The notes beneath the pieces are model-generated. The model worked only from the letters and a program-made list of their open reading frames with translations. It made no database searches and was not told the origin of the DNA. From a virus, in the IMG/VR virus record IMGVR_UViG_3300017963_000152, positions 1 through 37,400 of that record: DNA of 37,400 nucleotides; one strand, 5' to 3'. This document shows positions 1-37,400 of the stretch, in pieces. Both the position numbers and the translations under genes were made by a program. Position 1 is the stretch's first letter. Each line of letters opens with the position of its first letter.

Positions 1-310
1 GAGGTCCGCGTTGCTGAGGTCCGCGTTGCTGAGGTCCGCGTTGCTGAGGTCCGCGTAGCTGAGGTCCGCGTTGCTGAGGACCGCGTTGCTGAGGTCCGCG
101 TAGCTGAGGTCCGCGTTGCGGAGGACCGCGTTGCGGAGGACCGCGTAGCGGAGGTCCGCGTTGCTAAGCTCCGCGTAGCTGAGGTCCGCGTTGCTGAGGT
201 CCGCGTTGCTGAGGACCGCGTTGCGGAGGTCCGCGTTGCGGAGGACCGCGTTGCGGAGGTCCGCGTTGCGGAGGTCCGCGTTGCGGAGGTCCGCGTTGCT
301 GAGGTCCGCG
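1..310. repeat. 15-bp tandem repeat array, left end
   Basis: About 20 head-to-tail copies of GAGGTCCGCGTTGCT with few variants: GAGGACC, GTAGCT, TTGCG, and one AAGCTCC unit at 166. On the minus strand each unit codes for one pentapeptide. Near-identity at synonymous sites implies recent unit duplication, so copy number is probably unstable and may be collapsed in the assembly. Confidence 0.97.
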
Positions 311-384
311 CGTGTGCCTGTATTATCGCCCATCAGCCATCTAGTATGAGCATCTAATATTGACTTTAGTTTCGAGATTTTCAT
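1..384 (-). CDS. Pentapeptide-repeat protein, N-terminal part (runs off left end)
   Basis: The frame opens at ATG 384 with MKISKLKSILDAHTRWL, then MGDNTGTRADL, followed by about 20 pentapeptide units of the form (S/R)(N/Y)A(D/V/E)L to position 1, with no stop. Such units fold as a right-handed quadrilateral beta-helix. A short helical leader with an H-x-x-WL motif before the repeats is common in phage pentapeptide proteins. GAGGG lies just upstream of the start. MGDN (333) is an alternative start. The reading frame reaches position 1 exactly at a codon boundary, and the right end of the window begins with a codon of the same repeat, so this is one gene cut by the contig ends. Its base usage (ATC and GAT frequent outside the repeats) differs from all neighbours, which suggests recent acquisition. 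Known relatives mimic DNA or act in gyrase protection or host interaction; the role here is unknown. Confidence 0.85.
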   Translation of the reverse strand, partial: MKISKLKSILDAHTRWLMGDNTGTRADLSNADLRNADLRNADLRNAVLRNADLRNAVLSNADLSNADLSYAELSNADLRYAVLRNAVLRNADLSYADLSNAVLSNADLSYADLSNADLSNADLSNADL

Positions 385-550
385 TGATACCCTCACTTGC
401 AAAAGCCGGCCACAGAGGGTGGCCAGGGCACGACAACCTCAGCCCTTGCCGGCGTGTTGACGGTGCAATGACCGTTGGCGCCTGGCGTGCAAGGCCATAT
501 GTTGCGTGCGCTCTGACCAACCACTCTGTCAGCCGGCATTTCAGTTTCAC
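341..550 (-). CDS. Small unknown protein, start of last early gene before the pentapeptide gene
   Basis: A 69-residue frame starts with GTG overlapping the stop of the upstream gene (GTGA, 547-550) behind GGGGTGACGA, a good ribosome-binding site in this genome. The first 50 residues (MKLKCRLTEWLVRAHATYGL and on) lie in phage-type sequence. The last 15 residues run into the differently composed pentapeptide region and overlap that gene's start. A competing frame on the same bases, ATG 539 to stop 393 (48 residues, MPADRVVGQSARN), ends exactly where composition changes but has a weaker ribosome-binding site. Only one is likely to be real and I cannot decide firmly. No family recognised. Confidence 0.35.
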   Translation of the reverse strand: MKLKCRLTEWLVRAHATYGLARQAPTVIAPSTRRQGLRLSCPGHPLWPAFASEGINENLETKVNIRCSY

Positions 551-1002
551 TCGTCACCCCATATAAGCTCGTCAATGCGCTCAGCCAACTCAGCCGTGTA
601 CGCCGGCCTGTGCCATATGGCCTTGAGCCGGCGCACAAACGCCACATGCCCCAAGTCTCTGTCATAGTATTGACCCCATGTGAGCTCGAGTGGCTGAGGC
701 TCACCAACCCAGTCAAACTCATGCACGAGTCTCAGGCTCACCTGGTCACCGTCGTCGTACACGGCCAGGCTCGTCATGCTCAAACTCGAGGCCAGGTCAA
801 CGCCAACAATATGAGTGAGCCGCGGTTTCTCAGGCCGCCGTGGCCAGCGCCCAAGAGCCAACCCCAACACCCACGGCGCCAGTGGCCCAAGAGGTACGTG
901 CCATACTACCCACAACAGCACCCGCCGGCGGTAGTGTACCAGGTGTATGAGCACCAGGCCGGCGGCAATGACTGACCAGTACAACCACGTGGGTATGCCC
1001 AT
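547..1002 (-). CDS. Membrane-anchored unknown protein
   Basis: 151 residues. The N-terminus (WLYWSVIAAGLVLIHLV, then a basic RRR and a second hydrophobic stretch VLLWVVWHVPLGPLAPWVL) indicates one or two membrane helices. A soluble domain of about 95 residues follows (IVGVDLASSLSMTSLAVYDD, ELIWGDE). The ATG is preceded by GAGGTGGTGAC. Its stop overlaps the start of the next frame. No family recognised. The IVGVDLASS segment recalls an actin/RNase H-fold first strand, but there is too little to assign it. Confidence 0.75.
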   Translation of the reverse strand: MGIPTWLYWSVIAAGLVLIHLVHYRRRVLLWVVWHVPLGPLAPWVLGLALGRWPRRPEKPRLTHIVGVDLASSLSMTSLAVYDDGDQVSLRLVHEFDWVGEPQPLELTWGQYYDRDLGHVAFVRRLKAIWHRPAYTAELAERIDELIWGDE

Positions 1003-1003
1003 G

Positions 1004-1417
1004 TCACCACCTCACACTCATAACAGTCACGCCGTACCCAGTGCCAACCCACATGACGCCGGTGACCTTTTCAACAGTCATGCCAAACACATACTGGTCA
1101 AGGTCAATGACACTCTGCCGGTCCCACAACAGCCGGCCTCGAGGCAAACAGTTGAGCCGGTATATTTGTGACCCAACAGCAACCATGAGCCACGTTTGGT
1201 ACCAGTCAACGGCCTCACATTGAGCGCACTTGGGGTGACCTGGTGGCAACCAGGCGGCACCGTCAACCAAACGCGGCCTCACTGGCGTGCTCACGTCAAT
1301 GACTTGCACACCCTGAGTGCCAGCCGGCACATATGCGTATGGGTACTTGAGCGCCGGCCTCTTGGCCATGTCAGGCACAGTGCAATGGCCCAGTATGGTG
1401 ACCTGAGGCTCACTCAT
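1004..1417 (-). CDS. LVIVD-like beta-strand protein
   Basis: 137 residues from ATG 1417 (MSEPQVTILGHC), overlapping the upstream gene's 3' end by 8 bases, with GGTGACGAGC in front. The segment YAYVPAGTQGVQVIDVSTP followed by VRPRLV matches the LVIVD repeat (Y-AYVA-G--GLQVIDVSDP---P-LV) that forms blades of bacterial surface beta-propellers. The rest continues as beta-strands (WLMVAVGSQIY, YVFGMTVEKVTGVMWVGTGYG). A full propeller needs several blades, so this is either a fragment or an oligomer-forming mini version. There is no signal peptide. It sits with small early unknowns. An in-frame upstream Met at 1492 is inside the previous gene and less likely. Confidence 0.75.
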   Translation of the reverse strand: MSEPQVTILGHCTVPDMAKRPALKYPYAYVPAGTQGVQVIDVSTPVRPRLVDGAAWLPPGHPKCAQCEAVDWYQTWLMVAVGSQIYRLNCLPRGRLLWDRQSVIDLDQYVFGMTVEKVTGVMWVGTGYGVTVMSVRW

Positions 1418-1832
1418 GCTCGTCACCCAGTGCAGTTGCATGAGGCCGCACTTGCTCATGTACGTGAAATGGCCGCGGTACCTCAGGCACACCAGGCGCC
1501 ATGCCCTTTACGTCAGCCTCGTCACCGGCCTCAGTCTCAGGCTGACCACCAGGCTCACCATACCCCCTCGTTGGTGTGGCGGGTGCCGGCGTGGCCGGTT
1601 GCTCAGCCACCTCACTGACCTCAACAACCTTGCCGCTGAGCACCTCAACCTTGCGCTCTCGCGTGAAAACCTCAGTGACCAATGCCGGCGCCGGCGCCGG
1701 TCCCATTTGGCCAATGGTGAGTTTGCCCACAGCGTGCCAACCGGCCAGTTTGAGTGCCGTGTGCATGTCCGACATGGCACCCTCAAGGCCGCTGACCGTG
1801 AGAGTTTCGACGACGTGTTTGGTACTTTTCAC
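1410..1832 (-). CDS. Unknown early protein with Pro/Ala linker
   Basis: 140 residues starting at GTG 1832, seven bases after an AAGGGGG ribosome-binding site. The N-terminal half (MKSTKHVVETLTVSGLEGAM, LAGWHAVGKLTIGQMG) looks folded. A low-complexity Pro/Ala/Thr/Glu segment follows (residues about 75-105), and the tail contains several His residues. No family recognised. It is part of the run of closely spaced small early genes. Confidence 0.7.
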   Translation of the reverse strand: MKSTKHVVETLTVSGLEGAMSDMHTALKLAGWHAVGKLTIGQMGPAPAPALVTEVFTRERKVEVLSGKVVEVSEVAEQPATPAPATPTRGYGEPGGQPETEAGDEADVKGMAPGVPEVPRPFHVHEQVRPHATALGDEHE

Positions 1833-1880
1833 TGCAACCCCCTTGTGTTGCGGGTGAGCTCGTCACCCTGGTTTATGGTG

Positions 1881-2063
1881 TCACGTCCTGAGGCTCAGCC
1901 TCAGGGTCACCGTTGACCACGTCCTCGTCAGGTACGTCATGCCGGCTTGCCGGCGTGTATGTGGCTCGAGCCGTCTAAGCCTCTCGAGCTCAGGGTGTGT
2001 GGCCGGCCACAACGGCGTTTCACGCATGGCCTTGAGCAATGCGTGTTTCAACAACCCTGTCAC
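1881..2063 (-). CDS. Small unknown protein, possible frame switch near its end
   Basis: 60 residues. GTG 2063 overlaps the upstream stop (GTGA) and has AAGGGGGTGCATT in front. The first 40 residues (LLKHALLKAMRETPLWPATH, ELERLRRLEPHTRRQ) look like a helical, basic protein. From about 1940 on, the -1 frame reads HDVPDEDVVNGDPEAEPQDV, ending at TAA 1873-1875. This acidic tail fits phage codon habits at least as well as the frame used. A sequence error or a frameshift near 1940 is possible. Confidence 0.55.
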   Translation of the reverse strand: MTGLLKHALLKAMRETPLWPATHPELERLRRLEPHTRRQAGMTYLTRTWSTVTLRLSLRT

Positions 2064-2383
2064 AATGCACCCCCTTGCCTGGTCATGAGCTCAGCCGGTG
2101 CCTCGAGTATTTTGGTGGCTCTCATGAGTTTGAGGTACAAGCTCGAGGTTGGGTGCCGGTGCATTGACCACCAACTGACCTCACGCTCACCATGCTCGAG
2201 TGACCACCCCCCCCAACAACCATTGCGGTGCCGGCGCTGACTTGTACCGGCCTTGAAAGCCTTGACACACTCAGCGCACCAACCCGCAATGACAGCCGCG
2301 TTTTTGGTGTACTGAAACACATGACCACAAAACGCCACCGCCGGCCTGTCAGGGTGGTCAACACAACTGACTGTCACTTTCAC
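2060..2383 (-). CDS. Small Cys/His-rich unknown protein
   Basis: 107 residues. GTG 2383 follows AGGGGGTTGTGAC. The N-terminal half carries C7-x-x-H, C19-G-H and C-A-E-C (residues about 36-39) spaced like a zinc-binding treble clef or ribbon. The C-terminal half is less ordered (CWGGWSLEHGERE). One of several Cys-rich mini-proteins in the early block. No specific family recognised. Confidence 0.7.
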   Translation of the reverse strand: MKVTVSCVDHPDRPAVAFCGHVFQYTKNAAVIAGWCAECVKAFKAGTSQRRHRNGCWGGWSLEHGEREVSWWSMHRHPTSSLYLKLMRATKILEAPAELMTRQGGAL

Positions 2384-2384
2384 G

Positions 2385-2711
2385 TCACAACCCCCTGTGT
2401 ATTTTCAGGTTTCGTTTGTTTGGCCGGCCAGGTATGGTTGCCGGCGCCTGGTCCCTCGAGGGTACGGCCTTGCGTTTCAGCGGTCCTCGAGTTGGTGTGG
2501 GCACCTTGAGCTCAAACCCCTCAGAGCATATGTGCTCAAACAGTGCCTTGAGCTCTTGCCTGTGCTCGTCGCCGTCAGGCACCCACAGAGCAAACATGAG
2601 GTGTGCCTGGCGGCGGTCAAACGCAACAAACCCGTCGAGCTCGAGCGTGACGGTGCCGGCCTCGAGAGTCACAGGCTTGTCAAATGTCCCAAGCCACTTG
2701 TTGACGGCCAT
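2385..2711 (-). CDS. Unknown early protein
   Basis: 108 residues from ATG 2711 (MAVNKWLGTFDKPVTLEAGT), preceded by GAGGTGAGGTC. The first 70 residues look like a compact alpha/beta domain (VTLELDGFVAFDRRQAHLMF, ALFEHICSEGFEL). The tail (TRGPLKRKAVPSRDQAP, RPNKRNLKIHRG) is very basic and may bind nucleic acid. No family recognised. Confidence 0.7.
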   Translation of the reverse strand: MAVNKWLGTFDKPVTLEAGTVTLELDGFVAFDRRQAHLMFALWVPDGDEHRQELKALFEHICSEGFELKVPTPTRGPLKRKAVPSRDQAPATIPGRPNKRNLKIHRGL

Positions 2712-2715
2712 GACC

Positions 2716-3099
2716 TCACCTCGAGCGTGCGGCCTCGGGCTCACGGTTGAGAGCCAAGGCCAACTCTGTGACACGCTCAAACGTGAGCGTAAACGGCGTC
2801 AGTTTGTCAGGTATGCCGCCACCCAACTGTTGGTTGGCATTGAGTACCTGAGCCACCAACTCAGTCATGAGCTCACCAATACCCTCAGGTCCGTCAGGCC
2901 GTATGTACCTGACACGTTGCCCACAGAGCACCCGCGGTACCTCAATGCACACGTCACTGGGTGAGCGTCCCTCTTGCTCACGGTAGTGTTTGAGGCCAAC
3001 CTGTAACAGTGCCTCAATCGGGTCAAACGTGCTCTCTCGAGGTGAAATGACGAGAGCACCACCCTCAATGCGTATGTCCTCACGCTGTACTTGGGCCAT
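2716..3099 (-). CDS. Unknown early protein
   Basis: 127 residues from ATG 3099 after AGAGGGGGTTGCA. MAQVQREDIRIEGGALVISP and FDPIEALLQVGLKHYREQEG suggest a helical protein; conserved-looking segments are CIEVPRVLCGQRVRYIRPDG and a C-terminal LTFERVTELALALN. No signal peptide, no metal motif. No family recognised. Confidence 0.7.
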   Translation of the reverse strand: MAQVQREDIRIEGGALVISPRESTFDPIEALLQVGLKHYREQEGRSPSDVCIEVPRVLCGQRVRYIRPDGPEGIGELMTELVAQVLNANQQLGGGIPDKLTPFTLTFERVTELALALNREPEAARSR

Positions 3100-3373
3100 T
3101 GCAACCCCCTCTCTTGGTGTCCTCTGCCGCCTTATTCCACCGCCTGAGTTTCTCAAGCTCTCTCTCGTGTTTCTCTTGCCACTTGCGGTTGAGTTGACGG
3201 TCAGCGTACTCACGCTTGAATTGCTCAGCGTACTTGCACGTTTTGAAATGCAACTGTCGTGTGGCACGGTCCAACACAATAACGTTGCCCTTGCGTGACG
3301 TGCTCAGTATGACCTCAGCGTTGCAACGCCGGCACCGCGTCAGTTTCTCACCCCAACCGTCAGCCTTGGTCAT
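3080..3373 (-). CDS. Small protein with CxxC motif and helical tail
   Basis: 97 residues. The start overlaps the upstream stop (ATGA at 3370-3373). It has C14-R-R-C17 near the N-terminus, a short beta segment (NVIVLDRATRQLHFKTC), then a long charged helix (EQFKREYADRQLNRKWQEKH) with coiled-coil character. Could be a small DNA-binding or adaptor protein. No family recognised. Its 3' end overlaps the start of the next gene. Confidence 0.65.
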   Translation of the reverse strand: MTKADGWGEKLTRCRRCNAEVILSTSRKGNVIVLDRATRQLHFKTCKYAEQFKREYADRQLNRKWQEKHERELEKLRRWNKAAEDTKRGGCNGPSTA

Positions 3374-3633
3374 GACTGGCCCAACCCAAATGGCCCCTTG
3401 AGTATGTTGGGGTCAATGGGCATTGGCACCTGACGTGCGGCCTGGTTGAGTCCAATGAGCGCATGTGCCGCGGCCACAAACGCACAAACACCGCCACCGT
3501 CACGGCGCATGGCCCACGCGGGACACCCAACACCAACGCACAGAGGTATGGTGGCACCCTGACCACCACCCTCTTGCAATGCCAGTGCGGCCATTGAGAA
3601 AAAACAAATGTGTTGCGGCCTCTCCGGCACCAC
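3370..3633 (-). CDS. Unknown protein rich in Gly and Ala
   Basis: 87 residues using GTG 3633 or the adjacent GTG 3630 behind TTTGAGGTGTG. ATG 3594 is an alternative without a good ribosome-binding site. The sequence (MAALALQEGGGQGATIPLCV, CAFVAAAHALIGLNQ) has amphipathic helices, but I recognise no motif. It lies between the exonuclease and the CxxC protein, so a role in DNA metabolism is possible but only by position. Confidence 0.55.
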   Translation of the reverse strand: MVPERPQHICFFSMAALALQEGGGQGATIPLCVGVGCPAWAMRRDGGGVCAFVAAAHALIGLNQAARQVPMPIDPNILKGPFGLGQS

Positions 3634-3662
3634 ACCTCAAACGGCCACCCTGGTTGTGTCTC

Positions 3663-4724
3663 TTACCCCTCACTCTCAGAGGTTGGCTCAATGAGCCTGT
3701 CAAACGACGTGCGCACCTGTATGCCAGGCGTTGCATACTTGGCCTTGACGTCTGCCGGTATGTCATACGAGGTGTACTTAGTGCCCTTGGCGGTGGCCAT
3801 AAAGTCACCAACAATGACACGGTGTATGTCACCAACCTCAAACCTGGCCGGCAACGTGGCCTTGACAGCGGCCTTGGCGTGTTTGTCGAGCTCGTCATAC
3901 CTCTTGCGTGCCTCGTCGAGTTTCTCACGCTCGACGAGCTCAGCGGCCAACTCAGGGTCACTCAGCATGACAATGCCAGGTCCGTGGTCAAGCTCAGGGT
4001 TGCACTGCCGGCCACGCCACTCACAACGCCGGCAATGTGACGGGTCAGAGTGAAATGGCGGCACCTCGTCACGCTTGAGGTACTCAACAACCTTTTCACA
4101 GTGGCTCAGCACCCACTCAGCCACCTCGAGGTCAAGAGTGACGTCAAACACCTTGAGGCCACCCAAGAGGTTGTCAAGGACAATGAGCCCCTCACTCTCA
4201 TCAGCGGCCAAGAGGTACCCTTGTATTTGCCACAGGTACCGCTCAGTCCACGGCCACGTGTGCAAGTCCTCGAGGCACCGCACCTGTGCAAAGAAATTGG
4301 GGTGCATACTCTTGCACTCATACACAGGCTTGGCGCCGTGCCACCTCAGGCGCCCGTCAATGCGCCCAGTGGCCACGAGGGTGCCGTCACGGCCATTGAG
4401 CTCAAACGGCCTCTGACCCTCGACGAGCTCAAAACCAATGTCCTCGAGCAACCGGCCAATGACACGCTCACGCTCGTTGCCAATGGCAAACCTGGCCTTG
4501 AGGTCAGGTGACACCGGCGGCCTGGCATCCCAGTGAGTTATGCTGAGCACCTCAGCACGCAAACACTTGTCAAGCGTACCCAGTGTTGGGTTGCGCTTGT
4601 GCCACTTGCCGGCGTCCTCTTGGGCCAACCGGCGCCAATATGCCTCACGTGCCTCGAGTATGGCCGCGGCCAGGCTTGGCCTCTCACTCACGCTCTGCAA
4701 ACTTGGCTCGTTGCTCTGCGGCAA
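3663..4724 (-). CDS. PD-(D/E)XK nuclease, RecB/Cas4-like exonuclease
   Basis: About 353 residues. I place the start at TTG 4724 because AGGGGGTGAGGACT lies directly before it; GTG 4733 overlaps that site. The nuclease core is visible: acidic helix GNERERVIGRLLED (about 82-95), ATGRID with Asp near 123, then VYECKS with Glu 136 and Lys 138 (the D...ExK signature), and a downstream WQIQGYLLA helix. A later cluster H-C-R-R-C-E-W-R-G-R-Q-C recalls the metal cluster of Cas4/AddB-type nucleases, though it is not the full four-Cys pattern. It directly follows the probable annealing protein, the classic phage pair for recombination, so it likely resects double-strand ends. The C-terminal 120 residues are helical. 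Confidence 0.8.
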   Translation of the reverse strand: MPQSNEPSLQSVSERPSLAAAILEAREAYWRRLAQEDAGKWHKRNPTLGTLDKCLRAEVLSITHWDARPPVSPDLKARFAIGNERERVIGRLLEDIGFELVEGQRPFELNGRDGTLVATGRIDGRLRWHGAKPVYECKSMHPNFFAQVRCLEDLHTWPWTERYLWQIQGYLLAADESEGLIVLDNLLGGLKVFDVTLDLEVAEWVLSHCEKVVEYLKRDEVPPFHSDPSHCRRCEWRGRQCNPELDHGPGIVMLSDPELAAELVEREKLDEARKRYDELDKHAKAAVKATLPARFEVGDIHRVIVGDFMATAKGTKYTSYDIPADVKAKYATPGIQVRTSFDRLIEPTSESEG

Positions 4725-5604
4725 AGTCCTCACCCCCTAACTCGACGAGCTTGTCAACAGCCTCGTCGTACATACTGCGCGGTATGTCAGAAACACCGGC
4801 CACCTGAAACTGACTGGGCAACCAGTCATGTACCCACGCTTGCACGTCCTCACTGGCCATACCAACGGCACGGCCAGCGGCATATGCAATGGCCCAAAAC
4901 CTATTTGCCTGTGGTCCTGAAATGGTGCGTGTGTCAGCCTCACCGTTGGGTGGTGGCGCCTGTGCGGCCTCTTTTTGTTTCTTGCCCTTGTACTCAATGT
5001 TGCTCACCTTGGCGCCGTCGAGGCCGCCGGCTTTCAAGTCCTCGATGGTCATGCCTTGCAAGCCGGCCAACCGTGGCACCGCTCTCGAGTACCAGTTGGT
5101 TTCCGCGGCCTTGGCCACGTCCCACTCGTCGAGCACACCCTTTTGGTTGGCAAAAAACTCGTCACTCGAGGTGCGTGCCCCAGTTATGAGTGGCAGTTGC
5201 ACACCCAGTGTGCGTGAGTATGCGCCGGCACGGTACACGTACGTGTACGAGCCGTCAGGGTTGTTTATGCGCTGTACCTGAGGCTCAATGACGACGAGGC
5301 CAAGCAACGGCGCAATGCGCTGACAACCCTTTTCCTCGAGGTGGTACACCATTTTGCCGCCGGCGGCCTTGTGTCCAACCCAGTCACCGGCGTACGTGGC
5401 CTTTATGAGAGCCGGCTTGAGCATACGCAAGAGCTCAACCATTTTCTCAATCATTTGCACGGTTTTGGCGGGGTCAAGCCGCACCAACGCGGCCATGTGC
5501 TCAGGTGACCACAGTTTGTCAGGCACAAACGCGGCCTCAGTTTCAGGCTCTCGTGGCGGCAATACCTCAACCTCAGGCTCAGCCGCCTTGTCTTTTTCAG
5601 CCAT
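4684..5604 (-). CDS. Probable single-strand annealing/recombination protein
   Basis: 306 residues, ATG behind AGAGGGGTGTTGT. Acidic N-terminus, then a helix (MAALVRLDPAKTVQMIEKMV) and a core with KATYAGDWVGHKAAGGKMVY, KGCQRIAPLLGLVV, SYTYVYRAGAYSRTLG and AETNWYSRAVPRLAGLQGMT. This order (DWV, G-x-x-kiaplfG, then aa-tn-ravtrl-Gl) recurs in phage proteins encoded beside RecB-like nucleases. It ends with a helical domain (GPQANRFWAIAYAAG, YDEAVDKLVEL) seen in annealing proteins. I infer DNA strand annealing from the partner nuclease and the pattern; it is not RecT, Erf or Sak by obvious motif. Confidence 0.55.
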   Translation of the reverse strand: MAEKDKAAEPEVEVLPPREPETEAAFVPDKLWSPEHMAALVRLDPAKTVQMIEKMVELLRMLKPALIKATYAGDWVGHKAAGGKMVYHLEEKGCQRIAPLLGLVVIEPQVQRINNPDGSYTYVYRAGAYSRTLGVQLPLITGARTSSDEFFANQKGVLDEWDVAKAAETNWYSRAVPRLAGLQGMTIEDLKAGGLDGAKVSNIEYKGKKQKEAAQAPPPNGEADTRTISGPQANRFWAIAYAAGRAVGMASEDVQAWVHDWLPSQFQVAGVSDIPRSMYDEAVDKLVELGGEDFAAEQRAKFAERE

Positions 5605-5624
5605 ACAACACCCCTCTCAGTTAC

Positions 5625-5655
5625 GTGGCCAGGCGGCATGTCACCACCTGGCCAC
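5625..5655. promoter_or_regulatory. Intergenic hairpin before the annealing protein gene
   Basis: Perfect 9-bp inverted repeat GTGGCCAGG / CCTGGCCAC with a 13-base loop, lying between the stop of the upstream small gene (5659) and the ribosome-binding site of the annealing protein. No T-run follows on the minus strand, so it is not a standard terminator. It could set mRNA stability or translation of the downstream gene, or be an operator. Confidence 0.45.
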
Positions 5656-5658
5656 AGG

Positions 5659-5877
5659 TCAATGGCTCAGTGTTTTCTCAATGAGCCGGCGCGTATGCTC
5701 ACAGAGGTCAACAACAACCGCGGTGAGCACCTTGACAGTACAGTCACCCCACTTGCTCTCGTACCACTGACAGTCAGTACCAAGGCATTGCCGCCAAGTC
5801 TCATGAGCTCGTTGCGGCCTGTCAGGTTGGGTGCGGTCAGCGTGTTCAAACAGTGGGCATTTGCGTGTTTCGGCCAT
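5659..5877 (-). CDS. Small Cys-rich protein
   Basis: 72 residues, ATG after GTGAGGTGAGGC. MAETRKCPLFEH, QCLGTDCQWYESKWGDCTV and VDLCEH place Cys/His in a pattern that could bind one zinc ion. The C-terminus is a helix (LCEHTRRLIEKTLS). The CLGTDCQWY motif resembles small phage zinc-ribbon proteins. Unknown function; in the early operon just before the recombination genes. Confidence 0.65.
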   Translation of the reverse strand: MAETRKCPLFEHADRTQPDRPQRAHETWRQCLGTDCQWYESKWGDCTVKVLTAVVVDLCEHTRRLIEKTLSH

Positions 5878-5880
5878 GCC

Positions 5881-6156
5881 TCACCTCACTGAGCCAACAG
5901 GCTTGTCGGCACCACGCTCACCACATGCGCTGACCTTGGCGTGCGTCAACCCCTTGACTATGCCATTGATGACAAATGCCGGGCATGTGGTGTCACCTTG
6001 GCAGAGGTCAACAACCCTGACGCTGTGCCGCAAGAGGTCAGCCCGTGTGCGCTGAGGGTTGAGCACCTCAACCTCAGGCACCAAGAGCACGTGGTACCTC
6101 TTGACCTCGTCAACGTGTTTCGCTTGGCTGTCACAAATGTCACAGACATGTGCCAT
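5881..6156 (-). CDS. Small Cys-rich protein with CxxC
   Basis: 91 residues from ATG 6156, seven bases after AAGGGGG. MAHVCDICDSQAKHV gives C5-x-x-C8; VVDLCQGDTTC and a late SACGERG supply further Cys, compatible with a zinc ribbon. The middle (YHVLLVPEVEVLNPQRTRAD) is beta-like. An upstream in-frame GTG (6234) lacks a ribosome-binding site. The 116 bases before it (6157-6272) show no gene. Confidence 0.65.
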   Translation of the reverse strand: MAHVCDICDSQAKHVDEVKRYHVLLVPEVEVLNPQRTRADLLRHSVRVVDLCQGDTTCPAFVINGIVKGLTHAKVSACGERGADKPVGSVR

Positions 6157-6272
6157 GTCGCAACCCCCTTGAGGTGTGGTGAGGGTGCCGCCGGCTTTCA
6201 CAACATGCGTACCAGTGGGTAGTTTCTGACGCACAACTAACTACTCAGCCGGCACGGCACACCCTCACCACG

Positions 6273-6545
6273 TCAAAACAACTCACACTGCCGTGGCCGT
6301 TTTCTTAGGTCCACTAGAGAAACGCCGGCCACCACCAGGTGCAACCCGTCCTCGTGAGCGTGCTGTTTCACCCCCTCGAGCTCACGCGGGTCAAGTGTCA
6401 ACAACTCAGAGTGACGTGCCCCCCCTCTGCCGTGGTATTTGCCGCCACATATACAGCGGCACTCAGTACCTTTTGCCTCGTGGCACTTAGCGTCACAACG
6501 GCCAACACAACCGTCAGAGTTATACAACGCCAGTATGGTTGCCAT
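6273..6545 (-). CDS. Conserved phage Cys-rich protein (GCxGRCDAKC type)
   Basis: 90 residues. The N-terminus reads MATILALYNSDGCVGRCDAK followed by CHEAKGTECRCICGGKYHGR. This is a recognisable conserved phage motif (DGCxGRCDAKCyxA---C-CICgGxnHG) found mostly in actinobacteriophage-type genomes and of unknown function; the Cys spacing suggests metal binding. It starts two bases after the upstream stop (TAA GG ATG), so it is probably translated by re-initiation; AAGG abuts the ATG. The C-terminal half (LDPRELEGVKQHAHEDGLHL) is helical. Confidence 0.8.
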   Translation of the reverse strand: MATILALYNSDGCVGRCDAKCHEAKGTECRCICGGKYHGRGGARHSELLTLDPRELEGVKQHAHEDGLHLVVAGVSLVDLRKRPRQCELF

Positions 6546-6547
6546 CC

Positions 6548-6745
6548 TTATGACTCAATGCCAAGAGCACTGCGCAATGACTTACACTTGGGTACATGAC
6601 CCAAGAGCACGTCAATGACGTCAGCGGTGTGTTTGGGTTTGTCGTTGCCCTTGCGGCCTTGCAGTTTGCCGGCCAACCTGGTCAACTCTGTGCGTGCCTC
6701 GTTGCGACATTTCACACGTACGACTTTGTATAGTGGCTTGCCCAT
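6548..6745 (-). CDS. Small DNA-binding candidate, ribbon-helix-helix-like
   Basis: 65 residues from ATG 6745 after GAGGGGGAAT. The layout is strand YKVVRVK, helix RNEARTELTRLAGKLQG, a basic loop, then helix HTADVIDVLLGHV. This order fits a ribbon-helix-helix (Arc/CopG/omega) fold, although the loop is longer than usual and I cannot confirm the fold. It is the first gene of the early block, 130 bases downstream of a terminator hairpin and 165 bases from a 10-bp tandem array. RHH proteins bind short tandem direct repeats cooperatively, so self-regulation through that array is an attractive inference. Confidence 0.6.
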   Translation of the reverse strand: MGKPLYKVVRVKCRNEARTELTRLAGKLQGRKGNDKPKHTADVIDVLLGHVPKCKSLRSALGIES

Positions 6746-6876
6746 ATTCCCCCTCACAGTCAAGAGCTCTCGCCTCAGTTGTCGTCAACCGGCCAGGTGA
6801 GCTTGAGCCGGTACCCCCATGTGGCACAGGGTGGCCCACTGGTGCTCAGGTGTCAAGAGGAAAAACAGACAAAAGA

Positions 6877-6899
6877 GGGTGGCCAATTATTGGCCACCC
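6877..6899 (-). terminator. Rho-independent terminator of the late operon
   Basis: Perfect 10-bp inverted repeat GGGTGGCCAA / TTGGCCACCC with a 3-base loop. In the minus-strand sense it is followed by TCTTTTGTCTGTTTTT. It lies beyond the endolysin, the last late gene, so it should end late transcription before the early block. Confidence 0.8.
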
Positions 6900-6908
6900 C
6901 CTTGCGGT

Positions 6909-6980
6909 GGTGTCAGTTGGTGTCAGTTGGTGTCAGTTGGTGTCAGTTGGTGTCAGTTGGTGTCAGTTGGTGTCAGTTAT
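6909..6980. repeat. 10-bp tandem direct-repeat array (iteron/operator-like)
   Basis: Six exact head-to-tail copies of TGTCAGTTGG (6911-6970) plus a seventh TGTCAGTT (6971-6978). The 10-bp period places each copy on nearly the same helix face, as in arrays bound cooperatively by a repressor or replication initiator. It lies between the endolysin and the terminator hairpin, at the junction of the late and early blocks. Confidence 0.9.
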
Positions 6981-7233
6981 GGTGGCCGCCGGCGGTAGTG
7001 GTGAAACCGCACTGTGGCCCATGCCAGGCGCACCGTGAGCCCAGTTTGGACAGCGGCCACCCTTGCCTTGAGCCATGAGTGGCTGTATGGCCTCACAACC
7101 GGCCTAAAACGGCCTGTTTGTGGCCTCTCTCTCAGAGGCTCTCAGAGGCATTTTCTCAGGTGGCCCCTCACTGTTTCACCTGGTGGCCTCTCTTGAGCCT
7201 GGTGGCGCCTGGCGCCTGTGGCCAGTGACCCCC

Positions 7234-7683
7234 TCAAACAGCCGGCACACACGGCAGTCTGGCCAGGCTGAGTGGCCGTGGCCTCAAATGGGTGTCAGGG
7301 TGGCACTGCAAGTGGCAGTGGTCCCAGTGCCGGCGGTACTTGTCGAGCTCACCGTACACACATGCCCACAGGTTGCCGCCGGTGGCATACACCCACAGTT
7401 GGTTGAGGTACAAGGCCAGGTCACCCATTTGTGCGCGGGTCAGCCCAGTCGAGTTGCGGCCAATGTCCACACCACGCCACCACGCATGTACTGAGCGTGG
7501 GTTGTCAGGCCGGTACACTGACGTGACGCACACCGCTGAGCCAAACTGGTCAAGGACAAAACCGGCGGCCTCGTACACCATTTGAGTCAGCCGTGGTGTG
7601 CGACTGCGTAACTCGTCAAACTGCCGGCGCAACTCTTGGCGCCTGGCCGGTGTGTCGTCGAGCTCACCAAACCTGAGTTGCAT
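7234..7683 (-). CDS. Endolysin, peptidase M15 (VanY/DD-peptidase-like)
   Basis: 149 residues, ATG after GGCTGAGGTACTAAC. The zinc-site signature of the M15 fold is visible: VTSVYRP (53-59), S64-V-H66 with D73 (SxHxxxxxxD, SVHAWWRGVDIG), and H122-C-H124 in WDHCHLQCH. M15 enzymes cut D-Ala-containing peptide bonds in peptidoglycan, so this is the likely lysis enzyme, acting in the cell wall. There is no signal peptide, so it would need a holin. It is the last late gene, downstream of small membrane proteins, as expected for a lysis cassette. A Cys-rich variation around the HxH is unusual but not disabling. Confidence 0.8.
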   Translation of the reverse strand: MQLRFGELDDTPARRQELRRQFDELRSRTPRLTQMVYEAAGFVLDQFGSAVCVTSVYRPDNPRSVHAWWRGVDIGRNSTGLTRAQMGDLALYLNQLWVYATGGNLWACVYGELDKYRRHWDHCHLQCHPDTHLRPRPLSLARLPCVPAV

Positions 7684-7743
7684 GTTAGTACCTCAGCCGG
7701 CCACGAGGCCGGTTGGTTGGTTGGTTGCACATGCACCTGTATG

Positions 7744-8208
7744 TTAGTGGCCAGGTGCCGGCTGAGGTTTCATGTCCTCAGGCAACAGGTCAACCCAACT
7801 CTCACCCTTGGCCACGAGCTTGTTGAGCATACCAACCAAGAGTGTGAGCGCCACCCGTATGGCGTCGTCGTCGAAACGCTCTGCAATGACGCCAAATGGG
7901 CCACCAATGTCAATGACGTCGTCGAGCACGCGGGTGACGGCCTCGAGCTTGAGTTGGCCGGCCTGAGTGTCAGGGTTGGCCTCTTTGATAGCGGCCACCG
8001 CAACCTCAGCCGCGGCCATGAGGCCAATGACGAGCGTGGCCAGTGCCTCACCCGTTTGTTTGAGCTCTGTCAGACTGTCAAACGGGTTGCCCCTTATGAG
8101 AGCCACCAGTTTGCGCCAGGTGCTCTTGAGCTTGTCGAGGTCAACTGCCGTACTTATGTACGCAATGACTTGCTCGAGCGCCTTTTTGTCAATGCTCACT
8201 GTACTCAT
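7744..8208 (-). CDS. Helical protein of the lysis region, possible holin-LLH-like
   Basis: 154 residues. ATG shares its A with the upstream TAA (TAATG) and has AAGGGGGTTTTCTA in front. There is a moderately hydrophobic helix (LATLVIGLMAAAEVAVAAIK, about 58-77), then KLEAVTRVLDDVIDIGG and IRVALTLLVGMLNKLVA. The pattern of a hydrophobic helix, EA-V-VLDD, and a C-terminal LV-MLNKL recalls proteins annotated as holin LLH family. The helix is weak for a membrane span, so a cytoplasmic role is possible. Confidence 0.65.
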   Translation of the reverse strand: MSTVSIDKKALEQVIAYISTAVDLDKLKSTWRKLVALIRGNPFDSLTELKQTGEALATLVIGLMAAAEVAVAAIKEANPDTQAGQLKLEAVTRVLDDVIDIGGPFGVIAERFDDDAIRVALTLLVGMLNKLVAKGESWVDLLPEDMKPQPAPGH

Positions 8209-8708
8209 TAGAAAACCCCCTTGGCTCGTGCGCCTAAAACCACTGCCACAGCGTCGTACGCATGTTGTTTCAACTCTCTCTTTTGCCTGGCGTCAGTTGT
8301 AGCCGGCCCCAACCAGTGAGGCAAGCTCTCAAACTCACTCTCAATGCCTCGTTTCATGTCAGCCTTGGTGGCTGACACAATACCACCACTTGCCACCCTG
8401 GCCGCCGTCGCGGGGTTGACCTCTTTGAGCTCGAGGTCAAAGTCAGCCGTGAGGCACAACAACAAGCCATATGTCACCCAGTTGGGTGCGCCACCGGCCT
8501 TGACATACTTACCTTGAGCTCTGTGTATGGGTTGCTCAATGGCAACGCCACGCACGCGGTACGTTTGCAGAAATGGCCTCAGGTTGAGCCTGAGGTCAAG
8601 TACGCTGTCAGCCGTACCCCATGCCAACACCCTGGTTGCCACCACGTTGGTGACGCACCACCCTGGCGTTGGGCCACCGTCAACGCCAATGAGTGCCTCT
8701 TGCCCCAT
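8208..8708 (-). CDS. RuvC-like Holliday-junction/crossover endonuclease
   Basis: 166 residues from ATG 8708 (AAAAGG seven bases upstream); ATG 8714, which overlaps the previous stop as ATGA, is an alternative. RNase H-fold catalytic acids are visible: Asp10 in LIGVDGGPTPGWC, Glu58 in GVAIEQPIH, Asp152 in HAYDAVAVVLGA. The basic motif SATKADMKRGIE lies between them, as in RuvC. It likely resolves branched replication or packaging intermediates. Its place inside the lysis region rather than with the recombination genes is noteworthy. Confidence 0.8.
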   Translation of the reverse strand: MGQEALIGVDGGPTPGWCVTNVVATRVLAWGTADSVLDLRLNLRPFLQTYRVRGVAIEQPIHRAQGKYVKAGGAPNWVTYGLLLCLTADFDLELKEVNPATAARVASGGIVSATKADMKRGIESEFESLPHWLGPATTDARQKRELKQHAYDAVAVVLGARAKGVF

Positions 8709-8710
8709 AG

Positions 8711-8914
8711 TCATACCTTTTGAGTGCGCCCACGCTGAAACCAACCCAACGCAAACCACATGGGTGCGCTGAGAGCCTCGAGGTTGCCGTTTTTGACGCA
8801 CAGTGCCACATACCCCCCAACGAGTATGACGGCCACAATGCTCATGCCTGTACTCACTTTGAGGCCGCTGACCTCGACGTGTGGCGGCATTTTCATGTAT
8901 GGCGGTACTTTCAT
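8711..8914 (-). CDS. Small single-span membrane protein, holin candidate
   Basis: 67 residues, ATG after AGAGGTGCGTC, overlapping the upstream stop (ATGA). One clear transmembrane segment (MSIVAVILVGGYVALCV, about 24-40) follows a Pro-rich N-terminus, and a second weaker hydrophobic stretch (LSAPMWFALGWF) precedes a basic tail (RGRTQK). Size, topology and position upstream of the endolysin fit a holin or a holin partner. No family recognised. Confidence 0.65.
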   Translation of the reverse strand: MKVPPYMKMPPHVEVSGLKVSTGMSIVAVILVGGYVALCVKNGNLEALSAPMWFALGWFQRGRTQKV

Positions 8915-9261
8915 GACGCACCTCTCTTTGCCTTGACCTCTTGAGCCTTGAGTGCCGCAATGCTCTCACCATGACGGTTGAGCCGGCTGAAAATAGTTTC
9001 ATGCTCTCGTGTGTGCATTGCCGCACACTTTTCGAGTGCCGTTGTCATGTCCTTTTTGAGCTCACGCCGGTCACCCTCAAGGTCAGCCTTGAGTTGTTCA
9101 CGCTGTTTCACCTCAACCTCGAGCAATGCCTTGAGCTTGGTGACACTGCCATTGAGTGAGCCAACAGTGCGCCCAAGAGCAAACCACACCCCCACGGCAA
9201 CCGTACCACCAAGGGGAACACCAACCGCGGCACCCAGTTTGACGAGCTCTGCCGTGTCCAA
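8911..9261 (-). CDS. Membrane protein with coiled coil, lysis region
   Basis: 116 residues from TTG 9261 behind GGGGGGTTGACCA. An N-terminal hydrophobic segment (LGAAVGVPLGGTVAVGVWFAL, about 9-29) is followed by a long charged coiled coil (KALLEVEVKQREQLKADLEG, ALEKCAAMHTREHETIFSRL). The architecture recalls XhlA/hemolysin-type lysis accessory proteins but in reversed order (membrane span first). Could be a holin accessory or spanin-like factor. Confidence 0.65.
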   Translation of the reverse strand: MDTAELVKLGAAVGVPLGGTVAVGVWFALGRTVGSLNGSVTKLKALLEVEVKQREQLKADLEGDRRELKKDMTTALEKCAAMHTREHETIFSRLNRHGESIAALKAQEVKAKRGAS

Positions 9262-9264
9262 TGG

Positions 9265-10320
9265 TCAACCCCCCAGTTTGCCAATGTTATATGGGCTCGA
9301 GTCAGCCGCACCAATGCTGAAAGTCTGTTGCTTGTAACGCCGGCGGCTGAGGTAGTCAGTGTATTTGGTGGTGACCCGCCACTGGGTGTTGGCGGGTGTT
9401 ATGTCAGAGTTGCGGTACAACTCAAATACAAACGTGCCGTCAGCGGCAGTGGTGGTGTCAAATGGGCTCATAACAAACGCGCCCGTTGAGGTGACTGTGG
9501 GTATGTTGGTGTACCCTGGCGGCACTACAAGCTCACACTCAATGGTCACGTTGGGCACACCCTGGCCGGTACCCTCTTGCAAGTACCCAACGGCCATGAC
9601 TCTCATGGGGTTGACTGGGTCACCAGGGTCAAACTCATACCCCAAGAGGCTGTCAGTGACAGCCGTTTGGTACACAAAGAGGCTTTCAGCCGCGGGAAAC
9701 TGCACGCCACCAGGCACAGTTTCACCGCCAACCAAGAGGGTGTCAGGGTTGTCGGGCTCAGGGTACGTGAAACTGAAAACGCCGGCGCTGTTGGCACGGC
9801 CATGAGCAACAACCCAACCGTCACTCGAGCGCACGGTCACAGTGGCCGCCGGCACAGCCGCGTCAGGTGTTTGTGACGTGTCCACACAGACAATGGTGAC
9901 CGGCACATTGCCAAATATGTCAAAGTCGTCACTGACTTGCCAACGGTCCACAGAGGGTGGCGTGCGCCCTTGTACGGTGTATATGACTGACCGGCACACA
10001 TAGTCACCTTGTACGCCGGCGCTGTCAGCGTCAATGACCTTGCCCCACAGTCCTGGCCCCAAACTGTCACCGTAGTCAACCCGCCACAGCGTGGCCACAC
10101 CGTTGACCACTAGGTACGTGCGCATGACGACACTGTCAATTTCAGCCTCGTACAACTCGTATGCGTTGCCCAGTGAGTCAGCCGGCACAACCGGCACGAG
10201 GTGTTTGGTGCCAGGTACGTGTATGTGCTGAGCCACGGCCACCGTGAGCACGCACTGGTTGACGACGAGAGCCAAGAGCACTGCCATGACGGCAACACAC
10301 AACCTCTGTGAGCGTGTCAT
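9265..10320 (-). CDS. Exported protein with two Ig/CarboxypepD-like beta domains
   Basis: 351 residues. ATGA overlap with the upstream gene; GGGGGGTGTGAA in front. A classical signal peptide is present: basic MTRSQR, hydrophobic LCVAVMAVLLALVVN, then AVAQH near residue 30. The mature part holds at least two beta-sandwich-type segments of carboxypeptidase-regulatory style: AAVPAATVTVRSSDGWVVAHG with NSAGVFSFTYP (about 155-195), and GQGVPNVTIECELVVP with TTAADGTFVFELY (about 255-310). Likely acts outside the cytoplasm or on the virion surface. Tailed-phage structural proteins rarely carry signal peptides. Confidence 0.75.
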   Translation of the reverse strand: MTRSQRLCVAVMAVLLALVVNQCVLTVAVAQHIHVPGTKHLVPVVPADSLGNAYELYEAEIDSVVMRTYLVVNGVATLWRVDYGDSLGPGLWGKVIDADSAGVQGDYVCRSVIYTVQGRTPPSVDRWQVSDDFDIFGNVPVTIVCVDTSQTPDAAVPAATVTVRSSDGWVVAHGRANSAGVFSFTYPEPDNPDTLLVGGETVPGGVQFPAAESLFVYQTAVTDSLLGYEFDPGDPVNPMRVMAVGYLQEGTGQGVPNVTIECELVVPPGYTNIPTVTSTGAFVMSPFDTTTAADGTFVFELYRNSDITPANTQWRVTTKYTDYLSRRRYKQQTFSIGAADSSPYNIGKLGG

Positions 10321-11111
10321 TTCACACCCCCCATATAATACGAGCCGGCGTCAGCCACGTTGCCTGTGACGCATACCACTGGTTGCCGGCGGCCACTTGG
10401 CGGCACAGCCGGCGGTGTGTACTCAATGTATAGGTACGGTTGGTTTGACCCAAAGTCATATGTGTAAAAGTCGAAAAAGTGGTTGCCTGTTGGTTGTGGG
10501 CCAGCACATGACTCAATCCTGGTGGTGCCAACTCCCAAGCACAGGTACGCGCCAGTACCCATGTGCGCGGTGACGGTGTCAGCGTTGACCGCAATGTGGT
10601 TGTATTGACCCACGCTGACTGGAAACGCCTTGCTGCCAATAAAGACACCGCCGGTGCCGTAGTCACTCGAGTCAATAGGCCAGTCGTCAGCAATGCGTTT
10701 GACTGTTATTGACCCAAGAGTCTCACTGTTGCGCCATATAAACACTCTGAGCTCTGCCGTGGTCACAGTACCCTTGAGTCCACTGAGGTCAAACCTCACG
10801 CGGCCACGCCAAAAAACAAAATCGGTTTGAGCCGCTGTGTACCTTGCGCCAACTGGTATGGTCCCAAACGATGTGTTGGCGTTTTTTGACCCCCACGTGC
10901 CTGAGCAAATGTGCCACCACGTGTAAAAAGGTAAGAACTCAGTGCCTTGACAATATGTGTACCCGTCGTCACCACTGGCGGCAACGTACACTGTGGCCAC
11001 GTCAGCCTGTGAGGTGCCGCACAACAGGGTCAGGCCAAGGGTCAGCGTCAGAAACAGCACCCTCAGGCTGTGTGGGCAGTATGTGTGGCGGTTGTTGTGC
11101 GGCACTCTCAT
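10317..11111 (-). CDS. Exported DNRLRE-like beta protein
   Basis: 264 residues, ATG after GAGGTGACAAC. The N-terminus has basic residues, then SLRVLFLTLTLGLTLLCGTS and QADVA, a signal peptide with likely cleavage near 36-39. The mature part has RGRVRFDLSGLKGTVTTAEL followed by RVFIWRNSETLGSITVKRIA and a late YDFGSNQPYLYIEYTP. This matches the style of DNRLRE domains (FDLS-L-G---A-L-l), which occur in secreted bacterial adhesins. Stop and next start overlap (ATGA), so it is translated together with the second exported protein. Confidence 0.75.
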   Translation of the reverse strand: MRVPHNNRHTYCPHSLRVLFLTLTLGLTLLCGTSQADVATVYVAASGDDGYTYCQGTEFLPFYTWWHICSGTWGSKNANTSFGTIPVGARYTAAQTDFVFWRGRVRFDLSGLKGTVTTAELRVFIWRNSETLGSITVKRIADDWPIDSSDYGTGGVFIGSKAFPVSVGQYNHIAVNADTVTAHMGTGAYLCLGVGTTRIESCAGPQPTGNHFFDFYTYDFGSNQPYLYIEYTPPAVPPSGRRQPVVCVTGNVADAGSYYMGGVK

Positions 11112-11120
11112 GTTGTCACC

Positions 11121-12614
11121 TCATGCGTCAGCGTACTCACCAAGCCTGACGTCAAATGCGCCATAGTTGCAGAGCCACGGTGAGGTGCTCACCAGGTTGT
11201 CGTTGGCGTCATATGCCTCAACCTGAAACACCCCCAGTTGTTGGTCAGCACTCTCACCAAGGTTGAAAGCCTCACCAACCGTGGTTGTAAACTTGAGTTT
11301 CTTGGGTGGCCCAGTCTCAGTTGCGGGGTTGTCGAGCACGAGCCGTTTGTACTGGTTGTTGGCGTGCCTCAAATAAACATACTCACCAGGGTCAAAGTAC
11401 CCAAGCTCTGTTACTGTGGCCTCGTCAACCTGAGCCTCTGAGTCACCTGAGCCAACAGCCGCCGTGAGCTTGAGGGTCACCAGGTCAGACGTTACCCATA
11501 TACGGTGCAAGAGGCCGTCATGAGGTGTCAGGTCAATGGTGTCGTCAGTGATTGACCCCATGTGAAACGAGGCAAACTGGTACACACGTTGGTTGGCGCC
11601 ACTGGCCTCAATCTTGATACGGTACCACCTCATGGTTGGTATGCCCACGTGTATGCACCACTCAAACACGCTCGTGTCGTCGTCAAAGTCACCTGGTATG
11701 GTCACAATTTCTTGCCAGTCACCCTCTGCAATGCCCTCAGCGCCGGCCAAACTACCCACAGCGTCAGTGCCCGTGCAATACACGGTGACCACGCCGGCGC
11801 CGTACTGTTTCGTTTGCAGTCTTATGCGCTCGAGCATACGGTTGTTGACGCCACTGGCCAGTTGACAATATATGTACCCAGTGTTACCGTCAGCCACGTA
11901 TGCGTAGTTGCCGCTGTTGTCGTTGAGAGCATTGGCCGCGTCAACCACGTTGCCATCAGCCCACGCATTGACACCAAGCTCAAACAGAAACGGCCCACGG
12001 TCAGCGCCAACGCAACGGTAGTTGTTTGTCTCGTACGCGGGTGTACCCTCGACGTCAGAGCGCACGGCAATGCTCAACATGCGCGTGGCGTACACGTCAC
12101 TTGGGCTCGTGCCCAAGGCTTGCGTGGCGTACGGTTTCACGTCAGCATCGTTGAAATAATACAAGTCACATGGCGGGTTGTCGTCGTAGTTGTCAGCGTA
12201 CACCGTGAAATTGGACCCCTCAGCCACCCACAAACCAATAAAGTCACCGGCCTCAACAGCCAAGTCACAGTCGTGCTCGTATGCACCCTCAGCCAACATG
12301 GGTGTCGTCATTTCAGCCACACCTCGTACGTAGTAAGTACCTGAGTCCTCGTACACCACCACCAGGCACACCTCACCAATGGGCACATACCTCGAGTTGT
12401 GGCCTGTGAGCTCGTTGTGGTAGTACAGTGACCACGCCTTGGCTGTGAAATTGGCGCTCACCTTGAGGCTCTTGTCAAAGTACACGGCACCCTGGTACAA
12501 GAAGCCAGTCACCCGCTGTACGAGTGGCCACCCGACAAAGTCTTGACATGTGCGCCGTGCTATTTTCACGTACTCGACGTTGGCGTTGTCAGGTATGTCA
12601 ATGCAAAAAGACAT
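11121..12614 (-). CDS. Distal tail / adhesion protein with F5/8-type C-like domain
   Basis: 497 residues, ATG after AGAGGTGAGCTCAC, overlapping the methyltransferase end. The centre (about 225-350) reads ANALNDNSGNYAYVADGNTG, GVNNRMLERIRLQTK, WQEIVTIPGDF, then MRWYRIKIEASGANQRVYQF, a galactose-binding-like (discoidin, F5/8 type C) pattern that usually binds carbohydrate or lipid. The N-terminal 180 residues form a separate beta domain (SLYYHNELTGHNSRYVPIGE); the C-terminal 130 residues include a collar-like EYVYLRHANNQYKRLVLDN. Without a signal peptide and in the tail cluster, it is a likely receptor-binding or tail-tip component. Confidence 0.75.
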   Translation of the reverse strand: MSFCIDIPDNANVEYVKIARRTCQDFVGWPLVQRVTGFLYQGAVYFDKSLKVSANFTAKAWSLYYHNELTGHNSRYVPIGEVCLVVVYEDSGTYYVRGVAEMTTPMLAEGAYEHDCDLAVEAGDFIGLWVAEGSNFTVYADNYDDNPPCDLYYFNDADVKPYATQALGTSPSDVYATRMLSIAVRSDVEGTPAYETNNYRCVGADRGPFLFELGVNAWADGNVVDAANALNDNSGNYAYVADGNTGYIYCQLASGVNNRMLERIRLQTKQYGAGVVTVYCTGTDAVGSLAGAEGIAEGDWQEIVTIPGDFDDDTSVFEWCIHVGIPTMRWYRIKIEASGANQRVYQFASFHMGSITDDTIDLTPHDGLLHRIWVTSDLVTLKLTAAVGSGDSEAQVDEATVTELGYFDPGEYVYLRHANNQYKRLVLDNPATETGPPKKLKFTTTVGEAFNLGESADQQLGVFQVEAYDANDNLVSTSPWLCNYGAFDVRLGEYADA

Positions 12615-13230
12615 GTGAGCTCACCTCTTTGACGTACAGGTTTATGTGGAATAGGTCAGCCGGCGGCCTTGGCAGTTTCCTCGAGCTCACCAGGTTGAAA
12701 CCGCACCTCGTAACTCTGTGGTGTACCTCTGCCGCCGTATGGTAGTGCCGGCCTGACGCCGGCGCCGTCACGGCTGACCATTTACCCTTGGCAATTAGCC
12801 TGAGTACCTTGTACCACCAGGTTTCAGTTGGTTGACAGGTCAGCAAATGGCCCCCCTCACAGAGCACACGGTTGAGCTCGAGCACGGCACGTTGCAACTC
12901 AGGTACATGCTCGAGAGTGTCAAGGCACGTCACCATATGCCACCCCAATTCGAGCTCGTTGAGCCGGCGCACGTCCTGAGTGTCAAACTCAACACCTGGC
13001 ACATGACCATTGAGCAAGTACACCTCACCGTGTAGGTCAACCCCCTTGAGCCGGCGTGGTCGCCACGGCATATGAGCCACAGCACTGACAAACTCACCCT
13101 TGCCGCACCCAACGTCAATGAGGCTCTCAGGCTCGAGCTCAGCCACAAACTGGCCGGCCACCTCGAGCCGCCGGCGAAACAGCCAACGCACCGCGGGGTT
13201 GCGTGAGCCGTACTCAGGCATTGGCCTCAT
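12598..13230 (-). CDS. SAM-dependent class I methyltransferase
   Basis: About 210 residues; start at ATG 13230 or 13221 (the latter has TGAGG four bases away). The Rossmann SAM-binding motif I is LIDVGCGKGEF (38-47), the motif II acid is GVDL (Asp65), and TCLDTLEHVPE (101-111) is the post-motif typical of Methyltransf_11/23 enzymes. The C-terminal segment (PASGRHYHTAAEVHHRVTRC) matches the usual FH-ft-eel region. No DNA-target motif (DPPY, PC loop) is present, so the substrate is more likely a small molecule, sugar, lipid or protein. It lies between two tail genes, which suggests modification of a virion or host-surface component. Confidence 0.85.
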   Translation of the reverse strand: MRPMPEYGSRNPAVRWLFRRRLEVAGQFVAELEPESLIDVGCGKGEFVSAVAHMPWRPRRLKGVDLHGEVYLLNGHVPGVEFDTQDVRRLNELELGWHMVTCLDTLEHVPELQRAVLELNRVLCEGGHLLTCQPTETWWYKVLRLIAKGKWSAVTAPASGRHYHTAAEVHHRVTRCGFNLVSSRKLPRPPADLFHINLYVKEVSSHVFLH

Positions 13231-13243
13231 ATTAGGTGTCACG

Positions 13244-13762
13244 TCATGGGTACCGGCCACTGGTGCCACCCCCAACATACGGCATGGCCGGCGGCCAACT
13301 GGCCCCAAAACCGCCACCCGCCACGCCAAATGCAAACAGGTTGCCCAAGTCGTACGTGACCCTCTCGAGGTTGAGCGCCACCAGGCGCACCTCATTTTGG
13401 TGGCCGGTGGCTCTGCCGGCTGACCATTGCCGGCGCCACGGTCCCTCAACCCTCATGGGCCAGTACCTCTCACAGTCCTTGTGTGGCCACACCAACACCT
13501 CGTCAGCCTGTGCCGCCAGTTGCCATGTGAGCTCGTCGTCACGGCTGAGCCAACGGTACACAAACGTCAGGTTGAGCCGGTGCCTCAGGTTGACCTCGAG
13601 CTCTGTGTAATCCACCAAGCTCTTGAGCTCACTGTCACGGTCCCATGCCCACAACAGTTGTTGCGGCCTGGCCACCGTGTCAGCCTCGACGAGCTCACCC
13701 CACACGTTGAAAACGAGCTTGGGGTTTGAGGTGCCACCTATTGAGCCAAAGAGCTTGCCCAT
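13244..13762 (-). CDS. Tail-region protein, unknown
   Basis: 172 residues, ATG after GAGGGTGTGAGGT, four bases from the upstream gene. MGKLFGSIGGTSNPKLVFNV then ADTVARPQQLLWAWDRDSEL and LTFVYRWLSRDDELTWQLAA. The end is Gly-rich (LFAFGVAGGGFGASWPPAMP). Position among distal tail genes implies a baseplate or fibre component. No family recognised. Confidence 0.7.
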   Translation of the reverse strand: MGKLFGSIGGTSNPKLVFNVWGELVEADTVARPQQLLWAWDRDSELKSLVDYTELEVNLRHRLNLTFVYRWLSRDDELTWQLAAQADEVLVWPHKDCERYWPMRVEGPWRRQWSAGRATGHQNEVRLVALNLERVTYDLGNLFAFGVAGGGFGASWPPAMPYVGGGTSGRYP

Positions 13763-13765
13763 ACC

Positions 13766-14704
13766 TCACACCCTCTCAAACGGCATACTTGCCAATGGCT
13801 CGACCCCACGCATGGCAAACGGCACCACGTGGCCACCGTACCTGTCACCACCACCGCTCTGTGGGTACCCCCCAAATGTTGGACCGGCTGACCTGACGAG
13901 CACTGAGAAAAAAACCTTGTTTGCGGGCTCATAATGAGGCCAAAAGACAAACGCACGCTCAGAGCTCAGCCGGCGCAACAGCACATTGTCAAGGCCACGC
14001 ACGAGAGGCCACAGCACGTTGGCCCCATACCGCCACCGGCGCACCTGACGGGTCAACTTGCCGCTGAGGTTGTTGTGAGAGTACGTTGCAATGGGGTCAA
14101 AGTATTGCTCAACCTGAGCCGTGCGCTGTGCCACCCCAACCTGACTCGAGGCCACGTATGAGGTCAGAGTCAACACCTCTCGCACCCGCCACAGCCGTGC
14201 GTGGCAGAAATACGCCTTGCCTGTACCGGCCAGTGCATGAGAGGCCGGCCACACTCTCATGTGGCCGGTGCCGGCGTTGTTGCATGTGTTCGAGAGAAAC
14301 GTCAACAGGCTGTATTGCTCGTCACCCAACGCTGAAAATGTGGCTTGTGACCACCAGGCCGCGCCAATGTCGTTGTCATTGATGTCGTACAGGTCAACCC
14401 ATGCCAGGCTGTTGTTGAGTGCGTGCCGGCGCACCCATACGCTCACGTAGTACCTGGCACCCCTGACGAGCTCAACGTCACACTCAGCACCCTCATATGC
14501 CACGGCGCTGTTGTCCTCAACCTCGAGGCTGTACCCTGACCATATGCTGTATGGGTCAGCCACTCGAGCAATGGTGCCGCCGTCACAACCGGCCCAACCA
14601 GTGGCGTCGTTTTCAAAGTCACCGTTTGGGCACAGTTGCTCACCCAAGAGCACAAACTGTGGTGCGCTCACACCACCAAGTATGTATGACTGACCAATGC
14701 CCAT
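13766..14704 (-). CDS. Tail protein with carbohydrate-binding-module-like N-terminus
   Basis: 312 residues, ATG after GAGGTGAGAAC. LLGEQLCPNGDFENDATGW (about 19-37) then SGYSLEVEDNS and ARYYVSVWVRRHAL follow the CBM_4_9 pattern (N--FE-----W, g-sl-v, Y-vs-yvr), extending to about residue 165. The second half (KLTRQVRRWRYGANVLWPLV, RAFVFWPHYEPANKVFFSVL) looks like a structural tail module. It sits directly after the 1534-residue tail protein and is a plausible glycan-binding tail-tip subunit. Confidence 0.7.
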   Translation of the reverse strand: MGIGQSYILGGVSAPQFVLLGEQLCPNGDFENDATGWAGCDGGTIARVADPYSIWSGYSLEVEDNSAVAYEGAECDVELVRGARYYVSVWVRRHALNNSLAWVDLYDINDNDIGAAWWSQATFSALGDEQYSLLTFLSNTCNNAGTGHMRVWPASHALAGTGKAYFCHARLWRVREVLTLTSYVASSQVGVAQRTAQVEQYFDPIATYSHNNLSGKLTRQVRRWRYGANVLWPLVRGLDNVLLRRLSSERAFVFWPHYEPANKVFFSVLVRSAGPTFGGYPQSGGGDRYGGHVVPFAMRGVEPLASMPFERV

Positions 14705-14713
14705 GTTCTCACC

Positions 14714-17700
14714 TCACGTGGCCGGCAGTATGCGCTCGAGCAACATGACACCCACACTGCCGTCAAGTGGGTTGGGTTGCAGTCCAATGACAAGCCACTC
14801 GAGGCCGCTGAGGTCAATTTGCGTGAGCTCAGCCGGCACGTCAACACTTATGGCGTCAGTTATTTCACCCTCAAGCCACAGGTCAAACATGGCCAGGGTC
14901 ATGCGCCGGTAGTTGGCCAAGAAATACCACAGGTTTTCAGCCACCACACGTGCCATGTGCGGTGTTTGCACAAACGGGTTGTCAATGGTCAGCACCCGCC
15001 GGCCAAAACCAGTGTCACCGTACACCTCTGTGCCTGTGCGGCCTCTGTGATCACGCCAGTTGACGGCCACCGCGTCAGCACTGTGCGGCCACTGACTTGG
15101 CCCATATACGGCTTGTACCGTGGCCGCCAAAACTGAGGTGGCCGCGTCGTCATGAGCTCGAGGCTTGAGTACGAGGTCACCAGTTGGTTTCATGTGGCAG
15201 AGCATGGCCATTATTTCAGCCACGGCCTCAACCACGGTGCGCACTGTGTCTGACTCACCAAAAGAGGCTTGCATGAGCCTCACGTCAAACTCAGTGGCAT
15301 ACTGCCAAAAGAGCCACTCGACGTCGGCCGTGAAACCATATAGCCGGTCATTAGCGCCGTCACTCATGAGGTTGACCGGCAAATGGCACTCACCAGCCAT
15401 TATTTCACCGGCCACCTCGTTGACTATTGGCACGCCACCACTTGAGCTTATTTTCACGAGCCTGGCCGGCACCTCGTTGTGCCTGGCGTCAGTCTCACAT
15501 GCGTACACGTAGTGGTCAGCGGAGTGGTACACCATGCCTTGTATGGCGTGCTCGTTGTCGAAATTCGCCAGGGTTGTGTATATTGGCGGGTCATTTGACC
15601 TGGTTGGGTACTCAGAGCTCAAGTCGAGGTTTATGACCCCAAGCCTATACTGCAACAAGCCACGGTCAAGAAACGTGACGTACAGTCTCTCTTGGTTGGG
15701 GTTGTAACACATGTCAACAGGCCACCATGCGCCACTATCGCCACTTTCCCATACGGTCAGCCGTGCCGCTCTGACGTCAGTGTACTCACCCTCAGCACCG
15801 CCGGCGGTTTGTATTCTGAAACGTATGTAATACAAGTCGTCACTGCCAGGGAAAACAGGCGGGTGGTCAGCCACCCAGTTGCTCAACAAGTCACGGTCCC
15901 AAGGCACAGAAAACCAGTGCGTTTTGTACCCAGTGGTTTTCATGTCGGCGGTGTCGTCCTGGTGTACAGTACAGTTGACCCAGTCTGCGCCGTCCCAGTA
16001 TTGCGCCACCACGTTGGGTGAGCCGCTCAAGCCGGTTGTTATGCCCCATGTCGGCGTACACCACTTGGTTTTGAAACCCACTGCAATGTAGTCGCCCACG
16101 TCCTTGGGTATGGTTTTGGGGTCAGCGTCAGTTTCGTCAGTGTATGCGCTGTTGTCGTACAACACAATTTGCTTGGGCTTGTGGCCGTCAAGCCCTTGGC
16201 CAACCCACATGTCAATAAACGTGGGTGACCTGTGGTTGCCTGGCAGTGAGCCGTTGTCAATCCAATACGTGTATGCAAGAAACTGACATTGCCAGTACAC
16301 GCTTGAGCCTGGCCGCTGAAACGGCCCAGTGGTCATGGCCTGAAAGTGGCTGTCACGGTCCTCGAGCACAGCCTTGAGACTTGCAGTCACACCACCTGAC
16401 GACGCACTGAAAAAGTACAGTGCATTGCAGTTGGGCAACGTCAGTGGCCGGCTTTCAAGAAACATGCCGGCGTTGAGGTAGTCCACACCAAACGCCTTGC
16501 GGGTGCCCCAGTTGACTCTCAGGCCAAGCCTGGTGGCCGCGGTGTTGTACGCTGACACGACGTAAAAGCCTGGCACGAGCCACTCAGGCAACCGCCCGTC
16601 ACCGCCGGTTGCCACCTCGTCAAAGAGGCTGTTTACGTCATGGTCAAATTGGACATACTGAGCCAAGGTGTCAGCATGTATGACGAGTTGAGGAAACGGC
16701 ACAATGACGTTTTCACTCTCACTTGAGCCCGTCAACTGGCCCACAACCAGGTTGGCCCCAACCACACAGCCGGTGCGGTATATGTACCGCGTGTCAACAA
16801 TTTCATGTAAGGCAAAAGTGACATACCCCCAGTACAGCACTGCCGTGTTGTCACTGGTGAGCTCAAACATGAGACTGTACTGACCCTCAGGGTACTCAGC
16901 GGGGTCACGTGACTCAGTGGGTTTCTCGCGCCGTATGGCCATGCCTGAAACGCTGTCGTCACCCTCTGAGTATGCCAGGCCGGCCACCTCGTACCGTGGC
17001 GGCAACCGCCATATTAGTTGAGGCTCACCCTCTCGAGGCAACAGCCACAACTCGTTTTCAAGGCCAACCACAAACTCACCACGCACCTTGTCAAAACAAC
17101 TGGCGGTGACCTTGAGGTTGCTCGTCATGTACGGTATGCGCCCCCAAGGCGCAACAAACTTGGCGCTCGAGGTGAGCACACAGTCAGCCAACTCTCGTTT
17201 TGTTGAGCCGTAAAAGGCCGCGTCGAGTGCGCGGGTGACAACGTCATACAGCCTCGTGGTGGTGTACCATGTGGCCGGCACAGGGTCACCGTTGGCATCA
17301 GCCACAATGACCACGTCGTCACTCAGGTCACCAATGGTGAGGTACTCAAACTCTGTTACAAACCCCAGTTTGTCAGCCTTGGCGCCGGTGGCCTCTTGGT
17401 ACCTGAGTATTTGCCTGGCCTTGGCGGTGTTGACGTTGTTTATGGTGCGGCCTATGCGTACATAGTAGTACCGTGGTGTAGAGCTCGAGCCGTCGAGCTC
17501 ACCCTTGAGAGCCCAGTCAAGTGGTATGTCCCAGTATATGAGGCCGTCCTGGTCAAAGTCGTCAGTGAGGTCAGTGAAAGTGAGTGTCTGCCAGGCGGTG
17601 CCGTCCCAGTATTGCATGGTCATGTTGCCTGCACCAGTCCAACCCGTGCTGTCGTCGAGCACAAAGTACGCACCACCAAATGGCCGCCTGGCGCCCAAGT

Positions 17701-19318
17701 ACAGGTAGTCAGTTGTGTCGTCAGCAATAGAAAATGACGTGCCACCGCGGGTTTCAGCCTCAACCGTGCGGTCAGTCCAACCGCCCTTGTACCAGTACAC
17801 CACGTCAAACACCGGCCTGAGCTCGAGGTCAGGTCCGTTGTCAAACGTGACCACTGGGTGGCCAATGTGCGTGGCGTCGTACGGCCTGAGAGGGTCACCG
17901 GCCATTTCAACAACAACACGGCGCGTGCGCAAGGTGTCACGCTCATACTTGTATGGCCGCCAACCGCGTGGGTACTCATAAACACGCTCACGCCACTTGA
18001 CAATGTACTGAGTGCCCCTCGTCGTCACAATGGCAATGTCCTCGTCGTCAGCCAATGGGTATGAGCCTGGTTGAAACTCAGCCGTGAGGTCACCACCACC
18101 AACGTCAGCGTGTGCCGGTAGTGTGTCCTCAAAACTGTCACCCGCGCCACTTGGTATTGTCCACGCGCCCATTGCCCAACGCCACGAGGTTGGCCGGCGA
18201 AACTGCAAACGGTACACGCCGTCGTGCGTTTCGCTCTCAATGCTCTTGAGGTCAATGCCGGTGAGTTTGGCAGACTCGAAACGGTACCTGAGAGGCCGTG
18301 GCCCATATACTGGTGCGCCGGCGGGTGGCTCGACGTACCTGAGAGGCTTGAGCGCACGCATTTTGGGCAACAGGCCACCTTGTTGTGACACAAGGTATGC
18401 CGGTGTACGCTCGAGGTCACGCAACATGCCATACCCAGTCATGCTCAGGGTGTGCTCTCGTGCGTTGTACTGTATGGCCTTGGGTGCAATGAGGCCACCC
18501 ATGACCATGACCTGGTCAGTGGCACCCTCAATGCCAAGGTGTAGCTGAAAGTACACCACACGTGACCTGTTGACAATGAAACGGTCACCGGCAACCACGC
18601 CGTCAGTGTCGAGCCGGCCCCTAACGTATATGTCGTCAGCGTCGTTGTCATATACGTGGTAGCGTTTGCCTCGAGCCGCGCCACTGAGCATGACAAGCTC
18701 ACCAGGAAACAGGCCGTCAACTGTGAAACTGGCGTTGGTGTCAGTTATTTTGGCACAATACGAGCCCACGGCCACTGGGTTTGAGGTGGCGGTGCCCATG
18801 ACACCACGCATGTATAGTGGGCCACTTTCGCTGTCAGAGTCGTACAGCCACTTGTTAGGGTCATTGAGCACCACTGACATTTGGCCTGAGTCAAACTTGT
18901 TGAGTGACTCACCCTCGAGCTTGAGGTCAGGCACGCTCAAGCCGCCGTCTGCAATGAGGTGTGTGACGTCCCATGCCGGCGCCAGGTATGCACCAATGTC
19001 GTCGTCAGTGAAAGTGTCGTCAGGCACGTCAAAATTGACGGCTGTGCGCCCGTTTGAAATGACACCACAGTTGACCAATGGCAACAGGCCGTCATACCTC
19101 TTGCTCGACACGTACACCATGTCACCGTAGCCAACGGCGCCGGCCACCTGGCTTGGAAACATGGGTGCCATTTGACCGTCAACGTACACACTCTTGCCGC
19201 CGGTCACAATACTGGCCACCGGCGCCTGGTACTGAGGCAACAGCAAGAGCCGGCGTAAGAGGTCATACCCTTGTTTCTTGTTGCGTATGTCCTGAAAAGC
19301 CTGTGTCAGTGTCCTCAT
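14714..19318 (-). CDS. Large tail-tip / hub protein
   Basis: 1534 residues; start overlaps the tape-measure stop (ATGA, 19315-19318). The N-terminus (TQAFQDIRNKKQGYDLLRRL) leads into beta-rich sequence. Two copies of the same beta module are visible near residues 560-640 (MQYWDGTAWQTLTFTDLTDD, YYYVRIGRT) and near 1100-1190 (AQYWDGADWVNCTVHQDDTA, DDLYYIRFRI). The last 190 residues (VVEAVAEIMAMLCHMKPTGD, VVAENLWYFLANYRRMTLAM) resemble the C-terminal hub portion of tail-associated proteins placed after the tape measure. It probably forms the distal tail hub and may carry the host-contact surface. No lysin motif seen. Confidence 0.75.
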   Translation of the reverse strand: MRTLTQAFQDIRNKKQGYDLLRRLLLLPQYQAPVASIVTGGKSVYVDGQMAPMFPSQVAGAVGYGDMVYVSSKRYDGLLPLVNCGVISNGRTAVNFDVPDDTFTDDDIGAYLAPAWDVTHLIADGGLSVPDLKLEGESLNKFDSGQMSVVLNDPNKWLYDSDSESGPLYMRGVMGTATSNPVAVGSYCAKITDTNASFTVDGLFPGELVMLSGAARGKRYHVYDNDADDIYVRGRLDTDGVVAGDRFIVNRSRVVYFQLHLGIEGATDQVMVMGGLIAPKAIQYNAREHTLSMTGYGMLRDLERTPAYLVSQQGGLLPKMRALKPLRYVEPPAGAPVYGPRPLRYRFESAKLTGIDLKSIESETHDGVYRLQFRRPTSWRWAMGAWTIPSGAGDSFEDTLPAHADVGGGDLTAEFQPGSYPLADDEDIAIVTTRGTQYIVKWRERVYEYPRGWRPYKYERDTLRTRRVVVEMAGDPLRPYDATHIGHPVVTFDNGPDLELRPVFDVVYWYKGGWTDRTVEAETRGGTSFSIADDTTDYLYLGARRPFGGAYFVLDDSTGWTGAGNMTMQYWDGTAWQTLTFTDLTDDFDQDGLIYWDIPLDWALKGELDGSSSTPRYYYVRIGRTINNVNTAKARQILRYQEATGAKADKLGFVTEFEYLTIGDLSDDVVIVADANGDPVPATWYTTTRLYDVVTRALDAAFYGSTKRELADCVLTSSAKFVAPWGRIPYMTSNLKVTASCFDKVRGEFVVGLENELWLLPREGEPQLIWRLPPRYEVAGLAYSEGDDSVSGMAIRREKPTESRDPAEYPEGQYSLMFELTSDNTAVLYWGYVTFALHEIVDTRYIYRTGCVVGANLVVGQLTGSSESENVIVPFPQLVIHADTLAQYVQFDHDVNSLFDEVATGGDGRLPEWLVPGFYVVSAYNTAATRLGLRVNWGTRKAFGVDYLNAGMFLESRPLTLPNCNALYFFSASSGGVTASLKAVLEDRDSHFQAMTTGPFQRPGSSVYWQCQFLAYTYWIDNGSLPGNHRSPTFIDMWVGQGLDGHKPKQIVLYDNSAYTDETDADPKTIPKDVGDYIAVGFKTKWCTPTWGITTGLSGSPNVVAQYWDGADWVNCTVHQDDTADMKTTGYKTHWFSVPWDRDLLSNWVADHPPVFPGSDDLYYIRFRIQTAGGAEGEYTDVRAARLTVWESGDSGAWWPVDMCYNPNQERLYVTFLDRGLLQYRLGVINLDLSSEYPTRSNDPPIYTTLANFDNEHAIQGMVYHSADHYVYACETDARHNEVPARLVKISSSGGVPIVNEVAGEIMAGECHLPVNLMSDGANDRLYGFTADVEWLFWQYATEFDVRLMQASFGESDTVRTVVEAVAEIMAMLCHMKPTGDLVLKPRAHDDAATSVLAATVQAVYGPSQWPHSADAVAVNWRDHRGRTGTEVYGDTGFGRRVLTIDNPFVQTPHMARVVAENLWYFLANYRRMTLAMFDLWLEGEITDAISVDVPAELTQIDLSGLEWLVIGLQPNPLDGSVGVMLLERILPAT

Positions 19319-21858
19319 TTGCCTGGCTCATACCTCTCGTTTTCAACGTCGAGCGCCGGCAGTATGTACTCTCGTGCAATGCGCTCAAACCCATGCCTGG
19401 CGTCACCTGGTGAGAAAATGGCGGCACCCCTCAGGTCAAAACGGTTGTTGGCATACACGAGTGGACCTGGCAGAGCGCCGGCGCCGGCGGCCTGAGCACC
19501 CAACCCAAACTGTGCGCTCTGTGGTGTGCCGGCCATATTGTTGTAGGCCATGTTGGACATGCCACCCACGAGCCCAACCAAGGCACCCAGTGGGCCACCG
19601 GCAAAAAACCCCCCAACGCCGGCCAACAGGCCACCAAGAAACCCTGAGCGCCTGGTCATTTCAGCCAACATTTTGGCCATTTGCTCTCTCATGGGGTTGA
19701 AAAGCTCACGCAACCAGGCGGCATATATGCTCTTGGCGGTGTCCTCGAGCTTGACCTTGAGGCCGTCAGACGCAAACGCAATGTGCTCAAACGTGCTCTG
19801 CAAGCCGTTGTCAATGGCAGAGCCCAACCCTTGCCACAGCTCTTTGAGTTTCTCAGCGTCCTCTTTTTCTTGCTTGAGTTGAGCCTTGCGTATTTCTGCC
19901 AACCTGGCGTGTACCCACTCAGCCACGGTGACACGTTTGGTGCCGGCTGAGGTCCACACGTCAACATACTCGAGGCCGGCGTCAGCCCACACCTTGACCT
20001 GGTCATACACCCGTTGGCGCTCTTGGTCCCATTGACTCTGAAACGTCTGTGCAATGGTTTTGGCCGCGTCCTCATGTATTTGTTTGCGTTTCTCAGTCTG
20101 TGCCTTGGTCACCTCTGTCAAGAGCAACTGGCGCAACTGTGCCAACGTGTACGTTTTGTCGTACTGTTCCTCGAGCCACTGAAAGTGCCCACGCTCAAAA
20201 TTGAGGGTGGTGCGCAAGCCGGCGTCACGTATGGTGACCTCGTCAATACCGGCCTTGCGTAGTGCGTCAATGCGCTCGTCAATGGCACGTTTGGTGAGCT
20301 CTGTTTCTTGAAACAAGGCTTGCTCAGCCACCTTGACGGCCTCAGCATACAACCTCTTTTTCTCGTCGAGAGTCTTTTTGTCGGGTGCCGGCACGCCGGC
20401 GTCAGTTGTTGGTGGTGCCGCGGCGGTTGGTATTGTTATGGGTTTCCGGTTGGCCTGGTTGGCCTCAAACTCAGCCATGCGTTTGTCAAACTCAGTACCA
20501 AACGCACTCACCGCGGCCTTGCCGGCGTTGCCGTATATGTCCTTGACGTCATTGACCAGGCCGTCACCCTCAGAGGTGTCAATACCAAAGAGCTTGGCAA
20601 CCCTCTTGACTATGCCGCCAACCCAGTCTGCAATGCGCCCAAACACGGCCTTGACGTTGTCACCCAACCACTTTATGCCGTCCCATATTTTCTCAGCGGC
20701 AAACTTGAGCGCACCCCACATGAGGCCGGCGCCACGCTTGACGAGCTCAAAGAGCTCGAGTATGACCGGAAACTGAGTGGTGAAACCTCTGACGAGGTTG
20801 ACGACGTATGCCTTGGCCGCCACCACGCCGGCTTGTATGGCGTTGACAAATGTGGCCCACGCACGCCGGCCACTCTCAGTGGTTGTCAGCCACACCACAA
20901 GGCCGGCAACAATACTGGCAATGAGCGCCGGCAACGCTGACGCCTTGAGTATATTCCACGCAAACGTGACAGCCTTTATGCCGGCGGCCACAGCCGGAAA
21001 TGCTATTGCCGCGGCGGCCAGTACAGGCACGAGGTCACCCGCGGTGCTCGTCAGGCCGGTCAAGCTCTCAGTGCCTCGAGCAATGAGTGAGTACATGGTG
21101 GTCATGGCGGGTTGTAGTTGCTCACCAAATGCAATGGCCAGGTCACGAGTGGCCTTGGTGGCACGGCCTTGCATACCCAAGTACCCGCCCAACTGTTTCT
21201 CGTACGTGCCCATGAACACGGCGCCCTCTTTGATGAAACCATTGGCCGTGGCCAGTGCAAGCTCTTGTTGGCTCAACTGGTTTATGGTTTTGTCCACAGA
21301 GCGTGCGTACTCGAGTTGTATGGTACTTGCGTTTTTGGTGATACCTGAATTGTCAGTGAGAGCCGCCTGGTTGTTTCTTATACCCTCAGTGGTTGAAATG
21401 ATTTGTTGTGCCAGGCTCATACTGGCACGTCTGTTGGCCGCGGCGCTGTTTTTGAGGGTTTCCATGAGCTCAATGGCCTTGGGTAGCTCGAGCCCGCTGG
21501 CCATGAGGTTGCGCAACCCCTCAGCCGCGTCATATTCACTGAGCATTGCGTCAGACAAGTCACGAGCCGCCTTGACAGCGGCCTCACCGTCCTTGCCAAG
21601 AGCGTTGACGACGTCACGCAACACGCTGAGGTTTTGAGTGGCAAACGCGGCCTGGTCAGCGGCACCCTTTATTGCGCCCTTGAGTTTCTGGAATATGAGA
21701 GCGCCACCAACCGCACCAATGGCGTTTTCAAGGCCACTCACCTCTTTTGTGGCCTTGCCAACCCCCTTGACCACCTCACCCGTAAACTGTTTGACGCCGG
21801 CAATGGCACCACTGGCGTCAAGAGTTATTGTTATGTTGACGTCCTTTTGTGCGGTCAC
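19315..21858 (-). CDS. Tail tape measure protein
   Basis: 847 residues, GTG start with GAGGTGACGCC. It begins with a beta/coil DVNITITLDASGAIAGVKQF, typical of tape measures, followed by long helices rich in Ala and Gln. There are hydrophobic segments (LIASIVAGLVVWLTT; VLAAAAIAFPAVAAGIKAVT) and a Gly-rich end (GFLGGLLAGVGGFFAGGPLG). Tape measures fix tail length at about 0.15 nm per residue, so a tail of roughly 125 nm is expected. It is preceded by the tail chaperone pair and followed by the tail hub, the standard order. Confidence 0.92.
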   Translation of the reverse strand: MTAQKDVNITITLDASGAIAGVKQFTGEVVKGVGKATKEVSGLENAIGAVGGALIFQKLKGAIKGAADQAAFATQNLSVLRDVVNALGKDGEAAVKAARDLSDAMLSEYDAAEGLRNLMASGLELPKAIELMETLKNSAAANRRASMSLAQQIISTTEGIRNNQAALTDNSGITKNASTIQLEYARSVDKTINQLSQQELALATANGFIKEGAVFMGTYEKQLGGYLGMQGRATKATRDLAIAFGEQLQPAMTTMYSLIARGTESLTGLTSTAGDLVPVLAAAAIAFPAVAAGIKAVTFAWNILKASALPALIASIVAGLVVWLTTTESGRRAWATFVNAIQAGVVAAKAYVVNLVRGFTTQFPVILELFELVKRGAGLMWGALKFAAEKIWDGIKWLGDNVKAVFGRIADWVGGIVKRVAKLFGIDTSEGDGLVNDVKDIYGNAGKAAVSAFGTEFDKRMAEFEANQANRKPITIPTAAAPPTTDAGVPAPDKKTLDEKKRLYAEAVKVAEQALFQETELTKRAIDERIDALRKAGIDEVTIRDAGLRTTLNFERGHFQWLEEQYDKTYTLAQLRQLLLTEVTKAQTEKRKQIHEDAAKTIAQTFQSQWDQERQRVYDQVKVWADAGLEYVDVWTSAGTKRVTVAEWVHARLAEIRKAQLKQEKEDAEKLKELWQGLGSAIDNGLQSTFEHIAFASDGLKVKLEDTAKSIYAAWLRELFNPMREQMAKMLAEMTRRSGFLGGLLAGVGGFFAGGPLGALVGLVGGMSNMAYNNMAGTPQSAQFGLGAQAAGAGALPGPLVYANNRFDLRGAAIFSPGDARHGFERIAREYILPALDVENERYEPGK

Positions 21859-21862
21859 GGCG

Positions 21863-22015
21863 TCACCTCAACCAGTCTGTATGTGACTCAATGACGGCCT
21901 CGAGTGTCACGAGCCGGCAGTACATGTCAGTCAACAGCCATGCCACGAGAGACATGAGAAACGCAATGACAGCCAAGTACAACGTCACCAGTGACCATTT
22001 CAGCCAACGCAACAC
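21863..22015 (-). CDS. 50-residue single-span membrane protein
   Basis: GTG 22015 lies nine bases after AGGGGG; the frame ends at TGA 21863, five bases before the tape-measure start. Translation: MLRWLKWSLVTLYLAVIAFL then MSLVAWLLTDMYCRLVTLEA and VIESHTDWLR. Residues 8-28 form a strong transmembrane helix with positive residues on the N-side. A membrane protein between tail chaperone and tape measure is unusual; superinfection exclusion or a lysis/entry role is possible. The coding quality, start signal and snug fit between neighbours make it credible despite its size. Confidence 0.6.
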   Translation of the reverse strand: MLRWLKWSLVTLYLAVIAFLMSLVAWLLTDMYCRLVTLEAVIESHTDWLR

Positions 22016-22027
22016 CTGAGTGCCCCC

Positions 22028-22141
22028 TCAAAACATGCGCCTTGGCATGACCGGCATGAGGTTGTTGAGAGCTCTGACAAACGCATTGAGTTGCCTGACG
22101 TTGAGCTCTGTGTGAAAATACTCAGGCGGCAACCCTGTCAT
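22028..22141 (-). CDS. Tail assembly chaperone second part (gpT-like small ORF)
   Basis: 37 residues. ATG shares its A with the stop of the upstream gene (TAATG at 22143-22139), and the frame is -1 relative to it. Translation: MTGLPPEYFHTELNVRQLNA then FVRALNNLMPVMPRRMF. Short helical extensions of this kind (P-e-----el--f) follow the first tail chaperone gene in many siphoviruses and are joined to it by frameshift or coupled translation. I see no canonical X-XXY-YYZ heptamer at the overlap (the local bases are TCTTTTGTTGCC), so coupled re-initiation is more likely here. Confidence 0.65.
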   Translation of the reverse strand: MTGLPPEYFHTELNVRQLNAFVRALNNLMPVMPRRMF

Positions 22142-22785
22142 TAGGCAACAAAAGACAACGCATTCGGTGACACCAAGTGGGACAGCGGCAACCTTAGCCG
22201 GCCCTTGACTGCCGCCTCTGTCACTTTTTTTTGGCCGTCCTCACTGAGCAACATGAGTGACGCCGTGAGAGCCTGTGCAAAGTCTCTCAAGTCAGCACCC
22301 ACACCCAACTGGCAGAGGTACTCGAGCAACTCTGTTGGCTCAGGCCGCCACGTTGGGTCAGTGAGAAACTTGCCAATGACCTTGCCCTTGTCGTCACGTT
22401 GGTGCGCCAGGCACCACCATATGGCCCCAAGCTCTGTTTCCTCAGCACCCTCAGGTATGCGTATTTGGTCATTGTCGTCGAGCCACACACGGCGTATGAC
22501 ATGCACCGCGGCCAACGTGGGTATGGGCAACTCAATGCGCCCAACCTTTATGGTGTCAGCGGTGAGCTCGACAAACGGCACCTGGCGCTCAATGACTGCC
22601 ACGTCATGGTCACGCCATGCCTGTTGCGCGCCCAAAATGGCGTTGCGCACATGCTCAGGTGCCTCACTCAAGGGTGCAACCTTGCCCTTGCCGGCCAAGC
22701 CGGTCATTTGTGCCGGCGTCACCGCCGGCGTCCCTCTCGTGACCCTGGCATGGCCACGTGTTGGTGCGCCTGGTGTCTTTTTCAT
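22141..22785 (-). CDS. Tail assembly chaperone (gpG-like)
   Basis: 214 residues from ATG 22785 (MKKTPGAPTRGHARVTRGTP) with GTGAGGGTCAC in front; an upstream in-frame start at 22827 has no signal. A disordered basic N-terminus leads to a domain with FVELTADTIKVGRIELPIPT then RVWLDDNDQIRIPEG and a helical end (PTELLEYLCQLGVGADLRDF, SLMLLSEDGQKKV). Position between tail tube and tape measure, length, and the overlapping small ORF at its end identify it as the chaperone that holds the tape measure during tail assembly. Confidence 0.75.
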   Translation of the reverse strand: MKKTPGAPTRGHARVTRGTPAVTPAQMTGLAGKGKVAPLSEAPEHVRNAILGAQQAWRDHDVAVIERQVPFVELTADTIKVGRIELPIPTLAAVHVIRRVWLDDNDQIRIPEGAEETELGAIWWCLAHQRDDKGKVIGKFLTDPTWRPEPTELLEYLCQLGVGADLRDFAQALTASLMLLSEDGQKKVTEAAVKGRLRLPLSHLVSPNALSFVA

Positions 22786-22807
22786 GTGACCCTCACAGTG
22801 TGGTTTG

Positions 22808-22841
22808 AGCCTGGCCGGCGGCCTCACACAGCCGCCAGGCT
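22808..22841. promoter_or_regulatory. Hairpin between tail tube and tail chaperone genes
   Basis: AGCCTGGC (22808-22815) pairs with GCCAGGCT (22834-22841), extended inside by GGC/GCC after a one-base bulge. It lies in the 141-base gap upstream of the chaperone gene with no T-run. It may lower readthrough or translation after the abundant tail tube mRNA. Confidence 0.4.
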
Positions 22842-22926
22842 GTCAGTTGCCAACTCACCTCGACACAACACACACGGCCAGGCACAAAGAGGCCGTGGTG
22901 AGGTTGCGGTGGTCAGGTACCCTCAC

Positions 22927-23682
22927 TTACGTTGACGGCGTGTAAACAACCACGTCACCTGTCACGAGGTTTTCAACCAGGAAGTCGAAACCAACTGGTG
23001 CAACCTCAGGGTTGGTGGCGCCAACGCCAAAGTCACCATTGCGCCGGCAGTTGTTGAGGCTCACCCCAACGCCGTCTGTGTAGTACGCACGGCCATACGG
23101 GTCATACGCTCTGAGTGACCCGTACAACTGAAACGCACCAGGCAAGTCGTCAGGCGCCACAGTTATGGTTTCACCCACGCTTGCCACGGTTTTGTAGTAC
23201 GACACGTCGAGTGCCTTGCCGGCGTCACCCGCAACAAACGTCATGGTGGTACCACTTATTTGGTACTCACCAGTGTTGGTGCCCACAGCCACCACCTGAC
23301 GGAATAGGCGCCCGTCCTGAGAAATGACTTGCATGGCGTCAGTGCGTGCCGGCGTGTTGGCAAGGGTAACGGTGTACGGTGCGCCTGACGGCACTGTTAT
23401 TGCCTCACGCTCAACCCACTTGACCGTGCCGGCGGCAGACGTGCCACCAGTCAACGAGGCCAACATGGTGCCGTGCAAGGCACGGAAACCAAGCCGGCCT
23501 GTTATGGGTTGACTCATGGGTATGAGCAAGCTCGAGACAATGTCACCGCGTGGCAACACCACGTTTTCAATACCAAAAGTCAGTTGAAACTCAACAAACT
23601 CAGGGTATTGAAAGTCGTTGGTGACGTCAAAAAACATACCCTTGCCTACCAACATTGGTGTAATCCAAGGGTTGTCAGCCAT
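22927..23682 (-). CDS. Major tail tube protein
   Basis: 251 residues from ATG 23682 (MADNPWITPMLVGKGMFFDV) with AGAGGGGGTGCAAACT in front. The beta-rich core (FQLTFGIENVVLPRGDIVSS, ITGRLGFRALHGTMLASLTG) has the tail-tube pattern. An inserted C-terminal half reads APYTVTLANTPARTDAMQVI, MTFVAGDAGKALDVSYYKTV and ends with VGFDFLVENLVTGDVVVYTP. It should polymerise around the tape measure. Spacing from neck proteins to chaperone supports the call. Confidence 0.8.
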   Translation of the reverse strand: MADNPWITPMLVGKGMFFDVTNDFQYPEFVEFQLTFGIENVVLPRGDIVSSLLIPMSQPITGRLGFRALHGTMLASLTGGTSAAGTVKWVEREAITVPSGAPYTVTLANTPARTDAMQVISQDGRLFRQVVAVGTNTGEYQISGTTMTFVAGDAGKALDVSYYKTVASVGETITVAPDDLPGAFQLYGSLRAYDPYGRAYYTDGVGVSLNNCRRNGDFGVGATNPEVAPVGFDFLVENLVTGDVVVYTPST

Positions 23683-23741
23683 AGTTTGCACCCCCTCTGT
23701 GCTGTGTTGACCTTGCGCCTGGCCTCACAGCCACCACTTGC

Positions 23742-24008
23742 TCACTCAATGACCACATACTGGCCGGCGGCCTTGACCTCTTTGACTCTGTCGGCCTTGA
23801 CCACCCGTACGGTGCCAGGCGGCAACTTGGCCGCCACCTCGAGCCTGGCCGCGGTCAGTTTCACGAGAGCACCGTGAGGCCAACGCTCAGAGCCACAACG
23901 TACATTGGCACCTCTGACGAGCTCGACATACTCACCCTCTTTGAGCTCTGCCGGCTTGGGTGCCGGTGTCTCAGGCGCCGGCGCTGACGGTGTTTTGTCC
24001 TCAGGCAT
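23742..24008 (-). CDS. Small neck/tail-region protein
   Basis: 88 residues from ATG 24008, AGAGGGGGTGAGAAA directly before. A Pro/Ala-rich start (MPEDKTPSAPAPETPAPKPA) is followed by a compact beta domain (YVELVRGANVRCGSERWPHG, TVRVVKADRVKEVKAAGQYV) with an SH3-like feel. It lies between tail terminator and tail tube. No family recognised. Confidence 0.7.
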   Translation of the reverse strand: MPEDKTPSAPAPETPAPKPAELKEGEYVELVRGANVRCGSERWPHGALVKLTAARLEVAAKLPPGTVRVVKADRVKEVKAAGQYVVIE

Positions 24009-24030
24009 TTTCTCACCCCCTCTGCAAGTG

Positions 24031-24495
24031 TTATTGCCGGCCAAAGAGCACTGCCGGCGCTGTGTATAACAACGTGACCTGAGCGCCGTTGAGGTCACCC
24101 TGACCCTCAACCTCGAGTACGCCAACGTCCTCGTCGTACGTGTCGAGGTCAATGACGAGGCCGCCAAGGGTTGGGTCAGAGTGTATGCACTGGTCAAGAG
24201 CGTCAAGAGCCTCGAGACAAGCGGTTTCCTCAATGCCGGCCTCATACGGTGACCTGTAGTACAGCACACGCATTTGCACGAGCGTTGTTGGCTCAACCGC
24301 ACTTTCAGCACCACCCACGCGGCCAACGTAACTGACTGCCACCTGTGGCGGCACCACGTCAGCCGGCAAACCCTCACTGACTTGTGAGAGCTCGAGCCTC
24401 TCAACCAGGCTCAGCGTGTCACTGGGCACCATGTACCCTCGTATGAGCTCAGCCAAGGCCAACCTGAGCGCCTGACGTGGCCGTGTCTCAAACAT
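24031..24495 (-). CDS. Tail terminator-like protein
   Basis: 154 residues from ATG 24495 (MFETRPRQALRLALAELIRG) with AGAGGGGTTGAGC in front; GTG 24513 lies upstream but has no signal. Helix, then TTLVQMRVLYYRSPYEAGIE, a second helix (CLEALDALDQCIHSD) and a strand pair (DVGVLEVEGQGDLNGAQVTL) match the alpha/beta tail-terminator fold that caps the tube and joins the head. Its place between the tail-completion protein and the tail tube agrees. Confidence 0.65.
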   Translation of the reverse strand: MFETRPRQALRLALAELIRGYMVPSDTLSLVERLELSQVSEGLPADVVPPQVAVSYVGRVGGAESAVEPTTLVQMRVLYYRSPYEAGIEETACLEALDALDQCIHSDPTLGGLVIDLDTYDEDVGVLEVEGQGDLNGAQVTLLYTAPAVLFGRQ

Positions 24496-24509
24496 GCTCA
24501 ACCCCTCTC

Positions 24510-25037
24510 TCACTGAGCCGGCATGGCACGCAACACCATGCGCTCGAGGTGCCGGTACACCTTGGCTGACAAGCCAATAAACCGGCGCTTTGGTCCCTTG
24601 TACGGTTTGTTTTCATGGTGCCCCAGTGCCTTTTTGGCCTCACGCTCTGACCTCATGCCAACCTCGAGCTTGAGTGAGCTCACCGCGGCAGTACCCACGT
24701 GTTTGAGCATATGCCCCTTGTCAACGAGCACATGGCCACCACCACGGCGTATGTGGGCACCACCCACAACCGTTTTGAGTTTCTTGCCCTTGCGTGCGCG
24801 GCCTCTCTTGCGTGAGGTTTTACGCTGACGTATGGCCTCTTGGGTACGAGGTGAGAGCGTGCCGGCAAATGACTTGCCGTCATACGTCACCTCGTTGAGT
24901 ATGTTGGACCTGAAAACGCGGGTGAGAAACCGGCCAATGCGCACGTACAAGGCACGCCGGTTGCTCTTTTCGACATTGGCCAACAGTTTTTTGAAACGGC
25001 GCCTTGCACGGTGCATTTCAAGGTCAACCCAAGCCAT
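24510..25037 (-). CDS. Phage virion morphogenesis / tail completion protein (Mu gpG-like)
   Basis: 175 residues, ATG after GAGGTGAGGT. Long basic helix (HRARRRFKKLLANVEKSNRR), then TYDGKSFAGTLSPRTQEAIR with a basic linker (KTSRKRGRARKGKKLK) and HVLVDKGHMLKHVGTAAVSS. The sequence W/F-x-x-LSPRT followed by L-x-x-tG-L-x-S is the hallmark of the phage virion morphogenesis family that completes neck-to-tail joining. A very basic core is typical. Confidence 0.75.
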   Translation of the reverse strand: MAWVDLEMHRARRRFKKLLANVEKSNRRALYVRIGRFLTRVFRSNILNEVTYDGKSFAGTLSPRTQEAIRQRKTSRKRGRARKGKKLKTVVGGAHIRRGGGHVLVDKGHMLKHVGTAAVSSLKLEVGMRSEREAKKALGHHENKPYKGPKRRFIGLSAKVYRHLERMVLRAMPAQ

Positions 25038-25049
25038 ACCTCACCTCAC

Positions 25050-25286
25050 TCAGTCCTCAGGCTCATCACCGTACTCAGTGTTGAGTGATAAACCAATGGG
25101 CTCACCGTCACGTACCATTTGCTCAAGCTCAGCCTCAGAGCGTGCAACCAACACGCCGTGGTAGTATATGCCGGCCCCAGTGTTCTCGAGGCCGCCAAAC
25201 TTGAGGCCACGCTGTACGAGCTCGTGAGCGTCACCCATACGGTCACACTCGTTTACGTATTTGTCCCTCGAGAGTGGCTCTGCCAT
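25050..25286 (-). CDS. Small neck-region protein, unknown
   Basis: 78 residues from ATG 25286 (MAEPLSRDKYVNECDRMGDA), or 80 from GTG 25292 overlapping the upstream stop. Mixed alpha/beta with ELVQRGLKFGGLENTGAGIY and an acidic tail (GLSLNTEYGDEPED). Lies between two neck genes. No family recognised. Confidence 0.65.
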   Translation of the reverse strand: MAEPLSRDKYVNECDRMGDAHELVQRGLKFGGLENTGAGIYYHGVLVARSEAELEQMVRDGEPIGLSLNTEYGDEPED

Positions 25287-25288
25287 GC

Positions 25289-25873
25289 TCACTCACCAAC
25301 TTGCCGGTCGAGAGCCTGTAACACGTCCTGGCGCTCTGCCAACGCGGCCTGTGCCTCAGGCACGTTGACACCCAAAAACACCTGGCCGCCGGCGTCAACG
25401 TAGTGCCACCCTGGCGTGTCAGCGTCCTCGAGTTTCTGTATGAGGTTGTATTGCTTGCCGCCGTCCCACAACGCCTTGACGTCCTTGGCGTCATATGACT
25501 TGCCACCGTCGAGGTCACTTTTCACGTCCTCGTCAACCTCAGGCGGCACCATGACACCAGGTGCCGGCGGTACGCTCACCAACCCCTTGACCTTGAGTAT
25601 GCTCACCGTGCGGCCACCTGGTGCGGTCCACTCGAGTGCAAACCTGGCCGCGGCCAGTGAAATGGTGGCACCTTGTTTGCCAATAACATACTCGTGGCCT
25701 GAGCACTTGAAACGTACGGCCTTGTCGTCACCGGCGGTGAGTTTCAGGCCGGCCTCAGTTGGCTCGACGTCAACCATGACGTGTGCTGAGTCACCCAACT
25801 CGTCGAGTGCCCATGTGCGGTGTGGCTCAGGCAAGGCCAGTATTTTGTGTAAGTCTGCGCCTGGTTTGCCCAT
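25289..25873 (-). CDS. Head-tail region protein, unknown
   Basis: 194 residues from ATG 25873 (MGKPGADLHKILALPEPHRT), which stands ten bases after AGAGGGGG; ATG 25882 lies only one base from it. The segments KAVRFKCSGHEYVIGKQGAT and RTVSILKVKGLVSVPPAPGV are beta-like; the end (PEAQAALAERQDVLQALDRQ) is helical. Downstream of the capsid genes and upstream of tail completion, so a connector or head accessory role is likely. No family recognised. Confidence 0.65.
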   Translation of the reverse strand: MGKPGADLHKILALPEPHRTWALDELGDSAHVMVDVEPTEAGLKLTAGDDKAVRFKCSGHEYVIGKQGATISLAAARFALEWTAPGGRTVSILKVKGLVSVPPAPGVMVPPEVDEDVKSDLDGGKSYDAKDVKALWDGGKQYNLIQKLEDADTPGWHYVDAGGQVFLGVNVPEAQAALAERQDVLQALDRQVGE

Positions 25874-25898
25874 GTCTCTCATACCCCCTCTTGCAGAC

Positions 25899-25967
25899 GT
25901 GGCGGGTGCCGTGCGTGCTGTCGAGCGTGCCAGGGTCAGTTACGCTCACACACAACACACCCGCCAC
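25899..25967. promoter_or_regulatory. Long-loop inverted repeat downstream of capsid module
   Basis: GTGGCGGGTG (25899-25908) is the exact reverse complement of CACCCGCCAC (25958-25967), separated by 49 bases, in the 130-base gap between the exported capsid-region protein and the next gene. No T-run. It could be an mRNA processing or stabilising element after the abundant capsid message. Confidence 0.35.
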
Positions 25968-26003
25968 CAGGTGACGTGCCCCCCCTGGCCGGTGCTCAGG
26001 CTC

Positions 26004-26534
26004 TCACTGAAGCCTGAAAATGTACGTGCGCAGTGGTATGCCGCCAGGGTTGTTGCCGTCAACCCATGTTAGGTCAACCCTACAAGCCGGCATACCTGAC
26101 GAAATAATGGGTACCAACGGCCTCGTACGTTTCGGGTTGTAGTATATGACTTGGGACCACACCGGCGTGTCCGTTGACGCCGTGCCCATGAGCCACTGTA
26201 CCGTCACTTTCAACGAGTCCATGTTGGTTGTGGGCCACGAGTACCCAGTTGCCGGCGCCACATAGAGGTGAAACAGCGTGTCAGCGGTGCCCCACGTTTG
26301 CCAGTTGCCCACATATATTGCGTATGTGGTGGCTCGTGGGTCACCCGTAAACACTGACAAGCTCTCAATGCCGGCATAGTCAGGGTTGTACGTCAGCGCA
26401 TTGGCGCTGTCACTGCCGGCGTACACCCCCAACTGTGTTATGCTGTAGGCCGCACTGTTGCCGTCCCGCGGTGAAAAAGCCGCTGACACCAACAGCGCCA
26501 GGCCAACCACTAAAACTGCAAGTGCGCGTTTCAA
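26004..26534 (-). CDS. Exported protein encoded directly after the major capsid gene
   Basis: 176 residues from TTG 26534, seven bases after AAGGGGG; GTG 26567 lacks a usable signal. The N-terminus MKRALAVLVVGLALLVSAAF is a textbook signal peptide, followed by SPRDGNSAAYSITQLG. The mature part is beta-rich (YAIYVGNWQTWGTADTLFHL, SQVIYYNPKRTRPLVPIIS, VDLTWVDGNNPGG). In this slot one expects a capsid decoration or head-completion protein, which would not be exported. It may instead be a surface protein using late expression, such as exclusion or adhesion. No family recognised. Confidence 0.75.
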   Translation of the reverse strand: MKRALAVLVVGLALLVSAAFSPRDGNSAAYSITQLGVYAGSDSANALTYNPDYAGIESLSVFTGDPRATTYAIYVGNWQTWGTADTLFHLYVAPATGYSWPTTNMDSLKVTVQWLMGTASTDTPVWSQVIYYNPKRTRPLVPIISSGMPACRVDLTWVDGNNPGGIPLRTYIFRLQ

Positions 26535-26609
26535 CTCAGCACCCCCTTGTTTGGTTGCCTTGGTCACACCCTCACCACGTCAACTCATATTCTCGAGCTC
26601 ACGCCGGCA

Positions 26610-27554
26610 CTATGCCGCCGGCGCCAAGTCCTCAACCACACCTTGTTTCTTGCAGTCCTTGACCTGTAGCTGAGAGTAGTTGTTGACCTGGAAACGGTCA
26701 CTGTCGTCAGTGGCACCAAGCTCTTTGACCTTGAAACGCCTGAGCTCACGGTACTTGACCCAACGAGTGTCAAGCCAATAGAGCTTGTTGTCAGGCGCCG
26801 CGGGGTCATCAACAACAGGTATTTTCTTGAAACGCACCTCGTCACCGCCAACGCCAACGGCCTCACCCGCGCCACCGCCACCTTGCGGGTTGTACCGCAC
26901 CGTCTGAGTCAACAGTTGCTCGTACGCCGTGGTTTGGTCAGGGTCACCAATGACCAACGAAATACGAGCGCCACGTTTCCTCATAATGCGGTACATGCGG
27001 TAAAACATGGGTATGTCAACAGGCCGCGGTGTACCGTTGTTGTGGTCACGGTATGACTGGTGCCAGGTGTACGTGAGCCGGTTTATGCCGGCGTACGTGG
27101 CATATGTCGAGCCGTCGTCAACACCCTGTATGAGCCCAACAATGTCATTGGCGCCGGTGCCGGTCCAAATCTGAGTGCATATGGCGTCAGACAAGTCGTT
27201 TATGACACCCTCAGCCTCGTCAGTGACGAGGTCAATGAGTGCCCCCTCGTTTTCTGCCATTGCCTCAGCCAACCCGTACACTTGCATGACACCCTGGTTG
27301 CGTGCCCATGCCAATGTGGCTGACTTGAAACTCTGGTGACCCGCGGTTGGTGCCGTCGTGTCCTCAGCCTGTGAGCCCACTGAGGTGTTGCCTTGGTAGC
27401 GCACTTTCCACCCCAGTATGCCTCTGCCACTCTCAATGGGTATGTACCTGAGTATGTCAGAGGTGCGCACTATGGCGTCAGCAAACACGGCGTCGTAATG
27501 TGTCTCAAGGACGTCTGCAACTGACCCTGAGCCACCGTCATATTTTGCCGCCAT
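26610..27554 (-). CDS. Major capsid protein (HK97-fold type)
   Basis: 314 residues, ATG behind GAGGGGGGTTTCAC, among the strongest ribosome-binding sites here. MAAKYDGGSGSVADVLETHY, GWKVRYQGNTSVGSQAEDTT, AGHQSFKSATLAWARNQGVM, then VINDLSDAICTQIWTGTGAN and ARISLVIGDPDQTTAYEQLL, ending with RRFKVKELGATDDSDRFQVN. This sequence of an E-loop-like region, long helix and P-domain strand is that of capsid proteins made without an N-terminal protease domain. It follows a separate coiled-coil scaffold gene, as expected. Confidence 0.88.
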   Translation of the reverse strand: MAAKYDGGSGSVADVLETHYDAVFADAIVRTSDILRYIPIESGRGILGWKVRYQGNTSVGSQAEDTTAPTAGHQSFKSATLAWARNQGVMQVYGLAEAMAENEGALIDLVTDEAEGVINDLSDAICTQIWTGTGANDIVGLIQGVDDGSTYATYAGINRLTYTWHQSYRDHNNGTPRPVDIPMFYRMYRIMRKRGARISLVIGDPDQTTAYEQLLTQTVRYNPQGGGGAGEAVGVGGDEVRFKKIPVVDDPAAPDNKLYWLDTRWVKYRELRRFKVKELGATDDSDRFQVNNYSQLQVKDCKKQGVVEDLAPAA

Positions 27555-27580
27555 GTGAAACCCCCCTCATACACGAGAGC

Positions 27581-28309
27581 TCACGAGCCAAGCCACGGTT
27601 TGCCACTCTTGGCCATGTCACCAAACACCTTTTGCGTGGCGTCACGCACACTGAGTGGCTTGCCCACACCGCGTTGCTGCTCACCCTCAGCACCTTGCGC
27701 CGGCGTTTCACCACCAGGCGCCGGCGGCCTCAGGCCAGGTTGGCCACCCGCCGGTGTACGGGGTTGGTCAGGCTCTTTTTTCGCTCTCAAACCCTCGTGT
27801 TTGTCTGCAAATACCTTGACAGCATGTGCGACACCCTCAGGCTCGAGGTCAGGGTTGGCGGTTTTCACGTTGACTGCAAACTCACCAGGTATGTCAGCGT
27901 CATGCAACGCCACCGTGAGCGCCAGGTCAATGGCGTGCTCTCTTTTGAGAGCCTCGACGAGCTTGGTGTGCTCACGCTTGAGCCTTGCCACCTCACCCTC
28001 GTGCTCACGTTTGAGCTCACCCTTGACGGCCTCGACGTCAACAGCGCCGTCACCGTCCTTGGGCTTGCCCTTGCCCTTGAGTTTCTCGAGGTCAGCCTTG
28101 AGCCGGCTGAGCTCACCGCCGTCACCAGTCAACTCGTTGAGTTGGTCAGTGGCCTTTTTCCACTCACGCTTGTACTTGACCATGTCACGCTGTGCGGCCA
28201 AGAGGTGCTCGTGGTCAGCCTTGGTCAACTCAACCTTGTCACCCTCACTCTTGCTCTGAGCCTGACTGGCACCGCCTGTGCCGCCTTGCTCTCGTTTCAG
28301 TCCAAACAT
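27581..28309 (-). CDS. Scaffolding protein
   Basis: 242 residues, ATG behind GAGGTATATGAC. A long charged coiled coil (ELTKADHEHLLAAQRDMVKY to REHTKLVEALKREHAIDLAL, about 25-135) is followed by ALHDADIPGEFAVNVKTANP and a Pro/Gly-rich linker, then a short C-terminal helix (VRDATQKVFGDMAKSGKPWL) suited to capsid binding. This is the layout of Gp20-type scaffolds that shape the procapsid and then leave. Directly upstream of the major capsid gene. Confidence 0.85.
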   Translation of the reverse strand: MFGLKREQGGTGGASQAQSKSEGDKVELTKADHEHLLAAQRDMVKYKREWKKATDQLNELTGDGGELSRLKADLEKLKGKGKPKDGDGAVDVEAVKGELKREHEGEVARLKREHTKLVEALKREHAIDLALTVALHDADIPGEFAVNVKTANPDLEPEGVAHAVKVFADKHEGLRAKKEPDQPRTPAGGQPGLRPPAPGGETPAQGAEGEQQRGVGKPLSVRDATQKVFGDMAKSGKPWLGS

Positions 28310-28438
28310 GTCATATACCTCGTTGGCCCTTTACGCCGGCCAGTTTGCAAACTACCGCCACATACGCTGTGGCCGCCATGCTACCGTGCGCACTGTGCGG
28401 TGGCGCACCCCCCTCAAAAAAGAGTCACCCGCTCGAGC

Positions 28439-29146
28439 TCACCAGGTTGAGCGCACAGGCACACTCGTGAGCTCACCCGCCGTTGTTCCTTGCCGGCGTG
28501 GCAAACAGACAAATGACCAGGTGTCACCCACGGCAAACGAGCCGGCAAGGCCGCCAACAAACCGGCACTTGACCCCAAGCTCAATGGTGGCCCACGTGTC
28601 AGTTGTGACGTTGCCGGTGCTCAACTCTGTGGCGTCCTTGGTCACCTTGTACTCAGCCGTGCCACTGGCGCCGGCCTTGGTGACCTCGACAACGTAGTCA
28701 ACGCGGTATTGACCTGTGAAACGGCCTGTCAACGTGTCGAGCTCGAAACGGCCTGAGCCGGTGTTGCTCTCACCAGGCACAGCCGCACCAATGCCCAACT
28801 CGTCGAGCGTGACCATGTACTGCAACGCTCTCACGCCGGTGTTTATGTCACGTATGACCTCGAGAGCCCAGTCACGAGCTCTGTCACCGGCCTCGTTGCG
28901 GTTGACGCGGTAGTTGCCGGCGGCAACCGTGAGGTATGCGTTGGCCTCGACGAGTGCCGCGTCATACGTGCCGTCAGGGTTGCGTGGCACAGGTACCGGC
29001 AGTTTGGGGTCAAGCAACTCGTTGACCCTCTTGGCGTCTGCCAGTATTTGGTTGGACAACACCCCAGTGTCACCGTCAAACCGCTCAAGCGTCTGCCGGT
29101 CAATGCGCTGTACGTCAGCCTCGAGTGCGTACCCTGTAAACGCCAT
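28439..29146 (-). CDS. Head-tail connector-like protein with C-terminal beta domain
   Basis: 235 residues, ATG with AAAGAGGG eleven bases away. The N-terminal 110 residues are helical (ADVQRIDRQTLERFDGDTGV, AKRVNELLDPKL, ANAYLTVAAGNYRVNRNEAG), like gp6-type connectors. The C-terminal 100 residues (QYRVDYVVEVTKAGASGTAE, GVKCRFVGGLAGSFAVGDTW) form a beta domain also seen in phage neck or fibre proteins. The order minor head gene, small genes, this, scaffold is slightly unusual for a connector, so the role is tentative. The 129 bases after it (28310-28438) have no clear gene, only short GTGCGC/GCGCAC inverted repeats. Confidence 0.65.
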   Translation of the reverse strand: MAFTGYALEADVQRIDRQTLERFDGDTGVLSNQILADAKRVNELLDPKLPVPVPRNPDGTYDAALVEANAYLTVAAGNYRVNRNEAGDRARDWALEVIRDINTGVRALQYMVTLDELGIGAAVPGESNTGSGRFELDTLTGRFTGQYRVDYVVEVTKAGASGTAEYKVTKDATELSTGNVTTDTWATIELGVKCRFVGGLAGSFAVGDTWSFVCLPRRQGTTAGELTSVPVRSTW

Positions 29147-29149
29147 GTC

Positions 29150-29314
29150 TTACGTACCCTCTTTGGCCGGTGGCTTGGCCGTAGTCTCAGCGTCGTACTG
29201 AGTCTTGCCGGCGCCGGTCACTGGCGTGGTTGTGGCCTTGTTTTTGAGTATGGCCAGGTTTTGTGCCGTGTCCCGTCCCGTTGGCGGGGTTGGCGTACCT
29301 TGGTACTTTGGCAT
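29150..29314 (-). CDS. 54-residue unknown protein
   Basis: ATG 29314 follows AGAGGGGGTGAAACC, an excellent start. MPKYQGTPTPPTGRDTAQNL then AILKNKATTTPVTGAGKTQY is Thr/Lys/Pro-rich and probably unstructured. The longer frame upstream of this Met lacks a signal. Located between the head morphogenesis and connector-like genes. No family recognised. Confidence 0.7.
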   Translation of the reverse strand: MPKYQGTPTPPTGRDTAQNLAILKNKATTTPVTGAGKTQYDAETTAKPPAKEGT

Positions 29315-29346
29315 GGTTTCACCCCCTCTCGTGCCTGTGTCTCTCG

Positions 29347-29502
29347 TCACCTCTTGCGTCGTTTGCTCGTGCGTGCCTTGGCCGGCGCCACTGTGTGTAT
29401 GGCCACTGCCACTTTTTGTTTCTGTGACCACCTCTTGCGGCACCCACTGACCTTGCGGCCAATACGTGCGCTTTCAGTCTTTGAAAACTTGCGCCGTGCC
29501 AT
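29347..29502 (-). CDS. 51-residue basic head-region protein
   Basis: ATG 29502 after GAGAGGGGTGAGAGCAT, stop TGA 29347. MARRKFSKTESARIGRKVSG, CRKRWSQKQKVAVAIHTVAP, then AKARTSKRRKR. The pattern of a basic start, a short helix with kqaiaIa, and a very basic end resembles small proteins often encoded near phage portal and capsid genes. Likely binds nucleic acid or capsid. The fit between the flanking genes (15 and 32 bases) supports it. Confidence 0.7.
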   Translation of the reverse strand: MARRKFSKTESARIGRKVSGCRKRWSQKQKVAVAIHTVAPAKARTSKRRKR

Positions 29503-29517
29503 ATGCTCTCACCCCTC

Positions 29518-30432
29518 TCAGAGCATGTTGTACCACAGAGCCGGCCTGGCCGGCGTCGAGGCCAACAGCCGTGCCCACTGGTTTTCTGTGTAGTCACGAG
29601 GGTCAAGCCACTCGACGTCACACCTGTCGTTTGGCCGTATGGGTGGCAACCCCACAAACTTGTCACCGGCAAACCGGCGGGTGAGCCACTGAGCTCTCGT
29701 CAATACCACGCCGTGCCGGCGCAACGAGTCACCACCTGTGCGTGCGTCCTTGAAAGCCACCCATTGGCCATGTGGGTTGTCCTCACCAGTGGCGGCCTCG
29801 TGTTCTCTCAACATTTGCTCTTGAGCCACCCTCATGGGCTCTGTGCGTGCCCATAACTCAGCACGTGTCATGACTGTGTGTACCTTGCCGGCCTTGAGGT
29901 GACCACCCTCGACAATGAGGTTGGCAACCTTGCGTGGTGTCAGTCCAACCATGTGCCCTTGCGTCAACACTGAGCGTATGTGGTTGGCCGTCTGACTGGT
30001 CAAGGCACTGAGGTACTGGTGGCTGAGCCGGTTGTACGCCGTGAGGTACCTGGCGTCAGTGGCTCGTATGTCGAGTATGACGCCGTCGAGCCCAACTGAG
30101 GCTCGTGTTTTGGCCGCCATGTATGCCTCACTCAAGGCTTTTTGAGTCAGCGTTGACCCCTTAGCCAAGAGGTGCAACCTCAACTCACTCTCACAGAGCC
30201 GGCGCAACGAGGCCAAGAGCTCACGGTTTTGTGCCGTGTCGAGTATGGTGCCGGCCTTGCTCAACTCGAGCTTGTCAAGGAAACGGTCAAACGCACGCTG
30301 TATTTTGGCCACAAGTACCTTTTCAGAGGCACCAATGCCGTCGAGCACGCCACTCTCAATGTCGTCGAGCTCACCAAAAAAGACTTGCCTGGCCTCTGTC
30401 AAGTCCTTGCCTGTCACACCCGCCGGCAACAT
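29518..30432 (-). CDS. Minor head / head morphogenesis protein
   Basis: 304 residues from ATG 30432 (MLPAGVTGKDLTEARQVFFG), just after the portal stop. Long helices (KIQRAFDRFLDKLELSKAGT, RLCESELRLHLLAKGSTLTQ) lead to a conserved block: SHQYLSALTSQTANHIRSVL, GLTPRKVANLIVEGG, RAELWARTEPMRVAQEQMLR and the final RPNDRCDVEWLDPRDY. The RT-E---a-n--r signature is that of SPP1 gp7/Mu gpF-type head morphogenesis proteins that associate with the portal. Position immediately after the portal agrees. Confidence 0.82.
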   Translation of the reverse strand: MLPAGVTGKDLTEARQVFFGELDDIESGVLDGIGASEKVLVAKIQRAFDRFLDKLELSKAGTILDTAQNRELLASLRRLCESELRLHLLAKGSTLTQKALSEAYMAAKTRASVGLDGVILDIRATDARYLTAYNRLSHQYLSALTSQTANHIRSVLTQGHMVGLTPRKVANLIVEGGHLKAGKVHTVMTRAELWARTEPMRVAQEQMLREHEAATGEDNPHGQWVAFKDARTGGDSLRRHGVVLTRAQWLTRRFAGDKFVGLPPIRPNDRCDVEWLDPRDYTENQWARLLASTPARPALWYNML

Positions 30433-30433
30433 G

Positions 30434-31885
30434 TCACTCAGCCTCGTCACTAGGTAGTGGGCCACCCGTTGGCCTGTTGAGCACGTCAGCCTGTGCCTTG
30501 GCGCCCATTGCAGACAACTCGTCACGCACTTTCAGGTTGTCCTCGAGGTTGGCACGTGCCTTGTCACGTGGCACGTCAGGGTTGTACTCGAGGTATATGT
30601 CAATTTGTGAAATGGCACCTTGAGCCAACAGCCACTCTTGCTCTGAGCGTTTTTCTCGAGGGTCAGTTGGTATGACCTGTGTGTCAAAGTCAACAACGAG
30701 CTCGTCAATGGCGTTGACGTCAGGCACCGTGGTGTGGTCAATACCACCCTTGGCGTTGTTGTGTACCGTGAGCATTTCAAACGCCAGGCGCCACAGGTCA
30801 AGCTCACTCTGCCGGTACAACTCACGCTTGCGTGTCAGTGCCGTGAGAAATGGCCGCCACCTGAGGCTCAAGGCATACCCACTCTCAGTTTCACCGGCGC
30901 TCACATTGACGAGTTTGACCGGCACCCTGGCCTGGTTGCTCACCCACGTCAGCCACCAGTCAAAAAACTGCAAGAGCTCACCCAACGGTGCGCCTGGCCT
31001 CAAGTATTTGGCGTCAACCCCCTCACCTGGTATTTGCAGTGCGCGGCCAGGTCCAACCTCGAGCTCACCGGCCACACCACCTGTTATGACCAGTTGAGCA
31101 AACCCTTGTTTGTTGACCAACTGGGCAAACTTGGTGAGGTACTCGTTGAGCGTGCGGTTGCCCTTGCTCACGTCTGAAATTGGCGTCATACCGTACCAAC
31201 TGGCGGGGTCAAATCGTGCGCGAAACGGCACAATGGGCAACGTGGGCCAGTACGGGTTGAGGCCGGCGTCAATACGGTCACGGCCCCAAAACACCTCATA
31301 CGTGCCCTTGTCGGTCCAACGCTCGAGGTACACTCTCTCTTGCAGTCTGCCGTCAACCATGCGTGCCTGAGGAAACGCCACGTCAAAACCAATGAGGGTT
31401 TCATGGTCACCCTCTGCCGGCCAAGGTGTCACGTACTCAGCACTATATGGTTGAAACCTGAGCCGGCGTGTCTTTGGGTTGAAACGCGGCACCACCGCAC
31501 ACGTGCCGCTGACCTCTGTTATGAGTTGCACTTTCTCAGTCCAAAAGAGCTTGCCACCGGCCCATTTGACCAGGCTCTCGAGTAATTTCTGTTGAGCCTC
31601 AAAGCCGGCGCCTGAAAACTTGCGGTCAACGCCAAGGCCGTATATGTTGTCAACGTATGCGTCAACTATTGGTGCGGTGACGTTGAGGGTGTGTTTGTGT
31701 TTGGTGTCAAACTCTGTTTTTGTCTCACGCTCGTTGCGCTGAAAATACAGGTCAGTCTCACCGCGGTAAAAGTCCCAGTTGCGTTGGCATTGCTCTGCAA
31801 ACCTCACCTCGTCACCAGTGAGTATGCCACGCACGCTCTGTTTGACCACCTCACCCGCTCTTGACTCAAACAATGGTATGGTCAA
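30434..31885 (-). CDS. Portal protein
   Basis: 483 residues from TTG 31885 behind GAGAGGTGAGAGGCA. RNWDFYRGETDLYFQRNERE, LNVTAPIVDAYVDNIYGLGV, a beta wing (RFNPKTRRLRFQPYSAEYVT, RVYLERWTDKGTYEVFWGRD), SKGNRTLNEYLTKFAQLVNK and ETESGYALSLRWRPFLTALT are in the order found in SPP1 gp6/HK97-like portals (membrane-like N-terminal helices, wing, stem, crown). Forms the dodecameric DNA gate of the head. Adjacent to terminase and minor head genes. Confidence 0.88.
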   Translation of the reverse strand: MTIPLFESRAGEVVKQSVRGILTGDEVRFAEQCQRNWDFYRGETDLYFQRNERETKTEFDTKHKHTLNVTAPIVDAYVDNIYGLGVDRKFSGAGFEAQQKLLESLVKWAGGKLFWTEKVQLITEVSGTCAVVPRFNPKTRRLRFQPYSAEYVTPWPAEGDHETLIGFDVAFPQARMVDGRLQERVYLERWTDKGTYEVFWGRDRIDAGLNPYWPTLPIVPFRARFDPASWYGMTPISDVSKGNRTLNEYLTKFAQLVNKQGFAQLVITGGVAGELEVGPGRALQIPGEGVDAKYLRPGAPLGELLQFFDWWLTWVSNQARVPVKLVNVSAGETESGYALSLRWRPFLTALTRKRELYRQSELDLWRLAFEMLTVHNNAKGGIDHTTVPDVNAIDELVVDFDTQVIPTDPREKRSEQEWLLAQGAISQIDIYLEYNPDVPRDKARANLEDNLKVRDELSAMGAKAQADVLNRPTGGPLPSDEAE

Positions 31886-31909
31886 TGCCTCTCACCTCTC
31901 TCAGCGGCC

Positions 31910-33322
31910 TCATGCCGGCACCGTCACTGGCCTTGGCTCTCTCAGCGCACCTCTCAGTGCAATGACAATGGCGTCAACAATGTCGTTGGGCTCGTCAGGG
32001 AAGTCACACAACTGTTGTATGGCCACCTCGAGCTCAGGCCGAACAAAAAACTCACCACGCTGACACCTGGCGGCCAAGTCCTGGTATGGTGCGCCGGCAA
32101 TGGTGGCGGTTTTACCCTTGCCTCGAGGCTTGCCTTGAGTGGTGTGTATTGGCATGACCCTCGTGACACCCCTCGAGCGTGCGTGCTGTGCCATGACGAG
32201 TTGGTACCCATTTGACTCAACAAACGTGCGCCGGCGGTTGAGGAAACGGTCATTGGCACGGCGTATGGCGTCAACTTGCTCGTCGAGCGTGAGCCTGGCC
32301 GTGTAACAGTCCAACAGAAACGTGCGCCACTCAGTGGCCGGCCTGTGAAAGTGGGCAATGCCAATGGTGGCAGTTGCAAACTTAGAGCTCTCAGCGTCGT
32401 TGGGCACCTCACCCTCAGCGTCACCCTCGTACTCAATGGTGTCGTCGAGTGCCGCGGCCAGGTCCACTCCCACAAACACGGTGAGGTCACTCAGGTCAAT
32501 GGCTCTGAGCTCGTATGGCCTGAGCCACCGGCGCTGTATGAGCCGGCCAGTCATTTCTTTGGGGTCACACTGGTACTGTGCGTTGAATGGCGCCGGCCCC
32601 ATTGCCTGACGCTGTTGTATGAGGTCAAGTGCGGTGCGTACCTCGTGCCATAGCACTGGCCCAAACACCTTGCGTGCCCATGACCCCTTGTCAGGTAGTG
32701 CCGGCAACACCATGACGTTACCTCTAAAGTGAGGGTCATTGGCCTCAACCTCACCGGCCAAGTCGTACGGATTGACCCTCACACCAACCCAAAACAGGGT
32801 TGGGTCAGGCTCGTCGTCTGCCAACCTGGTACTGGCCTTTTGGTAGAAATGGCCCTTGACTGTTTCACGCTGACTGTGCGTGCGTTGGTCCTCAGGTTGG
32901 TATATGTCGTCGAGGTACAAACGCTTATAGTGCCCACTGAGCACCTGACCCTTGAGACTCAGTGCCGCAAATGTGGGCTCTTTGAAAATGCGTGTGCGGC
33001 CTCGTACGGTCCAACTCTCTTTGCCCCAGTCCTCAGAGCCACGTTGTGGCCCAAACACCCAGTCAATTTCTTCAGTTTCGAGGCTGTCACGTGCCGCCTG
33101 GCCAATGCGCTCTGACACACCGTCAACACGAGAAATGAGCCCCTCTCGAGTGTTGGGGTCAATGAGCACGTCATACACAATACCGTTGAGTATGCACGTG
33201 GTTGTCTTGGTGTGTCCTGGTGCCGTCAGCAACAGTGACCACAGGCCACGGCGCATTTCTTGAAACGTGAACATGGCCAGGTGTAGGTCATGAGTCTGAC
33301 GGCCTAAAAGACTTTGCACCAC
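31910..33322 (-). CDS. terL: Terminase large subunit
   Basis: About 470 residues if started at GTG 33322; the start is uncertain (ATG 33274 is 15 residues before the Walker A loop, and no strong ribosome-binding site is near either). The ATPase Walker A reads LLLTAPGHTKTTT (Lys39), a variant with G-H-T-K-T-T instead of GxGKT. Walker B is RLYLDDIYQ (Asp138-Asp139). The RNase H-like nuclease has VFVGVDLAAA (Asp287), TFVESNGYQ (Glu369) and NDIVDAIVIAL (Asp450). It packages DNA through the portal and cuts headful or cohesive ends. Overlaps the small subunit gene. Confidence 0.9.
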   Translation of the reverse strand: MVQSLLGRQTHDLHLAMFTFQEMRRGLWSLLLTAPGHTKTTTCILNGIVYDVLIDPNTREGLISRVDGVSERIGQAARDSLETEEIDWVFGPQRGSEDWGKESWTVRGRTRIFKEPTFAALSLKGQVLSGHYKRLYLDDIYQPEDQRTHSQRETVKGHFYQKASTRLADDEPDPTLFWVGVRVNPYDLAGEVEANDPHFRGNVMVLPALPDKGSWARKVFGPVLWHEVRTALDLIQQRQAMGPAPFNAQYQCDPKEMTGRLIQRRWLRPYELRAIDLSDLTVFVGVDLAAALDDTIEYEGDAEGEVPNDAESSKFATATIGIAHFHRPATEWRTFLLDCYTARLTLDEQVDAIRRANDRFLNRRRTFVESNGYQLVMAQHARSRGVTRVMPIHTTQGKPRGKGKTATIAGAPYQDLAARCQRGEFFVRPELEVAIQQLCDFPDEPNDIVDAIVIALRGALREPRPVTVPA

Positions 33323-33893
33323 GCAACGGCCAATGACTCTCGACCTCACTGACGACACGTCCTTGACTGCCGCCTTTATCAAACAGCGCCGTGAGTCTCT
33401 CAGCCGCGTCACGCTCTCTTGCAAGCTCAACCTGTAGCTCTGCCACTGTGAGCTCGCTGAGGTGGCCGTTGTCACCAGGCACCCCCTTGCCGGCTTGACC
33501 AGGTACCGGCGCAATGTCCTTGAGCAAGGTGACCACACGCATGAGCTCACCCACGGTCAGCACGTTTTCATGCCCACGTTTGCGTGCCTTGACCTCGAGC
33601 TCGAGCCTCAGCCACCTCTCGAGCTTGATGAGAGCACGGTTGAGCAACTCACCGGCCAAGGTCACGTTGTGTTTGGCGTGGGTGGCCCACTGGTCACGTA
33701 TGTGTTTGGCAAATGGCGGGTGACGGTCCCAACGTCTGACAGTGTCCTCACAGACTCTCAACCGGCGTGCAATGGCCGCCTGAGACAAGTGACCGGCACC
33801 ACGTAACGCAATAAACTCGAGGTGTTTGCCCTCAAACTCGTTGACGTCCTCAGGCAATGTGTGTGGCGCTTTTCGTTGGGTTTGACGAGGCAC
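33288..33893 (-). CDS. Probable terminase small subunit
   Basis: About 201 residues from GTG 33893 (MPRQTQRKAPHTLPEDVNEF) with GGTGGT eight bases before; GTG 33950 gives 220 residues but no signal. A helix-turn-helix is visible in LSQAAIARRLRVCEDTVRRW (about 38-57). Helices typical of oligomerising small terminases follow (ELLNRALIKLERWLRLELEV, VGELMRVVTLLKDIAP), then a C-terminal acidic/basic tail. It recognises the packaging site and feeds the large subunit, which is the next gene. Assigned by HTH and position. Confidence 0.75.
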   Translation of the reverse strand: MPRQTQRKAPHTLPEDVNEFEGKHLEFIALRGAGHLSQAAIARRLRVCEDTVRRWDRHPPFAKHIRDQWATHAKHNVTLAGELLNRALIKLERWLRLELEVKARKRGHENVLTVGELMRVVTLLKDIAPVPGQAGKGVPGDNGHLSELTVAELQVELARERDAAERLTALFDKGGSQGRVVSEVESHWPLRGAKSFRPSDS

Positions 33894-33941
33894 TGGCTGA
33901 CACCACCCCTGAAATACACAGGCGCGTGCAACCAACTCACC

Positions 33942-33970
33942 AAATGACACAAACGTCGTGCCAGTGTCAA
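33942..33970 (-). promoter_or_regulatory. Possible late promoter
   Basis: A perfect -35 hexamer TTGACA (minus, 33970-33965) with 17 bases to TCATTT (33947-33942), a weak -10. If real, transcription would begin near 33935, which supports the GTG 33893 start of the small terminase. Low certainty because the -10 match is poor and the host sigma factor is unknown. Confidence 0.25.
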
Positions 33971-33989
33971 CAGGTTTTTTTCCAACGAG

Positions 33990-34079
33990 AAACAGCCGGC
34001 CTCACCAGGTGCGGGGTTGCGCGGGGTTGCGCTGTCGTCAATACTCGTGAGAGTTGACGCACCAGTGAGCCGGCTGTTT
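33990..34079. repeat. Long inverted repeat enclosing two 10-bp direct repeats
   Basis: AAACAGCCGGC-CTCACC at 33990 pairs with GGTGAGCCGGCTGTTT-like sequence ending at 34079. Allowing single-base bulges, the arms extend to about 24 bp (33990-34013 with 34056-34079). The loop holds two exact copies of GCGGGGTTGC (34011-34020, 34021-34030) and a small GTCAA...GTTGAC palindrome. It lies between the replication gene and the terminase genes. Candidate replication origin, packaging site or early/late control element. Confidence 0.8.
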
Positions 34080-34100
34080 TTTGACAACGGTTTGCAGTGT

Positions 34101-35105
34101 TCACTCAGGCATGGGTTTGGCCTCAAGACTAAATGCCTCGAGCAAGAGCCGGCCCTTGCCTGAGCGTGTAAACTCATGCTCGTCACGCTTGTTGTGTTCA
34201 TGCTGTACGAGGTTGGCCTGGTGTCTAAACTCTCTCGTGCAAACAGCATACAGGTTGCGGGTGTCAGGCACCTTGGTGAGTTTGGGTGTCACAGAGGTCA
34301 GGGTACGTTTGAGAGCCTCAACGGCCACGTCGAGAGGTACCTTGCGCTCTTGGCTGAGTTTGAGTATGTTGGTGAGCCACGAGTACACCCTGAAACTGGG
34401 TGCGCAAGGCTCAAACGGCCTTGCTAGTGTTGTGAGCTCGTCACGGTCAGTTTTTGAAAGTGTTGAGAGACTGCGCACCGCGGCCTCTGTGGTTTCCTCT
34501 GAGTCACATGACCCCAACTGAGGTGAGGGTTGGTCAGAGGCACCCTGAGCCGGCGGTGCGCTTTTTTTTACGTAGTCTCTCTCTCTCTCTCCCTCTCTCT
34601 CTCCCTCTGTGAGTAACTCTTGGTTGTCACCTTGGGTTGTAACGTCAGGTGACGAATCAGAGTTACACCCGCCGGTTGTAACGTCAGGTTGTAACTTTTG
34701 AGCCTCACGGTACCTCTTTTGCCGGCGGTACTCACTGTTGTATTTTCTGTAGTTTGGCACACTTATGACGTTGTTAGCTCTGACCTGTATCATGCCGGCC
34801 TTGGCAAAAAGAGCCTTGGCCTCAGCCCACAAATATGGTGTCAAATTGAGGGTTGTTCGCAGTTGTAAATCAGTGTACCCAACACCTCGTGCCGGTTGTA
34901 TGAGCCCGTCGTCACTGTACGCACCGTCAGTCACGAGGCACAATATGTCACCCCAAATGCCTCTCATGGCCGCACATTTCAGTGGCGTCAAGGCCATAAA
35001 CATACGCTCTTTGGGTGTGGGGTCACGTCCCTCAGGCTCACGGCCTCTCAGTGCCCCTCTGAGTACCTGGTCAGCAAAAACCTTGTGCCACGTGCGGTGC
35101 GACAA
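34101..35105 (-). CDS. Replication initiation / replisome organiser-like protein
   Basis: About 334 residues from TTG 35105 (MSHRTWHKVFADQVLRGALR), seven bases after GAGGGGGG; TTG 35129 overlaps that site. The N-terminal 140 residues (MRGIWGDILCLVTDGAYSDD, LRTTLNLTPYLWAEAKALFA, NNVISVPNYRKYNSEYRRQK) form a winged-helix-type domain seen in phage replication organisers. A low-complexity hinge follows (EGEREGERER), coded by a GA microsatellite. The C-terminal domain contains FRVYSWLTNILKLSQERKVP and RNLYAVCTREFRHQ, helicase-loader-like. Last gene of the early block, next to a large inverted repeat that could be the origin. An A8 run in the hinge allows frameshifting. Confidence 0.7.
   Translation of the reverse strand: MSHRTWHKVFADQVLRGALRGREPEGRDPTPKERMFMALTPLKCAAMRGIWGDILCLVTDGAYSDDGLIQPARGVGYTDLQLRTTLNLTPYLWAEAKALFAKAGMIQVRANNVISVPNYRKYNSEYRRQKRYREAQKLQPDVTTGGCNSDSSPDVTTQGDNQELLTEGEREGERERDYVKKSAPPAQGASDQPSPQLGSCDSEETTEAAVRSLSTLSKTDRDELTTLARPFEPCAPSFRVYSWLTNILKLSQERKVPLDVAVEALKRTLTSVTPKLTKVPDTRNLYAVCTREFRHQANLVQHEHNKRDEHEFTRSGKGRLLLEAFSLEAKPMPE
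34575..34614. repeat. CT/GA microsatellite within the replication gene
   Basis: Runs of CT dinucleotides interrupted by CCC on the plus strand, coding for alternating Glu-Arg in the hinge of the replication protein. An A8 homopolymer (minus; 34562-34569) follows directly. Both are slippage-prone. Confidence 0.9.
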
Positions 35106-35125
35106 TTTCTCACCCCCCTCTGTCG

Positions 35126-35539
35126 TCAACGGTCCCAGTCACCCTCAGGCGCACCGTTGAGCTCGTCATACCGGCGTGCCCAACGCTCTCGTGCGCGGTG
35201 CCCTTGTGGGCTCTCAGTAAACTCGTACGGGTCAAGAGCGTTGTTGACCTCGAGTTGGTCAGGCTCGAGCGGTCCTTGGTGAGCCTTGCGGTACGGTCCT
35301 GGCCTGAAACCCGCAAACTGGCCGTTGACCACCTCGAGCTCGTCAAGAGCGCCGTCTGAGTCATAACAGAATAGGCGCCGGCCTGGCGGCAACTCACCGG
35401 CGGCAACCAGGCGCTCAACCACACCCTCAGCGTCGTTGGTCACCGTAAAGTGTACGGTCCACGGTCCCAAGTCACGTATGACAAGCCTCTCAGGTGAGCT
35501 CTCTCGTGACATAATGTCAAACCTTGCCGGTTGTCCCAT
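35126..35539 (-). CDS. Unknown early protein
   Basis: 137 residues from ATG 35539 (MGQPARFDIMSRESSPERLV) after AAGGGGGTTGCAC. Segments LGPWTVHFTVTNDAEGVVER and GRRLFCYDSDGALDELEVVN look like an alpha/beta domain; the tail is rich in charged residues (RARERWARRYDELNGAPEGD). Between MazG and the replication gene. No family recognised. Confidence 0.7.
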   Translation of the reverse strand: MGQPARFDIMSRESSPERLVIRDLGPWTVHFTVTNDAEGVVERLVAAGELPPGRRLFCYDSDGALDELEVVNGQFAGFRPGPYRKAHQGPLEPDQLEVNNALDPYEFTESPQGHRARERWARRYDELNGAPEGDWDR

Positions 35540-35819
35540 GTGCAACCCCCTTGCGTTGTCTGCCGGCCTCAACGTCAGCCATGACGGCCTGACCCTTGAG
35601 AGCGCGGTCAAGAGCCTCAATACCGGCCACAGCCACAGCGGCCACTTGCACGAGCTCAGCACGGTACTGCAACAGGTCACGCTCGAGCACGGCCTTGCAA
35701 GCCTCGCCGGTTTCCTCAGTCAGTATGACAAGCCAGCAGGCGGGGTGGTGGTCCTGTTGACCCCACTTGGCCTCTTGGCGCTCTCTCTCGTTGACCACCT
35801 CACCGTACACGTCACTCAT
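35517..35819 (-). CDS. MazG-like nucleotide pyrophosphohydrolase
   Basis: 100 residues from ATG 35819, overlapping the upstream stop (ATGA). The all-alpha NTP-PPase pattern is clear: VVNERERQEAKWG, ACWLVILTEETGEACKAVLE with the ExxE motif (Glu35/36/39), and YRAELVQVAAVAVAGIEALD with Glu55. Such phage enzymes hydrolyse nucleotides (dNTPs or possibly ppGpp) in the cytoplasm to tune the host pool during replication. Length matches small phage MazG-like proteins. Confidence 0.82.
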   Translation of the reverse strand: MSDVYGEVVNERERQEAKWGQQDHHPACWLVILTEETGEACKAVLERDLLQYRAELVQVAAVAVAGIEALDRALKGQAVMADVEAGRQRKGVAHGTTGKV

Positions 35820-36229
35820 GGCCACCACCTCACCAGGTCAATACCCTCAGGTAAGTCGTCCTGGTCAGTCAAGTCGTCCTCATAGTCGTCAAAGAGCAAC
35901 CCCTTGAGCTCGTACTGAGGGTCAGGGTGGTATTGCTCGTCAAGAGATACCGGCGTGAAAGCGTCCCAGTCGTTGAAAGCCTCACGCTCAGCCTCAATGT
36001 GCGCCGTGACCCACTCGTTGTGCCGGTCCCAAATGCGCCTGTGGTGGTGGCCACAAAACCAGTGCCCACAGAGCTCATGAGTGCCCAAGTGGCCACACTG
36101 CCGTGGCAACTCACGCCGGCCCGGTGGTGTGACCTCAAAGTCACAGTACCCCTTGTCACCCTCGTCAGCATTGAGAGGTGCCCACAACCAGGGTGGCGTG
36201 GGTACCTCATGTGTGTCGTCAGCCGGCAT
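35816..36229 (-). CDS. His/Cys-rich early protein
   Basis: 137 residues from ATG 36229 (MPADDTHEVPTPPWLWAPLN) after AAGAGGG; ATG 36307 is a weaker alternative. The core PRQCGHLGTHELCGHWFCGH then HHRRIWDRH gives several Cys and His that could bind one or two zinc ions. The C-terminus is acidic (LLFDDYEDDLTDQDDLPEGI). One of the early Cys-rich set. No family recognised. Confidence 0.7.
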   Translation of the reverse strand: MPADDTHEVPTPPWLWAPLNADEGDKGYCDFEVTPPGRRELPRQCGHLGTHELCGHWFCGHHHRRIWDRHNEWVTAHIEAEREAFNDWDAFTPVSLDEQYHPDPQYELKGLLFDDYEDDLTDQDDLPEGIDLVRWWP

Positions 36230-36668
36230 GTGCCAAACCCTCTTGCCTTGACCACAACCTGGTGAAACGGTACCGGCGCCGGCGTCGAGGCCGCCTGTAT
36301 GGTACATAGTCAGTTGGCTCGAGCCAAAAAGAGGCCACAAATGAGGGTGCAAATGGGTGTATTGCCCCAGTGGCCTCAGCCACCGCCAGGTATGCCAGGT
36401 CAGTGTTGTCACGAGCTCGAGCATACGCGGGGTGTGGCAGAAATGTGACCTGGTCATGGTACACGAGAGCCGACAGGTACGGGTTGTGACCCTGAGCCAC
36501 CCAACGCTCGAACATGGCCCAAAACGAGGCCACAAACCAACCCTGGCACTCGAGCTCAGCAAGCCTCGTGTTGACGTTTTCAGGCACCATGCCACGGTAG
36601 TACACGAGCATGGTGTACGGCATACGTATGAGAGGCCGGCACCTCTTGAGCGCCACTTGAGCTCTCAT
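36219..36668 (-). CDS. Unknown early protein
   Basis: 149 residues, start overlapping the upstream stop (ATGA at 36665-36668) with TCTGAGGTACCAGTC in front. PYTMLVYYRGMVPENVNTRL, ASFWAMFERWVAQGHNPYLS, HDQVTFLPHPAYARARDNTD and AYLAVAEATGAIHPF suggest a globular alpha/beta protein; it ends in an Arg-rich tail (YRRPRRRRRYRFTRLWSRQE). An enzyme fold is possible, but I recognise no family. Confidence 0.7.
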   Translation of the reverse strand: MRAQVALKRCRPLIRMPYTMLVYYRGMVPENVNTRLAELECQGWFVASFWAMFERWVAQGHNPYLSALVYHDQVTFLPHPAYARARDNTDLAYLAVAEATGAIHPFAPSFVASFWLEPTDYVPYRRPRRRRRYRFTRLWSRQEGLAHAG

Positions 36669-36910
36669 GACTGGTACCTCAGAGGTGGCGTGGTGTACCT
36701 CTCAATGGCGTCGTAGTGTTGCCAACATACGTACAGCGTTTGACCACACACCTTGACCTTGAAACCTCGTTGTGCTGAGCGCCGGCACTGCCGCGGGTGG
36801 TCCTTGCCGGCGTCACCTCGTGACACATGCCGGCAACACCACTCAACAATAGGCTCGTCACCCTCGCCAGGTACATACACCCAGTCAGGCATTTGGCTCT
36901 GTTTTCTCAT
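36665..36910 (-). CDS. Small Cys-rich early protein
   Basis: 81 residues, ATG 36910 with AGGAG eight bases before, inside the end of the pentapeptide gene. VEWCCRHVSRGDAG, HPRQCRRSAQRGFKVKVC and LYVCWQHYDAIERY give a C-C-x-H ... C ... C ... C-x-x-H spacing typical of small zinc-binding phage proteins. ATG 36892 is an alternative with a weak signal. It marks the right border of the pentapeptide island: its first codons come from sequence of foreign composition. Confidence 0.65.
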   Translation of the reverse strand: MRKQSQMPDWVYVPGEGDEPIVEWCCRHVSRGDAGKDHPRQCRRSAQRGFKVKVCGQTLYVCWQHYDAIERYTTPPLRYQS

Positions 36911-37400
36911 GGTCCGTGCTCCTATATGTGTCTGTCATGTCCTTGCCAGTCGCAACCTCGAAAACCTGTAATATCTCAATCATGTCCGCGCTCGCCTTAC
37001 CGTCAGTCGCCCAGGGCTCGTTTATCTGCGCCCCGTCAGGTATCCGCACCCGCGCCTCAAGCGGCCTCTCTGGAAAGTTGACCGCACACCACGACCGCGA
37101 GCCGAAATGAAAGCCTGGATATGAACACAAGACCCGTTCGTCGGCAGCGAATATCTCGCCATCACGCAGCCGGTTGTGTCCGACATGGTACTGGTAGCCG
37201 TTGTTGCAGAGCCCCGCGTTCAAGCGTTTCCAGTAACAGTTGCCCTGTTCAACTCCCATAGGTTTCAGTAAATCTTTCGCGTTGCGGAGGTCCGCGTAGC
37301 TGAGGTCCGCGTTGCGGAGGACCGCGTTGCAGAGGTCCGCGTTGCTGAGGTCCGCGTTGCTGAGGTCCGCGTTGCTGAGGTCCGCGTTGCTGAGGTCCGC
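36885..37400 (-). CDS. Pentapeptide-repeat protein, C-terminal part with GFHF-type domain
   Basis: Reading enters at 37400 in the repeat frame (A-D-L, several S-N-A-D-L, one C-N-A-V-L, R-N-A-D-L, S-Y-A-D-L), passes through AKDLLKPMGVEQGNCYW and continues into a 120-residue globular domain ending at 36885. The domain has the pattern NNGYQYHVGH, then CSYPGFHFGS, then a beta-rich stretch. This resembles the C-terminal domain often fused to phage pentapeptide repeats (DUF7666-like, from memory). An internal Met at 37259 is not the start, because the upstream frame is open through the repeat. Joined with the part at 1-384, the protein would be roughly 280-296 residues depending on repeat collapse. 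ATC is frequent here, unlike the rest of the phage. It overlaps the start of the next gene by 26 bases. Confidence 0.85.
   Translation of the reverse strand, partial: ADLSNADLSNADLSNADLSNADLCNAVLRNADLSYADLRNAKDLLKPMGVEQGNCYWKRLNAGLCNNGYQYHVGHNRLRDGEIFAADERVLCSYPGFHFGSRSWCAVNFPERPLEARVRIPDGAQINEPWATDGKASADMIEILQVFEVATGKDMTDTYRSTDHEKTEPNA
37277..37400. repeat. 15-bp tandem repeat array, right end
   Basis: The same GAGGTCCGCGTTGCT repeat, about eight units. The last 54 bases (three full units plus GAGGTCCGC) are identical to the first 54 bases of the window, so the ends overlap as expected for a circular or terminally redundant molecule. Confidence 0.97.

Follow-up and report, generated by a model that had tools for sequence, protein, structure and literature searches.

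The window (the whole stretch of DNA that was analysed, an IMG/VR virus record of 37,400 bases) harbours two adjacent genes, here called A and B, that are situated between a set of tail genes and a putative lysis module (Table 1). Each opens behind a good ribosome-binding site, GAGGTGACAAC-ATG in the case of A and GGGGGGTGTGAA-ATG in the case of B, and the two reading frames overlap. The genes are arranged in the order tail-tip candidate (14714-19318), CBM_4_9 protein, an open reading frame at 13244-13762, methyltransferase, the gene at 11121-12614, A and B; then follow a protein with a transmembrane segment and likely coiled coil, which begins 3 bp past B, a holin-like protein, a RuvC-like protein (a weak PHROG match), an open reading frame at 7744-8208, the endolysin candidate, which Pfam and PHROGs left unrecognised, and a terminator. 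Promoter-like sites in the A/B region are no more frequent than expected by chance, and A and B are most likely expressed late, together with the tail and lysis proteins.

Judged from its gene content, the phage is a siphophage; neither an Rfam match nor a tRNA was found in the window. Because both window ends share a 54-base direct repeat, located within a pentapeptide-repeat gene, the genome is probably complete and circular or circularly permuted; repeats of such a kind may also fool an assembler.

Table 1. Features of the 37,400-base window
Feature	Position	Strand	Basis or remark
Gene A, 264 aa, exported-type protein, ATG start	10317..11111	-	ORF, Shine-Dalgarno, rule-based leader
Predicted signal peptide of A, residues 1-36 (SQA/DV)	11004..11111	-	Leader rule
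Weak CBM96 (DNRLRE-like) stretch of A, residues 105-145	10677..10799	-	Pfam, below cut-off
ATGA, A stop overlapping B start	10317..10320	-
Gene B, 351 aa, exported-type protein, ATG start	9265..10320	-	ORF, Shine-Dalgarno, rule-based leader
Predicted signal peptide of B, residues 1-30 (AVA/QH)	10231..10320	-	Leader rule; N-terminal helix in model
Weak Big_6 / CarboxypepD_reg stretch of B, about residues 152-191	9751..9858 (residues 155-190)	-	Pfam, below cut-offs
Second stretch of B with similar motif, residues 254-300	9421..9561	-	By eye
Upstream neighbour of A, 497 aa, no family	11121..12614	-	Stop 9 bp before A
Class I SAM methyltransferase, two genes before A, inside tail region	12598-13449	-	Methyltransf_23, E 1.9e-13
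Tail-tip candidate	14714-19318
Downstream neighbour of B, spanin- or XhlA-like, 116 aa with a TM segment at the N-terminus and a likely coiled coil	8911..9261	-	Weak PHROG matches, hydropathy
Putative holin-like membrane protein, 67 aa	8711..8914	-	Hydropathy and position
M15-type peptidase endolysin candidate	7234-7683	-	SVHAWWRGVDIG and DHCHLQ motifs by eye
Strong terminator-like stem-loop closing tail-lysis run	6873..6903	-	14 pairs, 8 G-C
Tape measure	19315-21858	-
Protein C, 187 aa, third leader-bearing protein	26004..26567	-	Leader rule, strong signal-peptide-like start; 42 bp after capsid gene
Major capsid	26610-27554	-
Portal	30434-31885	-
Terminase	31910-33550	-
Cas4-like (PD-(D/E)XK exonuclease-type) match	3663-4733	-	PADLOC, E 4e-6
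Pentapeptide-repeat gene (ADLSN units)	1-402 and 36885-37400	-	Spans contig ends

Leaders and domains of A and B

Export-type leaders were sought with a rule, backed by controls, rather than with a trained predictor; it demands positive charge in the n-region, a hydrophobic core free of charged residues and a motif at -3/-1. These Sec and signal peptidase I sequence elements are present in both proteins. In A the leader reads MRVPHNNRHTYCPHSLRVLFLTLTLGLTLLCGTSQA and is followed, after a predicted cut of the Sec/signal-peptidase-I type, by DVAT; in B it reads MTRSQRLCVAVMAVLLALVVNQCVLTVAVA and is followed by QH, the cut having been placed by eye and the rule's own cut lying two residues earlier. 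The rule matches 4 of the 34 window proteins, namely A, B, the 67-residue holin-like protein and the 187-residue protein after the capsid gene, against a background of 2.9% for shuffled N-termini (6800 sequences) and 8 hits among the 213 other six-frame open reading frames of the window. Among 114 proteins of the control phages lambda, N15, HK97 and JXY1 it selects Lom, Bor, RexB, Rz (twice), Cor, the lysozyme and gp55 of N15 and the HK97 holin, and not a single head or tail subunit.

Given the outcomes with shuffled termini, other reading frames and control phages, the leaders of A and B are real as sequence features and stand above the control level, and we infer that they are cleaved and that both proteins reside outside the cytoplasm. 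The background rates would be in keeping with chance hydrophobic starts on proteins that stay cytoplasmic; yet two adjacent genes both match, and good ribosome-binding sites precede exactly these starts, which renders such a coincidence highly improbable. A lipobox is absent from A and B, and no open reading frame with a lipobox was found; a lipoprotein reading of the pair was discarded on this ground. The sequence-only reading, which had proposed signal-peptide prediction as a check, thus finds its clear signal peptides borne out by the rule against shuffled N-termini and control phages, and its contrast with true tail subunits stands. The ATGA overlap it described is present at 10320-10317 in the open reading frame coordinates, and gene context confirms the tail-region location.

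The same reading had assigned DNRLRE-like and carboxypeptidase-regulatory-like domains to the pair and had labelled both proteins adhesin-like. Matches to short beta-domain pieces do exist, but they are weak, and none reaches its curated Pfam cut-off. A aligns with 43 of the 164 positions of CBM96, which among Pfam models comes closest to 'DNRLRE-like'; the match scores 18.5 bits (E 0.0018) against a cut-off of 26 and has E 5.3e-5 in a six-frame search of the window. B aligns in part with two domains of secreted proteins, Big_6 (22.4 bits against a cut-off of 27.6, E 1.4e-4) and CarboxypepD_reg (15.8 bits against 32.3, E 0.018), and by eye some of the pattern recurs in its second stretch. Trimming the proteins altered the domain scores little. 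The first half of the B motif occurs in two copies, as compared with 6 of 20,000 shuffles, for a motif that was picked after inspection; BLAST of one half of B against the other was not significant, and the C-terminal stretch searched alone matched nothing. AlphaFold models from single sequences are unreliable (pLDDT 33 for A and 37 for B): the sole confident part of the B model is an N-terminal helix (residues 3-28), and elsewhere both models consist of low-confidence strand.

Relatives and comparable systems

Homologues of A or B were found neither in IMG/VR (exact-word scans) nor in INPHARED (tblastn), PHROGs or the PDB. Neither protein matched a PHROGs profile at E up to 0.1, and their mature parts matched none even with the limit relaxed to E 5. 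Pattern scans, which depend on exact words of 8 residues and overlook remote homologues, returned no relatives of A, B, the terminase, the tail-tip protein or the methyltransferase in IMG/VR, and did not find B or the methyltransferase in GTDB genomes. Likewise, tblastn against INPHARED gave nothing for A, B, the tail-tip protein or the products of 11121-12614 and 22927-23691. Matches to the terminase are remote only. Relatives of the capsid sit on contigs of a different layout, with no comparable leader protein beside the capsid gene, and no match to B or the tail-tip protein was found in 50 related records. The tape measure matches Pseudomonas phage KT1 over one 165-residue stretch, with no other gene in common; another match, L095, looks like one of low complexity. 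By these searches the phage is one without close known relatives, and much of its remaining genome appears as isolated as A and B.

Precedents for such a location come from better known phages. In lambda, lom directly follows the tail-tip gene J in the late region and encodes a signal-peptide protein, similarly placed to A and B. Lom has been tied to adhesion and proposed as a partner of the holin, since both genes were co-transferred (PMC9836094). In N15, cor is found two genes beyond the tail tip, a position that A and B resemble; in T5, llp adjoins pb5, and Llp works from the periplasm (PMC9586334). Cor (N15, phi80, T1) and Llp (T5) are small exported proteins encoded beside a receptor-binding tail gene, as A and B would be, and superinfection-exclusion factors of this type block adsorption to infected cells and debris (PMC12685063). 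The likeness to these surface-changing exported proteins is one of position, not of fold. Lom is an outer-membrane protein of the Ail/Lom family (PF06316), and Cor and Llp are small lipoproteins, whereas A and B comprise 264 and 351 residues. Because neither protein gave a PF06316 match in Pfam at E values up to 1, and because both are devoid of a lipobox, A and B are, by sequence, outside the Lom and Cor/Llp families.

Possible roles of the pair

How might A and B act? Analogy of position makes an involvement in surface binding or superinfection plausible, and we tentatively favour the possibility that they are late exported envelope proteins which mask a receptor or exclude superinfecting phage, as Cor and Llp do. 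We picture both proteins being produced late from the tail-to-lysis transcript, exported through Sec, cut by signal peptidase I and released in a beta-rich form, either into the periplasm or onto the infected cell's surface. There they would bind a glycan, possibly, or another envelope structure that serves as receptor, and would hide it from further virions, so that new virions are kept off the cell or its debris; the job would resemble that of Cor and Llp and be carried out by a different fold. This proposal draws support from the controlled leaders on two adjacent genes, from the ATGA overlap and the short gaps to neighbouring genes in a run that leads from tail to lysis genes and ends at a terminator, from the weak carbohydrate-binding and Ig-like matches, and from the positions of lom, cor and llp. 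It is weakened by the sub-threshold domain scores, by the missing lipobox that sets A and B apart from Cor and Llp, by the failure to find a relative that would show a conserved pair or position, and by the direct contact with lysis genes, which fits a lysis role as well. If receptor masking proves true, the exported phage proteins encoded next to tail genes (Lom, Cor and Llp) would be joined by a larger, beta-rich pair in a phage without a close known relative, which would suggest that several unrelated folds perform late masking of the cell surface.

Two other explanations are serious rivals to receptor masking. Conceivably, A and B are lysis accessories that are exported, bind envelope glycans and help to weaken the envelope or to control when it breaks down. 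The transmembrane/coiled-coil gene and then the holin-like gene that follow B so closely speak for this idea, as does the proposed partnership of Lom with the holin; however, adjacency by itself is weak evidence, and neither Pfam nor PHROGs gave an enzyme, spanin or lysis family match for A or B, and we regard a lysis role as unlikely. Alternatively, the two proteins might be adhesins of the virion tail tip or fibres, with uncleaved hydrophobic N-termini that are buried in the tail or make up a tip in contact with the membrane. A location within the tail region, with beta-rich and CBM_4_9 proteins as neighbours, would suit such adhesins, and an uncleaved anchor could also account for the length of the hydrophobic segment of B (24 residues). 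Against this stand the positive n-regions and signal peptidase I-type motifs of both proteins and the behaviour of the leader rule, which passed over every head and tail subunit of the four control phages; a virion adhesin is accordingly a doubtful candidate.

Protein C, for which no family match was found, is possibly related in role to A and B. One could extend this thought to an exported set of C, A and B that leaves the cell before lysis and coats released virions or their surroundings, such that virion decoration or retention would be finished extracellularly, bypassing cytoplasmic assembly; we consider this a very long shot.

Word usage of the genome

The trinucleotide GAT/ATC is nearly absent from the window: its 53 occurrences (486 expected from dinucleotides) amount to 1.4 per kb, as opposed to 33-36 per kb in lambda, N15, HK97, JXY1 and KT1, and the word is about 23-fold rarer than in these five comparison phages. 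Such depletion might stem, for example, from pressure by restriction or modification. Aspartate codons are used at a GAC:GAT ratio of 310:7. TTAA is absent from the window and TCGA is enriched, whilst strong depletion affects GAAG, CCGA, GCGA and GGAG.
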